64,000 nucleotides of DNA, from the NCBI GenBank assembly GCA_035573435.1, contig DATMZR010000031.1:124001-188000 (forward strand), written 5' to 3'. Below the pieces are notes generated by a model. The model worked only from the letters and a program-made list of their open reading frames with translations, did not search any database and was not told the DNA's origin. The DNA comes from Solirubrobacterales bacterium. Its GTDB lineage: Bacteria > Actinomycetota > Thermoleophilia > Solirubrobacterales > 70-9. Below, piece by piece: positions 1 to 64,000 of this stretch (positions are counted from its first letter, which is position 1; the number at the start of each line of letters is the position of its first letter). Position numbers and translations under genes: made by a program.

Positions 1-2
1 CC

Positions 3-839
3 GGCGGCAAGGGGGTGATCATCGCGAGCACCGAGGCAGAGGCGCGGGAAGCGCTGGACGCCTTCTTCGTCGAGCGGCGGTTCGGCGACACCGAGGTTGT
101 GCTGGAAGAGCACCTGGAGGGGGAGGAGCTGTCAGTGCTGGCGCTCTGCGACGGCGAGAACGTGGTCCCGCTGGCGCCGGCGCAGGACTACAAGCGGATT
201 CTGGACGGTGACCGCGGCCCGAACACGGGCGGCATGGGCAGCTACTCCCCGGTTCCCGGATTCGATCCCGCGCGCACCGATGAGATCGCGGACATCGTGC
301 ACCGGCCGATCGTCGACCTGCTGTGTCGCCGGGGAATCCCCTACCGCGGCGTGCTCTATGCGGGCCTGATGGTCACCGGGGCGGGGCCAAAGGTGCTCGA
401 GTTCAACTGCCGGTTCGGCGACCCCGAGACGCAGGCAGTGCTGCCGAGGTTGCGCTCCGACCTCGTCGAGCTGTGTGCGGCCTCACGTCGGCGCGGCGGG
501 TTGGCGGACGTCGGCGTCGAGTTCAGCGACGATTGGGCGGTGACGGTCGTGCTCGCCTCCCGGGGTTACCCCGCCTCCTCGTCGAAGGGAGACGCGATCT
601 CGGGACTTGCCGAGGCCACGGCCACGGAAGGAGTCGAGGTGACACACGCCGGAACGGCGATCGAGGGCGGCGAGATCGTCACGGCCGGGGGCAGGGTGCT
701 GAACGTCACCGCGGTCGGCCCCACGCCCGGCGAGGCGCGCGACCGTGCTTATCGGGCGGCTGGACTGATCTCGTTCGAGGGCATGCAGATGCGGGGCGAC
801 ATCGCGGCTCGGGCCGTCGACAGCGTCGCCGCGGCGTAG
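3..839 (+). CDS. purD: Phosphoribosylamine-glycine ligase, 3' part (5' end outside window)
   Basis: GARS catalyses the second step of de novo purine synthesis, joining glycine to phosphoribosylamine with ATP. The reading frame is open from the left edge, so the N-terminal domain and the start lie outside. What remains begins in the ATP-grasp domain: GGKGVIIAST is the phosphate-binding loop, followed by GPNTGGMGSYSP and the metal-binding EFNCRFGDPETQ near residue 135 of the fragment. The C-terminal domain looks complete and ends ...MQMRGDIA near the usual family end. purE follows after 51 bp on the same strand and purB overlaps purE, consistent with a purD-purE-purB transcription unit. The identification is secure; only the length is unknown. 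Confidence 0.96.
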   Translation, partial: GGKGVIIASTEAEAREALDAFFVERRFGDTEVVLEEHLEGEELSVLALCDGENVVPLAPAQDYKRILDGDRGPNTGGMGSYSPVPGFDPARTDEIADIVHRPIVDLLCRRGIPYRGVLYAGLMVTGAGPKVLEFNCRFGDPETQAVLPRLRSDLVELCAASRRRGGLADVGVEFSDDWAVTVVLASRGYPASSSKGDAISGLAEATATEGVEVTHAGTAIEGGEIVTAGGRVLNVTAVGPTPGEARDRAYRAAGLISFEGMQMRGDIAARAVDSVAAA

Positions 840-890
840 ACAGCCGGACGCGGCGCGAGAATTCGCCGGTAACCGAAGGGAGAAGGATTG

Positions 891-1391
891 ATGGAGATAG
901 CGGAGCCCGAGCGCCCCGGCGGCGGCGAAGCCGAGACGGCCACCGCCGAGCCGATGCCAGAGGTGGAGGCGGCGTTCGAGGAGATCGAGGTCGATGCCCC
1001 GCTGGTGGGGATCATCATGGGCTCGGCCAACGACAAGTCGAAGATGCAGCCTGCCGGCGGGGCCCTCCACGACGCGGGCATCCGCTACGAGGTGCGGGTG
1101 ATGAGCGCCCATCGCGATCCGGAGAAGGTGCGCGAGTACTGCCAGGCCGCGAGAATGCGGGGCCTGAAGGTGATCATCGCCGGCGCGGGGATGTCGGCCG
1201 CGTTGCCGGGGGTGGCGGCCGCCCACACCGATCTCCCCGTGGTCGGCGTCCCGCTGACGGGCAAGAGCCTCGGCGGGCTTGACGCTCTTCTCTCCGCCGT
1301 GCAGATGCCGCCCGGCGTCCCCGTTGGCTGCGTTGCAATCGACGGGGCGAAGAACGCCGGCCTGCTGGCCGCCCGCATAATCAATGCGTGA
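891..1391 (+). CDS. purE: N5-carboxyaminoimidazole ribonucleotide mutase / AIR carboxylase catalytic subunit
   Basis: This PurE-family protein (166 aa) produces CAIR in purine synthesis. Residues 1-38 are a Glu-rich extension not usual for PurE. The core then runs GIIMGSANDKSKM (usually GSxSDxxxM), the catalytic-His motif MSAHRDP (usually SAHRTP) and IAGAGMSAALPG (usually GGAAHLPG). It ends with MPPGVPVGCVAI and NAGLLAARI. The ATG at 891 is chosen over a TTG at 888 because AGAAGG lies just upstream. The stop overlaps the purB start in GTGA. No purK is adjacent, so whether this enzyme uses N5-CAIR (class I) or AIR and CO2 directly cannot be decided here. Confidence 0.92.
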   Translation: MEIAEPERPGGGEAETATAEPMPEVEAAFEEIEVDAPLVGIIMGSANDKSKMQPAGGALHDAGIRYEVRVMSAHRDPEKVREYCQAARMRGLKVIIAGAGMSAALPGVAAAHTDLPVVGVPLTGKSLGGLDALLSAVQMPPGVPVGCVAIDGAKNAGLLAARIINA

Positions 1392-2686
1392 TTGAGCGCT
1401 ACACCCGCCCCGAGATGGGGGCGGTCTGGACGGCCGAGCGGCGAATGGCGGCCTGGCTCGAGGTCGAGTTGGCTGCCACCGATGCCTGGGCGACCGAAGG
1501 CCGAGTGCCGCCGGAGGCGGCCAAGGCGTGCCGCGAGCGGGCCTCGTTCACGGTCGAGGCCGTCAACGAGCGCGAGCAGGCCACCGGTCACGACGTGGCC
1601 GCCTTCGTCGACGTTGTCGCAGCCGCAGTGGGCGAGGACGGGCGGTGGATCCACTACGGGCTGACGTCGTCTGATGTCCTGGATACCGCTCTTGCGCTGC
1701 AGCTTCGGACGGCCGGCGAGATCGTCGTCGCGGGGGCGCGCGAGTTCCGCGACCAGCTGGTGAAACGCGCGCTCGAGCACCGTGACACGCTCTGCGTCGG
1801 CCGGACCCACGGCATCCACGCCGAGCCCACGACCTTCGGTCTGCGGCTCGCAGGGTTTGCCTTCGAAGCGGATCGCAACCTGGCTCGCCTCGAGGACGCC
1901 TTCGAGCAGATTGCCGTAGGCAAGCTGTCGGGAGCCGTCGGCACCTACGCATCAGTGCCACCCACGGTCGAGCGCCGGGTGATGGAGGCTCTGGGGCTTC
2001 GCGCCGAGGACATCTCGACGCAGGTTGTGCCGCGCGACCGGCACGCCGTGGTCCTGGCGCGAATCGCGATCGCCGGGGCGGGCCTGGAGCGCCTCGCGAC
2101 CGAGATCCGCAACCTCCAGCGCACCGAGGTGCGTGAGGTCGAGGAGCCGTTCGGCGCCGCCCAGAAGGGGTCGTCGGCGATGCCGCACAAGCGCAACCCG
2201 ATTCTCTGTGAGCGGATCACCGGTCTCGCGCGGGTCCTTCGGGGGTACGCCCAGACGGGCCTCGAGAACATCGCGCTGTGGCATGAGCGCGACATCTCCC
2301 ATTCGGGCGCCGAGCGAGTCGTGCTTCCCGACGCCACGATCCTGCTCGACTACATGCAGCATCTCGCAGCCCGGGTCGTGCGCGAGATGACGGTTCACGC
2401 CGACCGCATGCGCACGAACCTCGACCTCACCCACGGCGCCATCTATAGCCAGCGAGCGCTGACTGCTCTCGTGGAGTCCGGCATGGACCGCGACGCCGCC
2501 TACCGGATCGTCCAGCGGTCGGCGCAGCGGGCCTGGGACGAGGGGATCGACTTCCGGGAGCTGCTCGCGGAGGAAGCGCCGGACCTGGAGCTCGACGCCA
2601 GCTTCGATCCCAGCGCTTACCTGGCGCACCTGCCCGAGGTCTTCGAGCGACTCGAGGCCCTGCGGGCCGGCGGTCAGCGCTCGTAG
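1388..2686 (+). CDS. purB: Adenylosuccinate lyase
   Basis: This enzyme (432 aa) cleaves SAICAR and adenylosuccinate, releasing fumarate. It belongs to the fumarase/aspartase superfamily. The superfamily signature SSAMPHKRNP lies near residues 263-272, TSSDVLDTAL near 96-105 and GRTHGIHAEPTTFG near 137-150, which together form the active site. The start is GTG at 1388 overlapping the purE TGA, a typical coupled arrangement. Length is normal for bacterial PurB. The 3' end overlaps the converging P450 gene by 13 bp. Confidence 0.97.
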   Translation: MIERYTRPEMGAVWTAERRMAAWLEVELAATDAWATEGRVPPEAAKACRERASFTVEAVNEREQATGHDVAAFVDVVAAAVGEDGRWIHYGLTSSDVLDTALALQLRTAGEIVVAGAREFRDQLVKRALEHRDTLCVGRTHGIHAEPTTFGLRLAGFAFEADRNLARLEDAFEQIAVGKLSGAVGTYASVPPTVERRVMEALGLRAEDISTQVVPRDRHAVVLARIAIAGAGLERLATEIRNLQRTEVREVEEPFGAAQKGSSAMPHKRNPILCERITGLARVLRGYAQTGLENIALWHERDISHSGAERVVLPDATILLDYMQHLAARVVREMTVHADRMRTNLDLTHGAIYSQRALTALVESGMDRDAAYRIVQRSAQRAWDEGIDFRELLAEEAPDLELDASFDPSAYLAHLPEVFERLEALRAGGQRS

Positions 2687-3975
2687 GTGCCGACGAGGAT
2701 CGCTGGAGTGCCGTTGCGCGGCGACAGGGTGACGTTACGCCGCACGATCGGCTCGGGCTCGGCCTTCGCCGGACGAAGCTCCGCCTGGCCCAGCACTGTG
2801 CGCAACACCGCGCGCATCTCGAATTGGGCGAAGGCGCCGCCGATGCAGCGCCTGGTGCCGCCGCCGAAGGGAATCCAGCTGTAGGTCTCGGGTCCGCCGT
2901 CGAGAAAGCGCTCGGGCTTGAATGCGTGCGCGTCGGTGTAGACGTCTTCTCGCGTGTGCGTGAGGTAGATCGCCGGCATGACCACCGTTCCCTCGGGAAG
3001 CCTGTAGCCACCCAGCTCGGTGGCGAGCTGAAGCTTGCGTCCGACGAACGGCACGACCGGGCGCACCCGCAGCGTCTCCTCGATCACGGCGTCCAGATAC
3101 TCATGGCCCCCTTCGGCGACCTCAGCCCGCAGGCGCTCGAGTTTCTGCGGAGCCCGGAACAGGAGGTCGAAGGCCCACGCCAGCGCGGTCGCCGTGGTCT
3201 CGTGGCCGGCCATCAGCAGGGTCATCAGCTGGTCCCGCAGCTCCGTGTCGCTCATCGCCGAGCCATCCTCGAAGCGTGCCGCCACAAGCAGGGAGAGAAT
3301 GTCCTCCCGCCGCTCCAGCTCCGGGTCGGAGCGGCGCTCGGCGATCTCGGCGAGCAGGGCCTCGTCGGTGTCTGCCAGCATCTGCTCCACTCGCCGGTAG
3401 GCGGGAAGCCGACGCAGCCGCCCGATGGTCAACCCCACCGCCCTCGGCGAACGAGTGGTCGCGAGGATCGCGACGAGGTTCTCTCGCAGGGCCTGCCGCC
3501 GTTCATCGTCCTCCACCCCGAACACCGCCCGCAGGATCACCTCGAGGGTGATCCGCTGCATGCTCGGGTGAAGAGGGAACGGCTTCTGGAGCGGCCAAGA
3601 AGCGATCTCACGACGGGTCGCTTCCTCCATCACGCCCTCGTATGCGCGCATGCGCTCGCCGTGGAAGGGCGGCAGCATCAGCTTGCGGCGACGCAGATGC
3701 TCCCCTCCTTCCAAGAGGAGCAGCGAACGCTGACCCAGCACCGGCGCCAGCACCACGTTGCGACCGGGGGCGATCGTGTTCTTGCGATCGGCGGCGAACA
3801 GGCTCTTCAACGAGGGGGGATCGGAGATGAAGACGAGCTCCCCCATACGCAGCACCCGCACTGTGAATGTGCCGCCGAACCGCTGCCGGCAGCGCTCGAA
3901 GAAGGGGATCGGGCGAGCAACGACCATCGACGTCTGGAACGCCGCCGGCGCCTTTGGGCCGGGAGGAAGCGTCAT
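2674..3975 (-). CDS. Cytochrome P450
   Basis: This is a soluble P450 monooxygenase of 433 aa. The heme-thiolate loop FGGGTRRCIGG places the ligand Cys near residue 377. The I-helix motif MAGHETTATAL supplies the O2-activating Thr, the K-helix ExxR is EETLRVRP, and AFKPERFL is the PERF-type motif. I chose the ATG at 3975 (MTLPPGPKAP) because a Pro-rich hinge is usual there and a CATACT -10 lies 10 nt upstream; the open frame extends to 4167 but that part overlaps the next gene and looks non-coding. No redox partner is adjacent. The substrate cannot be inferred. The gene is antiparallel to the flanking purine genes, so it is probably not part of their function. Confidence 0.95.
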   Translation of the reverse strand: MTLPPGPKAPAAFQTSMVVARPIPFFERCRQRFGGTFTVRVLRMGELVFISDPPSLKSLFAADRKNTIAPGRNVVLAPVLGQRSLLLLEGGEHLRRRKLMLPPFHGERMRAYEGVMEEATRREIASWPLQKPFPLHPSMQRITLEVILRAVFGVEDDERRQALRENLVAILATTRSPRAVGLTIGRLRRLPAYRRVEQMLADTDEALLAEIAERRSDPELERREDILSLLVAARFEDGSAMSDTELRDQLMTLLMAGHETTATALAWAFDLLFRAPQKLERLRAEVAEGGHEYLDAVIEETLRVRPVVPFVGRKLQLATELGGYRLPEGTVVMPAIYLTHTREDVYTDAHAFKPERFLDGGPETYSWIPFGGGTRRCIGGAFAQFEMRAVLRTVLGQAELRPAKAEPEPIVRRNVTLSPRNGTPAILVGTYER

Positions 3976-4021
3976 CGCGACGCGCAGTATGCCCTTTCGC
4001 CAACGCCCGGCGCCAGGGAGC

Positions 4022-4621
4022 TCAGCCGGCCCCGAGGAACTCCACGAGCGCCTGCTTCCCCCCCGGCAGCAGCGGGTCTCCGTGAGCGAACAGCAGGCCA
4101 TCGAAGTCATGGTCGAGCAGGGACCGCAACGACTCGCCGAGGCCGCGCTTGACGCCCTCCGGGTCATCGCCGAGCAGTGAGTCGGGGACGAAACCCAGGC
4201 TGCCGTGGTTGATCAGTCCGTCCGCCAAGGACAAGAATCCGTCGCCGCGGTCGATGTGGAGGGCCGTCTCCTCAGGGCAGATCGCGCCCACCTCCAGCGC
4301 CACGATTCCGGGCGCCACCTGGTCGGAAAAGAGGAAGCCGTCGACCTTCGGGCCTCCCTCGAACTCGTGCAGGCCCGCCTCGTGACAGAGCACCGGGCAG
4401 GCGAACTCCTCGCGGAACGCGTCGCTCTGACGATAATGGTGTCGGTTCGTGAGCACGATTCGCTGCCACTCGCCTATTCCCCGGACCGAGTCGATGCCCT
4501 CTGAGGGAAGCATGGGGTCGATCAGCGTTCCGCCGTCCGCCACGTAGTACGAGCTGACCTCGATCCCGATCTTCGGATGCACGGCCTTCCAATGCCAGAG
4601 GCCTGGGCTGATCTCATTCAT
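4022..4621 (-). CDS. Metallo-beta-lactamase-fold-like protein with degenerate metal site
   Basis: This 199-aa protein resembles the MBL fold: an N-terminal strand pattern (SSYYVADGGTLIDPMLP), a region where the metal motif HxHxDH should be but reads TNRHHYRQSD, and a C-terminal FAHGDPLLPGGK where MBL enzymes have the HGD/HxxxS region. Only part of the metal-binding set is kept, so hydrolase activity is uncertain. A strong GAGGAGG Shine-Dalgarno precedes the ATG at 4621. It lies 46 bp upstream of the P450 on the same strand and the two are probably cotranscribed. It is divergent from purC across 51 bp. Confidence 0.7.
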   Translation of the reverse strand: MNEISPGLWHWKAVHPKIGIEVSSYYVADGGTLIDPMLPSEGIDSVRGIGEWQRIVLTNRHHYRQSDAFREEFACPVLCHEAGLHEFEGGPKVDGFLFSDQVAPGIVALEVGAICPEETALHIDRGDGFLSLADGLINHGSLGFVPDSLLGDDPEGVKRGLGESLRSLLDHDFDGLLFAHGDPLLPGGKQALVEFLGAG

Positions 4622-4672
4622 CGCTCTTCCTCCTCGGTTGTGCCGGAGGCGTTGTTAGCATCGGCTGGCCTT

Positions 4673-5527
4673 ATGCCGAGCGCCCTGGCCGAGCTCCAAC
4701 TTCACTCCAGCGGCAAGGTCCGCGAGATCTACGAGCTCGACGGCGACCTGTTGATGGTGGCCTCGGACCGGATTTCGGCATACGACGTGATCATGCCCAA
4801 CCCCATACCAGACAAGGGGCGCGTGCTGACGCAGATGTCCCTGTTCTGGTTCGAGAGCACAGCCGAGATCTGTCCTAACCACTTCCTCTCGCAAGAGGTG
4901 CCGGAGGAGGTGGCGGGCCGTGCGATTCGTGTACGGCGCCTGGACATGTACCCCGTCGAGTGTGTCGTGCGCGGGTACCTGTCGGGCTCAGGGTGGCGCG
5001 AGTACCAAGAGTCCGGCTCGATCTGCGGCATACAGCTGCCGTCCGGCCTGCGTGAGTCCGAACGCCTGCCGGAGCCGATCTTCACGCCCGCGACCAAGGC
5101 CGATGTCGGTGACCACGACGAGAACATCGATTTCGAGCGCGCCGCCGAGATCGTCGGCAATCGTCCCCTGATGGAGAGCTTGCGGCGGATCTCGATCGAG
5201 CTCTACCGCCATGCCTCGGTCCACGCCGAGGCGCGCGGGATCATCCTCGCCGACACGAAGTTCGAGTTCGGGGCCTCACCCGGGGCCGAGGTGGTGCTGG
5301 GCGACGAGGTCTTCACCCCCGACTCCTCCCGATTCTGGCCCGCCGACGAATACGAGCCCGGCCGGCCGCAGCGCTCGTTCGACAAGCAGTATCTGCGCGA
5401 CTGGCTGGACAAGACCGGTTGGGACCACAGCCCGCCGGCACCCGAGCTCCCCGAAGCGGTGGTCGCCAATACGCGGGCCAGGTACGTCGAGGCCCACGAG
5501 CGAATCACCGGGCGGGGCCTGGATTAG
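4673..5527 (+). CDS. purC: Phosphoribosylaminoimidazole-succinocarboxamide synthase
   Basis: SAICAR synthetase (284 aa) joins aspartate to CAIR with ATP. Visible family motifs are SSGKVREIYEL and ASDRISAYDV (ATP site), VECVVRGYLSGSGW, EPIFTPATKAD, DTKFEFG, and DEVFTPDSSRFW close to the C terminus. The ATG at 4673 gives MPSALAELQLHSSGKVREIY, the normal family N terminus; the 32 codons upstream in the same frame are antisense to the neighbouring gene. A TAGCAT element ends 11 nt before the ATG, so the mRNA may be nearly leaderless. It is separated from the other purine genes by accessory genes on both sides. Confidence 0.96.
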   Translation: MPSALAELQLHSSGKVREIYELDGDLLMVASDRISAYDVIMPNPIPDKGRVLTQMSLFWFESTAEICPNHFLSQEVPEEVAGRAIRVRRLDMYPVECVVRGYLSGSGWREYQESGSICGIQLPSGLRESERLPEPIFTPATKADVGDHDENIDFERAAEIVGNRPLMESLRRISIELYRHASVHAEARGIILADTKFEFGASPGAEVVLGDEVFTPDSSRFWPADEYEPGRPQRSFDKQYLRDWLDKTGWDHSPPAPELPEAVVANTRARYVEAHERITGRGLD

Positions 5528-5552
5528 CCGTGCCCGCGGCGGGACGACCGCG

Positions 5553-6497
5553 CTATTCCACCTCGTAGCCGAGCTTCTTCAGCATCTTCCCCCCGACCGA
5601 CTCGAACGCCGCCCGATCCTCGGCTGACATCTCGGTACGCCAGCGACCGGTCCGGCTTGCACTCGGCGGGCGGCTCACCAGCTCGTGCTGGCGAGCGCGT
5701 TCCTCGGCGGTGATCGTGCCGCCGCCCAGGGGCTTCAGCTCCCGCGCCACCTCGCGCATCCGCTCCTCGGCACGCTCGTGGTAGGAGAGCATCCTGTCGT
5801 CCCAGGGAAGGTGGACGAAGCCGGCGACCCGCCGGAGGACGGGCTCCGGATCGGCGACCAGATCCTCGTAGCGCGTCTCCATGTAGGTGCCCGGCGACAG
5901 GCGCCGCGCCCTCCGCTGGGCACGCGAGAGCTCGTCCACCCATTTGCGCGCCGCCTCTTCGACCTCGCCAGGGCCCCAGCTGACCTCGCTCAACGAGAGC
6001 GCCACGTCCCTGCCGTCGCGAATGAGGTGGATGAACCGCGCCTCGGGTAGCCCGCGCTGTATCCGCGGGGCCTTCCACGTGTATGGCGGTGACTTATCGC
6101 CCCAGCGCGGCTTGCCCTCGCGCTCGGCGTACGCCTCGTAGAAGGAACGAGCGGCATCGCCGGGCGACAAACGATCGTGGGCCTCGAGACGCCTGCGAAG
6201 CGCGTCGGCATCGAGCCCGAAATCACCCCAGCGCGGATGCGTCGTGATCAGCTCGAAGGCCCGCTCGCGCATCTCCTTGGCGGTCAGCCCCTCCTCCACC
6301 CAGCGCTCGCAATGGGAGATCAGCTTCGGCACGAAGTGCGTCTCAGGCGGGATCGTCAGCTGGGGGTGTGCGTCAAGCATCAAGCGGAGCAGGGTCGTCC
6401 CCGAGCGCGCGACGCCGACCACGAAAGGCGCGGGCTGGCGGCCGTCGGCACGGGACCGCCACCGAGACAGCGCAAGCTTCGGCGAGCGAGGCCTCAT
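5553..6497 (-). CDS. Sulfotransferase family protein
   Basis: PAPS-dependent sulfotransferase fold, 314 aa from the ATG at 6497. The 5'-phosphosulfate loop reads VGVARSGTTLLRLMLDAHP near residues 26-44. The 3'-phosphate-binding Arg/Ser region is FIHLIRDGRDVALSLSEVSWG, near residues 135-155. It fits the Sulfotransfer_1/3 group that sulfates carbohydrates or small molecules. The longer open frame (to 6761) runs antisense through the start of the next gene and is rejected. It is divergent from a second sulfotransferase across 93 bp and lies beside five glycosyltransferases, so a glycan acceptor is plausible but not shown. Confidence 0.85.
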   Translation of the reverse strand: MRPRSPKLALSRWRSRADGRQPAPFVVGVARSGTTLLRLMLDAHPQLTIPPETHFVPKLISHCERWVEEGLTAKEMRERAFELITTHPRWGDFGLDADALRRRLEAHDRLSPGDAARSFYEAYAEREGKPRWGDKSPPYTWKAPRIQRGLPEARFIHLIRDGRDVALSLSEVSWGPGEVEEAARKWVDELSRAQRRARRLSPGTYMETRYEDLVADPEPVLRRVAGFVHLPWDDRMLSYHERAEERMREVARELKPLGGGTITAEERARQHELVSRPPSASRTGRWRTEMSAEDRAAFESVGGKMLKKLGYEVE

Positions 6498-6590
6498 CAG
6501 CGGGTCTAGTCTGGCATGCAGCCTCGGCGGAGAGAGAGCGCGCGATCTGGCTCGCAGAGCGAGCATTACCCTGTAGCGGCCTTGAAGACG

Positions 6591-7397
6591 ATGAGGCCCT
6601 GGCACGCGCCGCTTGAGATCCCGGAGTGCCCCGCCGGCTGGACCACCGGTCCGCCCGACTACGTTGGGATCGGTGCGCAGCGCTGCGGCACGAGTTGGTG
6701 GTACGACGCAATGCGCAGGCATCCGGCCATCAAGCGCTCGCCGCTCGGCAAGGAGGTCCACTACTTCGACCGCTTCTGGCAGGGCGACGCGCCCGACGAC
6801 ATCGCCGGCGAGTACGCATCACTGTTCCCTCGCCCGCCGGGGCAGATCGCGGGTGAATGGACGCCCCGCTACCTGGCGTCCTTCTGGACCCCACCGATGC
6901 TGCAAAAGGCGGCACCCGAGGCCAGGCTCCTGGTCATGCTTCGCGATCCCGTCGCCCGCTATCGCTCGGCGATCGCACGGCTGCACCGGATGGCCGAGGA
7001 GCGGGGGGATCGCGTCCTGCTGGCGTCGGTCGCCGACGCGACCTGGCGTGGCTTTTACCACGAGCAGCTCCGCCACGTGTTCGACCTGTTCGGAGCCGAG
7101 CAGATCCTGGTGCTCCAGTTCGAGCGCTGCGTACAGGACCCCGTCGGTGAGATGGAGCGCACTTGGCGGTTCCTGGGGCTGGAGCCGCCGCGGAAGGTCC
7201 CCGGTCGCCTGATGCAACACAAGCAGGCCGGCCGGCCCACACCGGAGCTTGCACCCGCCGTGAGCGAGGAACTCGCTGAGCGATACCGGGAGGACGCCCG
7301 ACGACTCGCCGAGCTGTGCCCGGAGATCGACCTCTCGCTCTGGTCGAGCCTCGCCGGAGCGCGGCGCGCCGGCGCGGCGCGCGTCGGAGCCCGCTAA
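6591..7397 (+). CDS. Sulfotransferase family protein
   Basis: Second sulfotransferase, 268 aa. The PAPS loop is YVGIGAQRCGTSWWYDAMRR near residue 22. LLVMLRDPVARYRSA is the 3'-phosphate-binding stretch. KEVHYFDRFW matches the heparan-type (Sulfotransfer_1) family, where a Lys-Glu pair at this point is catalytic. The ATG at 6591 (MRPWHAPLEIPECPAGW) is preferred; the frame stays open further upstream but that part is antisense to the divergent gene. The C-terminal 15 residues are Ala/Arg-rich. A glycosyltransferase follows 17 bp downstream on the same strand, suggesting cotranscription and a role in making a sulfated glycan. Confidence 0.85.
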   Translation: MRPWHAPLEIPECPAGWTTGPPDYVGIGAQRCGTSWWYDAMRRHPAIKRSPLGKEVHYFDRFWQGDAPDDIAGEYASLFPRPPGQIAGEWTPRYLASFWTPPMLQKAAPEARLLVMLRDPVARYRSAIARLHRMAEERGDRVLLASVADATWRGFYHEQLRHVFDLFGAEQILVLQFERCVQDPVGEMERTWRFLGLEPPRKVPGRLMQHKQAGRPTPELAPAVSEELAERYREDARRLAELCPEIDLSLWSSLAGARRAGAARVGAR

Positions 7398-7414
7398 CCA
7401 AACGGTCCGGCCCC

Positions 7415-8641
7415 ATGACGCTGGTGATGACCCTCAAGGTGCGCGACGAGGAAGACGTGATCGAGGACAACCTGCGCTTCCACCGCGCGCTTGGGGTGGA
7501 CTTCTTCGTGGTGATGGACAACGGCTCCGTGGATCGGACACCCGAGATCCTCGCCCGCTATCAGGAAGCCGGGCTCGCCCACGTCTTGCGAGACGAGAGC
7601 GGTGACCTCCGAACCCTGGGCGCCGAGTGGTACACGCGAATGGGAAGGATGGCGGCCACGGAGTTCGGCGCCGACTGGGTGATCCACAACGATGCGGACG
7701 AGTTCTGGTGGCCGTTGAGCGGCAACCTCGCGGAGGCTCTGGCGGCCGTCCCGCAGCAGTTCGGAGCTGTGGTTGCCCCGCGTGCCGAGTTCGTGGGTCG
7801 CCCGGACGGCCCGGGCTCGTTCGCCGGGCGGTTGGTGGTTCGCGAGGCGCGCTCGAGCCTGCAACCCAAGGTCGCTCACCGCGCCGATCCGGAGGTGGTG
7901 GTGCTCCATCGCGGCGCCCACGACGTCGCCGCAGCGGCAAACGGGGATCTTTGGAGGGCGCTGCGGCCGCCCGGGCGAGCCGTCCATCGCAGCGTTCGCG
8001 CGCCGGACGGAGAGCCAAGCGACGACGTCGAGGACATCCGGCTCGTCTGGGCGCCAACCTGGCCGCTTCGCATCCTCCATTTCCCGTTGCGCTCTCTCGA
8101 ACAGTTCCGAAAGCGGACGGAGATCTCGCTGCGCCACGGCGGATTCCGCGACTCGGGGCGCTTTCGGCGCCTGCGACGGCACTATGAGCAGGGGCGTCTG
8201 GAGGAGCTCTACGCCGAGCTGATCTGGGACGACGCGGCGGTCGAGGAAGGGATCAAGGACGGCCAGCTCGTGCGCGATCCGCGGCTTGCCGAGCTATTGC
8301 CGCGGTGTCCCGATCCGCTTGCCGGAGGCCCGGCCGGCGCCCTGCGCGTGACTCCCAGCGAGTCCGAGCTCGAGCGCGAGCGGGCCGAGGTGGAGCTCGA
8401 CGCCATGAGGCTGATGACTCGCACGCAGCGCTTCACGATGCTGCGCCTTGACCAAGCCAGGGAACGAATCGACGAGCTGCACGAAAAGAACGACCATCTA
8501 CGCGCGAAGCTCGGCCGCACCCTCGGCAGGCGCCTCCTGAAGCTGGGCCGGCGCCGGCGAGCGCGAGATCAGCCACAGACAGACGAGCTGGGGATCGAGG
8601 GCGGCATCGAGGAGCCCGCGCGGGAGAACCAGGAGCTCTAG
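7415..8641 (+). CDS. Family 2 glycosyltransferase-like protein with C-terminal coiled coil (paralogue A)
   Basis: GT-A fold protein of 408 aa, first of five paralogues. The N terminus MTLVMTLKVRDEEDV begins the nucleotide-sugar fold; MDNGSVDRTPEIL follows, and the metal-binding DxD is DAD at residues 93-95 within HNDADEFWWP. These fit the Glyco_tranf_2_4-type families (PF13704-like). ILHFPLRSLEQF near residue 227 is conserved in all five copies. After residue 310 the protein becomes a charged helical segment that looks coiled-coil, ending in a basic stretch. The donor and acceptor are unknown. Its stop shares a CTAG with the stop of the converging paralogue B. Confidence 0.88.
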   Translation: MTLVMTLKVRDEEDVIEDNLRFHRALGVDFFVVMDNGSVDRTPEILARYQEAGLAHVLRDESGDLRTLGAEWYTRMGRMAATEFGADWVIHNDADEFWWPLSGNLAEALAAVPQQFGAVVAPRAEFVGRPDGPGSFAGRLVVREARSSLQPKVAHRADPEVVVLHRGAHDVAAAANGDLWRALRPPGRAVHRSVRAPDGEPSDDVEDIRLVWAPTWPLRILHFPLRSLEQFRKRTEISLRHGGFRDSGRFRRLRRHYEQGRLEELYAELIWDDAAVEEGIKDGQLVRDPRLAELLPRCPDPLAGGPAGALRVTPSESELERERAEVELDAMRLMTRTQRFTMLRLDQARERIDELHEKNDHLRAKLGRTLGRRLLKLGRRRRARDQPQTDELGIEGGIEEPARENQEL

Positions 8642-9462
8642 GGCGCAGCTTCCTTCACAGATAAGGCGCGAAGGAAGTCCCGCAGGCGAGTGTCTTCGAC
8701 CAAGTCGGCGCGCGCCCCCTCGGCCACCACGTTGGCGTCGTAGTGGTCGCGCAGCCGGCCCTCCTCCCAGGCTTCGTACAGTCGCCGCCACGTCCGGCCC
8801 GTGCGCTGCGGCAGCTCGCGATTTCGCCCGTAGGCCCGGCCGCCCTTGACGATCTTGTTCTCGAACTGCCCATATGTGCGCATAGGGAAGTGGAGGATCT
8901 CGATCGAGGCGTCATCCCGGCGCTCGCCGAGATCCGCGCCGTCCACTTTGTGGTTGCCCTGGGCGACGATGATCTCGGGGTCCGCGCGGTGGGCGAGCTT
9001 CGGCGGCAGCGGCTTGCCAAGCGGGTTCAGCGACACGCGCTCGCGCAGCGTCATCCGTTCCCAGAATGGGCGCCCGTCCTCCGGGCGGGGCACGAAGTTC
9101 TGACGATGGGCGACCACCAAGCCAACCCCGGCACCCAGCTGCTCGAAGACCGACTTCAGCGACCCGGCGAGCGGCCACCAGAACTCGTCGGCATCGTTGT
9201 TGATCACCCAGTCGGCGCCCTCCGTCGCAGCCAGCTGGGCCATCCTGGTCACCCAGCGGCCCTGCGAGTAGTCGTCCGCGGGCTCGTGAAGCAGCCGCAC
9301 CACCCCACGGGACTCGTACTCGCGAAGGATCTCGACGGTGGCGTCCTCGGAGCCGTTGTCGGTGACGATCACCTCGTCGACACCCTGCGCGAGATGGAAG
9401 TCGAGGTTCTCCCGAACGATGTCCTGCTCGTCGCGCACCAGCAGGGTCATGACCAGCTTCAT
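8638..9462 (-). CDS. Family 2 glycosyltransferase-like protein (paralogue B, inverted copy)
   Basis: GT-A fold protein of 274 aa. It shares the opening MKLVMTLLVRDEQDI, the TDNGSEDATVEIL segment, the DxD motif (DAD at residues 90-92) and ILHFPMRTYGQF with its four neighbours. It is the only copy on the minus strand and the only one without the long C-terminal helical tail; it ends VEDTRLRDFLRALS, the same position where paralogues D and E have LVEDTDFRDYLAACP. A TACGAA element lies 10 nt before the ATG at 9462. It diverges from paralogue C across only 57 bp, so the two may share a control region. Confidence 0.88.
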   Translation of the reverse strand: MKLVMTLLVRDEQDIVRENLDFHLAQGVDEVIVTDNGSEDATVEILREYESRGVVRLLHEPADDYSQGRWVTRMAQLAATEGADWVINNDADEFWWPLAGSLKSVFEQLGAGVGLVVAHRQNFVPRPEDGRPFWERMTLRERVSLNPLGKPLPPKLAHRADPEIIVAQGNHKVDGADLGERRDDASIEILHFPMRTYGQFENKIVKGGRAYGRNRELPQRTGRTWRRLYEAWEEGRLRDHYDANVVAEGARADLVEDTRLRDFLRALSVKEAAP

Positions 9463-9519
9463 GGGGCGACGATTCGTAGCAGGTTGGCACCCGCCCGCAC
9501 GGGCCTAGAATGCCCGTCC

Positions 9520-10800
9520 TTGCCTGGCGGTCCATCCTCAGCCCACCGACCACGCCTGGTGATGGCGCTCAAGGTTCGAGACGAAGGCGACGTCCTCGAG
9601 GCCAACTTTCGCTTCCACCACGCGCTGGGTGTCGACCACTTCGTGGTCACCGACAACGGATCCACCGACGAAACGCCGGAGATCCTCCGCCGCTACGCGG
9701 ACGCGGGGCTTGCCCACGTGATCGACGAGCCCGGGACGGACTACAAGGAACGAGGCTCGGAATGGCTGACGCGGATGGCACGCCTGGCCGCAACGGATCT
9801 CGACGCGGATTGGGTGATCCATACGGACGCGGACGAGTTCTGGTTGCCGGCCGAGGGCACGCTGGCGGATGCGCTGCACGCGATCGCCGGGCGGTACGGC
9901 GTCGTCGTCGCGCCACGCACCGAGTTCGTGGGCCTCCCGGATGCCCCGGGGTCCTTTGCCGAGCGACTCACGGTGCGGGAGTCGCGAGCCCGACTCCAGC
10001 CCAAGGTCGCGCACAGGGCAGTACCCGAAGTGGTCGTTCTCGACCGCGGTGGGCACGACGTGGCGGTGGCCGGCCCCAGCGGAGACCTGGCGGAGACGGT
10101 TCGCCCGCCTGGTCGACCCGTTCATCGCACGGTTCGTGATCCGAACGGGGGTAACGCTGCGCCGCCCGAACAGGACGCCAGGCTCGTCTGGGCGCCCAGC
10201 TGGCCGCTGCGAATACTCCACTTCCCGGTGCGCTCCTACGAGCAGTTCAGGCGCCGTACCGAGATCGCGATCTTCGAGGGCAGGTTTCCGGACTGGGGGC
10301 GCTTCAAGCGCCTTCGCGAAACTTACGAGGAGGGTCGATTCGAGGAGCTCTTCGCGGACTTGGTCCTGGACGAGGCGGCCGTCGAGGAGGGCATTCGGGC
10401 CGGCCGACTCGTGCGCGACGAGCGCCTCGCCCGCCTGATGCCGCTGTGCCCCGATCCGCTTGAAGGCGGGACGGCCGGGAGCGTGGGCGCAGACCTTCCA
10501 GCGGATGAGGTGCAACGAGAGCTGGCTGAGCTCGAGTTCGACGCGATGCAGCTCCTCGCCCGTACCGAGCGCTGGCTGGTCGTTCAGCGCGACCGCGCCC
10601 GCGAGCGCGTCGACACCCTCGAGTCGCAGCGCGAGAGGGCCGTGCGGCAGCGGGACACCGCGCGCGGAAGGGCCGAGCGACTCCGCAGCAGGCTGACGAA
10701 GAAGCGCGAGCGCCTGACCGCGCTGCGTCGCGAGCTGCGTGCGGAGCGCGCCCGCCCATGGGCCAGGCTGCGGCAAGCGGTCCGGCGGCTGCGGAGCTAG
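9520..10800 (+). CDS. Family 2 glycosyltransferase-like protein with C-terminal coiled coil (paralogue C)
   Basis: GT-A fold protein of about 426 aa with VTDNGSTDETPEIL, the DxD motif in HTDADEFWLP and ILHFPVRSYEQF. The last 130 residues are rich in Arg, Glu and Leu and look like a coiled coil with a basic end. The start is uncertain. The ATG at 9562 gives MALKVRDEGDV, missing the LVM that starts the other copies. The TTG at 9520, 14 codons earlier, lies exactly 8 nt after a TAGAAT -10 element and is preferred. The open frame further upstream is only antisense of paralogue B. It is closest to paralogue A (both have SFAxRLxVRE and ARLVWAP/IRLVWAP segments). Confidence 0.86.
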   Translation: MPGGPSSAHRPRLVMALKVRDEGDVLEANFRFHHALGVDHFVVTDNGSTDETPEILRRYADAGLAHVIDEPGTDYKERGSEWLTRMARLAATDLDADWVIHTDADEFWLPAEGTLADALHAIAGRYGVVVAPRTEFVGLPDAPGSFAERLTVRESRARLQPKVAHRAVPEVVVLDRGGHDVAVAGPSGDLAETVRPPGRPVHRTVRDPNGGNAAPPEQDARLVWAPSWPLRILHFPVRSYEQFRRRTEIAIFEGRFPDWGRFKRLRETYEEGRFEELFADLVLDEAAVEEGIRAGRLVRDERLARLMPLCPDPLEGGTAGSVGADLPADEVQRELAELEFDAMQLLARTERWLVVQRDRARERVDTLESQRERAVRQRDTARGRAERLRSRLTKKRERLTALRRELRAERARPWARLRQAVRRLRS

Positions 10801-10837
10801 TGGGCAGTCCCGAAACGACCCATTAGCCTGATCGCCG

Positions 10838-12049
10838 ATGCGGTTGGCGATGACATTGCTCGTCCGCGACGGTGCGGACCTGATCGAGGACAACCTGCGC
10901 TTCCACCGCGCGCAGGGGGTTGACCTGTTCGTGGTCGGCGACAACGGATCCACTGACGGCTCGCTGGACATCCTCGAGCGCTACGAACGAGCGGGGCTGA
11001 TCGCTTTCGAGCGGATACCGGGGGCTGCACGTGAAGCCCAGGGAGAGGGCCGCACGAAGCTGGCGCGGCGCGCCTTCGAGCTGGGCGCTGACTGGGTGTT
11101 CCACAACGACCAGGACGAGTTCTGGTGGCCGGCCGGCGGCGGCGACCTCAAGGAGGCGCTCGCCGCCATCCCGGAGCGCTTCGGCTTGGTGCTCGCGCCG
11201 AGGACCGAGTTCGTCGGCAGGCCCGGTGACGGCTTCTACGCCGACCGGCTGACGATCCGCGAGGCCCGCTTCCGGCGCCCACCGAAGACCGCGCATCGTG
11301 CCCACCCACAGGTGATGATCTCCCAGCCGCACCCCACGCACATCTGGGTCGACTACGGGGCCCCGCCACGTCAGGGGCTGGTGGGCAGACCGGTTCGCCG
11401 CACTCAGCCCGACCACGCCGACGAGGCGGAGCTCGAGCTCCTCATCGCCCCCACGTTCCCGCTCGCCGTGCGTCACTTCCCGCTTCGCTCCTTCGGGCAG
11501 TACAGGCACATGGTCGAGCTCGCGCTCGCCAATGACCAGCTCCGGGAGGACAACAGCGTGCGAAGAGCCTTCGAGGAGGGCCGGCTCGAGGAGGTCTACT
11601 CGGATCTGATCCTCGACGATGAGGCTGTGAAGCGCGGGCTGACGGAGGGCTGGCTGGTCGAGGACACGGACTTTCGCGATTACCTCGCGGCCTGCCCACA
11701 GTTGCTCGATGGAGGTGGAACACCGCCTCCCGGCGCACGCGCGTGGTCAGAGGAACGGAGAAGCAAGGAGCTCGCCGATCTCGAGGGCGACGCGATGTAC
11801 GCGCTCAGCCGCTATCTCCAGGCCAACGCCTACAAGCTTCAGACGCGGCACCATGAGGGAGCAGAGCGCCGCGCCGCCAAGCGTCAGCTCGAGCGACGCC
11901 TGCAACGGATGCGCAAGCGCCTCAGGCATCAGCGCGAGCGCCGGCGCAGGATCGAATCGAGCCGCTGGTGGCGCGTTCGACCACGGCTGCCGAGGGCGCT
12001 CTTCGGGCGACGCGCGGGGGGCACCCGCCGCCGCAGTAGCGACCGCTAG
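10838..12049 (+). CDS. Family 2 glycosyltransferase-like protein with C-terminal coiled coil (paralogue D)
   Basis: GT-A fold protein of 403 aa starting MRLAMTLLVRDGADL. GDNGSTDGSLDIL and the DxD equivalent DQD (residues 91-93) are present. VRHFPLRSFGQY corresponds to the shared ILHFPxRS motif. LVEDTDFRDYLAACP near residue 275 is nearly identical to paralogue E, so D and E are the closest pair. The C terminus is strongly basic (many Arg). The ATG at 10838 follows TAGCCT by exactly 8 nt with no Shine-Dalgarno, suggesting a leaderless mRNA with its own promoter. Substrate unknown. Confidence 0.88.
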   Translation: MRLAMTLLVRDGADLIEDNLRFHRAQGVDLFVVGDNGSTDGSLDILERYERAGLIAFERIPGAAREAQGEGRTKLARRAFELGADWVFHNDQDEFWWPAGGGDLKEALAAIPERFGLVLAPRTEFVGRPGDGFYADRLTIREARFRRPPKTAHRAHPQVMISQPHPTHIWVDYGAPPRQGLVGRPVRRTQPDHADEAELELLIAPTFPLAVRHFPLRSFGQYRHMVELALANDQLREDNSVRRAFEEGRLEEVYSDLILDDEAVKRGLTEGWLVEDTDFRDYLAACPQLLDGGGTPPPGARAWSEERRSKELADLEGDAMYALSRYLQANAYKLQTRHHEGAERRAAKRQLERRLQRMRKRLRHQRERRRRIESSRWWRVRPRLPRALFGRRAGGTRRRSSDR

Positions 12050-12060
12050 CCTCCGCCGTA

Positions 12061-13227
12061 ATGCGGCTGGCGATGACGCTGCTCGTGCGGGACGAGGCCG
12101 ACATCATCGAGGCCAACCTCCGCTACCACCGAGCCCAGGGAGTGGACTTCTTCGTAGTGGGCGACAACGGCTCTGAGGACGGCACCCTCGAGATCCTCGA
12201 GCGTTACGAGCAGGCCGGCCTGGTGGAGCTGGAGCGTTTACCCGGCACAGTCAACGAGGCCTGGTCAGAGGGCAGGACCAGGCTCGCCCGGCGCACCCAC
12301 GAGCTCGGCGCCGACTGGGTGATCCACAACGACGGCGACGAGTTCTGGTGGCCGGTCACCGGCGACCTGAAGCAGACCCTGGTGTCGATCCCCGAGCGCT
12401 TCGGAATGGTGATCGCGCCACGGACGGAGTTCGTCGCGCGCCCCGGAGACGCCTCATTCGCGGACCGGCTGACGTTTCGCGAAGCCAGATGTCTGCGCCC
12501 ACCCAAGGCGGCTCACCGGACGCATCCACGGATCGTGCTCGACCACCCTCACCCCACCCGGATCTGGATCGAGAACGCGTCCGCCATCCCACTCGAAGGC
12601 CGGCCGGGACTGACGATCACCGACACCAGGCACCCGCTGCCGACGGAGGAGCTCGTCTTCGCTTCGACCTTCCCGATCCGGGTCTTGCATTTCCCGGTTC
12701 GAAGCCGCGTGCAATACCGCCGTCGGGTCGAGCTGGCGGAGCTAGCCGGGATGCTGGAGTCGGATTGGCGAGCAGGATTGCTGGCCGCCCACGAGAGCGG
12801 GCGCCTGGACCAGGTCTACGACGAGCTGGCGCTGTCCGACCAGGAGCTCGAGCGGGAGATGAGCGAAGGCCTGTTGGTCGAGGACACGGACTTTCGCGAC
12901 TACCTCGCCGCATGCCCCGATCCCCTCGACGGCGGCGGCGCGCCCGCCGGGTCGCGGGACTGGCCCGATGACAGGCGGCACCGCGAGCTCGCCGAGCTCG
13001 AGCTGGACGCCATGTACGCGCTCACCAAGTACGTTCGGCGCCGCGGCGGCAGCGCTCGCCGGGGTCGGTTCCGGGAGCTGAAGGAGAGCGAGCTCAAGCT
13101 ACGGCGCCGGCTGCGCCGACGCGAGCGCCGCCTCGAGAGCATTCAGACGAGCCGTTGGTGGCGCCTTCGACCGCGGCTGCCGGGACGGCCTCGCCGCGGC
13201 GGCCTCGCCCGCCGTGACGCCGACTAA
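12061..13227 (+). CDS. Family 2 glycosyltransferase-like protein with C-terminal coiled coil (paralogue E)
   Basis: GT-A fold protein of 388 aa starting MRLAMTLLVRDEADI, with GDNGSEDGTLEIL, DGD at residues 91-93 and VLHFPVRSRVQY. It shares LVEDTDFRDYLAACP and a WWRLRPRLP-type C-terminal segment with paralogue D (WWRVRPRLP), evidence of a recent tandem duplication. The ATG again lies 8 nt after a TAGCCT element at 12047-12052, just after the stop of paralogue D. purS begins 10 bp beyond its stop, so read-through transcription into the purine genes is possible. Confidence 0.88.
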   Translation: MRLAMTLLVRDEADIIEANLRYHRAQGVDFFVVGDNGSEDGTLEILERYEQAGLVELERLPGTVNEAWSEGRTRLARRTHELGADWVIHNDGDEFWWPVTGDLKQTLVSIPERFGMVIAPRTEFVARPGDASFADRLTFREARCLRPPKAAHRTHPRIVLDHPHPTRIWIENASAIPLEGRPGLTITDTRHPLPTEELVFASTFPIRVLHFPVRSRVQYRRRVELAELAGMLESDWRAGLLAAHESGRLDQVYDELALSDQELEREMSEGLLVEDTDFRDYLAACPDPLDGGGAPAGSRDWPDDRRHRELAELELDAMYALTKYVRRRGGSARRGRFRELKESELKLRRRLRRRERRLESIQTSRWWRLRPRLPGRPRRGGLARRDAD

Positions 13228-13237
13228 CGTTGGGGAC

Positions 13238-13465
13238 GTGAGGGCCAAGGTTCTGATCCGTCCCAAGCGCGGCATCCTGGATCCCCAGGGGAAGGCGATC
13301 GAGCGTGCTCTCCCCACGCTTGGCTTCGACGGCGTCTCGAACGTGCGTGTGGGACGCCTGGTGGAGCTCGAAGCCGACGATCCCGACCGCCTCGCCGAGC
13401 TCTGCGAGAAGCTGCTGGCCAACCCTCTGATCGAGGACTACGAAATTGAAGTGGACGGCAGGTGA
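13238..13465 (+). CDS. purS: Phosphoribosylformylglycinamidine synthase subunit PurS
   Basis: Small FGAM synthase subunit (75 aa) that bridges PurL and PurQ in the three-protein enzyme. VRAKVLIRPKRGILDPQGKA is the family N terminus, with VRVGRLVELE and LLANPLIEDYEIE in the second half. The GTG at 13238 fits this N terminus; a GTG at 13214 in the same frame would add 8 residues and overlap the preceding gene. The stop TGA overlaps the purQ ATG (TGATG). Together with purQ and purL this shows the Bacillus/actinobacterial PurSQL type rather than the large single-chain PurL. Confidence 0.93.
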   Translation: MRAKVLIRPKRGILDPQGKAIERALPTLGFDGVSNVRVGRLVELEADDPDRLAELCEKLLANPLIEDYEIEVDGR

Positions 13466-14151
13466 TGTTCGGCGTCGTTCAATTCCCGGGGTCCTGCGAC
13501 GAGCGCGACGCGCTCCTCGCCTGCCGCCAGGTTGGCGACGCGCGCCTGGTCTGGCACCAGGAGACGGACCTCGACGACGTGGACGTGGTGGTCGTGCCCG
13601 GCGGCTTCTCGTACGGCGACTACCTGCGGGCCGGGGCGCTGGCGCGCTTCTCGCCCGCGATGGAGGCGGTGGCCGAGCATGCCGAGGCCGGCAAGCCGGT
13701 GCTCGGGATCTGCAACGGCTTTCAGGTCCTCTGCGAGGCCGGCCTGCTTCCCGGGGCGCTCTTGCCGAACGACTCGCTGAGGTTCGTCTGCCGGCAGGTC
13801 GAGCTGGTGGTGGAGAGCGCGGAGACGCCGTTCACGCAGGGATGCCAACCCGGGGAACGGCTCTCGATCCCGGTCAAGCACGAGTCGGGCCGCTACTACG
13901 CGCCGGCCGAGCAGCTCGAGGAGCTCGAGGCGCGGGGCGGAATCGTCCTGCGCTATGCGGCGGGCCAGAACCCGAACGGCTCGGCCCGCGAGATCGCCGC
14001 CGTCGTCAACGAGGGCGGCAATGTGATGGGGCTGATGCCGCATCCGGAACACGCAGTTGATCCCCTGACCGGATCCACGGACGGATTGCGCATCTTCGCC
14101 TCGCTTGCCGCGCCGGCCGCCAAGTCCGCGCCCGCCGCGCTCAGCGGGTAG
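13465..14151 (+). CDS. purQ: Phosphoribosylformylglycinamidine synthase glutaminase subunit PurQ
   Basis: Class I glutamine amidotransferase subunit (228 aa) that supplies ammonia to PurL. It starts MFGVVQFPGSCDERDAL. The nucleophile Cys sits in GKPVLGICNGFQVL near residue 84, and the His-Glu pair in MPHPEHAVDPL near residue 195. GGFSYGDYLRAGALA is also typical. The ATG at 13465 overlaps the purS stop by one base; a GTG at 13462 is an alternative. The last 20 residues are Ala-rich. The 3' end overlaps the converging gene by 11 bp. purL lies 4.2 kb further on instead of adjacent. Confidence 0.96.
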   Translation: MFGVVQFPGSCDERDALLACRQVGDARLVWHQETDLDDVDVVVVPGGFSYGDYLRAGALARFSPAMEAVAEHAEAGKPVLGICNGFQVLCEAGLLPGALLPNDSLRFVCRQVELVVESAETPFTQGCQPGERLSIPVKHESGRYYAPAEQLEELEARGGIVLRYAAGQNPNGSAREIAAVVNEGGNVMGLMPHPEHAVDPLTGSTDGLRIFASLAAPAAKSAPAALSG

Positions 14152-15058
14152 CCGACAGCTGCTTGGCGTCCTCGAGCAGCACCGGCGCCTTGATCGTCGC
14201 CAGCTCGCCGCCGCGCTCCGGATCGATGAGCTGGAGGTAGAAGCGATCGTCGCGCTGGATCAGGTCGAAGACCTGCTCGTTGATCTGCGCCAGCTCTTCG
14301 CCAAGCGCCTCGCGATAGCGGCGCACCGGATGGATGAACTTCCGGAACCTGCCGACAAGGCCCTTGCGAGGCAGCCTCGCGGCAAGCCGGCCGCGCACCG
14401 TGGCGTTGAGCCTGTCCTCCGCTGCAGCTCGCCACAATCTGCCGCCAGCCGTGCGGCGGAAGCCGCCGCCGTGGTGATAGACGAGATCCTCGTAGACGCC
14501 GAACTGGAGGGGATGGGGGTTGACCTTGTTCGTGCGCAGCATCGGGTACCAGTCGATGCCGCGCTCGGAAAGCAGGCGATAAAGGTTGCCTCCCACATCC
14601 GTGACCTCCTTGCCCTGGGGGTTGATCCAGGTAGCCCCGCGTCGCCAGTCGCCGGGCAGCTCGCGCCACAGTCCCGCTCTCATCACGCAAAATGACGGAT
14701 GAGGCTGGGGGTCGCCGTTGTTCTCGTCCCGCCGCACCGCGACGATCGGATAGCGCTCCAGCTTCTCGCGTAGGAAGGGGACGATGGGGGCGACCGGGAA
14801 GGCGTCGCCGTCGATGAACATGATCATCTCCTCCGGGCGGGCCGCTTGCGCCACGATGTCGCCCAGCAGGGTGAGCTTCAGCTCGTGCTGCTTGATCGGC
14901 ACGTCGGTGCTGTAGAAGAACTTGTGCGCCTGGTCACGCATCTCGGCGTCGAGCCAGGCGTAGACCTTGAAGTCCTCCTCGACGTTGCGCTCCATGTATC
15001 GAAGCTGGATATCGATCCAGCGGTCGTAGCGCCAGTGGACGGTCGCGATGTGGATCAC
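14141..15058 (-). CDS. Putative glycosyltransferase-like protein, GT-A type
   Basis: Protein of 305 aa from a GTG at 15058 (VIHIATVHWRYDRWIDIQ). The N-terminal half looks like a Rossmann-like GT-A domain: a FKVYAWLD strand, MIMFIDGDAFPVAPI with a DGD metal motif near residue 95, and FCVMRAGLWREL. The C-terminal third is helical and charged with no recognisable motif. A TACGTT element lies 7 nt before the GTG, which favours this start over a TTG at 15076. It is not similar to the five family-2 copies nearby but may act on the same product. It converges on purQ with an 11-bp overlap. Confidence 0.6.
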   Translation of the reverse strand: MIHIATVHWRYDRWIDIQLRYMERNVEEDFKVYAWLDAEMRDQAHKFFYSTDVPIKQHELKLTLLGDIVAQAARPEEMIMFIDGDAFPVAPIVPFLREKLERYPIVAVRRDENNGDPQPHPSFCVMRAGLWRELPGDWRRGATWINPQGKEVTDVGGNLYRLLSERGIDWYPMLRTNKVNPHPLQFGVYEDLVYHHGGGFRRTAGGRLWRAAAEDRLNATVRGRLAARLPRKGLVGRFRKFIHPVRRYREALGEELAQINEQVFDLIQRDDRFYLQLIDPERGGELATIKAPVLLEDAKQLSATR

Positions 15059-15298
15059 CGCGGGTAACGTAAACAAGATGGTTTGGGCAGGCGGGCACGA
15101 CAGCCGCGATTCGTGCCTGAGATAGCCCGCTAGACCCCGCTTGCCACTGGCGCTTACTGGCGCAACGCTCGCTCAGGCCCGAGGACTCGATAGACGGCCT
15201 GATCGCTTTGCATGGAAAGCGCAATAGCGCCCCTCGGGCGCGTAGTTCTCATCAAGAAGCACCTTCGCGGCCTGGCGAAGAAACAACAGCAGGCCGGG
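15059..15298. other. Intergenic region without a recognised gene
   Basis: About 240 bp between two minus-strand genes. Apart from the TACGTT -10 candidate at 15066-15071 for the downstream gene, I see no ORF with family features, no strong hairpin with a T run, and no repeat. Confidence 0.4.
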
Positions 15299-15670
15299 CT
15301 AGGGCTCGAGCTTGCGAAGCGCCCAGAGCCACGTGGTGAGACCGATGGCTGGGAGCGCTATCCCGCCGACCGCTATCGGGTCGGCGACACCCTTCTCGCG
15401 CACCTCGAAGCCGCCAGCCATCGCGTCGCAGACGTCGACTCCCACATTCAGGAGGAGAGCTGGGCGGGCGAGATTGCGCGAGCGTGCCGCGAGCAGCGTA
15501 AAGATGGCGACCCCGATGTACTGGCCACCAAAGCCGCGCAGTGACATGACCGATTCTGGTTCGGCTGGCGCATAGCGGCCAGCCATGAACCGTGGTGCGA
15601 ACATTGCCGCGAGTCCGTAGCCGAGGCGCCCGAAAGAACCGGCGGTCATCACGGAGCGTCCCGAGGCCAC
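15299..15670 (-). CDS. Small integral membrane protein of unknown function
   Basis: Protein of about 123 aa with three to four hydrophobic segments: YGLAAMFAPRFMAG, GGQYIGVAIFTLLAA, ALLLNVGVDVCDAMAG and AVGGIALPAIGLTTWLWAL. Its Gly-rich helices and the pattern MFAPRF...FGGQYIGVA resemble small DUF4267-like membrane proteins, but I cannot assign it firmly. A TAGGGT element 6 nt upstream favours the GTG at 15670; an internal ATG at 15649 would remove 7 residues. The region is flanked by non-coding DNA on both sides. Confidence 0.6.
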   Translation of the reverse strand: MASGRSVMTAGSFGRLGYGLAAMFAPRFMAGRYAPAEPESVMSLRGFGGQYIGVAIFTLLAARSRNLARPALLLNVGVDVCDAMAGGFEVREKGVADPIAVGGIALPAIGLTTWLWALRKLEP

Positions 15671-15872
15671 GCGCCGACCCTACCGAAGGGGGTGGGCCGA
15701 TTTCGCGCACGTAGGGGGCTTGACACTGTGGATGGCGCTTGCCCGTTCTAGTCGCTTTGGACGAAAGGCGGTAGAGGGCCTGGGACAGTGAATAACTGCG
15801 CTGGGCGGGGCATCCTCCATGCGTGGCTCAAAGAGCGGAACTCGACCCACGCGCCGGGGTATCTGCCCTCAG
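15671..15872. other. Intergenic region without a recognised gene
   Basis: About 200 bp. It holds the TAGGGT -10 candidate (15677-15682, minus strand). TTGACA at 15720-15725 looks like a -35 box but has no good -10 at 16-18 bp. No family-like ORF is seen. Confidence 0.4.
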
Positions 15873-16067
15873 ATGCGCAAGGTGGTGGCAGCGGGGCTGT
15901 TCATGATCGCCGGAGCGGTGGTTCTTTTGACCGTAATGACATTCGCCAACCTCTGGGACTCCTACCAGGACAGCCCAGACTCGCTCTACATCACCGCCGG
16001 GGCAATCGAGGCAGCAGTTGCGGCATCACTCGTTGGTCTTGGTGCTTGGCTGCTGCGTGGCCGCTAG
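15873..16067 (+). CDS. Small membrane protein, two predicted transmembrane helices
   Basis: Predicted 64-aa protein from the ATG at 15873 (MRKVVAAGLFMIAGAVVLL). Two hydrophobic helices, near residues 4-24 and 37-58, are separated by a polar loop WDSYQDSPDS, and the chain ends in an Arg-rich tail LLRGR. The frame is open 18 codons upstream but that part is Arg/Pro-rich and looks non-coding. TATCTG lies 7 nt before the ATG. No function can be assigned. Hydrophobic pattern and start support a real gene, but the small size leaves doubt. Confidence 0.45.
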   Translation: MRKVVAAGLFMIAGAVVLLTVMTFANLWDSYQDSPDSLYITAGAIEAAVAASLVGLGAWLLRGR

Positions 16068-16105
16068 ACCGCAATTAGTGGCATCCGCGAGGTAGTGCGC
16101 GGGCG

Positions 16106-16393
16106 ATGTCGCAGGAGAACGTGGAGATCGTCCGCCGGGCTTACGAAGCCTTCAACCAGGATGGTGCTGACGCACTCACAAGCACTGGCCTTTGGTCGCC
16201 TGAGCTTGTGCTTGACGCCTCCGGGACTGGAATTCCGGGGATTGGCATTTATCGCGGCATCAAAGAGGTCAAGGGACCAGGGGCGGAACTTGAACTCGCA
16301 AATATCATCACGCTGCGCGATGGTGTGATCGTGCGCACCGACATGTACCGCGACCGCGCCGAAGCTCTCGAAGCCGCTGGGCTGCAGAGGTAG
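16106..16393 (+). CDS. SnoaL/NTF2-like protein with internal deletion
   Basis: Protein of 95 aa starting MSQENVEIVRRAYEAFNQ, the standard opening of a large SnoaL-like family common in Thermoleophilia. It ends LRDGVIVRTDMYRDRAEALEAAGLQR, the standard closing segment. The usual length is about 125-140 aa; roughly 35 residues forming the middle strands of the cone-shaped fold are absent, between IYRGIKEVKG and GAELELANI. The frame is intact, so it may be a shortened functional protein or a gene in decay. A TAGTGC lies 7 nt before the ATG. No ligand or enzyme activity can be inferred. Confidence 0.6.
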   Translation: MSQENVEIVRRAYEAFNQDGADALTSTGLWSPELVLDASGTGIPGIGIYRGIKEVKGPGAELELANIITLRDGVIVRTDMYRDRAEALEAAGLQR

Positions 16394-16603
16394 GCGGCGC
16401 AACTTTTAGGGGGCCCGCTCCCGGCCTCACTGTCCCACTGACCGGCGGGCCGCCGTTTGCTCGAATCGTGTCCGTACGGCACGGAAACTTCCCTGGCCCT
16501 TCCCGCGCCGGTGACGCAACTCTGGCGCCACGCGGGTGTTTCATCGCGCATCAGGCGGCCGCAGCCAGGGCGGTCGCTTAGCGAGAAGGCAGGGAAGCCT
16601 CTG
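16394..16603. other. Intergenic region upstream of CAP-domain gene
   Basis: 210 bp with no convincing gene. A short perfect hairpin at 16443-16455 (CGGCG/CGCCG, three-base loop) is followed by TTT and could be a weak terminator for the upstream gene. AGGGAAG at 16591-16597 is the likely ribosome-binding site for the gene at 16604. Confidence 0.4.
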
Positions 16604-17128
16604 ATGAAGCGAGTGGTTGTTGTGTTCGTGATCGCTGGTGCCATGTGCTTGGCCAGCCCAGAGGTCGACGTCGCATTCGCCTGCAAGAAGGCCCACGCCC
16701 ATGCGGGCCAGGCCTCCCGCCGCGAGGTGCGTCGCGCAGTCGTCTGCCTGGTCAGTCGCGCCCGGAGCAGACACGACATGCACAAGCTCGACTCCAGCAG
16801 GAGGCTGAGGCGCGCGGCCGAGCGCCACAGCAGGAGGATGGTGGAGCGCAACTGCTTCGCGCACCAGTGTCCCGGAGAAGCTGACCTCTTCAGCCGCGTC
16901 AAGCGCACCGGGTACACGAGGAACGCCAATGCGTGGTCGCTGGGCGAGGCCATCGGCGTCGAGAAGAGCGCGATGAGGGTCTTCCGAGCCTGGATGCACA
17001 GCCCGCCCCATCGCGCCATCCTGCTGGGCAGTTTCGCGGACCTTGGCATCGGCGTCCGGTGGGGCGCGCCCGGCAGACGTGGCTCCCGCAGGGCCACCTT
17101 CACCCTCGACACCGGGTGGCGCCGCTAG
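16604..17128 (+). CDS. Secreted CAP/SCP-domain protein
   Basis: Protein of 174 aa. Residues 1-25 form a signal peptide (MKRVVVVFVIAGAMCLASPEV). The mature part is a CAP domain: AAERHSRRMVERNCFAHQCPG, then LGEAIG, AMRVFRAWMHSPPHRAILLG and FADLGIGVRWG, which follow the bacterial YkwD-type order. HSPPHR is the conserved CAP His motif. Several Cys (CKK, CLV, NCF, QCPG) may form disulfides outside the cell. The open frame further upstream has no signal and is ignored. Bacterial CAP proteins are extracellular, often of unknown function. Confidence 0.85.
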   Translation: MKRVVVVFVIAGAMCLASPEVDVAFACKKAHAHAGQASRREVRRAVVCLVSRARSRHDMHKLDSSRRLRRAAERHSRRMVERNCFAHQCPGEADLFSRVKRTGYTRNANAWSLGEAIGVEKSAMRVFRAWMHSPPHRAILLGSFADLGIGVRWGAPGRRGSRRATFTLDTGWRR

Positions 17129-17149
17129 TGACTGATCGGTTTTCCAGGC

Positions 17150-17188
17150 GAGGCTGAAGCCCTCGAAGCCGCCGGGCTGCGGGAGTAG
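17150..17188 (+). pseudogene. 3' remnant of a second SnoaL-like gene
   Basis: Thirteen codons read EAEALEAAGLRE followed by TAG, matching the closing segment of the intact SnoaL-like gene at 16106-16393 (RAEALEAAGLQR) at both the protein and DNA level. Stop codons lie a few codons upstream, so nothing else of the gene is left here. This is probably the tail of a deleted tandem copy. Confidence 0.55.
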
Positions 17189-17256
17189 GGCGCGGGCGGA
17201 GGCGCTGCGGGCGACACAGCGGCGAGGGCCAAGGGCGAGGCGTCGTCTCAACTGAA

Positions 17257-17279
17257 AAAGCCGAGCACTGGGCTCGGCT
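17257..17279 (-). terminator. Intrinsic terminator, minus strand
   Basis: A perfect 9-bp stem (AAGCCGAGC with GCTCGGCTT) and a 5-nt loop. On the minus strand the stem is followed by TTTTT and then CAG, the classic intrinsic layout; on the plus strand it is followed by CTC, so it is weaker in that direction. No minus-strand protein gene ends here, so it may end a non-coding RNA from the 17290-17456 region. Confidence 0.6.
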
Positions 17280-17329
17280 TCTCAGGTAATGCATCGGAAA
17301 AATATGGGCTACTTGCCTGCTCTAACGCT

Positions 17330-17456
17330 CGAAATGCCCGAAAGTTGCGGGCAGGCCAAGGCCGAGGGGCGGCTGTGAACGCCGCAGACATCCCCTGACC
17401 GGCGTAGAGACCGCGTGCGGGCTTGGCCCGGCTCCCCTGTCGGGCCGGAGCTTTTA
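17330..17456. ncRNA. Candidate structured RNA, strand undecided
   Basis: Three hairpins in a row fill an intergenic gap. The first pairs TGCCCG with CGGGCA around 17333-17352. The second pairs AGGGG with CCCCT, enclosing CGGC/GCCG, at about 17370-17399. The third pairs GGCCCG (17425-17430) with CGGGCC (17441-17446) and is followed by GGAGCTTTT. On the plus strand the last looks like a terminator; on the minus strand the RNA would end at the terminator at 17257-17279. I could not match it to a known family. Chance folding in GC-rich DNA is a real alternative. Confidence 0.25.
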
Positions 17457-17542
17457 TGGCGCATACACTGGCGCATCTATGGTGCATCGCTCCCCTAAAC
17501 CGCTTGGATAAGCCAATTTCGCGCAATCCGCTCCAGAGCAAG

Positions 17543-18283
17543 ATGCTTCCCTTCGGCGCTCGGACGCCCGCGGAGCTGCGCGACAAGGGAATCGTCGTTG
17601 TTCTGGGGATGCACCGCAGCGGCACCTCGGCGATCGCCGGCATGCTGGCGGACCACGGCATCGAGCTCGGCCCCGTTTCGCAGCAGAACCGCTTCAACCC
17701 GCGCGGCAACCGTGAGATCCGCGAGCTCAACAGGCTCCACGACCGGATCCTGGAGCGAAGCGGCGGCGCTTGGTGGGACCCCCCTGCGCGCATAAGCCCC
17801 GGCCGGGGCGACTACCGCCGGCGCAACGAGATCCTTCGGTCGATCCCCGGCGAGACGATCGGAATCAAGGATCCACGGCTGTTGCTCGTGCTCGACCTGT
17901 GGCGTGACCTGGAGCCGAGGCCAATCGGCGTGATCCGAAATCCCGTGGCCGTGCGCGATTCGCTTCAACGGCGCGCTCATGAGCGTGCCAGGCGCCACCC
18001 GCAGCTCTCCGCGGCGGCATGGGACGAGCTCTGGCTGACCTACAACCGAGCGCTGCTGGCCGAGCACCGGCGGCGTCCCTTCCCGGTGATCGACTTCGAC
18101 CGGCACGCCGATCTAGACGCCCAGATGCGGGGAGCGCTCGTCTTCCACGGGCTGGAGCTGGCAACCGAATCCGACTTCTTCGACCGCGATCTTGCCGGCT
18201 CGCCCGCCGACGACTGGCGGTCCCGGGCCTCCGGCGAGACGCTGGAGCTCTGGGACACACTCGCCGCCCTCGCCGCGCGATAG
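17543..18283 (+). CDS. Sulfotransferase-like P-loop protein
   Basis: Protein of 246 aa. The nucleotide loop VVLGMHRSGTSAIAGMLADHG lies near residues 19-40 and matches the sulfotransferase-family variant GMHRSGTS. IGVIRNPVAVRDSL near residue 130 is the 3'-phosphate region, and IKDPRLLLVLDLW precedes it. The ATG at 17543 is chosen because it leaves a normal short lead into the P-loop. An ATG at 17456, 29 codons earlier and preceded by GGAG, is possible. It lies just upstream of purL, but nothing links it to purines; it is the third sulfotransferase in the island. Confidence 0.75.
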   Translation: MLPFGARTPAELRDKGIVVVLGMHRSGTSAIAGMLADHGIELGPVSQQNRFNPRGNREIRELNRLHDRILERSGGAWWDPPARISPGRGDYRRRNEILRSIPGETIGIKDPRLLLVLDLWRDLEPRPIGVIRNPVAVRDSLQRRAHERARRHPQLSAAAWDELWLTYNRALLAEHRRRPFPVIDFDRHADLDAQMRGALVFHGLELATESDFFDRDLAGSPADDWRSRASGETLELWDTLAALAAR

Positions 18284-18329
18284 CTCTGCCGCGGTTCGTC
18301 GCGCCGAGGAGATCGGAATACTGGCCTTC

Positions 18330-20528
18330 ATGACCGTCTCCAGCCAACCGCGGCATCGCGAGCTCGGGCTCACGGACCCGGAGTACGAGCGCATCGTCGA
18401 GCTGCTCGAGCGTGAGCCGAACGGCGTCGAGCTGGCGATGTTCTCGCTCCTGTGGTCGGAGCACTGCGCCTACAAGCACTCGCGGAAGCTGCTGCGCCGG
18501 CTGCCCACGAAGGGGCCACGGGTCGTGATGGGCCCGGGAGAGAACGCCGGCGCGGTGGACGTCGGAGCGGGATACGCCGTCGCCTTCAAGGTCGAGTCGC
18601 ACAACCACCCGAGCGCGGTGGAGCCGTTTCAGGGAGCCGCCACCGGGGTGGGGGGCATTCTTCGCGACGTGTTCGCGCTCGGGGCCCGTCCGATCGCGGT
18701 GCTCGACTCGCTGCGGTTCGGTGAACTGGAGTCTGAGCGCTCCCGCTACCTGCTGGACCGCGTGGTCGCGGGAATCGGTCATTACGGCAACTCGATCGGG
18801 GTGCCAACCGTCGGCGGCGAGACCTGCTTCGAGGCGCCCTACGAGAACAACTGCCTCGTCAACGCGATGTGTGTGGGGCTGGCCAAGGCGGATCGAATGG
18901 TCCGGTCGGCAGCCGCTGGGGTGGGAAACGTGGTGCTGCTGCTGGGCGCGTCCACGGGACGTGACGGGATCGGCGGCGCGTCGGTGCTCGCTTCGGCGGA
19001 GCTCGCCGAGGGCGCCGAGATGCGGCCCAGCGTGCAGATCGGCGACCCGTTCGAGGAGAAGAAGCTCATGGAGTGCTGCCTGGAGCTGCTGGATCGCGGC
19101 TTGCTGGTGGCACTTCAGGACCTCGGCGCGGCGGGCCTGACCTCCTCGTCCGCGGAGATGGCCTCCGCCGGAGGAGTGGGGATGGACCTCCACGTCGACC
19201 GGGTGCCGCTGCGCGAGGCGGACATGGAGCCGTTCGAGATCATGGTGTCGGAGTCCCAGGAGAGGATGCTCGCGGTGGTCAAGCCGCCAAGGCTCGGCGA
19301 CGTGATGGCGGTATGCGAGCGGTGGCAGACGGGAGCCGCGACGATCGGGGAGGTCACCGACAGCGGGCACATCCGGGTGCTCGCCCACGACGAGGTCGTC
19401 GGCGACGCGCCCGTCGCGGCGCTGATCGACGGGTGCCCCCTGTACGACCTCCGGCCGCAGGAGCCGCGCGAGTGGCTGTACGGCAACCGCACATCAGTCG
19501 ATCCCGGCGCCGAGCCAAGCGAGATGCTGCTGAGCCTGCTCGCCTCGCCGAGCGTCGCCTCGAAGGCCTGGGCGATCGAGCAGTACGACTCGATCGTCCA
19601 GTCACGAACAGTGCGACGCCCGGGATCCGCCGACGCGGCGGTCTTGAAGCTCGCCGAGACGGGAGGGGCGATCGCCGTAGCGATCGACGGCAACGGGCGG
19701 CGCGTGGCATGCGATCCGTACCGCGGGACGATCGAGGCGGTGCTCGAGTGCGCCCAGAATCTCGCCTGCGTCGGCGCGGAGCCACTGGGCCTGACCAACT
19801 GCCTCAACTTCGGCAACCCTGAGAAACCTCACGTCGCCTGGCAACTCGATCGCTCGGTGAGCGGGCTTGCCGACGCCTGCGCCGCCCTGGGCATACCGGT
19901 GGTGGGCGGAAACGTCTCTCTTTACAACGAGTCCGAGACGGGGCCGATCTACCCCACGCCGGTGGTGGGGCTGGTGGGCGAGCTCCCCGACGCGGGGAGT
20001 GCTCCGGGCTTCGCCATCAGCGGGGGCGACGCGATCGCCCTGGTGGGGCCGTTCGCTCCCTCCCTGGCCGGGTCCGAGCTGGCGAAGCTGCGCGGCGAGC
20101 TCGGAAACGGCCTTCCCGGCGTCGAAATCGAGGCGGTACGCGAGGCGATCGAGCTGGTGCGCACGTGCGTGCGTTCCCAGCGCCTGAGCGCCGCTCACGA
20201 CATAAGCGACGGCGGCCTGGCCTGCGCGCTGGCCGAGTGCGCAATCGCAGGCGGCGTCGGTGTGCGAGCCGACCTCGATCCGTTGGTTGAGCTTCGCGGC
20301 GGCTCGGGCGAGACCAGCCTGTTCGGCGAAGGACCAGGCGGCTTCGTGGTCGCCGGCCCGGGGTCGGAGCTGAGCGCGCTTGCCGCGGAGGGCTCAGAGC
20401 GCGGCGTGGACGTCCTGGTGATCGGGGAAGCAAGGGGGAAACGGCTCGAGATCTCGGCCGCTGAAGCCGAGGTCTCGGTCGCGTTGGCCGACGCCGAGAG
20501 TGCCTGGCGTTCGCTCCAATACGCTTGA
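18330..20528 (+). CDS. purL: Phosphoribosylformylglycinamidine synthase subunit PurL
   Basis: FGAM synthase large subunit (732 aa, the short form used with PurS and PurQ). MFSLLWSEHCAYKHSR near residues 36-50 includes the catalytic His region. FKVESHNHPSAVEPFQGAATGVGG is the ATP-binding signature, and a second AIRS-like half contains NCLNFGNPEKP and VVGGNVSLYNE. The ATG at 18330 gives MTVSSQPRHRELGLTDPEY; AATACT lies 7 nt upstream, suggesting its own leaderless promoter. Upstream in-frame codons overlap the sulfotransferase. It acts with PurS and PurQ encoded 4 kb upstream. Confidence 0.97.
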   Translation: MTVSSQPRHRELGLTDPEYERIVELLEREPNGVELAMFSLLWSEHCAYKHSRKLLRRLPTKGPRVVMGPGENAGAVDVGAGYAVAFKVESHNHPSAVEPFQGAATGVGGILRDVFALGARPIAVLDSLRFGELESERSRYLLDRVVAGIGHYGNSIGVPTVGGETCFEAPYENNCLVNAMCVGLAKADRMVRSAAAGVGNVVLLLGASTGRDGIGGASVLASAELAEGAEMRPSVQIGDPFEEKKLMECCLELLDRGLLVALQDLGAAGLTSSSAEMASAGGVGMDLHVDRVPLREADMEPFEIMVSESQERMLAVVKPPRLGDVMAVCERWQTGAATIGEVTDSGHIRVLAHDEVVGDAPVAALIDGCPLYDLRPQEPREWLYGNRTSVDPGAEPSEMLLSLLASPSVASKAWAIEQYDSIVQSRTVRRPGSADAAVLKLAETGGAIAVAIDGNGRRVACDPYRGTIEAVLECAQNLACVGAEPLGLTNCLNFGNPEKPHVAWQLDRSVSGLADACAALGIPVVGGNVSLYNESETGPIYPTPVVGLVGELPDAGSAPGFAISGGDAIALVGPFAPSLAGSELAKLRGELGNGLPGVEIEAVREAIELVRTCVRSQRLSAAHDISDGGLACALAECAIAGGVGVRADLDPLVELRGGSGETSLFGEGPGGFVVAGPGSELSALAAEGSERGVDVLVIGEARGKRLEISAAEAEVSVALADAESAWRSLQYA

Positions 20529-20733
20529 GCTCTCTGTCGTTCCGTTCTCACCACAGGGATCGCGCTTGGCGACAGCGGCCCCGTTGTGCGAATAGCCCGG
20601 CCGGTCGTACGCGCCAAGCCGTTTCGCTACCATCGCCCGCTCGTGGGCTTGGTCGCAGGGTCGTCGGCCGCTAGGCGTAGCGGCTTGGGCGACGTCCCTT
20701 GGCTGCGCAGCGCTCGAGCTCACCTGTCAGTCC
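20529..20733. repeat. Intergenic region with a duplicated sulfatase 5' end
   Basis: 205 bp without a gene. The 18-bp string at 20539-20556 (GTTCCGTTCTCACCACAG) recurs at 20739-20756 inside the start of the sulfatase gene, exactly 200 bp later. Similarity continues on both sides (AGCTC..GTC before, ATCGCGCT.GGCG after) with small insertions. The upstream copy is out of frame, so it is a duplicated, broken 5' end. An 8-bp inverted repeat (GCTTGGCG/CGCCAAGC) lies between the copies. Confidence 0.6.
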
Positions 20734-22332
20734 ATGTTGTTCCGTTCTCACCACAGGATCGCGCTCGGCGGCGCGACGCTCTTCGCGGCGGCCTGCCTAG
20801 GGCTCGCGGCCTCGTCTCCCCTGCCCGGAGCGCCCTCGGGGGCGGACGGCGCACCCGGCGCCGGACGTCCCAACATCATCCTGATCCAAACTGACGACCA
20901 GACCTACAAGCAGCTGACCAGGCGCGCGATGCCGAACACCAAACGTCTCCTGGCACAGCAAGGCACCAGATTCACCGACTACATCGCAACCACCGCCCAA
21001 TGCTGCCCGTCGCGTGCCTCGCTGCTCACGGGCCAGTATGCGCACAACCACGGCGTGACCTCCAACACCGTGGCCTACCCCGGGCTCGTCGACCGCGGGA
21101 ACGTGCTTCCGGTGTGGCTCCATCGGGCGGGCTATTGGACGATCCACGTCGGCAAGTTCCTCAACGGATACGAGAGAGCCGCCCAGCCCGACTCCGTCGT
21201 GGCTCCTGGCTGGGACCAATGGCACACCGTGCTCGGGAATACCGCCTATTACGGCTACGACTTGTTCGTCAACGGCAGCGTGCGGCACTACGGGCGGCAT
21301 CGTGGGGACCACATCACGCACGTGCTCAACCGTAGGGCGGTGCGCATGGTCCGAAGATATGCGCCCAAGGGGCACCCGTTCTACCTCCAACTCGACCAGC
21401 GGGCCCCACACGTCGGACAGGAACACGACCCTTACGGGCGCTGCGGCCGGGCGCCGATCCCCCTGCCGTCCGACCGGCATCGTTTCCAAGGTGTGAGCTT
21501 GCCGAAGACACCGTCGTTCAACGAGGCGAACATGCGCGACAAGCCCAACTACCTGAGCTCAGCGCCGAAGGTCGGATTCGTCGAGAGGCGGAAGATCCGC
21601 AAGCACTGGCGCTGCGCCCTGGCCTCGCTCCGGGGCGTCGACCGCGGCGTGGCGAAGGTCTACGACGCCGTGAAGCACGCCGGCGATCTGCGGAAGACGG
21701 TCTTCATTTTCACCTCGGACAACGGCCAGTTTTACGGCCAGCATCGGTTGCGAACCGGCAAGGTCCTTCCCTTCGAGGAGGCTCTGAACTTGCCGCTCTT
21801 GATCAGGGTGCCGAAGCGCTACCGCGGCGGCGCGTCGCGCGTGAAGAAGGTCGGCCGGCCAGTTGGAAACATCGACCTCGCTCCGACGATTCTCGACCTC
21901 GCCCACGCCCAGCCGTGCTCGGCTCCCGACCATTGCCGCACCATGGACGGACGCTCCCTGATGCCGTTGCTGACGCGTTCCGGCCGGTGGCCGCGCAATC
22001 GAGCGCTGCTGACCGAGTACAGGACGTCCGATGCGGGCCGCTATGCGACCTGCGAGTTCGCCGGCATCAGGACGCGCGACGACATCTACGTGCAGCATTC
22101 GCGCGTGGTGGATCCGAGCACGAGCCAATGCGTCCCGGACGACGAGCGCGAGCGCTACGACCTGAAGAAGGATCCATTCGAGCTCCGCAATCTGTGTTTT
22201 GGCGGTAGCAGCGACAACTGTCCCGTCACGGCAAAGCAAGTGCACCTCGAGCAGCGGCTGAGCCAGCTCCGCCGGTGCGCCGGCATCGCCGGACGCAACC
22301 AGCACGTCGGTGGACGGCCCTTCTGCGAGTAG
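20734..22332 (+). CDS. Secreted sulfatase (first of three)
   Basis: Type I sulfatase, 532 aa. Residues 1-30 form a signal or anchor segment (HRIALGGATLFAAACLGLA). RPNIILIQTDDQ at 45-56 supplies metal-binding Asp residues. The formylglycine motif CCPSR is at 90-94, followed by LLTGQYAHNHGV. FTSDNGQFYGQHRL near 330 supplies the second metal-binding Asp-Asn pair. Such enzymes cleave sulfate esters outside the cell after Cys90 is converted to formylglycine. The end CAGIAGRNQHVGGRPFCE resembles that of the second sulfatase. It heads a three-gene run on the same strand with short gaps. Confidence 0.92.
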   Translation: MLFRSHHRIALGGATLFAAACLGLAASSPLPGAPSGADGAPGAGRPNIILIQTDDQTYKQLTRRAMPNTKRLLAQQGTRFTDYIATTAQCCPSRASLLTGQYAHNHGVTSNTVAYPGLVDRGNVLPVWLHRAGYWTIHVGKFLNGYERAAQPDSVVAPGWDQWHTVLGNTAYYGYDLFVNGSVRHYGRHRGDHITHVLNRRAVRMVRRYAPKGHPFYLQLDQRAPHVGQEHDPYGRCGRAPIPLPSDRHRFQGVSLPKTPSFNEANMRDKPNYLSSAPKVGFVERRKIRKHWRCALASLRGVDRGVAKVYDAVKHAGDLRKTVFIFTSDNGQFYGQHRLRTGKVLPFEEALNLPLLIRVPKRYRGGASRVKKVGRPVGNIDLAPTILDLAHAQPCSAPDHCRTMDGRSLMPLLTRSGRWPRNRALLTEYRTSDAGRYATCEFAGIRTRDDIYVQHSRVVDPSTSQCVPDDERERYDLKKDPFELRNLCFGGSSDNCPVTAKQVHLEQRLSQLRRCAGIAGRNQHVGGRPFCE

Positions 22333-22388
22333 GACCGCGTAGTGAGCGCTTACTGTATGGCGATGGCAGCGCGTCCCCGCGTGAGGGC

Positions 22389-23939
22389 GTGAAGCGCCGC
22401 GGAAACTCGCGTCGTTCCGCCAGTGCAGTCGCCGTGCTCGGCATTGCCGCCATCGTCTCGGGGATCGCAGGCAACACGGAGGTCGGTTCAGCGGCAGCGC
22501 AGCGGCCGCCGAACGTTCTCTTGATCGTGGTGGACGACCAGGCCCAGAACACCTTCAAACCGAGGTTCATGCCGCACACGTTCCACGACCTCGTCAACCA
22601 TGGCACCACGTTCACCAACGCCATCGCCGCACCGCCGCTCTGCTGTCCCGACCGAGCGGGAATCCTCACCGGCCAGTACCCGCACAACCACGGCGTCTTC
22701 TCGAACCACCCCGGATACGCGGACCTGCGTGATCCGGGTAACACTCTGCCCGTCTGGCTCCAAAACGCCGGCTACCGAACCGGGCTCTTCGGTAAGTTCA
22801 TGAACCACTACGAAGACGTTTCGGGCGCGGCTCCCGCGCCCGGATTCGATCGCTGGTTCGCGTTCCTCGGTGGATCCTCGGAGTACTTCAACTACCGCGT
22901 CAGCGACAACGGCGCCATACGTAGGTATGGCCACAGCCGCCGCGCCTACTCGACCAAGGTGCTGACCAGGAAGACGCGGCTCTTCATCAGGCACAGCGCG
23001 GACAGGTCGCGACCCTTCCTCGCCTGGCTCGGATACCACGCGACCCATCTCGAGCCGGTCGCTGACGGGAGTTGCGAGGGGAAGAATCCGCTTCCGCCCG
23101 GAAGGGCGGCGTTCCGACGGTTCCACCGTGCCCGCCTTCCGCGATCGCCGACATTCAACGAGCGGCGCGTCGGCGACAAGCCGCGTGAGATCCGAACCCT
23201 TGACCGGCTGGGAGGCCCGGCAATTGCGGAGATCGAGCGCCGCTGGCATTGCACGCTGGGAGCGATGGTGGAGGTCGATCGCCAGGTGGGCCGTTTGATG
23301 AAGGAGCTGCGCCGGGATGGCGAGCTCCGGCGCACGATCGTCATCTACCTATCAGACAACGGGTTCTTTTTTGGCCAGCACCGCCTTCGGATCGGTAAGG
23401 GATTCGTGTACGAGCCGGCGCTGAACGTGCCGTTCGTCATGCGGGTTCCGCGCCCTTACCGCAATTCCGCGGTTCCGCGGAGGCTCGACAGCGTCGTTTC
23501 CAATCAGGATCTCGCCCCGACGCTCCTCGACTACGTCAACGGATATGGAGGCTCTGCTGACTCTTGCATGTCTCCCGGCGATTGCCGACGGATGGACGGG
23601 CGCACCCTGCGGCCCCTGCTCCGGGGTGCTGGTCAGTCGCTGCGCAGACGTGGCGTGCTCGTCGAGATCGACTCGCGGCGGAACGCCAAGCGCAACGATC
23701 CAGAGTGCGACTGCGCCTATCACGCGATCAGGACGAGCCGCTATGTCTACTCGGAGCTCGCGAGCGGTGAGCGGGAGCTTTACGACCTGAGGACGGATCC
23801 CCACGAGCTCAGCAACAAGGCGGGATCGGCCGCGTACGCCGAACGGGAGCACAGTCTTGCTGCGCGACTGGATCTCCTTGGTGACTGCTCAGGCGTGGAG
23901 GGCCGCGATCCGCCAGCGCTCGTCCCGTACTGCGAGTAG
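22389..23939 (+). CDS. Secreted sulfatase (second of three)
   Basis: Type I sulfatase, 516 aa from a GTG at 22389. The N terminus is a twin-Arg-like and hydrophobic signal (KRRGNSRRSASAVAVLGIAA). PPNVLLIVVDDQ at 40-51 and LSDNGFFFGQHRL near 320 are the metal sites. The formylglycine motif is CCPDR at 85-89: the fourth residue is Asp where most sulfatases have Ser, but CxPxR is kept. GQYPHNHGVFSN follows. The start fits the signal peptide; the preceding ATG-rich stretch encodes a tiny ORF whose TGA overlaps this GTG. The C terminus (CSGVEGRDPPALVPYCE) parallels the first sulfatase. Confidence 0.9.
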   Translation: MKRRGNSRRSASAVAVLGIAAIVSGIAGNTEVGSAAAQRPPNVLLIVVDDQAQNTFKPRFMPHTFHDLVNHGTTFTNAIAAPPLCCPDRAGILTGQYPHNHGVFSNHPGYADLRDPGNTLPVWLQNAGYRTGLFGKFMNHYEDVSGAAPAPGFDRWFAFLGGSSEYFNYRVSDNGAIRRYGHSRRAYSTKVLTRKTRLFIRHSADRSRPFLAWLGYHATHLEPVADGSCEGKNPLPPGRAAFRRFHRARLPRSPTFNERRVGDKPREIRTLDRLGGPAIAEIERRWHCTLGAMVEVDRQVGRLMKELRRDGELRRTIVIYLSDNGFFFGQHRLRIGKGFVYEPALNVPFVMRVPRPYRNSAVPRRLDSVVSNQDLAPTLLDYVNGYGGSADSCMSPGDCRRMDGRTLRPLLRGAGQSLRRRGVLVEIDSRRNAKRNDPECDCAYHAIRTSRYVYSELASGERELYDLRTDPHELSNKAGSAAYAEREHSLAARLDLLGDCSGVEGRDPPALVPYCE

Positions 23940-23963
23940 CCGGCGCCACACCACTTCCCTCCG

Positions 23964-25490
23964 GTGACCGAGCCCCCAACACCGTTTCGGAAGCGCCTGC
24001 CGATACCGGTCCTCGCCACGGTGGGCGTGACCGTCGCGCTGGTGGTCGCTGCCCCGGGAAGGCCTTCGGTTGCCCCCGGTCAGGTGGCTGCGGCCCAATC
24101 GCGGCCCAACGTGCTCGTCATCGAGACCGACGATCAGACCGCGCGATCGCTGCGGTTCATGCCCAAGGTCAACTCGTTGATCGTCAAGAAGGGGGTGCTG
24201 TTCAAGAACAGCTTCGTCAATTACTCGCTCTGTTGCCCCTCCCGTGCAACGTTTCTGACCGGGGAATACGCGCACAACCATGGCGTGCTTGGCAACGCCC
24301 CTCCGAGCGGCTTCGGCCGCTTCGAGGCCCTGCACGGAAACAACAACCTCGCGGTTTGGCTGCAGAACGCCGGCTACCACACCGCGCTGATCGGTAGGTA
24401 CCTCAACGGCTACTCAAACAACCCGCCCGTGCCCCTGGGCTGGTCGGAGTGGGACGCGGCCGCCCCACAGTCGAACAGGTTCTATGACTACACGCTGAAC
24501 CACAACGGGACTCTCGTCCAACGCGGCCAACGGCCGGTCGACTTCAAACAGGACGTGCTGACTCGAAAGGCCGTCCGCTTCGTCAACGACCGGGCACCGA
24601 AGCCGAAACCCTTCTTCCTCTGGCTCACGTACACGGCGCCGCATTTTGGCGGCCCGTGGCGGAATCCGCACCGGCCCTTCAATTGCAACCACCGCACCGC
24701 GAAGCCGGCGCCCCGACACGCGCACGCGTTCGACTCCAAGCGGTTGCCGAGGCCCCCGAACTTCAACGAGGCGGACGTCTCCGACAAGCCGGTCGAGATC
24801 AGGAGCCGGAAACTGCTCGACTCGGGTCAGGTTGTGAGCATCCGGCGCAAGTACCGGTGCGAGTTGGAATCGCTGCTGTCGGTGGACGATGGTGCGAGCA
24901 AGGTCGTCCGGGCGTTGAGGGCGAAGGGGGAGCTCAACAATACGTTGATCGCCTATACGTCGGACAACGGCTATTTCCACGGAGAGCACCGGATCCCGAA
25001 GGAGAAGATGCACATCTACGAGGAGTCGATCCGGGTCCCCCTTGCGATGCGTGGCCCAGGCATCCCGCGGGGCGGCAGGATCAGCGACTTGGCCATCAAC
25101 GCCGACCTGGCACCGACGATCGTCGACGCAGCGAATGCGCATCCGGGCTTGGTGATGGACGGGCGCTCGCTGATCCCGGTCGCGCGGCACCCCGGCATCG
25201 AGCGTGGACGCCAGCTGCTGATCGAAGAGCCGACCTTCGAGGCGATCCGGACCAAGCGCTACATGTACGCCGAGCACGACACCGGCGAAACGGAGCTCTA
25301 CGACCTGCGGAAGGACCGATTCGAGCTTCGAAGCCGCCACCACGCCCCCGCCTATGCATCCGTCATGGCGCAGCTCGCGATCCGCCTACACGAACTGCAG
25401 AGCTGCGCCGGTGCCGGCTGCCGGGTCCATCAACAGGACCCTCAGCCTCAGGCATCGAGCGGCTTTCGACCAGCGGGGCGGCCTCGGTAA
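23964..25490 (+). CDS. Secreted sulfatase (third of three)
   Basis: Type I sulfatase, 508 aa from a GTG at 23964, 24 bp after the second sulfatase. Residues 10-30 are a signal segment (KRLPIPVLATVGVTVALVVAA). RPNVLVIETDDQ at 47-58, CCPSR at 90-94, GEYAHNHGVLGN, and TSDNGYFHGEHRI near residue 333 form the active site. The C-terminal end lacks the FCE/YCE finish of its neighbours and is basic and Pro-rich. The three proteins are about equally different, so the tandem array is not recent. Sulfated glycans or sulfate scavenging are the likely substrates or roles; the actual ester is unknown. Confidence 0.92.
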   Translation: MTEPPTPFRKRLPIPVLATVGVTVALVVAAPGRPSVAPGQVAAAQSRPNVLVIETDDQTARSLRFMPKVNSLIVKKGVLFKNSFVNYSLCCPSRATFLTGEYAHNHGVLGNAPPSGFGRFEALHGNNNLAVWLQNAGYHTALIGRYLNGYSNNPPVPLGWSEWDAAAPQSNRFYDYTLNHNGTLVQRGQRPVDFKQDVLTRKAVRFVNDRAPKPKPFFLWLTYTAPHFGGPWRNPHRPFNCNHRTAKPAPRHAHAFDSKRLPRPPNFNEADVSDKPVEIRSRKLLDSGQVVSIRRKYRCELESLLSVDDGASKVVRALRAKGELNNTLIAYTSDNGYFHGEHRIPKEKMHIYEESIRVPLAMRGPGIPRGGRISDLAINADLAPTIVDAANAHPGLVMDGRSLIPVARHPGIERGRQLLIEEPTFEAIRTKRYMYAEHDTGETELYDLRKDRFELRSRHHAPAYASVMAQLAIRLHELQSCAGAGCRVHQQDPQPQASSGFRPAGRPR

Positions 25491-25569
25491 CCGAGGCCAT
25501 TGCTACCCTGCGGTGGCAGGCGGACCTGCCTGCCTCGCCAGCTCGATCTCTCACGCAGAGAAGGCCTAC

Positions 25570-27027
25570 ATGATCCTGACTGAGCGGCCTTTCCCGGACC
25601 GCGACGGCCCGCGCGATGAATGCGGGGTGTTCGGCGTGTACGCCCCCGGGCACGACGTCGCCCGGCTCGCGTACTTCGGCCTCTACGCACTCCAGCACCG
25701 CGGCCAGGAGTCGGCTGGGATCGCCACCTGCGAGGGCGGTCACATCACCACCCTGCGCGATACGGGGCTGGTTTCGCAGGTGTTCGACGAGCAGAAGCTG
25801 CAGGCGCTCGAGGGCGACATGGCGATCGGACACGTTCGCTACTCGACCACCGGCGGGGGCTCGTGGGAGAACACCCAGCCCGTGTGGCGGGACGACGGGC
25901 GTGAGCTGGCCCTCGCCCATAACGGAAACCTGACCAACGCCGTCGAGCTCTACAACGAGCTGAGCGAGCGGGGGCTCGAGTTCCGCGGCACGTCGGACTC
26001 CGAGATCATCGCCACCCTGCTGTCAGTGGAGGAGTCACGGCCAATCGAGAACGCGGTCGCGGCCGTGATGCCCCGCCTTGCGGGCGCCTACTCCACCGTA
26101 GTGATGACCAAGCGGGCGGTGGTCGCCTTCCGGGATCCGCACGGCGTGCGCCCGCTATCGCTTGGCAAGATCGGTGACCGCTACTGCGTGGCCTCGGAGA
26201 GCTGCGCCTTCGACATCATCGGCGGCGAGTTGCTGCGCGAGGTCATGCCGGGCGAGCTGATCTCGCTGACCGAGGACGGCATCGAGACACGCCAGGTGGT
26301 GCCCTCGAACCGCCCCGCCCACTGCGTCTTCGAGCACATCTACTTCTCGCGGCCTGACACGCGCCTGGGGGGCCGTGTCCTGCAGCAGGTGCGGGGCCGC
26401 ATGGGCGAGATCCTCTGGCGCGAGTCGCCTGTCGACGCCGATCTGGTGATCTCGGTGCCCGACTCGGGCAACCCCGCGGCCAACGGCTTCGCGCGAGCCT
26501 CGGGCATCCACCAGGACGACGGCCTGATCAAGAACCGCTACGTGGCGCGAACGTTCATCCAACCGGGGCAGGAGCTGCGAAAGCATGGTTTGCGAATGAA
26601 GTTCAACCCCCTTCCGGAAATCGTCGCCGGCAAGCGCGTCGTCGTGGTCGACGACTCGATCGTGCGCGGCAACACGACCCGCCAGATCGTCCGCATGCTG
26701 AAGGACGCCGGCGCGAGTGCGGTCCACCTGAGGATCTCGTCGCCGCCGATTCGCCATCCCTGTCACTACGGGATCGACATGTCCACCAGCGAGGAGATGA
26801 TCGCGCACGACCGCACGGTGGAGCAGATCGCCGACGAGCTGGGCGCCGACTCCCTGGCCTACCTATCCATGGAGGGCGTCTACGAGGCCGTGGGGGGGTC
26901 CGCAGAGGGTCATTGCGATGCCTGCTTCACCGGCAACTATCCGCTTGGCGACGGTGGCCGGGGGAATGGCAAGTTCGCGCTCGAAGTGACCGCCGCCGCC
27001 GCGTCTGGTTCTAGCGGTAGCGACTGA
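25570..27027 (+). CDS. purF: Amidophosphoribosyltransferase
   Basis: PurF (485 aa) makes phosphoribosylamine, the first committed purine step. Residues 1-17 are a propeptide, and Cys18 in DECGVFGVY becomes the N-terminal nucleophile after cleavage. HVRYSTTGGGSWENTQP and HNGNL belong to the glutaminase domain. VVVVDDSIVRGNTTRQI is the PRPP loop. Cys in HPCHYGIDM and CDACFTGNYP indicate the [4Fe-4S]-containing Bacillus-type enzyme. The ATG at 25570 yields the right propeptide. The stop is followed directly by the purN GTG, so purF-purN-purH form an operon. Confidence 0.97.
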   Translation: MILTERPFPDRDGPRDECGVFGVYAPGHDVARLAYFGLYALQHRGQESAGIATCEGGHITTLRDTGLVSQVFDEQKLQALEGDMAIGHVRYSTTGGGSWENTQPVWRDDGRELALAHNGNLTNAVELYNELSERGLEFRGTSDSEIIATLLSVEESRPIENAVAAVMPRLAGAYSTVVMTKRAVVAFRDPHGVRPLSLGKIGDRYCVASESCAFDIIGGELLREVMPGELISLTEDGIETRQVVPSNRPAHCVFEHIYFSRPDTRLGGRVLQQVRGRMGEILWRESPVDADLVISVPDSGNPAANGFARASGIHQDDGLIKNRYVARTFIQPGQELRKHGLRMKFNPLPEIVAGKRVVVVDDSIVRGNTTRQIVRMLKDAGASAVHLRISSPPIRHPCHYGIDMSTSEEMIAHDRTVEQIADELGADSLAYLSMEGVYEAVGGSAEGHCDACFTGNYPLGDGGRGNGKFALEVTAAAASGSSGSD

Positions 27028-27654
27028 GTGGCCTTCCGGATCGCCGTTCTCGCCTCCGGCACGGGGACCAACCTCCAAGCGATCCTCGACCGGTTGCACG
27101 GTCGGGACGGGATCGAGGTGGCTTGCGTCGCCTCCAACAAGCCGGACGCGAGGGCGCTGGAGCGGGCGCGCACGGCGGGCGTGGAGACGAAGGTGTTCGA
27201 GCGCGAGGGGCACCCGGACCGGGCCTCTCGTGACGCCGCGCTCGCCGACTGGCTCGCAGAGCGGGAGGTCGACCTGATCGTTCTCGCCGGATACATGGAG
27301 CTCCTGTCCGGCGAGTTCGTGAACCGGTTCCGAAACCGAATCGTCAACGTGCATCCTGCGTTGCTTCCCTCCTTCCCGGGCCTGGATGCCGTCGGGCAGG
27401 CGCTCACTCACGGGGTACGCGTCACCGGGGTGACCGTGCATCTGGTCGACGAGGGGGTCGACTCCGGTCCGATCGTCTTGCAGCAGGCGATACCGGTGCC
27501 ATACACTCGCGGCCGCGCCCAACTGGAAAAGGAGATCCACCGCGTCGAGCACGAGCTGCTCCCCGAGGCGATCCGGTTGATCGCCGCTGGGGCGGTCCGG
27601 GTCGACCCGGATAATCCGCGAGTCGTCGACGTCGATGCCGAGGCAAGCGAATAG
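27028..27654 (+). CDS. purN: Phosphoribosylglycinamide formyltransferase
   Basis: GAR transformylase (208 aa) using N10-formyl-THF. VLASGTGTNLQAILD near residues 7-21 binds the phosphate. Catalytic Asn and His are in IVNVHPALLPSF and the catalytic Asp in VHLVDEGVDSGPI. It starts with a GTG immediately after the purF stop and ends two bases before the purH ATG. Length and motif order are standard; the C-terminal tail VDVDAEASE is slightly extended. Confidence 0.96.
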   Translation: MAFRIAVLASGTGTNLQAILDRLHGRDGIEVACVASNKPDARALERARTAGVETKVFEREGHPDRASRDAALADWLAEREVDLIVLAGYMELLSGEFVNRFRNRIVNVHPALLPSFPGLDAVGQALTHGVRVTGVTVHLVDEGVDSGPIVLQQAIPVPYTRGRAQLEKEIHRVEHELLPEAIRLIAAGAVRVDPDNPRVVDVDAEASE

Positions 27655-27656
27655 GC

Positions 27657-29282
27657 ATGGCTGATCCGGTGCGGACCGGCGGTCGGAGCGAGCCCTCGGT
27701 GGCCGCGGAGGGCGCCACCGAGGTACGCCGGGCGCTGATCTCGGTCTCCGACAAGACCGGGGTCGTCGATTTCGCGCGTGGCCTGGCGGGATTGGGGATC
27801 GAGATCATCTCCACGGGCGGCACCGCGGCGGCGCTGCGGGATGCGGAGCTGGAGGTGCATGACGTGGCCGCGCTGACCGGGTCGCCGGAGATTCTCGACG
27901 GGCGAGTGAAGACGCTGCATCCGCGCCTCCACGCGGCGCTGCTCGCCGTCCGTGACGATCCCGAGCACATGGCCACTTTGGAGGCCGAGGGGATCGAGCC
28001 GATCGACCTGGTCTGCGTCAACCTCTATCCCTTCGAGCGGACCGTCGCCCGGCTGGAGGTGGACGAAGAGGAGGCCGTCGAGAGCATCGACATCGGCGGC
28101 CCGACGATGATCCGCGCCGCAGCCAAGAACCACCGCTCTGTCGCCGTGGTCGTCCAGCCTGAGAGCTACGACGCCGTGCTCGCTGAGCTGGAGGATTCGG
28201 ACGGGCGCATCTCAGCCGGCACCCGGCACTGGCTGGCCAATGAGGCATTTGCCTTCACGGCCCGCTACGACGCGGCGATCAGCCGCTGGTACGGGCTGCG
28301 CTACGAGTCCTATCCGGGTCACTGGGTCATGGCACACGAGAAGTTCCTCGACCTCTCCTACGGCGAGAACCCACACCAGAAGGCGGCGTTCTACGTGGAC
28401 GTGGGCGCTCGCAGCCACGTGCTCTCCAGAGTGGCCAAGCTCCACGGACGGGCGCTCTCGTTCAACAACCTGCTCGACCTGGACTGCGCCCGGCGCCTGC
28501 TCGACGAGCTCGACCAGGCGGCATGTGTGATCGTCAAACACAACAACCCGTGCGGGGTCGCCGTCGCGGAAGAGATCAGCGACGCCTACGAGAGGGCGCT
28601 CGCCTGCGATCCCGTGTCGGCCTTCGGCGGCGTTATCGCCGTAAATCGCTCGGTCGATCGGGCGCTGGCAGAGCGACTGCACGAGCGCTTCATCGAGGTT
28701 CTGTTCGCGCCTGCCTACGATCCGGACGCACTGGATGTGCTGAAGCAGAAGGAGGCGGTGCGACTGCTCGAGGGGACCGAGCAGCGCAACCACGAGCCGG
28801 GCGAGCGCGACGTAAAACGGGTGCGCGGCGGGCTTCTGGTCCAGGATCCCGACCGGATCGACGAGGAGCGCGAGACCATGCAGGCGGCCACCGGGGCGCA
28901 CCCGGAGGGGGGCCAGTGGGAGGACCTGTGGTTCGCGTGGAAGGTCTGCCGGCACGTTCGTTCGAATGCAATCGTGATCGTCAAGGACGGGGCAACACTG
29001 GGGATCGGAGCTGGGCAGATGAGCCGGGTCGATTCGGTGAGAATCGCCATCGAAAAGGCGCGCCAGGCCCGCGGCGAGGACGCCGAATCGCTCCTGGCGG
29101 GATCGGTGCTGGCCTCCGACGCGTTCTTTCCGTTCCCCGACGGGCCCCAGCTGGCGATCGACGCGGGCGTCGCGGCGCTGGTTCAGCCGGGAGGCTCAGT
29201 GCGGGACGCCGAGGTGATCGCAGCCTGCGACGAAGTGGGGGCGGCAATGGTGTTCACCGGGCGGCGGCATTTCCGGCACTGA
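27657..29282 (+). CDS. purH: Bifunctional AICAR transformylase / IMP cyclohydrolase
   Basis: PurH (541 aa) carries out the last two steps to IMP. The N-terminal cyclohydrolase domain shows [46 protein letters not shown] and [11 protein letters not shown]. The C-terminal transformylase has [13 protein letters not shown] (catalytic Lys-His), [25 protein letters not shown] and the ending [11 protein letters not shown]. An extra ~20 polar residues precede the first domain. It is the last gene of the purF-purN-purH operon. Confidence 0.97.
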
Positions 29283-29295
29283 GCAGCGGCCAGCC

Positions 29296-29970
29296 ATGCC
29301 CAAGCTGCACGTGCTGCGCGTCTTCTGCGACGAGGGCGGAGGCGGAGGCAATCCGCTCGGTGTGTTCCTCGACGGGGCCGAGGTCCGGGCGGAGGATCGA
29401 CCGGGGATTGCCGCGGAGCTCGGCTTCAGCGAAACGGTGTTCGTCGACGATGCCCGCCGCGGCGGGATGCGCATCTTCACTCCGGCGGTGGAGCTGCCGT
29501 TCGCCGGCCATCCGGTGGTGGGAACGGCCTGGCTCCTGGGAAGGGAGCGCAGTACGGTCAGAGCGCTGCGGCCGCCGGCGGGCGAGGTTCCGGTACGCGA
29601 GGGGGACGGGCTGACCTTCGCGGCCGGCCGGCCGGAGTGGGCGCCGGCGTTCGAGTTCGTGCAGGTCGAATCGGCGACCGACGTTGAGACGCTGCGCGGG
29701 CCTCCGGAGGGCATGGACTCAGTTGGGGTCTGGGCCTGGATCGACGAGGGCGCGGGGGTGATCCGCGAGCGGCTGTTCGCCCCGCGCTACGGGCTCGACG
29801 AGGATGAGGCGACCGGGTCCGCCGCGATCACCCTCTCGGCGCGCCTCGGCCGGGCGCTGGAGATCCGCCAGGGCGCCGGCTCCCGCATCGTCGCCCGCCC
29901 GCTCGGCGACGGGATGGTGGAGATCGGCGGCCGCGTGGAGCTCGACGAGGTGCGGGAGCACGACGTCTGA
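29296..29970 (+). CDS. PhzF-family isomerase/epimerase-like protein
   Basis: PhzF-like protein (224 aa, short compared with the usual 260-290). It shows the family pattern [32 protein letters not shown] with the catalytic Glu region, [21 protein letters not shown], and [13 protein letters not shown] near residue 175. These build the two-domain diaminopimelate-epimerase-like fold. Shortening is in the loops of the second half. Members act on small hydrophobic or aromatic compounds, but the substrate here cannot be predicted. It follows purH by 13 bp and may be cotranscribed. Confidence 0.87.
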
Positions 29971-29974
29971 GAAG

Positions 29975-30059
29975 TGGGGGCGCTGGGAATCGAACCCAGA
30001 ACTGCTCGTTGTCTCCAGGACCTCCCCTGGAGAGATCGCGCCATCATGTAAACGCCCCC
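29975..30059 (-). tRNA. tRNA-like element or tRNA 3' fragment (not a normal tRNA)
   Basis: On the minus strand the 3' half has a perfect T arm (CTGGG-TTCGATT-CCCAG) and an acceptor strand CGCCCCC plus A. The 5' end GGGGGCG can pair with it. Between them there is no D arm, and the only hairpin has an 8-bp stem (TCTCCAGG/CCTGGAGA) with a 6-nt loop lacking U33, so no usable anticodon. The 5' acceptor strand is also the complement of the tRNA-Lys acceptor that overlaps it by 6 nt, so the pairing may be a coincidence. It may be a tRNA 3' fragment left by an integration. Confidence 0.35.
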
Positions 30060-30126
30060 GTGGCGTAATGGATAACGCGTCGGCCTTTTAAGCCGAAAGA
30101 TGCCGGTTCGAATCCGGCCGGGGGCA
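30054..30126 (+). tRNA. tRNA-Lys (anticodon TTT)
   Basis: A complete 73-nt cloverleaf. Acceptor GCCCCCG pairs with CGGGGGC; the D arm is GCG...CGC; the anticodon stem TCGGC/GCCGA carries loop CTTTTAA with anticodon TTT; the T arm is GCCGG-TTCGAAT-CCGGC. Discriminator base is A and the CCA end is not encoded. An HNH gene begins 27 bp downstream. Confidence 0.96.
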
Positions 30127-30152
30127 TTGTCTCGTCCGCACCCCATGGGAAC

Positions 30153-30665
30153 ATGTGTTCGATGCCATCCCGACGTGCTCCGCCACCAGTTCCTTTGGTG
30201 GCCAAAGCCGGAAGACCTCCAGATCCGAGTCGCAAGTGCCCAGTTGAGGTGCGTGTCTGCCGGCACCACGGCTTGACCGAGTTCGGCGGATATTCCCACG
30301 GCAAAGACGGAGCTCTGCGATGGCGATGCAAGCGATGTGTGGGCGAAGCCGTGACGCGTCGCAAGCAGAAGGTGAAACTGTTGCTGGTAGACGAAGCGGG
30401 GGGATGCTGTGCGATCTGCGGATATGACCCCTGCATTCTCAACCTTCACTTCCATCATGTCGATCCCGCCGAAAAGTCGTTCGTATTGAGTTCATCCACG
30501 ACAATGTCGCTGGCCGCCTACCGGGAAGAGCTCCAGAAGTGCGTCCTGGTCTGCGCCAACTGCCATGGTGAGATCGAGGCCGGACTCCTCGTCAGCCCCC
30601 CAGCCGGTGCGACATTCGAGGACGTGTCCTACCGGTACGCATCGCCCCATCAGGTCGAAGGCTGA
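30153..30665 (+). CDS. HNH endonuclease-like protein
   Basis: Protein of 170 aa. The C-terminal half has a His-Me finger: CAICGYDPC, LNLHFHHVDP with the paired His, and VLVCANCHGEIEAG with the last metal-binding His. Cys pairs CxxC at both sites form a zinc-ribbon frame. The N-terminal half contains another CxxH/CxxC-type group (CRHHGL ... CKRC) and a basic stretch TRRKQKVK for DNA contact. The ATG at 30153 is used; an ATG at 30162 is an alternative. Such stand-alone HNH genes beside tRNAs can be remnants of mobile DNA or resident nucleases. Confidence 0.8.
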   Translation: MCSMPSRRAPPPVPLVAKAGRPPDPSRKCPVEVRVCRHHGLTEFGGYSHGKDGALRWRCKRCVGEAVTRRKQKVKLLLVDEAGGCCAICGYDPCILNLHFHHVDPAEKSFVLSSSTTMSLAAYREELQKCVLVCANCHGEIEAGLLVSPPAGATFEDVSYRYASPHQVEG

Positions 30666-30693
30666 GCGCCCCCCGGGCCTACCATGGCTCGAG

Positions 30694-32163
30694 ATGGCGA
30701 GCCGGAAACTGAGCGCATACGAGAGGAAACGCTCGTTCGAAAAGACCCCCGAACCGCGCGGCGGCAAGAGGGCGAAGCGAGCCAAGGGCAACCGCTTCGT
30801 GGTCCACGAGCACCACGCGCGGCGGCTGCACTGGGACCTGCGGCTCGAGCACGACGGCGTCCTGGCCTCCTGGGCCCTGCCCAAGGGGGTGCCGCCGGAC
30901 CCGAAGGAGAACCGGCTCGCCGTCCGCACGGAGGACCACCCGCTCGAGTACCTCGAGTTCGAGGGGCAGATCCCGAAGGGTGAGTACGGCGCAGGGAAGA
31001 TCGAGATCTGGGACCGCGGCACCTACGAGGCCGAGAAGTTCCGCGACGACGAGGTGATCCTCGTCTTCGCCGGGGAGCGGGTGAAGGGAAAGTACGCGCT
31101 CTTCCAGACGAAGGATGACAACTGGATGATCCATCGCATGGATCCACCGCTCGATCCCGAGCGCGTGCCGATGCCCAAGCACCTGAAACCGATGCTCGCC
31201 ACCCTCTCGACCCGCCTGCCGACCGACGAGGAGACGTGGGCTTACGAGCTCAAATGGGATGGGGTCCGCGCGATCGCCTACAGCGATGGTGGACATCTGC
31301 GGCTGGAGAGCCGCAACCTGCGCGAGATCACGTCGCACTACCCGGAGCTGCGGGCCCTGGGCCCCGTGCTCGGCGCTCGCGACGCGGTGCTCGACGGGGA
31401 GGTTGTCGCCTTCGACGACGACGACCGGCCCAGCTTCGAGCTGCTCCAGAGCCGGATGAACCTCGCCTCCGAAGCGGCAGTCCGCCGCCGCATGGCAGAC
31501 CGCCCCGTCACCTATCTGATCTTCGACCTCCTCTACCTCGACGGACGCTCGCTCATCGACCTGCCCTACACCGAACGCCGCGACCGGCTCGAAGGGCTGG
31601 AGCTCGACGGGCCCAGCTGGCAGACGCCTGCCCATCACCGCGGCAAGGGGAAGGCGCTCCTGCGCCTGACTGAAGAGCGCGGCCTCGAGGGCCTGGTGGC
31701 CAAACGCCTCAACAGCCGCTACCTGCCGGGGCGGCGCAGCCGCGCCTGGCTGAAGGTGAAGAACGTGCTCCGACAGGAGTTCGTAGTCGGCGGCTGGCTA
31801 CCCGGGCAGGGCCGGCGCGAGGGCACGATCGGCGCCGTTCTCGTCGGCTACTACGAGGACGGCGACCAGGGGCCGCGGCTGCATTACGCCGGCCGGGTCG
31901 GCTCCGGTTTCAGCGAGGAGACGCTTCGGGAGCTCGGCAGACAACTCGAGCCGCTGCGCCGCACGACGACCCCCTTCGAGGGCCGTCAGCCACCCAAGCA
32001 GGCGATCTTCGTGGAGCCGCAGCTCGTCTGCGAGGTCGAGTTCCGCGAGTGGACCAGGGCCCGCACCCTCCGTGCCCCGGTGTACAAGGGGCTGCAAACC
32101 GACAAGGATGCCGCCCAGGTCGTGCTGGAACGAGAGGAGGCGCCGCCGCCCACCCCCAGCTAG
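30694..32163 (+). CDS. ligD: ATP-dependent DNA ligase with 3'-phosphoesterase domain (LigD-like, no polymerase domain)
   Basis: Protein of 489 aa. Residues about 33-150 are the LigD 3'-phosphoesterase domain (RFVVHEHHARRLHWDLRLEHDG, with His, Arg and Asp of the active site). The nucleotidyltransferase domain follows, with the AMP-accepting Lys187 in YELKWDGVRAIA, LDGEVVAF, and LKVKNVLRQEF (motif V). An OB domain ends the protein. The polymerase/primase domain of full LigD is absent. LigD repairs double-strand breaks with Ku; no ku gene is in the window. TACCAT lies 8 nt before the ATG, so the mRNA is probably leaderless. Confidence 0.92.
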   Translation: MASRKLSAYERKRSFEKTPEPRGGKRAKRAKGNRFVVHEHHARRLHWDLRLEHDGVLASWALPKGVPPDPKENRLAVRTEDHPLEYLEFEGQIPKGEYGAGKIEIWDRGTYEAEKFRDDEVILVFAGERVKGKYALFQTKDDNWMIHRMDPPLDPERVPMPKHLKPMLATLSTRLPTDEETWAYELKWDGVRAIAYSDGGHLRLESRNLREITSHYPELRALGPVLGARDAVLDGEVVAFDDDDRPSFELLQSRMNLASEAAVRRRMADRPVTYLIFDLLYLDGRSLIDLPYTERRDRLEGLELDGPSWQTPAHHRGKGKALLRLTEERGLEGLVAKRLNSRYLPGRRSRAWLKVKNVLRQEFVVGGWLPGQGRREGTIGAVLVGYYEDGDQGPRLHYAGRVGSGFSEETLRELGRQLEPLRRTTTPFEGRQPPKQAIFVEPQLVCEVEFREWTRARTLRAPVYKGLQTDKDAAQVVLEREEAPPPTPS

Positions 32164-32183
32164 CCGTCTCTCACGTGTGCTAT

Positions 32184-32202
32184 CTTGAGTAAACTGATCA
32201 AG
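32184..32202. promoter_or_regulatory. Palindromic operator candidate upstream of the small ORF and Rrf2 gene
   Basis: CTTGAGTAAACTGATCAAG is an inverted repeat CTTGA-N9-TCAAG of 19 bp in an AT-rich patch, 32 bp before the ATG at 32234. Its size suits a dimeric winged-helix regulator such as Rrf2, whose gene is the second one downstream, so autoregulation is possible. This is inference. Confidence 0.45.
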
Positions 32203-32233
32203 AATCCTCGGAAGGGCAAGGAGACACACGGCG

Positions 32234-32452
32234 ATGACCCCGGTCTGGATGTTCGAAGGAAACAGGAAACTCGACGCAGTCGGCGAGCGAAACCTCGCGA
32301 AGCGGCGGTTCGCCGCTCTCGCGGCGGCGGTTCGCCAGCACGAGGCCTCAACCAGGCGGAAGCTCCCGGGAGCGCGACCGGCCGACGCGGCGCTGTACCG
32401 GCGGCTTCGACAAATCTGCGGCGAACCGGAGGAGGCCGAGCGGGTCGCCTAG
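32234..32452 (+). CDS. Small basic protein of unknown function
   Basis: Predicted 72-aa protein beginning MTPVWMFEGNRKLDAVGERN and ending EPEEAERVA. It is Arg/Ala-rich and probably helical, without a signal or membrane segment. A good Shine-Dalgarno (AAGGAG at 32218-32223) sits 10 nt before the ATG, unusual for this neighbourhood and good support for a real gene. It lies between a palindromic operator candidate and the Rrf2 regulator gene and may be cotranscribed with the latter. I do not recognise its family. Confidence 0.55.
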   Translation: MTPVWMFEGNRKLDAVGERNLAKRRFAALAAAVRQHEASTRRKLPGARPADAALYRRLRQICGEPEEAERVA

Positions 32453-32514
32453 CGGACCACTCGCGGCAACTTCGGCGGGAGGACACCCGCCCCCGGTTAG
32501 GGAAGAATGGGCCG

Positions 32515-32982
32515 ATGAGGGTCTCGGCCAAGACCGACTATGCGGTGCGGGCGATGATCGAGCTGTCGCGCGGAACCGAGGAACGTCCCGTTACGGCCGA
32601 GCAGATCGCCGGCGCTCAGCAGATCCCGCTGCGCTTCCTCGATCCTGTCCTTACCGAGCTGCGATATGCGGGACTGGTCCAGCGCCGCGTGGGGCCTGAT
32701 GGTGGCTACTGGCTCGCCCGGCCACCCGACGAGGTCACCCTCACCGAGGTGATCAGCGAAGTCGATGGCCCACTGGTGGGCGTCCGGGGAGAGCCGCCCG
32801 AGGAGCTCGCCCTTCATGGCGACGCGCAGGCGCTACAGGAGGTGTGGATCGCACTCCGCGCCAGCATGCGCGAGGTCCTCGATTCGGTGACGCTCGCCGA
32901 CCTGGCCTCCGGCCAGCTGTCGGAGCCGGTACGCAGGATCCTCCGCGAGTCGACGGGCGGACCTGTCCGCCGGCTCAACTGA
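32515..32982 (+). CDS. Rrf2-family transcriptional regulator without iron-sulfur cysteines
   Basis: Protein of 155 aa. MRVSAKTDYAVRAMIELSR, VTAEQIAGAQQIPLRFLDPVLTEL and AGLVQRRVGPDGGYWLARP make the Rrf2 winged-helix domain. The region where IscR/NsrR carry three Cys (after about residue 85) has none, so it does not hold an Fe-S cluster by the known pattern and is more like CymR, which controls sulfur metabolism in Firmicutes. It converges on the sulfate transporter operon (10 bp between stops), which makes sulfur control attractive. The ATG at 32515 is fixed by homology. Confidence 0.88.
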   Translation: MRVSAKTDYAVRAMIELSRGTEERPVTAEQIAGAQQIPLRFLDPVLTELRYAGLVQRRVGPDGGYWLARPPDEVTLTEVISEVDGPLVGVRGEPPEELALHGDAQALQEVWIALRASMREVLDSVTLADLASGQLSEPVRRILRESTGGPVRRLN

Positions 32983-32992
32983 CCCCAGCCGC

Positions 32993-33985
32993 TCAGGCCG
33001 CCGCCAGCTCCTCGGTCCTGGACTCGCCGTTCGGCTCGAACACCTTCGCCCGCCGGGGGCGCGCGTAGACGATCTGGCCGTCTGCCAGCTCCTTCAACTC
33101 CGCCTCGGCCAGAGTCATCTGGGCCCAGAGCTGCTCACCGTCGGCGAGCAACAGCTCGACCCGGGCCTCGAAGCCGAGGTGCACGATCCGCTCGATCATC
33201 GCCTCCTCTGCCTCGAGCGCCGGGGCCGTGAGGATCTCCAGGTCGTGGGGACGGATGAACATCGCCCCGCGCCGATTGACCGGGCCCACGAAACCCATCA
33301 CGAACTCGGTCTGCGGATGGTCGTACAGGTCGCGTGGCGCCCCGCTCTGCTCGATCTGACCGTCGTTCATGACCACGATTTGCTCGGCGACGTCCATCGC
33401 CTCCTCCTGGTCGTGAGTGACGAAGATCGTCGTCACGTGGACCTCGTCATGGAGACGGCGCAGCCACACCCGAAGCTCCTTGCGGACGTTTGCGTCGAGC
33501 GCCCCGAAGGGTTCGTCGAGCAGCAGCACCTTGGGTTCGACGGCGAGCGCACGGGCGAGCGCCATGCGCTGGCGCTGCCCACCCGAGAGTTGCGACGGGT
33601 AGCGATCGGTGAAGCCATCCAGGTGCACGAGGCGCACAAGATCCTGAACGCGCTGCTCGATCTCCTTCTTGGGGCGCTTGCGGATGCTCAGGCCGAAGGC
33701 GATGTTGTCGCGCACGGTCATGTGCTTGAAGGCCGCGTAGTGCTGGAACACGAAGCCGACCCCCCGGTCCTGAACCGGGTCGCGGGTGGCATCGCGGTCG
33801 GAGATCACGACCCGGCCCCCGTCGGGCTGCTCGAGCCCGGCGATCACCCGGAGCAGCGTCGACTTGCCGCTGCCGCTCGGGCCGAGCAGGGCCGTCAACG
33901 CACCGTCCGGCACCTCGATCGAGACGTCGTTCAGCGCGACGAAGTCACCGAATTGCTTGCGTACCCCCTCCACCGAGATGCCCAT
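32993..33985 (-). CDS. cysA: Sulfate/thiosulfate ABC transporter ATP-binding protein
   Basis: ABC ATPase of 330 aa. Walker A is GPSGSGKST, the signature [15 protein letters not shown], Walker [13 protein letters not shown] and the switch His [14 protein letters not shown]-terminal TOBE-like domain begins near residue 230 ([10 protein letters not shown]). The ATG at 33985 ([15 protein letters not shown]) overlaps the cysW stop by one base and follows GAAAGGAAG. It powers the CysT-CysW permease encoded upstream in the same operon. Confidence 0.93.
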
Positions 33986-34788
33986 CAGGCTTCCTTTCTC
34001 TTGAATGCGTTCATCGCCAGCAACGTGCCGATGGCGAGCATTGCCAGTACCAGCGAGGCGGCGTACGCCCCGGTCAAGTTGAACTGCCCGAACTCTCGCC
34101 ATACCCACAGCGGCGCCGTCTCCGTCTCGCCGACCACTCGGCCGGAGACAATCGCGACCGCCCCAAACTCACCGAGGGCGCGCGCCGTTGCCAGCACCAC
34201 GCCGTAGGCCACACCCCAGCGGATCGCGGGCAGCGTGACCCGCCAGAACGTCTGCCACCAGTTCGCGCCGAGCGTCTGGGCCGCCTGCTCCTGCTCGTCG
34301 CCGATCTCGTGCAGCACCGGCACGACCTCGCGGACAACGAAGGGCAGTGAGACGAAGATCGTCGCCAGCACCATTCCCGGGAGCGAGAAGAGGATCTGAA
34401 AGCCGTTGTCGAGCAGCCAGCCGCCGAACCACCCCTCGCGGCCGTAGAGCAGATAAAGCGACAGCCCGATCACGACCGGCGAGATTGCGAACGGCAGGTC
34501 GATGGCAGCGTTCAGCAGTGCCTTGCCGCGAAACTCGCTGCGCACCAGGAGCAGCGCGCAGCCGATTCCGAAGATCGTGTTCGCCGTCACCGCGATCGCG
34601 GCGATCAGGATCGTCAGGTAGAAGGCGTGCAGGGCCTCAGGCGTCGTTACCTGATCCAGGGCGGCGCCGGCGCCGTGCTCGAGGGCCCGGTAGACAATCA
34701 TCCCGACGGGAATCAGGAGGAGCAGCGACAGGTACCCGAGCGCGAAGAATCGCAAGCCGAGCCTCGAAACGGTCGGGCTAGCGAGCAT
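33985..34788 (-). CDS. cysW: Sulfate ABC transporter permease CysW
   Basis: Inner-membrane permease of 267 aa with about six hydrophobic helices ([39 protein letters not shown] and others). The EAA loop that docks the ATPase is [21 protein letters not shown], near residue 165. [16 protein letters not shown] is shared with CysW/ModB proteins. It overlaps cysT by 11 bp and cysA by 1 bp, so expression is probably coupled. Confidence 0.93.
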
Positions 34789-35614
34789 GGCGCAGGCTCC
34801 AGTGAGTGAGGCGCCCGATCAGAAGCAGGACAACGAGCGCGATTACGAGCAGAGTGACCGAGACCGCCGCCGCCCCCGTCGTGTTGCCGCTTTCGATCTG
34901 AGCGAAGATGAACAACGAGGCGACCTGGGTCTTGGGCAGGTTTCCTGACAAAAGGACAAGGGATCCGAACTCGCCGATCGCACGCGCAAAGGCCAGCGCC
35001 GCGCCGGCGAGGATCGCCGGGGTCAGGTTGGGCAGGATCACCCGGCGGAATGTCGTCAGGGGCCCGGCGCCGAGCGAGGCGGCGGCCTCCTCCATCTCGC
35101 GGTCGAGCTCGAGCAGCACCGGCTGCACGGCGCGGACGACGAACGGCAGGGTGACGAACAGGAGAGCCATCACAACGCCGGCTCGGGTGAAGGCGACGTT
35201 GATGCCCACCGGGCTGTCGGTCCCGTAGAGGGCGAGCAGGGTGATCCCCGCGACGACGGTCGGCAGGGCGAACGGAAGGTCGATGACCGAGTTGACGATC
35301 CGCTTGCCCGGGAAGCTGTCTCTGACCAGGACCCAGGCGATCGCCGTGCCCGCGACGACGTTGATCAAGGTGACGATCACCGAAGCGATCAGGGTGAGCT
35401 TCAGGGCCGAAATCGCCAGAGGTGAAGTCAGGGAATCCCAGAACTCGGCGAGCCCGCCCTCGGTCGACTTCGCCACCAGGGCGGCAATCGGGATCAGGAC
35501 GATCACGCTCAGGTACGCCGTGACCAGGCCCCGCCCCAAGGCGGCGCCCCCGAGGCGCGGGAACGTGACCGGCCTCGGGGGCGCCTCCGCTCGGGCTCCT
35601 GGAGCTGGCGTCAC
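34778..35614 (-). CDS. cysT: Sulfate ABC transporter permease CysT
   Basis: Inner-membrane permease of 278 aa, partner of CysW. Helices include LVTAYLSVIVLIPIAALVA and LKLTLIASVIVTLINVVAG; the EAA loop is EEAAASLGAGPLTTFRRVILP. FARAIGEFGSLVLLSGNLP is the CysT/U signature region. The GTG at 35614 overlaps the sbp stop in GTGA. The longer frame beyond it is antisense-like and is not used. Confidence 0.93.
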   Translation of the reverse strand: MTPAPGARAEAPPRPVTFPRLGGAALGRGLVTAYLSVIVLIPIAALVAKSTEGGLAEFWDSLTSPLAISALKLTLIASVIVTLINVVAGTAIAWVLVRDSFPGKRIVNSVIDLPFALPTVVAGITLLALYGTDSPVGINVAFTRAGVVMALLFVTLPFVVRAVQPVLLELDREMEEAAASLGAGPLTTFRRVILPNLTPAILAGAALAFARAIGEFGSLVLLSGNLPKTQVASLFIFAQIESGNTTGAAAVSVTLLVIALVVLLLIGRLTHWSLRHAR

Positions 35615-36633
35615 CCGGTGGAGACCCCCAGATCGCTCTCGATCTTGGCGACGCTGCCGTTCTCCGGATCGAAGAACTCGGTGTTGACCTTCTCCCAGCC
35701 GCCGAGGCTGGCGATGTCGAACAGGCCGGGCGGGGTTGGGAACTTGTCCTTGTTCTTGGCCAGGACCGACTGGTCCACCGGCCGGTAACCGCCGTCCGCC
35801 CACAGCTGCTGGGCCTCCGGCGTCCACAGGTAGGTGAGGAAGTCCTGTGCCTGCGTCGGAGCGTCAACCGTGGCTGCCGCCGGCGTCTCGATCAGGATCG
35901 TGTCGTCGGGAATGACGTAGTCGATGTCCTCGCCCGCCTTCTGGGCCTCGATCGCGTCGCTCTCGTAGGCCAACAGTACGTCGCCCTTGCCGCTGGTGAA
36001 CGCGGTCAGGGCGTCGCCTGCGCTCCCGGGCTGGACGACGGCGTGCTCGAGCAGCGTCTTCAGGAACGCCAGCGCCTCGTCCGGAGACTTGCCCTGATTG
36101 ACCTGCGCCCCGTAGGCGGCCATCAGGTTCCACTTCGCGCCCCCGGAGCTGAACACGTTCGGGGTCACGACCTCGACCCCGGGCTTCACGACGTCATCCC
36201 AGGTCTGGATGTTCTTCGGATTGCCCTTCCGGACCGCGAACACGACGACCGAGTCCTGGACGATCCCCTTGTATTGGTTGTCCTGCCAGCCCGAGTCGAC
36301 GATCCCGGCGTCGACCAACGCCTGCATGTCGGGCTCGATCGAGAGGTGGACGTAGTCGGCGGGCTGGCCGGCGATGACGGCCCGCTGCTGGTCGCCCGAG
36401 GGGCCGAACGAGTTCTTGAACGTCGCGCCGTCGCCCTCCGAGGTCTTCTGGAAGCCGGGGATCAGGGACTCGTCGTAGACGGTCTCGACGACCGAGTAGG
36501 CGACCAGGTTGATCTCTCCCCCCGAGCTGCTGCTGCCGCCGCAGGCGACCACTCCGAGACCGAGGGCGAGCGTCGATGCTGCGGCCAGCACGATCCGAGC
36601 GGGCCTGGACGAGAGCGAGCGAAAGCGATTCAT
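35611..36633 (-). CDS. sbp: Sulfate-binding lipoprotein of the sulfate ABC transporter
   Basis: Solute-binding protein of 340 aa. Residues 1-31 are a lipoprotein signal with lipobox LGVVACGG, so it is anchored outside the membrane. LVAYSVVETVYDESLIPGF, FGPSGDQQRAVIAGQPADYVHLS and TWDDVVKPGVEVVTPNVFSSGGAKWN follow the Sbp/CysP family order; the last segment contains the sulfate-binding Ser-Gly turn. A GAAAGG Shine-Dalgarno precedes the ATG. It is the first gene of sbp-cysT-cysW-cysA and has a repeat-bearing promoter upstream. Confidence 0.94.
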   Translation of the reverse strand: MNRFRSLSSRPARIVLAAASTLALGLGVVACGGSSSSGGEINLVAYSVVETVYDESLIPGFQKTSEGDGATFKNSFGPSGDQQRAVIAGQPADYVHLSIEPDMQALVDAGIVDSGWQDNQYKGIVQDSVVVFAVRKGNPKNIQTWDDVVKPGVEVVTPNVFSSGGAKWNLMAAYGAQVNQGKSPDEALAFLKTLLEHAVVQPGSAGDALTAFTSGKGDVLLAYESDAIEAQKAGEDIDYVIPDDTILIETPAAATVDAPTQAQDFLTYLWTPEAQQLWADGGYRPVDQSVLAKNKDKFPTPPGLFDIASLGGWEKVNTEFFDPENGSVAKIESDLGVSTG

Positions 36634-36645
36634 CTCCGTTGCTGC

Positions 36646-36672
36646 CTTTCTCGATTATCTTACTTTCTCGAT
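36646..36672 (-). promoter_or_regulatory. Promoter and direct-repeat operator candidate of the sulfate transporter operon
   Basis: Read on the minus strand, ATCGAGAAAG occurs twice (36672-36663 and 36655-36646) with a 17-bp period. The 7 bp between them contain TAAGAT, a good -10 hexamer. A repressor bound to the repeats would cover the -10. The region is AT-rich against its surroundings. Confidence 0.5.
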
Positions 36673-36776
36673 GGTTTTAATGCACAAAACGGTCCGGCAG
36701 GCTAGCACACACGTTCGGCGGTACTGACTCGACACTCGCCCAGAGCCGCGTCGGCCGGGTCGAATACGGTTGGGGG

Positions 36777-37367
36777 GTGCCCCTCCACCCGGCGGAGAAC
36801 CGCGGGTATCGCGAGCTCTACCTCACCGGTCGGCAGACCGTGAAGCGACTGAGCCGGCTCGCGGTGGCATTCGACGACGGCCAGACCGGCGAGCTGCTGA
36901 TCAAGGCGGGAGATTCGATCTCTCGGCTGCTTGACGAGCTGGGCCCGCTTACCGCACGGCACGACCTGCACGGGGGCGTCGCCGCGCAGGGAAGCGGGGC
37001 CAACCTCGGAATGGTGCGCGGGGCGATATTCGACCGCTTCCTGGAGCGCAACCAGGCTCTCCGCCTCGCCGTCGACGACCTCGAGCACGTGACGACCCTG
37101 CTCGGCTACCTGGCGCGCGTAGGCGAGGTCGATGGCGATCCGAAGCTGTCCGAGTTCTGCGGCTCGTGGGAGCGGCGGCTGCGTCGGCAGGTCAGCGCCG
37201 TGCGCAGGGCGGCAATCGAGCTTGGCGGGGATCCGAACCGAGCGGTCGAGCCGCTCGACCACACGACCGCCGGCCGCGCGGCGCATCGCGTCGCCTGGAC
37301 CCTCGGCTCGGTTGGCGAGTGGACCGACCGGCAGGTTGGGCGTCGACGACGAAGTACCAGCGACTAG
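36777..37367 (+). CDS. Conserved-looking hypothetical protein
   Basis: Soluble, helical protein of 196 aa (GTG start at 36777; TACGGT lies 6 nt upstream). It begins PLHPAENRGYRELYLTGRQT and continues with amphipathic helices, for example LRLAVDDLEHVTTLLGYLARVGEVDG. No signal peptide, membrane helix or catalytic motif is visible, and I do not recognise the family. It diverges from the sulfate-binding protein gene across 143 bp; shared control is possible but not shown. Codon use matches the neighbours. Confidence 0.55.
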   Translation: MPLHPAENRGYRELYLTGRQTVKRLSRLAVAFDDGQTGELLIKAGDSISRLLDELGPLTARHDLHGGVAAQGSGANLGMVRGAIFDRFLERNQALRLAVDDLEHVTTLLGYLARVGEVDGDPKLSEFCGSWERRLRRQVSAVRRAAIELGGDPNRAVEPLDHTTAGRAAHRVAWTLGSVGEWTDRQVGRRRRSTSD

Positions 37368-37554
37368 GTACGAATGCGCACTTTTGATTACGGATTAGTA
37401 GGCTTTAGCAGCGAGTTTCGCGGGGCGGGATGTTTTTTGCCCAACACGTCATGAGGAGAGCCCCCGATGGGCTTCCGCAGCCGCTAGCCAGCCCTCGACA
37501 TCTTCCCTCTCTGCCAGCCAATCGGCTAGGCTGCCTGTTGAGGCGTGCGCGGAG
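37368..37554. other. AT-richer intergenic region
   Basis: 187 bp with unusually low GC around 37376-37445. No ORF with family features is seen. A weak hairpin (GGGC...GCCC) surrounds a T run near 37420-37440 but does not have terminator order. TAGGCT at 37527-37532 could be a -10 for the next gene. Confidence 0.35.
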
Positions 37555-38835
37555 GTGCGCCGGAAGCGGATGCTAGGCAGCGCGCTGGAGACATTGAGAC
37601 GTTGGAGCCCCGAGGCGACCGACGGTCGCACGGGTAGGGCCATGGCCGCCAACCTCGTGCCGGCGGGCGCCGCCATCGCGCTATTCGTCCTCCTCGCCCC
37701 GGAGTCGAACTGGGACCCGGTGTTGATCGGAGCGCTCGCGGCGATCGCCGCGGTCGCCTTCGCCGCGGAGGTTCGGCTGAAGATCTCGGCCGGCGCATAT
37801 TTCGATGCGAGCATCGTCCTGGCGCTCTTGACGCTCGCCATCGCCGGGCCCCTGCCCGCGCTCCTCGTCTGGATGGTCCCGGACGCGATCAGCCGCTTCG
37901 TGATCCGCCAAGACCATCTGCTCTCACCCGGCCTCGTCGCCACCGTGAGCAGCTTCGCGCTCGCGACCCTGGCCGGCTACGGAATGCTTCAGCTCGCCAA
38001 CGCTCCCTCGATTGCCGCCGCGACGCCCGCGCTGTACACGACCGGGCTGCTCATGTACGCCGTCAACTTCCTCTTCGCGCGACTCACCTTCGCGCCCTTC
38101 TACCAGGGCTACCGGCCAAGCGTCCTGGTGCGGACCGAGTTCCTAGAGATGATGCCCCCGTTCGCGGCCATGCTCGCGCTCGGCGTGGCGACCGCCGTGC
38201 TGATCGGGCCGCTCGGGGTGTTCGCGCTCGCGCCGCTGGCGGTCGTCGTCGTCCTGCCCCAACTCGCGTTGGCACACCTGGGTCGCAATCGCTCCATCAC
38301 GCGGCTGCGCCCGCCCGAGGCCACCAGGGTCTATGCGGACGCGATCGCCGACGTTCTCGGCCTCTCCCGGAGGGAGCGGCACACCGTCGCCCATGCGGCC
38401 ATGCTGCTCGACCGCCAGGAGCCGGCGACGATTGGAGCCCATCATCCGTGGCACCTTGGGGAATCGCACTCCGCGATCCTTGCTGCCCTACACGTCGACG
38501 AACGCTGGGACGGAACGGGATCGCCGGCTGGGCTTCGGGGGGCCTGGGCCCCACTCGCCAGCCGCGTGGTCGCGGTCGCCCGGGCCTGGAGCAACCTGAC
38601 CGCCGGCGGCACCCTGGAGCTGTCTCACTCCGAGGCGATGCTGGACCTATCCCTGCGTGCCGATGAGGAGCTCGATCCCGCGATCGTCGAGGCCGCCTGC
38701 CAGGTGGTCGCGGAGGAGCGAACTTTCGTCCGCGCCCCGGAGTTTCAGCCCCGCCTTCACCGCCTGCCCCTGCCTCGCACCGTGCGGCGGGCGAAGCTCC
38801 CCGCAGTGCTCGCGCATCTGACCCGGCCGACCTAA
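37555..38835 (+). CDS. Membrane protein with degenerate HD-GYP-like cytoplasmic domain
   Basis: Protein of 426 aa. Residues about 30-235 hold six to seven hydrophobic helices, like a membrane sensor domain. The C-terminal 170 residues resemble an HD-GYP domain: YADAIADVLGLSRRER, then AAMLLDR where the metal-binding HDIGK should be, and HVDERWDGTGSPAGLRG with GSP in place of GYP, then PLASRVVAVARAWSNLTAGG. Loss of the HD pair suggests it cannot hydrolyse c-di-GMP; it may bind a ligand or partner. The GTG at 37555 or ATG at 37570 could be the start. Confidence 0.65.
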   Translation: MRRKRMLGSALETLRRWSPEATDGRTGRAMAANLVPAGAAIALFVLLAPESNWDPVLIGALAAIAAVAFAAEVRLKISAGAYFDASIVLALLTLAIAGPLPALLVWMVPDAISRFVIRQDHLLSPGLVATVSSFALATLAGYGMLQLANAPSIAAATPALYTTGLLMYAVNFLFARLTFAPFYQGYRPSVLVRTEFLEMMPPFAAMLALGVATAVLIGPLGVFALAPLAVVVVLPQLALAHLGRNRSITRLRPPEATRVYADAIADVLGLSRRERHTVAHAAMLLDRQEPATIGAHHPWHLGESHSAILAALHVDERWDGTGSPAGLRGAWAPLASRVVAVARAWSNLTAGGTLELSHSEAMLDLSLRADEELDPAIVEAACQVVAEERTFVRAPEFQPRLHRLPLPRTVRRAKLPAVLAHLTRPT

Positions 38836-38853
38836 GCACCTCCCGAAGGGCGC

Positions 38854-39858
<1,005 letters not shown>

Positions 39859-39862
<4 letters not shown>

Positions 39863-41118
39863 CGTGGGGCCTCCCCGGTGCTCGGCGCCGCTACCAGGCC
39901 CGGGGCGGTCTGTCCGGCGAAGCGGCCCGGGTGAGCGACCCGGACGTCCGGCGGCTGCGGCTCCCGGGCGAGCAGCGCGGCGACTGCCTCGGCCGAGATC
40001 GGCGCCAGCAGGATGCCGTTCCTGTAGTGCCCGGTGGCCAGGACAAGGCCATCCAGCGCACCAGGACCGATGAGCGGAGCGTTGTCCGGCGTCCCGGGTC
40101 GAAGGCCCGCGAGCGTCTCGACCAGCTCCAGCTCGGCCACCTCAGGGACGGCGCGGTATGCCTCGCGGAGCAACTCGTGAACCCCACCCGCCGTGACCTG
40201 GATGTCGAAGCCCCGCTCCTCCACGGTCGCTCCCACGATCACGCGACCGTCGGGACGCGGGACCAGATACACGCGCTCGGAGACGACGATCCGCTGGCAG
40301 ACGGGCTTGTCGGGATCGCCCCGGAGCGTGAGTATCTGGCCCTTCACCGGACGCACCGGCGGTCGCGCCACGGGCGGCAGCCAGGAAGTCGCGCCCGACC
40401 AGGCTCCGGCGGCCAGCACTACGTGGTCAGCGTGGTGCTCTCGCCCATCCGCGGTAATCACGCCGGCCAGCCGATCGTCCTGGATCAGGGCCTCCGTGAC
40501 CTCCGCCTCCACCAGCACCTGACCGCCACGTCGCTCGACTGCGACTGCCAGGGCCGGCAGCAGCAGACGCGGGTCGACCGCTGCCTCGGCTGGAGCGTGC
40601 ACGCCCGCGGCGCAGGCCGGGGCCAAGCCTGGCTCCAGGTCCCTCAGGGCCCGCGGTCGCATCCATTCCACCCCGAGGTCGAGCGAATCCATCAACTCGA
40701 AGCGGCGTCGCAGCTCCTCCGCCTCGTCGCGATCGAGGGCAACGTGGATGGCGCCGCAGCGTGTGAAGCCGACCTCCAGCTCGCTTTCGGCGGCGAGCTC
40801 CGCAGCGAAGCCCGGCCACGCCCGCGCGGACGCCAGCCCGAGTCGCATCAATGCCTCCTCGCCCCAGGTAGCTTCGCCGACCGGAGCGAGCATTCCCGCG
40901 GCTACGTGAGACGCTCCATCGCCGGGGTGATCGCGTTCGAGCACGCGGACTCGCAGGCCGCGCCGGGCGGCTCGCCAGGCGCACGCCAGTCCGAGCGCCC
41001 CACCCCCCACCACCACGGCGTCCAGCGCCTCCGCGCCATCGTCTGTAGGGCGCGATCGCTTCAGCGGCACGACGACGTCGTCGTGTTGCTCGGCCGAGCT
41101 CTGAATGTCTGCAGGCAC
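39859..41118 (-). CDS. thiO: Glycine oxidase ThiO
   Basis: FAD-dependent glycine oxidase (419 aa), making the dehydroglycine used by ThiG. The Rossmann motif is DAVVVGGGALGLACAWRAARRG near residue 30. GMLAPVGEA and LVPRPDGRVIVGATVEERGFD are DAO-family segments. GLRPGTPDNAPLIGPG and GLVLATGHYRNGILLAP close the FAD site. An extra ~28 polar residues precede the fold. The GTG at 41118 is preceded by AGAGAGG; the frame stays open upstream, but that part is the TPP riboswitch and is not coding. It is the first gene after the riboswitch. Confidence 0.93.
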
Positions 41119-41157
41119 GTTCGCCTCTCTTGACAACTGGCGGGCGCTCCGCGCCAC

Positions 41158-41250
41158 CATCCCTGCGCCGGCATTGCCCGGATCAGGTTCAGACGGTCGG
41201 CGGCCCGGATGCCGCCCTCTCAGCCCCAACTCACAGGGCTCCCGTTGTCC
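41158..41250 (-). promoter_or_regulatory. TPP (THI-element) riboswitch
   Basis: Minus-strand RNA contains the conserved CTGAGAG segment and, 40 nt on, ACCTGATCCGGGCAATGCCGG followed by GCGCAGGGA (invariant THI-box bases), framed by a GGGAGCCC stem. A strong hairpin (GGCGC/GCGCC, 41138-41157) lies between it and the thiO Shine-Dalgarno at 41124-41130 and may serve as expression platform. It would repress thiO-thiS-thiG when thiamine pyrophosphate is plentiful. Confidence 0.93.
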
Positions 41251-41274
41251 CCCATGGTACTCCCGAGGCTGCGC

Positions 41275-41286
41275 GATACTGAGCTC
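41275..41286 (+). promoter_or_regulatory. -10 element of thiE (leaderless)
   Basis: GATACT at 41275-41280 ends 6 nt before the thiE ATG. A start point at or next to the ATG would make thiE leaderless and place it outside control by the divergent TPP riboswitch. Confidence 0.5.
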
Positions 41287-41967
41287 ATGGCCACCGCTGG
41301 CGATCAACGGCTGCGTGCGGTGGAGGCCGCGCGCCTGTACTTCGTCTGCGAGGGCCGACCGCGCGGCATCGACGCGCGGTCGTTGCTCGAGGCGACCCTG
41401 GGGGCCGGCGTGGAGATCGTCCAGCTGCGGGAGAAGTCCCCGCGCACCGACGAAGAGTTGATCGCCCTCGCCCACCCCTTCCGCCGGACGGCCGACGATC
41501 ACGGAGCACTGTTCATCCTCAACGACCGGCCAGACCTGGTCGCGGCCTGCCAGGCCGACGGCGTCCACGTGGGACAGGAGGACATGCCGGTGGCCCAGGC
41601 GCGTCAACTCGCCGGTCCGGGGGCCCTGGTCGGGCTGTCGACCCATTCGCGCAAGCAGGTCGATGCGGCGTGCGCCGCCACTGGTGCGAACCGTCCCGAC
41701 CAGATCAGCGTGGGCCCGGTGTGGGCAACCCCGACCAAGGAGGGCCGGCCGGGCACCGGACTCGGGCTGATCGAGTACGCCGCCGCGGAGGTGACGATCC
41801 CCTGGTTCGCGATCGGAGGGATCGATGCCGTTAACGTCGCCTCGGTTGTGGCCGCCGGCGCTGAGCGGATCGTCGTGGTTCGCGCAATCCGCGACGCCGC
41901 AGATCCCGGCGCTGCCGCGCGCGGCCTTCGCGAAGCGCTCGGGCAGCGCGTCGGAGCTGCCGGCTGA
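41287..41967 (+). CDS. thiE: Thiamine-phosphate synthase
   Basis: ThiE (226 aa) joins HMP-PP and thiazole phosphate. TIM-barrel motifs: VEIVQLREKSP, LFILNDRPDLVAACQADGVH, VGQEDMP, LVGLSTHS, ISVGPVWATPTKEG and WFAIGGIDAVN. The ATG at 41287 is chosen; an in-frame ATG at 41254 would place the start next to the riboswitch 5' end. It diverges from the thiO operon. Its stop overlaps the next ATG (TGATG). Confidence 0.94.
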   Translation: MATAGDQRLRAVEAARLYFVCEGRPRGIDARSLLEATLGAGVEIVQLREKSPRTDEELIALAHPFRRTADDHGALFILNDRPDLVAACQADGVHVGQEDMPVAQARQLAGPGALVGLSTHSRKQVDAACAATGANRPDQISVGPVWATPTKEGRPGTGLGLIEYAAAEVTIPWFAIGGIDAVNVASVVAAGAERIVVVRAIRDAADPGAAARGLREALGQRVGAAG

Positions 41968-42473
41968 TGGCCAACCGGGAGCGCCGGCGCGCGAACCGCT
42001 CGAAGCGCAAGGCGCGATCCGTCGAGCGGAGAAGCCAGATCACCGCTCGCTCCGAGGTGCGAAACCGCGCCGCGCGGGAAGCCCTTGAGCCCCTTCAGGA
42101 GGGCGAGCGCCCGGCGATCGTCACCGTCGGGGCAGTGCTCTCCGGCGTGGTCGCCGCCTCGATCGTGATCGCATACCTGGCGGGCGCCGAGGTCGACGGC
42201 GAGCGGCCGGAGTTGCTCCAGGTGATCCCGCCGGCCGCGCTCATGGGCGCGATGTCGTACGGAATGTGGCGAGCCCGGTACTGGGCGGTACTCGGCTTCC
42301 AGGCAGTTTTGGCGCTGCTGATCGTGGCGGCAACTCTCGGACTGGTGGGCGCCGAGACCGGGGTCCAGCTTGCGGGCAACCTGGCCCTGATCGCCGTCAC
42401 GGGCACCCTCTTCTACTTCATGATCAAGGCCCTGGCCCGCATCCAGATGCCCGAGCGAGCGCCGCGGGAGTAG
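41967..42473 (+). CDS. Integral membrane protein of unknown function
   Basis: Protein of 168 aa with a very basic N-terminal 45 residues (Arg/Lys-rich, cytoplasmic) followed by four hydrophobic segments: VTVGAVLSGVVAASIVIAYLAG, LLQVIPPAALMGAMSYGMW, YWAVLGFQAVLALLIVAATLGLV and LALIAVTGTLFYFMIKALA. Such proteins with a basic head and four helices occur next to thiE/lpd-type genes in actinobacteria, but I cannot name a function. It is coupled to thiE by a one-base overlap. Confidence 0.75.
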   Translation: MANRERRRANRSKRKARSVERRSQITARSEVRNRAAREALEPLQEGERPAIVTVGAVLSGVVAASIVIAYLAGAEVDGERPELLQVIPPAALMGAMSYGMWRARYWAVLGFQAVLALLIVAATLGLVGAETGVQLAGNLALIAVTGTLFYFMIKALARIQMPERAPRE

Positions 42474-42496
42474 AGCGCCCTTATAGAGTCGCGGGC

Positions 42497-43864
42497 ATGG
42501 CCGAGCGCTACGACGTGATCGTGATCGGAGGTGGCCCGGGCGGCTACGTCGCCGCGATCCGCGCCGCGCAGCTCGGCCAGAAGACGGCGGTCGTCGAGGC
42601 GGACAAGCCGGGCGGGCGCTGCCTCAACTACGCGTGCATTCCGGCGAAGACGATGCTCCACACGGCCGAGCTCTACGACCACGCACTCAATGACGCCGAG
42701 CTCGGCATCAAGGTGGAGGGCGCGAGCCTCGACTGGAAGGCGCTCGGGGCCAGGCGGGCCAAGGTCTCGGAAGGGCTGTCAGGCGGGGTGAAGTTTCTCT
42801 GGGACAAGAACAAGGTCGCCCTGATCGCGGGGGAGGGCACGCTGACCGGCGACGGAAACGTGAAGGTCGGCGACGATACCTACGAGGCTGGCGCGGTGGT
42901 GCTCGCCACCGGCTCGGTCGCGATGGCCATCCCCGGCGTGGAGTTCGGCGAGCGCGTGGTCGACACCTGGGGGGCCTGGTCGCTCCCAGAGCAACCGAAG
43001 AAGATCGCCGTGGTTGGGGCGGGCGCATCCGGTGCGGAGATCGCATCCGCATATGGACGCTTCGGGACCGAGGTGATCCTGATCGAGATGCTCGACCAGA
43101 TCCTCCCAGCCGAGGACAAGGACGTCGCGAAGGTGGTCGAGCGCGCCTTCCGCAAGCAGAACATCACAATCTCGACCGGCACCAAGGTGGAGGCGGTCGA
43201 AACCGGCAAGTCGTCGGTCAAGGTCAAGTACGGGGACACCGAGTCCGAGGTCGACTACCTCTGCATCGCCGGCGGCCGGGCTCCCGATACCGAGGCACTG
43301 AGCCTCGGTGAAGCCGGGGTCGAGACCGAGAAGAACGGAAAGATCAAGGTGGACGACTACCAGCGGACGTCCAATCAGCGGATCTACGCGATCGGGGACC
43401 TGGTCGGGGAGAAGGCCCTTGCCCACAAGGCGTCGGAGGAGGGCGTGGTAGCCGTTGAGCACGCTGCCGGCGACGAGACCCATCCCATGGACGAGAACCT
43501 GGTCGCCGGGGCCACCTTCTGCCATCCCCAGGTCGCGAGCGTGGGCGTCACTGAGGCACAGGCGCGAGACGCCGGGCGCGAGATCAAGGTCGGGCGGTTC
43601 AAGCTCGGCGGGGTCGGCGCCGCGGCGGTCTACGACGACCGGGACGGCCTGGTGAAGATAGTCGCCGACGCCGAGTACGGGGAGATTCTCGGCGCGCACA
43701 TCGTCGGCAACCGCGCCTGCGACATGATCAGCGAGCTGGTCGACACGATGGCGCTGGAGGGCGGCTACCAGGAACTGGCGCGGATAGTTCATCCGCATCC
43801 GACCATCTCAGAGGCCGTGCTCGACGCCGCCCGCGCGGTCGACGGCTGGGCGATCCACCAGTAG
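42497..43864 (+). CDS. lpd: Dihydrolipoamide dehydrogenase (E3)
   Basis: E3 flavoprotein of 455 aa that reoxidises the lipoyl arm with NAD+. FAD site VIVIGGGPGGYVAAIRAAQLG; redox disulfide in GGRCLNYACIPAKTM; NAD site IAVVGAGASGAEIASAYGRFG; second FAD motif RIYAIGDLVG; catalytic His-Glu in IVHPHPTISEAV. The ATG at 42497 follows TAGAGT by 7 nt, suggesting a leaderless promoter for the block that continues to pdhC. It supplies E3 for the PDH genes downstream. Confidence 0.95.
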   Translation: MAERYDVIVIGGGPGGYVAAIRAAQLGQKTAVVEADKPGGRCLNYACIPAKTMLHTAELYDHALNDAELGIKVEGASLDWKALGARRAKVSEGLSGGVKFLWDKNKVALIAGEGTLTGDGNVKVGDDTYEAGAVVLATGSVAMAIPGVEFGERVVDTWGAWSLPEQPKKIAVVGAGASGAEIASAYGRFGTEVILIEMLDQILPAEDKDVAKVVERAFRKQNITISTGTKVEAVETGKSSVKVKYGDTESEVDYLCIAGGRAPDTEALSLGEAGVETEKNGKIKVDDYQRTSNQRIYAIGDLVGEKALAHKASEEGVVAVEHAAGDETHPMDENLVAGATFCHPQVASVGVTEAQARDAGREIKVGRFKLGGVGAAAVYDDRDGLVKIVADAEYGEILGAHIVGNRACDMISELVDTMALEGGYQELARIVHPHPTISEAVLDAARAVDGWAIHQ

Positions 43865-43867
43865 GCG

Positions 43868-44458
43868 GTGGCGGACAACCGTCACCCCGTCTTCTTCTAC
43901 GACCTCGGCTCGCCTTACGCGTACCTGGCTGCCGAGCGGGTGAACGGACTGTTCGCGGAGGCTGCCGGCGAGCCCCCCGAGTGGCAGCCGATCCTGCTGG
44001 GCGCGCTGTTCAAGCGCTTCGGACGCGACTCGTGGGCGAATGGGCCCGACCGGGCCGCGGGGATGCGCGAGGTGGAGCGCCGCGCGTCCGCCCATGGACT
44101 GCCGCCGGTCAAGTGGCCGGAGCCCTTCCCCGGGAATACGCTGGTCGCGATGCGCGCGGCGACCTACGCAAAGCAGATCGGTCGCGCCCCCTCTTTTTCC
44201 CTGGCGGCCTTCCGCCAGGCCTTCGCCGCCGGGCGTGACCTGACCGAACCCGACAACGTGCTGCTGGCCGCGGCCGCCGCCGAGATGCACCCGCGTGCCG
44301 TGCTCTCGGCCGTCGAGCGGGATTCGGTCAAGCGCCAGCTGCGCGAGACGACCGAGCGGGCCGGCGAGATGGGGGTCCGCGGCGTGCCGAGCGTTGTCAT
44401 CGGCGAACGGGTCTTCTGGGGCGATGACCGCCTGGAGGAGGCCGCCGCGTTATCGTGA
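43868..44458 (+). CDS. DsbA/kappa-GST-fold protein (2-hydroxychromene-2-carboxylate isomerase-like)
   Basis: Protein of 196 aa with a thioredoxin fold and an all-helical insertion. FFYDLGSPYAYLAAERV replaces the CxxC active site with SPYA, typical of HCCA isomerases and kappa-class GSTs. GVRGVPSVVIGERVFWGDDRLEEA is the cis-Pro and C-terminal motif. It is paralogous to the gene at 55306-55935. The GTG at 43868 is 3 bp after lpd, and pdhA starts 6 bp after it, so it sits inside the PDH operon; a link to the complex is not known. Confidence 0.8.
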   Translation: MADNRHPVFFYDLGSPYAYLAAERVNGLFAEAAGEPPEWQPILLGALFKRFGRDSWANGPDRAAGMREVERRASAHGLPPVKWPEPFPGNTLVAMRAATYAKQIGRAPSFSLAAFRQAFAAGRDLTEPDNVLLAAAAAEMHPRAVLSAVERDSVKRQLRETTERAGEMGVRGVPSVVIGERVFWGDDRLEEAAALS

Positions 44459-44464
44459 GCCTCG

Positions 44465-45727
44465 GTGGCGAATGAGCGCACCAAGACGGGCGAGTCCCGC
44501 GTAGCCAGCGATGGCAAGGGGGCCGCCGCGCACCCGCTGCCGGACCAGGCCACCTGCCGCGAGCTGCTCGAGACGATGGCGCTGATTCGCCGTTTCGAGG
44601 AGGAGGCCGGCCGTCAGTATCAGCAGGCCAAGGCCGGCGGATTCCTGCATCTGGCCATCGGCGAGGAAGCGACGATCGTCGGCACCACGTCAGTAATGCG
44701 CCCCGACGACTACCTGATCGGCACGTACCGGACTCACGGCCACGCGATCGCCCGCGGGACCGAGCCGAAGCGAGTTATGGCGGAGCTGTTCGGGCGCGAG
44801 GATGGGTGCTCGCGCGGCCGGGGGGGCTCCATGCACATCTTCGACCTCGAGCGCCGGTTCATGGGCGGCTACGGGATCGTTGGCGGCAACCTGCCGCTGG
44901 CTGCCGGGCTGGCCCTTGCATGCGACTACACGGACTCGGACTCCGTCACCGTCTGCATGTTCGGCGACGGCGCCTCGAACACCGGCAACTTCGGCGAGAC
45001 GATGAACATCGCCGCGCTGTGGAAGCTGCCTGTGGTGTTCCTGGTGGAGAACAACCTCTACGGGATGGGGACGTCGATCGAGCGCCACTCGGCGGTCACC
45101 GACCTCTCGCGCAAGGCGGAGGGTATGGGCGTGTCGGGGGTTCGCGTGGATGGAATGGACGTGCTGGCGGTGCGCGACACGGTCGCCGAGCACATCCGCA
45201 TCGCCCGCGAGGACCGTCAGCCCACGCTGGTGGAGGCATTCACCTACCGCTACCGGGGGCACTCGGCGGCCGATCCCGAGGTCTACCGGACGAAGGAGGA
45301 GGTGGAGGAGTGGCGCGAGAAGGACCCGGTCAAGGTCTTCCGGGACCGCCTGTTGGCCGAGGGCGTGATCTCCGAGGACTACCTCACGGAGCTGCGCGAG
45401 CGGCTCGAGCGACAGGTCACCGAGGCGGTGGAGTTCGCCGACAACTCGCCCGAGCCGCCACTGGAGTCGCTGTACGACCACCTCTACGTGGTCGGCGACC
45501 AGGTGCCCGGCTGGTACGCGGTGGACGAGCGGACTCCTGAGCCGCACCGCGGCGAGCAGGAGCGCGAGGTGGGCGCACGCGGAGAGGCCCGCAAGCTGGC
45601 GGAGGCGGGAGCAGCCTATGCCGGGCAGCAGAGCCCCAGGGGTCGCCGGTCGCCCAGCCATGGCGACGCATCCGCCGTTCGCGACAGGGAGGGGAGCGAG
45701 GCGCTCGAGGACAAGCATGAGGGGTAG
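44465..45727 (+). CDS. pdhA: Pyruvate (2-oxo acid) dehydrogenase E1 alpha subunit
   Basis: E1 alpha, 420 aa. YRTHGHAIARGTEP, GREDGCSRGRGGSMHIFDLE, and the TPP motif FGDGASNTGNFGETMNIAALW with VENN near residues 160-195 identify the subunit. TYRYRGHSAADPEVYR follows the normal order. After about residue 350 there is an unusual ~65-residue Arg/Glu/Gly/Ser-rich tail of low complexity, absent from typical family members. The GTG at 44465 starts MANERTKTGE. It forms the heterotetramer with PdhB, encoded 15 bp downstream. Confidence 0.93.
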   Translation: MANERTKTGESRVASDGKGAAAHPLPDQATCRELLETMALIRRFEEEAGRQYQQAKAGGFLHLAIGEEATIVGTTSVMRPDDYLIGTYRTHGHAIARGTEPKRVMAELFGREDGCSRGRGGSMHIFDLERRFMGGYGIVGGNLPLAAGLALACDYTDSDSVTVCMFGDGASNTGNFGETMNIAALWKLPVVFLVENNLYGMGTSIERHSAVTDLSRKAEGMGVSGVRVDGMDVLAVRDTVAEHIRIAREDRQPTLVEAFTYRYRGHSAADPEVYRTKEEVEEWREKDPVKVFRDRLLAEGVISEDYLTELRERLERQVTEAVEFADNSPEPPLESLYDHLYVVGDQVPGWYAVDERTPEPHRGEQEREVGARGEARKLAEAGAAYAGQQSPRGRRSPSHGDASAVRDREGSEALEDKHEG

Positions 45728-45742
45728 AGCGCCTTGCCGCTG

Positions 45743-46729
45743 ATGAGGATGCGCGAGGCCCTCAACCAGGCCCTCGCCGAGGAGATGCGCCGAGACGAGA
45801 GCGTCTTCATCATGGGCGAGGACGTCGGGGTCTTCCAGGGCGCCTTCAAGGTCACCGAAGGGCTGCTGGACGAGTTCGGCGAGAAGCGCGTGCGCGACAC
45901 GCCGATCTCGGAGAACACGATCGTCGGCACCGGCGTGGGGGCGGCGATGGCGGGGCTGCGGCCTGTGGTCGAGCTGATGACCGTCAACTTCTCGCTCCTG
46001 GCCATGGATCAGATCGTCAACCACATGGCGGCGATCCCCTACATGTTCAATGGCCAGGTCCGTGTGCCGATCGTGATCCGGATGCCGGGGGGCGGCGGAC
46101 ACCAGCTCGGCCCCACGCACTCGCACAGCCTGGAGGCGATGTTCCAGCAGGTCCCGGGGCTCTTGGTCGCCTCGCCTTCCACCCCCGCAGACGGCAAGGG
46201 CCTGTTGAAGGCGGCGATCCGGGACGACAATCCGGTGATCTTCATCGAGCACGAGACCCTGTACGGCATGCGGGGCGAGGTCCCGGACGCCGACGGCGCG
46301 GATCACATCCTCAACTTCGGCGAGGCCGCCGTTCTGCGCGAGGGTGGCGACGTGACGATCGTCGCCATCCTGCGAATGGTCGACGTCGCCGAGAAGGCGG
46401 CGAAGACGCTCTCCACCGAGCACGGCGCCGAGGCCGAGGTGATCGATCCGCGCACCCTGCGGCCCCTCGACCTGGACACCATCCTCGACTCGGTCCGGAA
46501 GACCAACCGGTGCGTGATCGTCGAGGAGGGATGGCCGCACGGCGGCGTCGGCGCGAACCTCGCCGCGCTGATCTCCGAACAGGCATTCGACCATCTCGAC
46601 GCGCCGACCCAGCGGGTCACCGGCGCCGACGTACCGATGCCCTACGCGAAGCGCCTGGAGCAGGCGGCGATCCCCCACCCGGAGCACGTCGTCAGCGCGG
46701 CCCTGGCGACACTCGAGGGGGCGCTCTAG
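45743..46729 (+). CDS. pdhB: Pyruvate (2-oxo acid) dehydrogenase E1 beta subunit
   Basis: E1 beta, 328 aa. MREALNQALAEEMRRDESVFIMGEDVG, VRDTPISENTIVGTGVGAAMAGLRPVVE, MPGGGGHQLGPTHSHSLEAMF and GLLVASPSTPADGKGLL are standard. The ATG at 45743 (MRMREALNQ) is the likely start; a TTG at 45734 adds three residues. Its stop TAG overlaps the pdhC GTG. The best match of the pair is to acetoin/pyruvate-type E1 enzymes; adjacent lipB and lipA favour pyruvate. Confidence 0.94.
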   Translation: MRMREALNQALAEEMRRDESVFIMGEDVGVFQGAFKVTEGLLDEFGEKRVRDTPISENTIVGTGVGAAMAGLRPVVELMTVNFSLLAMDQIVNHMAAIPYMFNGQVRVPIVIRMPGGGGHQLGPTHSHSLEAMFQQVPGLLVASPSTPADGKGLLKAAIRDDNPVIFIEHETLYGMRGEVPDADGADHILNFGEAAVLREGGDVTIVAILRMVDVAEKAAKTLSTEHGAEAEVIDPRTLRPLDLDTILDSVRKTNRCVIVEEGWPHGGVGANLAALISEQAFDHLDAPTQRVTGADVPMPYAKRLEQAAIPHPEHVVSAALATLEGAL

Positions 46730-48042
46730 TGGCTCAGGACATCGTCATGCCCCGGCTCTCCGACTCGATGGAGGAGGGGACGATCCTGCGCTGGCTGAAG
46801 TCGCCCGGTGATGAGGTCTCGCTGGGCGAGGAGCTGGTCGAGATCGAGACGGACAAGGCGAACATGGTCTACGAGGCACCCGCCGGCGGCACGCTGATCG
46901 AAACCATCGCTCAAGAGGGAGACACGCTGCCGATCGGCCAGGTGATCGCTCGGGTGGGGGAGGTGGGCGAGAAGCCGTCCGGTGATGGCGCCGGTGGAGG
47001 CCGGGAACCTGAAGCCGCACCGCAGGCGCGAACGGAGGAGGCCCCGCAGCAAGCGGCGGCCGCGGCCGTCGAGGAGCCCACGTCGCCGGGCCCCGCCCCG
47101 GCGCCGCCCAGCGGAGACGGACGGGTCAAGGCCTCGCCCCTGGCGCGACGGATGGCGAGCGAGCAAGGGCTCGACCTGGGAGCGCTCTCCGGCTCCGGGC
47201 CGGGCGGCCGAATCGTTAAGGCCGACGTCGAGCGAGCAATCGCTGCCGGCCCCGCACCGGCGGCAGCTCCAGCCGCACCTGCGGCGGCTCCGGCCCCCGC
47301 GACTCCGGCCGAGCCGACCCCTGGGGCGCGCGAGCGGCCGGAGACCGCCAAGGGAGCGGTGACCCATGAAGACCTGACCAAGCTCCAGCAGACCGTTGCC
47401 CGGCGCATGGCGGAGTCGAAGGCGACGGCGCCCCATTTCCAGCTCTCGGCGCAGATCGACATGACGCGGGCGGTGGCGGCGCGCGCGCGCATCAAGGCGG
47501 AGGCGACCCAGGACGAGGTGGTGCCCTCGTTCAACGACATGGTCGTCAAAGCCTGCGCGATCGCGCTCCGTGAGCATCCCCGGGCGAACGCGGCCTATCG
47601 CGACGGGAGGCTGGAGCTCTACTCCCGCGTCAATGTGGGGGTGGCGGTTGCCGCCCGGGACGCGCTGGTTGTGCCGACCATCTTCGACGCCGACCTCAAG
47701 GGTCTGCGGCAGATCGCCTCCGAGGCGCGCGCCCTCGCGCGGCGGGTGCGGGACGGCACCGTGACGCCACCCGAGCTCTCGGGCGGCACGTTCACGGTCT
47801 CGAACCTGGGCATGTACGGCATCTCCAACTTCCAGGCCGTAATCAATCCGCCCCAGGCCGGGATCCTGGCCATTGGCGCGATCACCGAGACGCCGGTGGT
47901 CCGCGCCGGGGAGATCGCCACTGCCCACCTGATGGGAGTCACGCTGGGCTGCGATCACCGCGTCCTCTACGGCGCCGACGGCGCGCTGTTCCTCGGTCGC
48001 GTGCGCACCCTCCTCGAAGAGCCCCTCGGTCTGGCCCTCTAG
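46729..48042 (+). CDS. pdhC: Dihydrolipoamide acyltransferase (E2) of the pyruvate dehydrogenase complex
   Basis: E2, 437 aa, one lipoyl domain. Lys43 in EIETDKANM is the lipoylation site. A Pro/Ala linker leads to the E1/E3-binding domain (VKASPLARRMASEQGLDLGAL, GRIVKADVERAI), a second Pro/Ala linker, and the catalytic domain from about residue 205. The catalytic motif reads DHRVLYGADGALFL where most E2s have DHRVxDGA: His is kept but the Asp two residues before Ala is Tyr. The GTG at 46729 overlaps the pdhB stop. lipB and lipA follow. Confidence 0.93.
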   Translation: MAQDIVMPRLSDSMEEGTILRWLKSPGDEVSLGEELVEIETDKANMVYEAPAGGTLIETIAQEGDTLPIGQVIARVGEVGEKPSGDGAGGGREPEAAPQARTEEAPQQAAAAAVEEPTSPGPAPAPPSGDGRVKASPLARRMASEQGLDLGALSGSGPGGRIVKADVERAIAAGPAPAAAPAAPAAAPAPATPAEPTPGARERPETAKGAVTHEDLTKLQQTVARRMAESKATAPHFQLSAQIDMTRAVAARARIKAEATQDEVVPSFNDMVVKACAIALREHPRANAAYRDGRLELYSRVNVGVAVAARDALVVPTIFDADLKGLRQIASEARALARRVRDGTVTPPELSGGTFTVSNLGMYGISNFQAVINPPQAGILAIGAITETPVVRAGEIATAHLMGVTLGCDHRVLYGADGALFLGRVRTLLEEPLGLAL

Positions 48043-48071
48043 CGCGGATTTCGGCGTGAGAGACTGGTCCT

Positions 48072-48794
48072 GTGGATGAGCTCTGGACCGTTCGGACCGG
48101 CCAGGTCCCTTACCGGCAGGCACTCGCCGCCCAGAAGCGCCTCGAGTCCGCGCGGCAGGCCGAGGAGATCCCCGACCTGCTGCTTTTCCTGGAGCATCCG
48201 CCCGTCTACACCAAGGGCCGTCGCTCGACCCCTGACGAGCTGCCGATGGGCGAGGACTGGTACAGGACGCAGGGCATCGAGGTGACCGAAACCGACCGCG
48301 GCGGTCGGGTCACCTACCACGGACCAGGCCAACTCGTGGGTTATCCCGTCATGAGCCTTCGCCCCTACGGCGACGACGTTCATGACTACATCAGGCGAAT
48401 GGAGCGGGCGATCATCGCCGCGCTCGCCGATTGGCACCTCAAGGCCGATTTGCTCGACGGCTTGACCGGGGTCTGGACGCCGGCGCGGCGCAAGATCGCC
48501 TCGATCGGCATCCACGTCAGCCGCGGCATCACCACGCACGGCTTCGCGATCAATGTCAACAACGACCTGCAGCCGTTCGAGTGGATAGTGCCCTGCGGGA
48601 TCGAAGCCTGCCGAGTGACCTCGCTGACGCGCGAGCTCGGCGCCGAGCAGAACCTGGACGCCTTCGCCACAACCGTTCGCGACCGCTTCGGGGAGGTCTA
48701 CGGGCGGGCGGCCGTCGAGGTGGAGGCCGATGAGCTCCCCGGGCGACCGTGGGAAGTCGCCCCTCTTGCCGAAACCGCGCCGGCGATACGGTAG
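48072..48794 (+). CDS. lipB: Octanoyl-ACP:protein N-octanoyltransferase
   Basis: LipB (240 aa) transfers octanoyl to the lipoyl domain of PdhC. FLEHPPVYTKGRR, RGGRVTYHGPGQLVGYPVM, RKIASIGIHVSRGITTHGFAINVNNDL (Lys of the active site) and IVPCGIEACRVTSL (catalytic Cys) are the family motifs in order. The GTG at 48072 gives the normal N terminus DELWTVRTGQVPY. It lies 29 bp after pdhC and just before lipA. Confidence 0.95.
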   Translation: MDELWTVRTGQVPYRQALAAQKRLESARQAEEIPDLLLFLEHPPVYTKGRRSTPDELPMGEDWYRTQGIEVTETDRGGRVTYHGPGQLVGYPVMSLRPYGDDVHDYIRRMERAIIAALADWHLKADLLDGLTGVWTPARRKIASIGIHVSRGITTHGFAINVNNDLQPFEWIVPCGIEACRVTSLTRELGAEQNLDAFATTVRDRFGEVYGRAAVEVEADELPGRPWEVAPLAETAPAIR

Positions 48795-48799
48795 GACCG

Positions 48800-49771
48800 G
48801 TGGGAGCCGAGACCACACCCGCGGAGCGCCTCCACGTGACGCGCTCGCGCGCGCGTCCGGGCGGGGCGCTAGTGGTCGAGGGGCGTCCCTTCCACGATCG
48901 CAAGCCACCCTGGCTGAAGGTCCCCGCTCCCGGCGGCCCGACCTACCGGCACCTCAAATCGATGCTCAGCGAGCAGAACCTGCACACCGTCTGCCAGGAA
49001 GCCAACTGCCCCAACGTGGGCGAGTGCTGGGAGCGCGGTACCGCGACGTTCATGATTCTTGGCGACGTCTGCACGCGGCGCTGCGGCTTCTGCAACGTGC
49101 AGACAGGCAAGCCGACCTGGAACGACCCGCTAGAGCCGATGCGCGTGGCAGCCTCGGTGAAGCGGATGGGGCTTCAGCACGCGGTGGTCACCTCCGTCGA
49201 CCGCGACGACCTCCCCGACTACGGGGCCGGTGCCTTCGTCGGCGTCATCCGCTCCATCCGAGCACTGGCGCCCGGATGCAAGGTCGAGGTGCTCACTCCT
49301 GACTTTCGGGGGCAGGAGATGCCGCTCGCCAAGGTGATCCACGAGAAGCCTGACGTCTTCAACCACAACGTCGAAACCGTGCCGCGCCTGTACCCGAAGG
49401 CACGCCGCGGCTCGGACTTCATGCGTTCGGCGAGGGTGTTGAGGCTGGCCAAGGAGATGGGCTCTCACGAGGTGATCACGAAGTCGGGCCTGATGGTTGG
49501 CCTGGGCGAGAGCTTCGAGGAGATGGTGGAGGCTTTCGGGATCCTGCGAGAGCACCGGGTGCAGGTGCTCACCGTGGGCCAGTACCTGCGTCCCACCGAG
49601 CAGCATCTGCCCGTGGTCCGCTACTGGCACCCGGACGAATTCGCTGCCCTGGAGCGCGCTGCCTATGACCTGGGCTTCGACTCGGTGGCCGCGGGCCCGC
49701 TCGTCCGCAGCTCATACCACGCGGACGAGAGCGCTCGCGCGGTGACCGAGCGGCGGCGAGCTGCCGCCTGA
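48800..49771 (+). CDS. lipA: Lipoyl synthase
   Basis: Radical SAM lipoyl synthase (323 aa) that inserts two sulfurs into the octanoyl group. The auxiliary cluster Cys set is CQEANCPNVGEC; the radical SAM Cys set is CTRRCGFC in ILGDVCTRRCGFCNV. FNHNVETVPRLYPKARRGSDF and KSGLMVGLGESFEEM are conserved, and the final RSSYHADE contains the Ser that ligates the auxiliary cluster. The GTG at 48800 is used: TACGGT ends 7 nt upstream, and the longer frame overlaps lipB. Confidence 0.96.
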   Translation: MGAETTPAERLHVTRSRARPGGALVVEGRPFHDRKPPWLKVPAPGGPTYRHLKSMLSEQNLHTVCQEANCPNVGECWERGTATFMILGDVCTRRCGFCNVQTGKPTWNDPLEPMRVAASVKRMGLQHAVVTSVDRDDLPDYGAGAFVGVIRSIRALAPGCKVEVLTPDFRGQEMPLAKVIHEKPDVFNHNVETVPRLYPKARRGSDFMRSARVLRLAKEMGSHEVITKSGLMVGLGESFEEMVEAFGILREHRVQVLTVGQYLRPTEQHLPVVRYWHPDEFAALERAAYDLGFDSVAAGPLVRSSYHADESARAVTERRRAAA

Positions 49772-49864
49772 GCCGGCGTTACGGCGCAGCGAGACCTCGC
49801 CGATCAGCGGCGACTCGGCGCCCGCTGCTTGGCGTCCATGGGCGCGAAATAGGCTTCGCCTCCC
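49772..49864 (+). promoter_or_regulatory. Short gap with -10 candidate for the rhomboid gene
   Basis: About 90 bp. TAGGCT at 49850-49855 fits the local -10 pattern and ends 9 nt before the CTG proposed as rhomboid start. Nothing else is recognised. Confidence 0.45.
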
Positions 49865-50716
49865 CTGATCCCGCTCAAGGACAACATCCCCACCGGGCGG
49901 TTCCCGATCCTCACGGTGCTGTTGATCGTCGTCAACCTCGCCGTCTTCGCCTGGCAGGTCACCCAGCCATCGGCGCCGAACTCGAGCGACTCGCCACACA
50001 TAGAGGAATTGTCGGAGCAGGACGAGACAACTCTGCAGTACGGCGCGATCCCGTACAGGCTCACGCACCCCGGTAGAGACTGCGCAATAGCGACCGAGCG
50101 TGCGGCCTCTGGAGGCATCCAGCAGGACGTTGTCTGCGAGGGGACGCCGGAGTTCAGAAAGGCCGAGGCGCGGGGTGCGCTCGTTCAACCCCTCGACTCC
50201 CCGCCCTGGTGGGTGACCGTGTTCACGTCCATGTTCATGCATGGGGGCCTTCTGCACATCGGCTTCAACATGCTGTTCCTGTGGATCTTCGGCAACAACG
50301 TCGAGGACTCCATGGGCAGGGGGCGCTTCGTCCTCTTCTACCTGCTGGCGGGGATCGCTGCCGCCTACGCACAGGCGCTTCTGGACACGGACGCCACGCT
50401 GCCCGCGGTCGGGGCAAGCGGCGCGATCGCGGGGGTGCTGGGTGGCTACTTGCTCCTCTATCCCCACGCCCGCGTCTTGACGCTGGTGATCATCATCTTC
50501 TTTGTCACCTTGATCGAGATTCCAGCGGTGATCATGTTGGGGATCTGGTTCGTGCTCCAGTTCTTGCCGGCGATCGGGCAACTCGCGACGCCCGAGGTCT
50601 CCGCGAGCGGGGGTGGCGTGGCCTACTTCGCCCACATCGGCGGCTTCGTCTTCGGCTTAGCGACGATCAGGCTGTTCGCGAACCGCTATCGGACGACCGG
50701 CCCTGAGTATGCGTAA
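49865..50716 (+). CDS. Rhomboid-family intramembrane serine protease, apparent CTG start
   Basis: Membrane protease of 283 aa with about six helices and a long exported loop after the first. The catalytic Ser is in VGASGAIAGVLGGYLLLYP and the His in YFAHIGGFVFGL; MHGGLLHIGFNMLFLWIFGNNVED is the preceding conserved segment. A GTG at 49916 would start inside helix 1 and lose the family N terminus. From the CTG at 49865 the protein reads (M)IPLKDNIPTGRFPILTVLLI, matching the usual MIPLRDxxP start; no ATG, GTG or TTG exists between the upstream stop and this point. TAGGCT lies 9 nt before. Confidence 0.85.
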   Translation: MIPLKDNIPTGRFPILTVLLIVVNLAVFAWQVTQPSAPNSSDSPHIEELSEQDETTLQYGAIPYRLTHPGRDCAIATERAASGGIQQDVVCEGTPEFRKAEARGALVQPLDSPPWWVTVFTSMFMHGGLLHIGFNMLFLWIFGNNVEDSMGRGRFVLFYLLAGIAAAYAQALLDTDATLPAVGASGAIAGVLGGYLLLYPHARVLTLVIIIFFVTLIEIPAVIMLGIWFVLQFLPAIGQLATPEVSASGGGVAYFAHIGGFVFGLATIRLFANRYRTTGPEYA

Positions 50717-50882
50717 CGCGTTCCTGGTCGTCGCGCTGATCTTCTGCGTGGGGTTCGGGGGAATGACCGCGGCGGTCGCGGTCGACTCGGGCTTCGACAT
50801 CTTCACGGCCGTCTCGTTCCTGATCGTGCTCATGCTCATGCTCGCGGTCCTCGGCGCGTTGCGAAATCCCCCAGGCGGCTAG
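50709..50882 (+). CDS. Small membrane protein, 57 aa
   Basis: Two hydrophobic segments, NAFLVVALIFCVGFGGMTAAV and FDIFTAVSFLIVLMLMLAVLGAL, separated by a short acidic loop VDSGFD, with a short polar tail RNPPGG. The ATG at 50709 overlaps the rhomboid stop by 8 bp, so translation is probably coupled. It is shorter than typical gene-calling limits but has a clean two-helix pattern and high GC codon use like its neighbours. Function unknown. Confidence 0.55.
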   Translation: MRNAFLVVALIFCVGFGGMTAAVAVDSGFDIFTAVSFLIVLMLMLAVLGALRNPPGG

Positions 50883-50903
50883 AGCGTTCACTGGTGGAGC
50901 AGG

Positions 50904-50976
50904 TGGAGCCAGCCGGGCTCGAACCGGCGACCTCCGGCTTGCAAAGCCGGCGCTCTCCCAACTGAGCTATGGCCCC
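50904..50976 (-). tRNA. tRNA-Ala (anticodon TGC)
   Basis: Minus-strand 73-nt cloverleaf: acceptor GGGGCCA/TGGCTCC (one G-T pair), D arm GCTCAGTTGGGAGAGC, anticodon stem CCGGC/GCCGG with loop TTTGCAA (TGC), T arm GCCGG-TTCGAGC-CCGGC. Discriminator A; CCA is not encoded. Confidence 0.95.
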
Positions 50977-51050
50977 AGACCCTCAATTCTAGGTTCCGGC
51001 CACCCGTGTGCGACGATGGGCCTGCAAAGGGACTGATTCCGGAGGTTGGG

Positions 51051-52412
51051 ATGGCGAAGACGGAGACCGAGACCCCGGTAGGCGAGCGAGAGCACGTCGA
51101 CAAGTCGCCGCAGGCAGTCGAGCAGGCCGCAATCGAGGCGAAGGCGGCCGCCGGGGCGAAGCCGGGTCAGCGCGCCGAGGTGTCGAACCTCGACATCGTC
51201 CGCCACTACTTCGAGATCGCCTGCGATCGCCTGAAGCTTCCTGACGACCTGAGGGTCGTGTTCTGGACCCCTTACCGCGAGGTCACGGTGCAGATCCCGG
51301 TGAAGCTCTCCGACGGCAAAGTCCACGTCTTCTCCGGCTACCGCATCCAGCACAACGGCGCCCGGGGCCCTTACAAGGGCGGCGTCCGCTTCCACCCAGA
51401 GGTCGATGTCGACGAGATCCGGGCACTGGCCTCGCTGATGACCTGGAAGACCGCCGTTGCCGGAGTCCCGTTCGGGGGCGCCAAGGGCGGTGTCAACTGC
51501 CCAGCGGACCAGCTCGAGCGCTCCGAGCTGCAGAAGATCACGCGCTCGTTCATGGACAAGATCGAGAAGATCCTGGGGCCCACCCGCGACATCCCGGCGC
51601 CGGACGTCAACACCAACGCCCAGGTGATGGCCTGGATGATGGACGAGTACGGCAAGCTCCACGGTCACACGCCGGCGATCTGCACCGGCAAGCCGATCGC
51701 CCTCGAGGGGTCCTACGGTCGCGAGGCGGCCACGGGCCGCGGCTGCGTCTACATGTTTCGCGAGGCGGCGCCACACCTCGGCCTGAGCCCGGCCGACACG
51801 AGCTTCGTCGTCCAGGGCTTCGGCAACGTCGGCTCGTGGGCAGCGCGGATAATGCAGCAGCTCGGCGCCAGGATGGTGGCCGTCTCCGACGCCAACGGAG
51901 CGATCCGAAACGACGCCGGGATCGACGCCAACGCGCTGCAGGACCACATCGCCGCCGGCGGGAAGATCACGGAGTTCGGTGGGGTCGAGACGATCGACGC
52001 CGACGACCTGGTCGCCGTTCCCTGTGACGTCTTCATCCCGGCGGCGCTCGGCGGCATGATCCACGAGAGAAACGCCGACCGAATGCAATGCACGGTGATC
52101 CTCGAGGGCGCAAACAGCCCGACCACTCCGGCGGCGGACCAGATCCTCCGCGACAAGGACGTCTACATCATTCCCGACGTGATGGCGAACGCCGGCGGGG
52201 TGGTGGTCTCGTATTTCGAGTGGGTCCAGAACCTGCAGCACTTCCGCTGGGACGAGCGTGAAGTGAATGACAAGCTCGGCACGATCATGCGACGCGCCTA
52301 TCGGGAGGTGTCAGCGCGTGCCCGCGAAGGGGGCATCGATCTGCGCGAGGCCGCATACCTGGTGGGGATCGAGCGGGTCGTCGAGGCTGCGCAGACCCGG
52401 GGCTACGTTTAG
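51051..52412 (+). CDS. gdhA: Glutamate dehydrogenase (Glu/Leu/Phe/Val dehydrogenase family)
   Basis: GDH, 453 aa. SGYRIQHNGARGPYKGGVRFHP and MTWKTAVAGVPFGGAKGGV (with the catalytic Lys) are the substrate site; IPAPDVNTNAQVMAWMMDEY contains the catalytic Asp. The NAD(P) fold is FVVQGFGNVGSWAARIM near residue 250, and EGANSPTTPAAD follows. Residues 1-45 form a polar extension. A GGAGG Shine-Dalgarno stands 5 nt before the ATG, unlike the leaderless genes nearby. It interconverts glutamate and 2-oxoglutarate with ammonia; NAD versus NADP use cannot be fixed by eye. Confidence 0.93.
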   Translation: MAKTETETPVGEREHVDKSPQAVEQAAIEAKAAAGAKPGQRAEVSNLDIVRHYFEIACDRLKLPDDLRVVFWTPYREVTVQIPVKLSDGKVHVFSGYRIQHNGARGPYKGGVRFHPEVDVDEIRALASLMTWKTAVAGVPFGGAKGGVNCPADQLERSELQKITRSFMDKIEKILGPTRDIPAPDVNTNAQVMAWMMDEYGKLHGHTPAICTGKPIALEGSYGREAATGRGCVYMFREAAPHLGLSPADTSFVVQGFGNVGSWAARIMQQLGARMVAVSDANGAIRNDAGIDANALQDHIAAGGKITEFGGVETIDADDLVAVPCDVFIPAALGGMIHERNADRMQCTVILEGANSPTTPAADQILRDKDVYIIPDVMANAGGVVVSYFEWVQNLQHFRWDEREVNDKLGTIMRRAYREVSARAREGGIDLREAAYLVGIERVVEAAQTRGYV

Positions 52413-52434
52413 TCGCTAGCCCACGGAAGCGACG

Positions 52435-53013
52435 CTAGAAATCAAAATCTTTGGGTTTTCCCTGCTCGAACCAGAGCTCGTCGTCTTCGGGAGCGTCGCG
52501 CAGGAACTCCGGAGTGTCGGCCAGCATGTCCTCCTGCTTGCCGGCCTCCCCCTCCTGAGGGGGCCCCTCCCCCGCTGCCGCCGAGTCCGGCTCCTGCTCG
52601 CCGGGCTCAGGCTCTTGCTCGGGCAGCTCGTGCTCCACCGTGTCGAGCGATTCGACGGGCGGCTCGGAGGCTGTGTCCTCGGCCGGCTCCTCGGGCAGCG
52701 CGCTCTCCTCGTCCAACTCCAGTTCGAGCTCGCTGACCTCAGGCTCAGCCGTGGCGGCGGGCTCGTCGGGCTCGTAAATCGTCGTCTCGGCCTCTGCCGA
52801 GTCGTCCTCGTCCGGCTCGTGCCGCGCATCGGCCACGGCCCCGTTCTCCGACTGCTCGGCCGAGCCGACGTCCTGCTCGGGGAAATCCGGCTCACCGGGC
52901 CGGCTCGGTAGGCCGAATGCCTCGTCTTCCAGACGCTGAAGCTCGGAGTCGGTGGCGCCACGCTGCCGCTTCAGCTCCAGATGCTCGCGAATCGCGTCGT
53001 CGAGAGTTCCCAT
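52435..53013 (-). CDS. Acidic low-complexity protein with conserved ends
   Basis: Protein of 192 aa. The first 30 residues (MGTLDDAIREHLELKRQRGA) form a charged helix, and the last 32 (DMLADTPEFLRDAPEDDELW then FEQGKPKDFDF) look like a conserved C-terminal motif. The middle 120 residues are Glu/Pro/Asp-rich and probably disordered. Proteins of this layout occur throughout Thermoleophilia, which supports a real gene. No membrane segment or catalytic motif is visible. TAGTCT about 15 nt upstream may be its -10. It converges on gdhA with 22 bp between stops. Confidence 0.65.
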   Translation of the reverse strand: MGTLDDAIREHLELKRQRGATDSELQRLEDEAFGLPSRPGEPDFPEQDVGSAEQSENGAVADARHEPDEDDSAEAETTIYEPDEPAATAEPEVSELELELDEESALPEEPAEDTASEPPVESLDTVEHELPEQEPEPGEQEPDSAAAGEGPPQEGEAGKQEDMLADTPEFLRDAPEDDELWFEQGKPKDFDF

Positions 53014-53116
53014 CCGCTAACCGGGGAAAGACTACTGGCCAACCTGGGCTCGCTGGCACGCTTTCCTGCACCCTTGGGATGCCCCAATCCACGATCAGGG
53101 CCGCCCATTGGACGCG

Positions 53117-55015
53117 CTATTCGGTGCCCGCAGCCGCCTCGGAGTGGTCCGCAGCACCACGCTCCGGGGCGCTGGCGACGCGGTTCTTCCCCGCGCGCTT
53201 GGCCTCGTACAGCGCCGCGTCGGCAGCCGCTATCAACGCCTCGGGGCCCTCGACCGAGCCGCGAATGGAAGCGGCTCCCACGCTCGCGGTCACGCGGATG
53301 GTCCCACCGCCGCCCACGCGGGGGACCTGCTCGGACTCGATCCGCGAGCGCACCCGCTCTGCAAGGTCGAGCGCCCCATCGAGGCCGGTCTCCGGCAGTG
53401 CGACCACGAACTCTTCGCCGCCGTAGCGAGCGGGCTCGTCGACGCCGCGCGATTCGAGTTGGAGCACCCGGGCGACCATGCGGAGGATCTTGTCGCCCTG
53501 AAGGTGTCCGTACGTGTCGTTGATCTTCTTGAAGTCGTCGATGTCGAGCATGATCAGCGACAGAACGTGGTCGAAGCGCTCGGCGCGCGTCGCCTCCTTC
53601 TCGATCAGTTGGTGGAAGCCGCGATTGTTCGACAGGCCGGTGAGCTCATCGGTCACCGCCTGCTCGGAGACCAGCTCGTGCAAGGCGATGTTCTCGATCG
53701 ACGACGACACCTGCCCGGCCAGATAGAGGAAGACCTCGCGCTCGGCCGGGGTGAAGGCCTCGCCCCGGCGGGCGACCGTCATCACGCCCAGGTTCACCGG
53801 CGGCTCGCTCATCTGCCGCAGCGGAGTCGCGATCGCATGGACGCCGCTCGCACGACTGGACACGATGTCGTCCTCTTCGAGTGCATCAACCTCAGCGGCA
53901 ACCGCGAGATCGCGCATCGATTCCGACGGCTCCCCGGCCTCGGCCTCCGCTCCGTCCCGGCCGCTGACTGCGATCGTCCCGTATTCCGCAGTGCACGCGC
54001 CCAGCGCCGTCTCGACCACCACCTTCAGCAGCCCCTGGCGATCGAGGCCCGATGCGAACGCCTCGCCGATCCGCCGCACCGACCGATCCACCTCCACCTG
54101 CTGGCGGCGCAGCTCCTGCATCTGAGCGCTGAGACGGTCGCCCATCTTGTTGAACTCGCTCGCCAGACCAGCCATCTCGTCGTCCCCGAGAACCGGCACC
54201 TTCCGGCTGAAGTCGCCTTCCCCGATTCCCCGCGCGGCGTCCAGCATCGCGCGCACCTGGCCCCCGAGCACGCGGAGAAGCATGATCACGAAGACCAGGG
54301 CGATCGCGAAGAACACCAGCAGGGCGGCGACCACAACAGGGCTCGAGGACCAAAAGCCTCCCGACTTGACCGGGCCGAGCAGGGACAGGCGGAGGTTGCC
54401 GGGGCCCGGCAAGTTGGCCGTTGCCGCCCGGAGGTTGTCCCCCTCGACATCGACGTCGGCCGAATCGCCACTGGATGGCAGGGCGGCCCCCTGCAGCGAT
54501 ACGGTCGAGGCGATCGTGCCCTGCTCGTCCTGTAGGGCCCCGTCGCGTCCGGTCAGGTCATTCACCCTGGTCAGGTAGGCCGATGCGGTCGTGGTCGAGG
54601 CGGTCATCGAGCCGACGTCGCCGCTGGCGTCCGTGAGCCCGAGCTCGAACGTCGCCACCGCGTCCGCCGGCCCGATCGACGCGAGCACCTTGCCGCCCGG
54701 ATCCCTGATCACCAGGGACTGGATTCCGGTTTGGGCGGCCAGGCGGCGCGCCAAGGCCTGTATCTGGGCCGGGTCGCCGCTACGAAGTGTGGCGCCGAGG
54801 GCGGGATCGTTGGCGAAGCGCTGAGCGGCACGCTCTGCATCGCGGGAAGCGTCCCCGTAGGTCGTCAGGGCCGTGTCCAGACCCTGTGCCAGCCTCGCGT
54901 CCGCCTTGCCGCTCTCCGAATCGCTGGTCACATGCGTGACCAGCACAGCGACTGCGATCATCGGCAGAACGACGATCAACAGGAAGAAGAGTGTGAGGCG
55001 ACCCCGAAAGCTCAC
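53117..55015 (-). CDS. Diguanylate cyclase with sensor, HAMP, GAF-like and GGDEF domains
   Basis: Membrane sensor of 632 aa. A first helix at about 7-29, an extracytoplasmic cache-like region, a second helix near 232-254 (VVVAALLVFFAIALVFVIML), HAMP (to about 305), a GAF-like region to about 460, and GGDEF. DELTGLSNNRGF and MLDIDDFKKINDTYGHLQGD lead to the active-site YGGEEFVV. The c-di-GMP inhibitory site RGVD lies five residues before GGEEF, so product inhibition is likely. It starts at a GTG at 55015. Three ATATACCC repeats lie just upstream. Confidence 0.93.
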   Translation of the reverse strand: MSFRGRLTLFFLLIVVLPMIAVAVLVTHVTSDSESGKADARLAQGLDTALTTYGDASRDAERAAQRFANDPALGATLRSGDPAQIQALARRLAAQTGIQSLVIRDPGGKVLASIGPADAVATFELGLTDASGDVGSMTASTTTASAYLTRVNDLTGRDGALQDEQGTIASTVSLQGAALPSSGDSADVDVEGDNLRAATANLPGPGNLRLSLLGPVKSGGFWSSSPVVVAALLVFFAIALVFVIMLLRVLGGQVRAMLDAARGIGEGDFSRKVPVLGDDEMAGLASEFNKMGDRLSAQMQELRRQQVEVDRSVRRIGEAFASGLDRQGLLKVVVETALGACTAEYGTIAVSGRDGAEAEAGEPSESMRDLAVAAEVDALEEDDIVSSRASGVHAIATPLRQMSEPPVNLGVMTVARRGEAFTPAEREVFLYLAGQVSSSIENIALHELVSEQAVTDELTGLSNNRGFHQLIEKEATRAERFDHVLSLIMLDIDDFKKINDTYGHLQGDKILRMVARVLQLESRGVDEPARYGGEEFVVALPETGLDGALDLAERVRSRIESEQVPRVGGGGTIRVTASVGAASIRGSVEGPEALIAAADAALYEAKRAGKNRVASAPERGAADHSEAAAGTE

Positions 55016-55045
55016 GCTATATCCATCACGTCAGATCGCACCTGC

Positions 55046-55083
55046 ATATACCCCGCCAGCCTCCATATACCCCCGATATACCC
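55046..55083 (-). repeat. Three ATATACCC repeats upstream of the diguanylate cyclase
   Basis: ATATACCC occurs at 55046-55053, 55065-55072 and 55076-55083 (spacing 19 and 11 bp), with GCCAGCC after the first and third copies. On the coding (minus) strand each reads GGGTATAT. They lie 31-68 bp upstream of the GTG at 55015 and may be operator sites or overlapping -10 sequences. The rest of the interval to 55230 has no other feature. Confidence 0.5.
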
Positions 55084-55230
55084 GGCCAGCCTTCCCGGCA
55101 CTCGCGCAGCCACGGTCCTGTGGCAGCGCGCGACTGCGTGGTCGGCCATGCTTTCCTCCTGCGGCTATTCTTGCCGATGCGACGCCGGATCGATGCAGTT
55201 CAAACGGGCATTGCGTCTGGCATCTGCCGT

Positions 55231-55304
<74 letters not shown>

Positions 55305-55305
55305 C

Positions 55306-55935
55306 TCAAGGTTGGTCTGCACCGGTCGCAGCAGCGGCCTCTTCCAAACGGTCGTCGCCCCAATAGAGCTGCTCGCCGATCGCAACGGTCGGTACTCCGA
55401 CGACTCCCCGGCTGACCGCCTCCTCGGTCGCCGATCTCAACGCTGCCTTGATCTCGGGTTTCGTCGGGGCGGCCAGCGCCTCTTCCGTGGTGAGCCCGCA
55501 GCCGGTCGCGACCGCGATCACCCCATCGTCGAGTTGCGTGATGTCCCGGCCTTCACCGAAGACGAGGTGAAAAGCCCCCAGTGAGAATGCCTCGCCGACC
55601 CCGCGGTCGCGCGCGTAAGTCGCCAGCCGCATGACCGCCAAGGTGTTCGGCGCCTCCCAGGCTGCGTGGGCCTCCTTGTCTGCCGGCTCGAAGCCGGGTG
55701 GCCAGCGCCAGTCGGACATCCCGTATCGCGAGGCGCGACGAACGATCTCCGCCCGCCGTTCGCGGCCCTCCTCGAAACTGGGCATCCAATCCCGTCCGGA
55801 GGCAGCGATGACGGGAGCTGCCCAGATCGGCCGCCACTCCGCCGGAACGGGCAGAACTTTCGCGATGCGAAACGCGGCAAGGTAGGAGAACGGCGAAACC
55901 AGGTCGTAGTAGAAGACAGGGGTATCGCTCTTCAC
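55306..55935 (-). CDS. DsbA/kappa-GST-fold protein (2-hydroxychromene-2-carboxylate isomerase-like)
   Basis: Protein of 209 aa paralogous to the one at 43868-44458. VFYYDLVSPFSYLAAFRI replaces CxxC by SPFS, and GVVGVPTVAIGEQLYWGDDRLEEA is the cis-Pro/C-terminal motif. It is therefore glutathione-S-transferase kappa/HCCA isomerase-like, not a disulfide oxidase. The GTG at 55935 lies 9 nt after a TAGGAT element. Its stop is three bases from the 3' end of tRNA-Ala, which is encoded on the opposite strand. Substrate unknown. Confidence 0.8.
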   Translation of the reverse strand: MKSDTPVFYYDLVSPFSYLAAFRIAKVLPVPAEWRPIWAAPVIAASGRDWMPSFEEGRERRAEIVRRASRYGMSDWRWPPGFEPADKEAHAAWEAPNTLAVMRLATYARDRGVGEAFSLGAFHLVFGEGRDITQLDDGVIAVATGCGLTTEEALAAPTKPEIKAALRSATEEAVSRGVVGVPTVAIGEQLYWGDDRLEEAAAATGADQP

Positions 55936-56034
55936 GATCCTCCGATCCTACGTTGCGGTACTTCGCGCTGTGGTCCTTCCGCGGCCGCATCGGACGCGCG
56001 GAGCGGATCGGCTGACGTGACGCTGGCTCCATCC

Positions 56035-57072
56035 TCAGAGAAGCGGCTGGACGGGATGGCCGAAGTCGGACGGGTATCCGTCGACAGGCCAGACGCCGCC
56101 GCGCACGCTCCCGGCGTCCGTGGCGCCGTACAGCGGTCGAAACGACTCCGGGAGCTCAGGGCTCTGGGGCGTCGCCAGCCAGAGGCGCAGCAGCAGCCTG
56201 CGTGCGTCTCCGTCCCGGAAGGCGGCCCGGGCATGCCAGGTTGCGAAGTTGTCGATCAGCTGAAGCTCGCCCCGCACCAGTCGGTGCTCGAGCGCTACCC
56301 CGGGGGTCGCCAACACCGCATCGACTGCTTCCAGGGCGTCCCGCTGCTCCGGGCGCAGCCGCGGGGCGTCGGGGAAGCGCTGTGAGGTCTCGATGAACCG
56401 ACGCCCGTAACGGGTCACGCCTTCACCGCAGAACACCGGGGTCGCCACCCAGGGCCGCTCACCCGGCTGCTCCTCTCCGCGGCGGTCCTGCGGAAGGGGC
56501 GCCGTGAGCTCGGCCAGCGCTTCGGGCGCGGTTTCCCCGAGGATCCGCTCGACCGCCGCCGCGCTCACCACCCGACTCTCGCCGCCGGCCTCGGCGGCGC
56601 GGACGCACAGCAACCCCACCACGTCCGTACGGTCGACGTGGAACGGCAGCGCCGCGCCAGACCTATAGCCGCGCTGGGTTGGCAGGTCGAGGCTCGCGCC
56701 GGCGTCTTCGACGCGCCCAATGGTTGTGCCCGAGCGATCCTGGCTGACCGGGCGGCCGAGGCACGACCCAAGCAGGTGGGAAGCGCGCTCGACTTCGTCC
56801 TCGTCGAGGCCGTCCAGAGGGAAGTTCTCGACCACCGCGAACCCAGGGCCAAGCGCGAGTCGACGGCGCAACTCACGGATGAGAGGGCGCAGCGGCTCCA
56901 GGCTGCGAACGTTGGCCGGAGCACGCCCGCCCTCGCGTACGGCGGCGACCAAGGCCGCTGCGGGCTGACTAGTCATCGTCAGCCTCCAGACCTCGTGACG
57001 CAGTTCTGCGCCGACCCAATCCCGTCCCATCACGTTCTCGGACCGCCTTGTTCCATCCGCGCGGAGCGTCAT
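56035..57072 (-). CDS. TauD/TfdA-like Fe(II)/2-oxoglutarate-dependent dioxygenase
   Basis: Protein of 345 aa with a double-stranded beta-helix. The metal triad is HxD in LPFHVDRTDVVGLLC and the distal His in LIDNFATWHARAAF; RRLLLRLWLA supplies the 2-oxoglutarate Arg. FVEN/FAVVENFPL at residue 75 and GRVED also match the family. The ATG at 57072 follows GAGAAT by 6 nt; an ATG at about 57030 is an alternative. It hydroxylates or cleaves an unknown small molecule. A link to taurine is not supported by the neighbours. Confidence 0.82.
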   Translation of the reverse strand: MTLRADGTRRSENVMGRDWVGAELRHEVWRLTMTSQPAAALVAAVREGGRAPANVRSLEPLRPLIRELRRRLALGPGFAVVENFPLDGLDEDEVERASHLLGSCLGRPVSQDRSGTTIGRVEDAGASLDLPTQRGYRSGAALPFHVDRTDVVGLLCVRAAEAGGESRVVSAAAVERILGETAPEALAELTAPLPQDRRGEEQPGERPWVATPVFCGEGVTRYGRRFIETSQRFPDAPRLRPEQRDALEAVDAVLATPGVALEHRLVRGELQLIDNFATWHARAAFRDGDARRLLLRLWLATPQSPELPESFRPLYGATDAGSVRGGVWPVDGYPSDFGHPVQPLL

Positions 57073-57214
57073 GCCCGCATTCTCATCAGTTCCTGCGCAC
57101 GGCGAGCATCGGTACCGCTACTGAACCACCGCCCGCTTCACCAAACTTTTAGTGGCGGGAGGTGGGCGCGCGGTATAGGCTCGGCGATGGCAGCGACCCG
57201 AAGGGGGAACGGAA

Positions 57215-58645
57215 ATGGAAACGAGCGCAGCAACGCTCACGGGAGGACGGACCGAGGTCAGCGACGAGGCTCTCGAGGAGCTTCGAACCGTGATCCGGGG
57301 GGACGTCCTCACCCGCGACGACCCGGGCTTCGATGCGGTGCGTGTGCCGTACAACGCGATGTACCCGGGCGATCCCGCGATCGTTGTCCAGGCATCGGGG
57401 ACCGCCGACGTCGTCGATGCAGTGAACTTCGCGCGCGAACACGGCCTGCTGGTCGCGGTGCGCGGAGGAGGACACTCCATAGCGGGCCTGTCGAGCGTCG
57501 ACGGGGGGATGCTGATCGACCTCGCTGCGATGAACGGCGTCGTCGTCGACCCCGAGGCACGCACGGTCATCGCCGAGGGTGGTGCACTGTGGGGGGACGT
57601 CGACCGCGAGACCCAGGCCTTCGGGCTCGTGGCCCCCGGCGGCATTGTCTCCGACACGGGCGTTGCCGGGCTCACTCTCGGTGGCGGCGAGGGATGGGTA
57701 CGGCGGAAGTACGGCTTGTCGTGCGACAGCCTGCTTTCGGCGCAGCTGGTCTGCGCGGACGGCGAGGTGCGGACGGCCTCGAGCGACGTCAACCCCGACC
57801 TCTACTGGGGGATCCGCGGGGGTGGCGGGAACTTCGGCATCGCCACGTCGCTCACGTTCCGCCTCTACGAGCACGGACCGATGAACGCGTTCGCCGGCGT
57901 GTTCTACCCCGCCGACCAGGCGGCGGACGTCTGGCGCAAGTTCCGCGATTGGGCGGCCACCGCTCCCAACGAGGTCACCGCACTGAGCGGCTGCACGACG
58001 CTGCCCGCGAGCGAGAACACACCCCCTGAGATCCACAACACCCCGTTCATCGTCGTCGGCGCGGTGTACGCCGGGGACCCAGAGGAGGGCATGACCGTGC
58101 TCCAGCCGCTGCGCGAGTTCGGCACCCCGCTGGCCGACATCTCACAGATCATGCCTTTCGGCGGAGTCCAGCAGGCGTTCGACGAGTTCTATGCGCGCGG
58201 CACCCTTCGCAGCTACTGGAAGTCCACATTCGTCGACGAGCTGACCGACGAGATAATCGACATCCTCGCGCCGCGGGCACAGAACCGCGGCTCGATACGG
58301 ACGTTCGTGGTGCTCTTCCTGATGGGCGGCGCGATCAACGAGGTCGGCGCCGAGGACACTCCCTACGGCGAACGGGACGCGAACTGGATGGTCTCGATCG
58401 ACGGCAACTGGGAGGACCCGGCCGAGGACGACAAGGTCATCGCCTGGGTGCGGGAGACGTGGTCGCAGGTTCACGAGCTCGGGACCGGCTCGGTGTACCT
58501 GAACTTCACAGGGATCGCGGACGAGGATGCGGACGTCGGAGTCGACAGCGGCCACGGCGCGAACCTCGAGCGCCTCGTGGCGATCAAGCAGAAGTACGAC
58601 CCAGACAACCTCTTCAGGCTCAACAACAACATCTCCCCCAGCTGA
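57215..58645 (+). CDS. FAD-binding oxidoreductase, berberine-bridge-enzyme type
   Basis: Flavoprotein of 476 aa. The PP-loop FAD domain shows AIVVQASGTADVVDAVNFAREHG and VRGGGHSIAGLSSVDGG, whose His is the probable covalent FAD attachment. GGIVSDTGVAGLTLGGGEGWVRRKYGL and GGGGNFGIATSLTFRLY follow. The C-terminal BBE motif is NLERLVAIKQKYDPDNLFRLNNNI. AAGGGGG precedes the ATG at 57215. Such enzymes oxidise sugars or secondary metabolites. Its stop overlaps the apparent CTG start of the next gene. Confidence 0.9.
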   Translation: METSAATLTGGRTEVSDEALEELRTVIRGDVLTRDDPGFDAVRVPYNAMYPGDPAIVVQASGTADVVDAVNFAREHGLLVAVRGGGHSIAGLSSVDGGMLIDLAAMNGVVVDPEARTVIAEGGALWGDVDRETQAFGLVAPGGIVSDTGVAGLTLGGGEGWVRRKYGLSCDSLLSAQLVCADGEVRTASSDVNPDLYWGIRGGGGNFGIATSLTFRLYEHGPMNAFAGVFYPADQAADVWRKFRDWAATAPNEVTALSGCTTLPASENTPPEIHNTPFIVVGAVYAGDPEEGMTVLQPLREFGTPLADISQIMPFGGVQQAFDEFYARGTLRSYWKSTFVDELTDEIIDILAPRAQNRGSIRTFVVLFLMGGAINEVGAEDTPYGERDANWMVSIDGNWEDPAEDDKVIAWVRETWSQVHELGTGSVYLNFTGIADEDADVGVDSGHGANLERLVAIKQKYDPDNLFRLNNNISPS

Positions 58646-59985
58646 GCAGTTCTCCCGCGGACATCCGTTACGCGAAGTCAGGCGACGTATCGCTCGCCTA
58701 CCAGGCGTTCGGCGCGGGCGATACCGCCCTCGTACTGGCGCCCGGGTACATCTCGAACCTCGAGGCCAATTGGGAGGAGCCCAACTACGCCCGTTTCCTC
58801 GAGCGGCTCGCCTCGAGATTCCGCATCATCCTGTTCGACAAACGTGGGACGGGGTTGTCCGACCGGATCCCGGCCGTGACACTCGAGGAGCGCGCCGACG
58901 ACCTGGGAGCGGTGATGGACGCCGCTGGGGTCGAGCGAGGAGCGCTGCTGGGTTGGTCGGAGGGGGGCAGCTACAGCGCATTCTTCGCAGCCCGCGAGCC
59001 CGAGCGTGTCTCCCACCTGATCCTGTATGCAGCCCCACCGCGCATCTTGCGGACCGACGGGTACCCCGCCGGCTGGCCCCCTGAGATGTTTGAGCAAATC
59101 CTCGCTGACACCGAGGCCAGTTGGGGAACCGACGCAGTCGCGGGCTGGGTCAACCCCAGCGCCGCGGAGGACGCGGCCTACCGGCGGTGGTTCGGGCACA
59201 TGCAGCGCCTCGCCGCGAGCCCAGGCAGTGCCAGAGAGATGATGGCTGGCCTGCGTGACCTCGACATCCGCGACCTCCTGCCCTCCCTGCGGATGCCGAC
59301 CCTCATCCTCCATCGGGTGGAGGAGACCTGGGTTCGGGTGGAGCACAGCCGGTACCTAGCCGCGCACATCCCGGGTGCCAAATACGTCGAGCTGCCCGGC
59401 GGAGACCACTGGCCGTGGATGGGTGACAGCGACGCCGTCATCGACGAGATCGAGGAATTCGTGACGGGTACCCGGCCCGTGCGCGAGCCCGATCGGGTGC
59501 TCGCGACGGTGCTCTTCACAGACATCGTCGATTCCACCCGGCGCGCCGCGGACCTAGGCGACCGCCGTTGGCGTGACGTGCTCGAGCGCCACAACCAGGT
59601 CGTCCGGGAGAGCCTGCAGCGTTTTCGCGGAGACGAGGTCAAGACCATGGGGGACGGCTTCCTCGCGACCTTCGATGGCCCGGCGCGCGGCATCCGCTGC
59701 GCCCGGACGGTCGTCGACGAGCTGGGGCAACTCGGCGTCGACCTGCGCGCAGGCCTCCATACAGGAGAGTGCGAGGCCATGGTCGGCGACCTCGGCGGGG
59801 TCGCAGTCCACATCGGCGCGCGCGTGGCAGCGAAAGCTCAGGCGGGGGAGGTGCTCGTATCGAGCACGGTCAAGGACTTGGTCGCGGGATCCGAGATCGA
59901 TTTCCGAGATCGCGGCGAGCACGAGCTCAAGGGCGTGCCGGGCCGCTGGCGGCTGTTCGCGGTGGCATCACCCGGGGCGGGCTAG
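58642..59985 (+). CDS. Alpha/beta hydrolase fused to class III adenylate/guanylate cyclase domain, apparent CTG start
   Basis: Protein of 447 aa. The N-terminal alpha/beta hydrolase has FDKRGTGLSDR, the nucleophile elbow GWSEGGSYS and the His in LPGGDHWPW. From about residue 290 a nucleotide cyclase begins: LATVLFTDIVDST (metal Asp), EVKTMGDGFLATFDG (second metal Asp) and VAVHIGARVAAKAQAGEVLVS. RYAKSGDVSLAYQ at residue 9 is the usual family N terminus, yet no ATG, GTG or TTG lies before it; the CTG at 58642, overlapping the preceding TGA as CTGA, fits. Confidence 0.88.
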   Translation: MSSSPADIRYAKSGDVSLAYQAFGAGDTALVLAPGYISNLEANWEEPNYARFLERLASRFRIILFDKRGTGLSDRIPAVTLEERADDLGAVMDAAGVERGALLGWSEGGSYSAFFAAREPERVSHLILYAAPPRILRTDGYPAGWPPEMFEQILADTEASWGTDAVAGWVNPSAAEDAAYRRWFGHMQRLAASPGSAREMMAGLRDLDIRDLLPSLRMPTLILHRVEETWVRVEHSRYLAAHIPGAKYVELPGGDHWPWMGDSDAVIDEIEEFVTGTRPVREPDRVLATVLFTDIVDSTRRAADLGDRRWRDVLERHNQVVRESLQRFRGDEVKTMGDGFLATFDGPARGIRCARTVVDELGQLGVDLRAGLHTGECEAMVGDLGGVAVHIGARVAAKAQAGEVLVSSTVKDLVAGSEIDFRDRGEHELKGVPGRWRLFAVASPGAG

Positions 59986-60110
59986 GCCTGGAGGGCGCTG
60001 TCTCGATCCCGCGTGATGTCGACTCGCGCCACGCGGTCCCCCTGGAAGGTCACGGTAGTTCCCCCGCTGCCATTCGCGGTAGACCGCTCGAATCGCGCCG
60101 AGTCTGTCCA
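59982..60110 (-). pseudogene. SnoaL-like pseudogene with large deletion and frameshift
   Basis: On the minus strand one frame reads RAIRAVYREWQRGNYRD, the N-terminal helix pattern of SnoaL-like proteins. After a frameshift it reads FQGDRVARVDITRDRDSALQA followed by TAG, the family C terminus (compare VRTDMYRDRAEALEAAGL). The ~80 residues between are gone and there is no start codon in place. It lies between converging genes and shares CTAG with the cyclase stop. A decayed gene is the simplest reading. Confidence 0.6.
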
Positions 60111-60122
60111 CGGAACCGAGAC

Positions 60123-61091
60123 TCAGACGGCCGCACGCCGGCCGACGGCGATCCCCGTGACGATCTCCCTGACGATCCTGTCAGCCGCCAGGGCCGTGAT
60201 GTCGCTTGACCCGACTCCGGTCGGAATCACCTCGACGACGTCCGCGCCGACCACGCGGACCCTTGCCGCCAACTCCCGGCACGCCCACAGGAGATCGGTT
60301 GTGGACATCCCGCCGGGCTCGGGCGTACCGGTTCCCGGCGCGAACGCGGGGTCGAGGACGTCCACGTCCACAGACAGGAACACTGGGCCGTCGCCGGCGA
60401 TCTCGGTCGCCCGTTCCACCGCCGAGCGAATCCCGAGCTCCCGCACATCGTGCATGAACAGACTCGTGATGCCCTTCGCCGCCTGCCAGGCGAACTCGGG
60501 CTCGCCAGGCCAGTAACCGCGAAGTCCGATCTGCACGTAGCGACGCGGATCGACGTGGCCCTGCTCGACAAGCTGGTACATGGGGGTGCCGTGCGACACC
60601 TCTGCACCAAAGACCTCCGTGCCGGTGTCGGTGTGAGCGTCGAAGTGGATCAGACCTACGGCACCGTGCCGCCGCGCGCACGCGCGCACGTCGGGCTCGG
60701 CGATTCCGTGGTCCCCGCCAAGGACGATCGGCACCGCCCCGGCGTCGACCACGTCGCCCACCACCCCCTCGATGGCCTCGTGAGTGCGGGCGGGGTCCGC
60801 CGGGCGCACCGGCGCATCGCCGTAGTCGACGACCTGGAGCTCCGCGAAGCCATCCACCTTGGCCTCCAGGTGCGGGCCGCGGGTGCAGCTCGCCGCCCGA
60901 ATTGCCCGCGGCCCGAACCGCGCCCCCGGGCGGTCGGAGACGAGATCGTCGGTGGGTGCGCCCACGATTGCGACGTCCGAGCCGGCAAGCTCGGCGGGAT
61001 CCTCGGTGTACGGGAGGCCGCCAAACGTGAGCAAGCCGGCGTAATCGGGTTTCCCACCATGTTGCCGCCAGCGCTGCAGGGGGTCGATCAC
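60123..61091 (-). CDS. Ureohydrolase (arginase/agmatinase family)
   Basis: Protein of 322 aa. Manganese motifs: VLGGDHGIAEPDV, IHFDAHTDTG and FLSVDVDVLDPAFAPGTGTPEPGG. VAIVGAPTDDLVSDRPGARFGPRAIR is the N-terminal segment of agmatinase-like enzymes; YVQIGLRGYWPGEPEFAW suggests guanidino-acid or agmatine-type substrates rather than arginine. The start is GTG at 61091, exactly 8 nt after TAGGAT; the longer frame runs antisense-free but overlaps the permease gene upstream. It hydrolyses a guanidino compound to urea; the exact substrate is unsettled. Confidence 0.9.
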   Translation of the reverse strand: MIDPLQRWRQHGGKPDYAGLLTFGGLPYTEDPAELAGSDVAIVGAPTDDLVSDRPGARFGPRAIRAASCTRGPHLEAKVDGFAELQVVDYGDAPVRPADPARTHEAIEGVVGDVVDAGAVPIVLGGDHGIAEPDVRACARRHGAVGLIHFDAHTDTGTEVFGAEVSHGTPMYQLVEQGHVDPRRYVQIGLRGYWPGEPEFAWQAAKGITSLFMHDVRELGIRSAVERATEIAGDGPVFLSVDVDVLDPAFAPGTGTPEPGGMSTTDLLWACRELAARVRVVGADVVEVIPTGVGSSDITALAADRIVREIVTGIAVGRRAAV

Positions 61092-61102
61092 GGCGTGCAA
61101 TC

Positions 61103-62275
61103 CTAGGACGACTTGCCGGTGGGGGCTGAGATCCGCGATCGCGCGCTCAACCCGGTGTCCGCCTTCGGCAGCAGCGACCGGTCGACCGGCGGACGCATCG
61201 CCAGGTAGAAGAGCGCCGAGAAGACCGCTAGGGCGATCAGGTTCAGCACCAGCTTGTAGTCGAGCTCGATCGATCCGAAGATCTCGTCGCTGGAGGGCCG
61301 CGTCTCGGGAATCAGGCCAAGAAGGCTGAACAGGGCGTCGACGAGCAACGCGGCGATCACGATGGTCACGAACATCAACGCCGTGATCCGCCACGCGAAC
61401 TCCCACCCGTAGTACTTGCGGTATGCGGCGATGATCGGAAGCACGATCAGGTCCGCGAAGATGAACGCGATCACGCCGGCGAAGCTGATCCCGCCCGACC
61501 ACAGAACGGCCGCCAGCGGCACGTTGCCGATCGAGCAGACGAAGCTGAGGATGGCGATCACCTGGCCCGCGATCACGTTCTCTACCGCCTCGATCCCCGC
61601 CGGGGCGTCGGTTACGAAGAGGCCGTTGAAGAAGTCATCACCCAAAAGCCCGATGAACCCGGCCAGCAGGAAGCCAATCGTTATCTCCTTCCACAGCATC
61701 CGCCAGTCGGCGCGGAAGTTGTGTGCGACATCCGACCAGGCCGCGGCCGAGGTCAGCCGCAGACGCCAGCCCATTCGCGCGCCGGCGCTCGAGTGCTCGT
61801 GGTCGGCCTGGACCTGCTCGGCGTGGCGGCGGGCAGCACGTTCCACGCGCGGGGAGACGAACAGCCGCAAGAGAATGGCCACCAGGGCAATCAGCACGAT
61901 CCCGCCCACGAACTCCGCCAGGGTGAACTGCCAACCCATCAGGACCCAAAGCACCAAGCCCAGCTCCCAGACCAGGTTCGTCGAAGCGAACTGGAAAGCC
62001 AAGGTGGTTGCCGCGGATGCACCCTTCGCAAACAGCGACCTGGCGATCGCGATCGCCGCATAGGAGCACGAGGAAGAGGCCGCACCCAGTCCGGTCGCCC
62101 GTGCCACCGGGCCGGCGCCGCTACCCGAAAGGGCGTGCTCGATTCGCTCGCGCGGTACCCAGACCTGCACGACGGCTGAGATCGCAAAGCCGAGGACCAG
62201 CGCCCACCAGACCTCGTATGCCATCAGGAAGGCCTGCTCGAATCCTTCCGCCACCGTGTCGATTACGTCAGTCAC
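61103..62275 (-). CDS. Predicted permease, PF03773 (ArsP_1/DUF318) type
   Basis: Membrane protein of 390 aa with about eight helices in two halves joined by a cytoplasmic loop (residues ~140-180, rich in Arg and His). The first half has LGAASSSCSYAAIAIARSLFAKGASAATTLAFQ; the second SFVCSIGNVPLAAVLWSGGISFAGVIAFIFADLIVLP, both family hallmarks. Some relatives export organoarsenicals, but no ars regulator is nearby. It overlaps the next gene's stop (62272) and is 11 bp upstream of the ureohydrolase, so the three may be expressed together. Confidence 0.85.
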   Translation of the reverse strand: MTDVIDTVAEGFEQAFLMAYEVWWALVLGFAISAVVQVWVPRERIEHALSGSGAGPVARATGLGAASSSCSYAAIAIARSLFAKGASAATTLAFQFASTNLVWELGLVLWVLMGWQFTLAEFVGGIVLIALVAILLRLFVSPRVERAARRHAEQVQADHEHSSAGARMGWRLRLTSAAAWSDVAHNFRADWRMLWKEITIGFLLAGFIGLLGDDFFNGLFVTDAPAGIEAVENVIAGQVIAILSFVCSIGNVPLAAVLWSGGISFAGVIAFIFADLIVLPIIAAYRKYYGWEFAWRITALMFVTIVIAALLVDALFSLLGLIPETRPSSDEIFGSIELDYKLVLNLIALAVFSALFYLAMRPPVDRSLLPKADTGLSARSRISAPTGKSS

Positions 62276-62877
62276 CGGTTCGGTGGCTCTGTGCTTTCAG
62301 ATGGGACGGCCCTGCGCTGGCCCCGGCGCCCCAGAAGGGCGGCGATCATCCCCGACAGCGCGTATAGGAGCGCGCTGTAGATGGCCGCGAACTTGAGCAC
62401 CGCCGCGACGAACGCTACCTGCGGCCAGGGCGAGGCTGGGTGGCCCCAGAGCGAGATTCCGAGCCCGAGGTTCTCGACGTAGTCAAACCCCGCGGCGGCG
62501 AATGCCACCCACGCCATAGCGATCCCCGCATCGCCCAGGCGGGGGCGCCGGGCGCGTTGCCATGCCCCCGCAGCGGCGATGCATCCGCCCGCAAGGGCCG
62601 CCGCATAGATGAGCGGGTAGACGAGGTCGAAGACCTGGATCGCCTTCGCCTCGTCGATGACTCCTTCGCGGCGCCAGGTCGCGAGGATCTCATCGGCCCG
62701 CTCAACGGAGCCGGCGAGCTCGAAGTCGATGATGCTCTCGCCGCCGCGCTCGCCCTCGTGAAGCGGCTTCACGACCGCCCCCAGGACGGCCGGGAGAAGC
62801 GCCGCCAACGCCACGCAGACGAGCGCCACTCGCCTGCGATGCCGCGGCCACAGCTGAAACGGATGCCTCAGGGCCAT
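62272..62877 (-). CDS. Membrane protein of unknown function
   Basis: Protein of 201 aa with four predicted helices: RVALVCVALAALLPAVLGAVV at the start, then LVYPLIYAAALAGGCIAAAG, AGIAMAWVAFAAAGFDYVENLGLG and AFVAAVLKFAAIYSALLYALSGM. An acidic loop lies between the first and second. The pattern FDYVENLG is seen in a family of actinobacterial membrane proteins without known function. TATCGT lies 9 nt before the ATG, suggesting a leaderless promoter for this and the downstream permease, whose ATG overlaps its stop. Confidence 0.75.
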   Translation of the reverse strand: MALRHPFQLWPRHRRRVALVCVALAALLPAVLGAVVKPLHEGERGGESIIDFELAGSVERADEILATWRREGVIDEAKAIQVFDLVYPLIYAAALAGGCIAAAGAWQRARRPRLGDAGIAMAWVAFAAAGFDYVENLGLGISLWGHPASPWPQVAFVAAVLKFAAIYSALLYALSGMIAALLGRRGQRRAVPSESTEPPNR

Positions 62878-62902
62878 CTGCGGGGAACGATATGCCGTGC
62901 GC

Positions 62903-63733
62903 TCAAGAGCCCGGCCTGACGAAACGCTGGGTGAGGCTCGGCTCCCGAAGCCAGGCTGAGATCGACGCGCGCGTGGGCTCGACCAGGGGCTCGCGCGGGT
63001 CCAGCTCCCTCCGACTGCCGAGGAGCCAGTCCCGATCCCTCAGCACCACCTCGGTGGCAAGCTCCGCGAACTCCCCTCGGCCGCCCCGGGCCCCCAGGCC
63101 GAATACCCGCTCGGGACCCAGGACGGCGTTGGCCTCCGCCCGGCCGCGGACCAGGCGGCGGTAATCGTTTCGGTCCAGCTCGCCGGCGTGGGCATCCAGG
63201 GCTCGCAGGACCTGTTGGAGGCGCTCCTCAGCGAAGTACGTGATCAGTGTCGGAAAGGGCAGGTCCGCCCACAGGCCCCACATCCACCAGACAGGCGCCT
63301 TGCCGTCGAGCCGGGACAGGGCATCCAGCGCCGCCCGCCCCACGACCTCGTGACCGGGATGGCCATCATGCGGGCTCGGGGAGAAGACGATGTCCACCGC
63401 CTCGCGGCGGACGAGATCCGCGATGAGCGCAGCCAGCTCGGGCTCCGCGGCGTCGGGGTCGTCCGTTGACCCGATCGCCACAGGCCGGCTGGGGATGACC
63501 AACTCGAACCCGGTGCGCCTGGAGGACTCCCGAGCCTCGGCTTCGCGGCGCTCCCGGTCCGCCGGCCGTCCCAGACTGCACGCCAGGTTGATGATCCGAT
63601 GACCGCTAGCCTGGAGCGCCAGCATGATCGCCGGGCCGCCCAAGAGCTCATCGTCAGGGTGGGGCGCGAGATGCAGGACCGTCCGCCGGGCAGGCGGATT
63701 GCCCTCGACGCTGCTCGGGCCGCTCCCGATCAT
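62903..63733 (-). CDS. PIG-L/LmbE-family deacetylase
   Basis: Protein of 276 aa, zinc-dependent N-acetylglucosaminyl-type deacetylase. [14 protein letters not shown] near residue 20 gives the His-Asp-Asp set, and [23 protein letters not shown] the third metal His. [19 protein letters not shown] follows. Candidate substrates are GlcNAc-containing lipids, mycothiol or glycan precursors; no partner gene decides. The ATG at 63731-63733 is 11 nt after TAGGCT, which overlaps the divergent -10 of the next gene. Confidence 0.9.
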
Positions 63734-63744
63734 TCGCTCCCGCC

Positions 63745-63755
63745 CAGCCTATTTC
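63745..63755. promoter_or_regulatory. Overlapping divergent -10 candidates
   Basis: AGCCTATTTC contains TAGGCT on the minus strand (63746-63751, toward the PIG-L gene, 11 nt gap) and TATTTC on the plus strand (63750-63755, 8 nt before a GTG at 63764). Simultaneous use of both promoters would be mutually exclusive. Confidence 0.4.
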
Positions 63756-63763
63756 CCCGTGTG

Positions 63764-64000
63764 GTGAACGAGCTGCTCCTCGCCCGCCACGGCGAGACTG
63801 AGTGGAGCCTCAACGGGCGGCACACCGGCCGCACCGACCTGCCGCTGACCGAGAACGGCCGCCGACTCGCTTTGCAACTGTCGCCGCGGCTCGAGGGCCA
63901 TCGCTTCGCGCTGGTGCTGACGAGCCCGCTGCGTCGCGCGATCGAGACCTGCGAACTCGCCGGCTTGGGGGCGCAGGCCCAGGTCCGCAACGACCTAAGG
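63764..64000 (+). CDS. Histidine phosphatase (phosphoglycerate-mutase-like), 5' part
   Basis: Partial gene, cut by the right edge; 79 codons are visible. [30 protein letters not shown] carries the RHGET motif with the phosphorylated His and the typical TDLPLTxxG phrase; [14 protein letters not shown] is the next conserved segment. GTG at 63764 is used (63761 is an alternative GTG). Broad-specificity phosphatases and phosphoglycerate mutases share these motifs, so the substrate is open. Confidence 0.9.

What the first reader, a model, noticed from the sequence alone, without database searches (positions are those of the whole stretch)
7415..13227. Five paralogous family-2 glycosyltransferases in one array, one inverted
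Genes A, C, D and E run on the plus strand and B on the minus strand between A and C. All share the (M)xLxMTLxVRD start, DNGSxD, a DxD in a (H/T)(N)DxDEFW context and an LHFPxRS motif. D and E also share LVEDTDFRDYLAACP. Four carry long Arg/Glu coiled-coil tails; B lacks it. Local expansion plus a tail suggests a family of related transferases that may assemble or act on different steps of one polymer.
Basis: partly seen in the sequence, partly recalled or inferred. Interest (0 to 1): 0.55.

Follow-up and report, generated by a model that had tools for sequence, protein, structure and literature searches.

The report
Sugar-transferase array inside purine gene cluster
In a little-known actinobacterium, five related sugar-attaching enzymes sit in the middle of the genes for making purines, next to sulfate-attaching and sulfate-removing enzymes, and related genera carry a different set of sugar enzymes in the same gene cluster, which hints at a variable locus for a sulfated sugar.

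Summary
Five intact PF13704 glycosyltransferase genes (A, C, D, E on +, B on -) fill 7415-13227, and the genome search finds no others. A/C (62% identical) and D/E (59%) are duplicate pairs in one tailed clade; B is tail-less and of uncertain kinship. In D the tail is modelled as one 70-residue helix; its catalytic domain best matches GalS1, a GT92 galactan synthase (Z 17.3).

The array lies between purC and purS, with C-D-E running into purS at gaps of 10-37 bases. Beside it are a tyrosylprotein-sulfotransferase-like gene (ST1), a heparan-3-O-sulfotransferase-like gene (ST2), three Cys-type sulfatases and, further on, a sulfate importer. All 4 genomes of the genus have array genes there. In sister genera the same purine cluster holds GT4 glycosyltransferases with up to seven ST1 domains. 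Family-wide, 40 of 45 ST1-like matches lie within 10 kb of a purine gene.

Best reading: a lineage-variable sulfated-glycan cassette housed in a housekeeping operon. Donor sugar, acceptor and product are undetermined: the purine residence and the sulfation genes are solid, the polymer is inference.

The parts
7415..8641 (+). GT_A, PF13704 glycosyltransferase with C-terminal tail
8638..9462 (-). GT_B, tail-less PF13704 glycosyltransferase, convergent with A (4-base overlap)
9559..10800 (+). GT_C, PF13704 glycosyltransferase with tail (62% identical to A over 358 residues); start GTG 9559 or ATG 9562
10838..12049 (+). GT_D, PF13704 glycosyltransferase; model with GT-A domain 1-290 and a single helix 305-374
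12061..13227 (+). GT_E, PF13704 glycosyltransferase with tail, 59% identical to D; ends 10 bases before purS
5553..6566 (-). ST1, sulfotransferase (PF13469), closest solved relatives tyrosylprotein sulfotransferases
6516..7397 (+). ST2, sulfotransferase, closest solved relatives heparan sulfate 3-O-sulfotransferases; ends 17 bases before A
4577..5527 (+). purC (SAICAR synthetase), left flank of the array
13238..13465 (+). purS, right flank (first possible start 13214)
13462..14151 (+). purQ
15..2686 (+). purD (15-839), purE (888-1391), purB (1388-2686)
2674..4101 (-). cytochrome P450, between purB and purC as in several sister genera
14141..15076 (-). possible further GT-A-like protein (FIDGDAFP motif, judged by eye; no Pfam, NCBIfam or PDB match), conserved in the genus
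17456..18283 (+). possible third sulfotransferase-like gene (weak PF13469, E 0.018, below cut-off)
18330..20528 (+). purL
20734..22332 (+). sulfatase with CCPSR motif
22434..23939 (+). sulfatase with CCPDR motif
23964..25490 (+). sulfatase with CCPSR motif
25520..29282 (+). purF, purN, purH
32515..36633 (.). Rrf2 regulator (+) and sulfate ABC importer cysA-cysW-cysT-sbp (-); neighbourhood, probably not part of the cassette

Best explanation
The array is the glycosyltransferase part of a lineage-variable cassette for a sulfated glycan, housed inside the purine cluster of an actinobacterium of Solirubrobacterales type. Shown: five PF13704 glycosyltransferases, A/C and D/E as duplicate pairs; a conserved place in the genus; sulfotransferases beside them; resident ST1-type sulfotransferases with GT4 glycosyltransferases at the purine cluster of sister genera. 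Inferred: each GT-A enzyme adds one sugar with inversion (GT92-like, perhaps galactose) to a membrane-held acceptor; the helical tail, basic in C, D and E and ending in a Trp/Arg/Pro-rich stretch in the D/E line, holds the enzymes at the membrane or to each other; ST2, and perhaps ST1, sulfate the product with PAPS, and the sulfatases trim or recycle it. C, D and E are probably co-transcribed with purS and purQ.
For: PF13704 hits. Best structural match of D is GalS1, GT92: Z 17.3, 228 residues, 3.6 A, 18% identity; a second GalS1 entry 15.4; best other rows 14.7 and 13.9 (model pLDDT 89.6). B, C, E exceed the PF01697 GT92 cut-off. ST2 nearest HS 3-O-sulfotransferase, E 2.5e-15. ST1 type keeps RSGTT, ET and RDG in all 30 aligned sequences. 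Three Cys-type sulfatases, a formylglycine-generating-enzyme family match and an APS kinase in the genome. Gaps C-D 37, D-E 11, E-purS 10. Array genes next to purS in 4 of 4 genus genomes, next to the purC-ST1-ST2 side in the 3 where that side is assembled. ST1-like matches within 10 kb of a purine gene: 40 of 45, in 12 of 50 family genomes. GT4 genes, methyltransferases and a flippase-family gene at the purine cluster of sister genera. 8 of 76 other PF13704 loci also hold a sulfotransferase by my two profiles. A Gaiella-type array lies beside an ABC-2 permease and ATPase (L049 by Pfam; L028, L038, L046, L052 by eye).
Against: No flippase, exporter or polymerase was found among the genes scanned between purD and purH; flippase-family matches are elsewhere in the genome. 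ST1 is nearest to protein-sulfating enzymes. Sulfatases are frequent elsewhere in this genome too (10 matches with the three here). An importer of this kind, judged by eye, also follows purH in G012, which has no ST1-like match, so it belongs to the neighbourhood rather than to the cassette. 38 of 50 family genomes have no ST1-like match at E 1e-25 and 45 of 50 no array gene at E 1e-12. 68 of 76 other PF13704 loci showed no sulfotransferase (many loci are short). Unrelated genes also sit between purine genes in this order. A's tail is neutral. No product is known.
Confidence: 0.5

Rival explanations
1. Genome parking: the purine cluster of this family tolerates insertions, and the array and sulfotransferases are independent passengers without a joint product.
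For: Other genes lie between pur genes in sister genomes, e.g. a LysR-like gene (by eye, G028) and a P450. B and ST1 are antisense to the purine genes. 38 of 50 family genomes lack an ST1-like match.
Against: ST1-like genes are at the purine cluster in all 6 genera that have them, and 40 of 45 matches lie there; GT and ST genes recur together with two unrelated GT families, and ST genes are expanded.
Confidence: 0.25
2. Protein or peptide modification: ST1 sulfates tyrosines and the glycosyltransferases decorate the same secreted protein.
For: ST1 model matches tyrosylprotein sulfotransferases at Z 23.1 (246 residues, 4.5 A, 24% identity) against 13.8 for HS 3-O-sulfotransferases; profile E 9.8e-30. 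The best PDB sequence match of the GT profile is GmaR, E 1.5e-8.
Against: The polyketide-type sulfotransferases 4gox and 4gbm are close behind (Z 20.7, 20.3), so the fold does not fix the substrate; ST2 is of the carbohydrate type; no substrate protein was sought.
Confidence: 0.15
3. A glycosylated and sulfated small molecule or glycolipid, made with the P450 beside purB.
For: P450, sulfotransferases and glycosyltransferases in one stretch.
Against: The P450 stands between purB and purC also in six genomes without ST1 or array (G005, G010, G012, G014, G018, G033), so it is not tied to them; no scaffold-forming enzyme was seen among the genes scanned.
Confidence: 0.08

Closest known systems
Pfam PF13704 (Glyco_tranf_2_4) bacterial glycosyltransferases
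   Same: All five proteins match well above the cut-off.
   Different: In most of the 80 loci kept the homologue is one gene without such a tail; some are fused to longer proteins (cyanobacteria, Rhodobacteraceae), and two Nocardioidaceae copies have a tail of their own.
GT92 (plant GalS1 beta-1,4-galactan synthase)
   Same: Best structural match over the catalytic domain; B, C, E over the PF01697 cut-off.
   Different: 18% identity; A and D give no PF01697 match at E 0.001; activity unknown.
Synechan (xss) sulfated exopolysaccharide cluster of Synechocystis (PMC8205485, passages read)
   Same: Several glycosyltransferases with two sulfotransferases in one cluster.
   Different: xss has flippase, polymerase and co-polymerase genes and lies on a megaplasmid; here the genes are threaded through purine genes and no such gene was seen. 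The authors state (2021) that to their knowledge sulfotransferase genes had not been found in other bacterial exopolysaccharide clusters.
WbdD-type coiled-coil ruler (PMC6286764, passages read)
   Same: Enzyme domain followed by a long helix.
   Different: WbdD is a terminating kinase/methyltransferase with a coiled coil of about 200 A in trimers; here the helix is about 70 residues, the tails differ between paralogues, and oligomerisation is untested.
Tandem PF13704 arrays in Gaiella and kin (L028, L038, L046, L049, L052)
   Same: Local arrays of the same family, several with shorter C-terminal extensions.
   Different: A separate expansion (14-row clade, 100/99) beside ABC-2 exporter-like genes, with no purine gene found in these loci.
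Tyrosylprotein sulfotransferases (TPST)
   Same: ST1 fold, RSGTT and ET motifs.
   Different: Bacterial, in arrays of up to seven domains, with glycosyltransferases; substrate unknown.

Membership tests
PF13704 Glyco_tranf_2_4 | score over Pfam's curated cut-off | tested here: met
   5 of 5 proteins, 50.7-62.3 bits against 27.5
GT92 | PF01697 score over cut-off | tested here: inconclusive
   3 of 5 (B 27.0, C 27.2, E 28.2 bits; cut-off 23); A and D no match at E 0.001
GT92 | fold of a solved GT92 enzyme | tested here: met
   GalS1 8d3t Z 17.3, 228 residues, top row; D only; GalS1 is not among Foldseek's own first 50
GT92 | inverting galactosyl transfer (recalled) | not testable with these tools
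   needs enzyme assay
GT2 as in PF00535 | PF00535 score over cut-off | tested here: inconclusive
   B 37.5 and C 27.1 bits (cut-off 23.3); A, D, E no match at E 0.001
TPST (for ST1) | TPST fold and the Glu of the ET motif (its catalytic role recalled) | tested here: met
   Z 23.1; E75 and T76 invariant in 30 sequences and aligned to ET of TPST1
TPST (for ST1) | sulfation of protein tyrosine | not testable with these tools
   needs enzyme assay
Carbohydrate (HS 3-O) sulfotransferase (for ST2) | sequence relation to 3-OST | tested here: met
   1t8t E 2.5e-15 over residues 47-223
Formylglycine sulfatase (three proteins) | C-x-P-x-R motif (recalled) and a modifying enzyme in the genome | tested here: met
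   CCPSR, CCPDR, CCPSR; PF03781 match on C19
Complete Wzx/Wzy or ABC polysaccharide locus | flippase or exporter in the cluster | tested here: not met
   none among the genes scanned between purD and purH; flippase-family matches elsewhere in the genome
Complete Wzx/Wzy or ABC polysaccharide locus | polymerase | not tested
   no polymerase family was sought in the genome
WbdD-type ruler | long helix after the enzyme domain | tested here: met
   helix 305-374 in D
WbdD-type ruler | oligomeric coiled coil that sets chain length | not testable with these tools
   single-chain prediction only; heptad score weak for D

The most novel reading that the evidence does not exclude
The purine cluster of this bacterial family is the anchor of a swappable sulfated-glycan locus, as galF-gnd or dexB-aliA anchor known surface-antigen loci (recalled): resident TPST-like sulfotransferases stay, while the glycosyltransferase set is exchanged between unrelated families (PF13704 in one genus, GT4 in others, both in genus g6), with expression tied to purine synthesis. 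It would be a sulfated-polysaccharide locus of Actinomycetota.
Probability: 0.35. Interest if true: 0.75.

Novelty: new variant of a known kind. Interest (0 to 1): 0.55.

Why it matters
Sulfated polysaccharides are said to be scarcely known in bacteria other than cyanobacteria (PMC8205485, passages; the listing also shows Pontiella, PMC7356697, of which only title and start of abstract were seen). A recurrent cassette of sulfotransferases, sulfatases and exchangeable glycosyltransferases inside a housekeeping operon of an actinobacterial family would point to such polymers in that phylum, offer a set of bacterial TPST-like enzymes to test, and raise the question why purine synthesis and glycan genes share a transcript.

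Tried and rejected
Recent duplication as the source of all five: not supported for B (best tree), though not rejected either (p-AU 0.259). Tail as a proven coiled coil: plain heptad scores are not convincing for D. Literature for a purine-cluster, sulfotransferase or Thermoleophilia precedent: the searches listed no title or abstract start that describes such a locus, and one search found 0 papers with both Thermoleophilia and sulfotransferase; open-access library only, listings only. The searches served WbdD, PF13704, GmaR, GT92 and bacterial TPST. Passages were read of two papers only, PMC6286764 and PMC8205485. Foldseek alone ranked SunS, ThuS, ColGalT1 and TarS first for D; GalS1 came top only after realignment. 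Tie of ST1 to purine genes outside the family: of 201 order genomes, 16 have an ST1-like match at E 1e-50, 12 of them in the family and 4 outside (in which at most 10 candidates a genome were scored); no purine gene was found in the stretches read around those 4, and two lie near pdxS/pdxT-like genes, named by eye. Promoter scan: one match upstream of C (9484-9511), 0.5 expected. Rows dropped: the tree used 97 of 111 profile hits plus the five window proteins, cut to 310 residues (duplicates of re-fetched contigs and short pieces left out); alignment A2 used 37 of 39 listed outside references plus five; A4 used 30 chosen ST1-type proteins. The gene caller is home-made and merged or missed some genes (for instance in L038).
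Full report
What is there. Between 7415 and 13227 five intact genes encode PF13704 glycosyltransferases, A, C, D, E on the plus strand and B on the minus strand. Searches of the whole genome (2.58 Mb, 97% complete) with D and with a profile of all five find these five and no more. A and C are 62% identical over 358 residues, D and E 59%. The DxD motif and its context are kept in all five; in an alignment of 42 proteins the invariant positions include H23, D29, D91, D93, F95, W96, H153, H165, H213 and R217 of D. That all five are active is inference from this.

Phylogeny. In a tree of 102 rows, A, C, D, E, seven tailed copies of three sister genomes and one copy of genus g6 form one group of 12 (100/99). 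Within it A stands outside a group of C and two sister copies (100/90), and D and E each pair with a different sister copy (97/63 and 98/84), so the duplications predate the species. B groups with the minus-strand copies of two sister genomes (100/100) and lies outside the tailed group; joining them costs 18 log units but is not rejected (p-AU 0.259). A second expansion is seen in Gaiella and kin (14 rows, 100/99; five copies in L038). In L049 a permease of ABC-2 type and an ATPase follow the array (Pfam); similar genes are seen by eye in the other four loci.

Tail and structure. Of 11 tailed-clade sequences aligned, 10 carry a tail of 78-99 residues: a largely conserved segment (consensus RELAEL..DAM), a variable Arg-rich stretch, and in the D/E line an S-(R/L/W)-W-W-R-(V/L/M)-R-P-R end. 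The eleventh (L027) breaks frame before the tail, and the tail match continues in another frame. The model of D (pLDDT 89.6) has a GT-A domain and one helix of 70 residues, 305-374. The realigned structural comparison puts GalS1 (GT92) first at Z 17.3 over 228 residues and again at 15.4; the best other rows are 14.7 (rmsd 13.1) and 13.9. That the tail binds membranes or partners is inference from charge (not in A, which is neutral), shape and the WbdD precedent (PMC6286764, passages).

Setting. The genes to the left are purD, purE, purB, a P450, a small ORF and purC; to the right purS, purQ, purL, purF, purN and purH. purQ has one match per genome at E 1e-40 in 49 of 50 family genomes, so this is the housekeeping cluster. 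C-D, D-E and E-purS gaps are 37, 11 and 10 bases, and purS overlaps purQ. Between purC and A lie ST1 (minus) and ST2 (plus); between purL and purF lie three sulfatases with CCPSR, CCPDR and CCPSR. After purH come phzF, ligD, an Rrf2 regulator and a sulfate importer. The genome has an APS kinase, a formylglycine-generating-enzyme family match, 13 PF13469 match rows and 10 sulfatase matches.

Sulfotransferases. ST2 is nearest to heparan sulfate 3-O-sulfotransferases (E 2.5e-15). The ST1 type is nearest to tyrosylprotein sulfotransferases by profile (E 9.8e-30) and by model (Z 23.1; polyketide-type 20.7; heparan group 13.8).

Relatives. In the genus (the other three genomes are 72-84% complete), 4 of 4 have array genes next to purS. 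In G001 the order is purC, ST1, ST2, B, an A/C-type gene, two D/E-type genes, purS. G002 is split over contigs: one has purC-ST1-ST2 and a piece of B, another a D-type gene next to purS; an E-type copy follows purL. G003 shows, on a contig that begins inside the array, an A-type end, B, a C-type gene in two frames and purS, with a D/E-type copy before purL; its purC side and ST1 are not seen. Genus g6 (G008) has purB-purC-A-type at a contig end and, on another contig, a GT4-type gene, ST1 and purL. The other 45 of 50 family genomes have no array gene at E 1e-12. In g2, g5 and g7 the stretch between purQ and purL holds ST1-type genes and GT4-type glycosyltransferases (PF00534 in the one tested, the others by BLAST to it; in G009 and G015 over two contigs), in g2 also methyltransferases and, in G004, a flippase-family gene and a further sulfotransferase. 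Of 45 ST1-like matches in 12 of 50 genomes, 40 lie within 10 kb of a purine gene on the same contig, 2 are elsewhere (G006) and 3 are on contigs without a purine gene found (G016, G017). The copies are tandem duplicates, some are halves of double-domain proteins, and two pieces in G009 lie at contig ends and may be one gene, so the 45 are not independent; by genus it is 6 of 6.

Reading. The recurrence of sulfotransferases with glycosyltransferases of two unrelated families in one housekeeping cluster points to a locus with one theme, and the carbohydrate-type ST2, the sulfatases and the exporter-linked arrays of Gaiella make a sulfated glycan the most likely product (0.5). The TPST likeness of ST1 keeps a protein substrate open (0.15), and a tolerant insertion site without joint function is the main rival (0.25). 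Why the purine cluster is the host is unknown; co-expression with purS is likely from the gene spacing, and a link through adenine-based PAPS is speculation.

Taxonomy. 

Noticed in passing
2674-4101: A cytochrome P450 stands between purB and purC here and in sister genera (53-63% identical), six of them genomes without array and ST1; it may have its own tie to the purine cluster.
   Followed up: partly
L146 and L147 (G004, G022): Islands of seven TPST-like sulfotransferase domains, including a 615-residue double-domain protein, with GT4-type glycosyltransferases between purQ and purL.
   Followed up: partly
L155, L156: Single ST1-like genes outside the family lie within a few kb of pdxS/pdxT-like genes (named by eye from the translations), in two of four cases.
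   Followed up: no
16457-17128: A CAP-superfamily (PF00188) protein lies between purQ and purL.
   Followed up: no
14141-15076: A minus-strand protein with a DxD-like motif, conserved in the genus, matches no Pfam, NCBIfam or PDB family.
   Followed up: partly
9484-9511: The one sigma-70-like match in 4400-14200 lies between the divergent B and C genes; 0.5 expected by chance.
   Followed up: no
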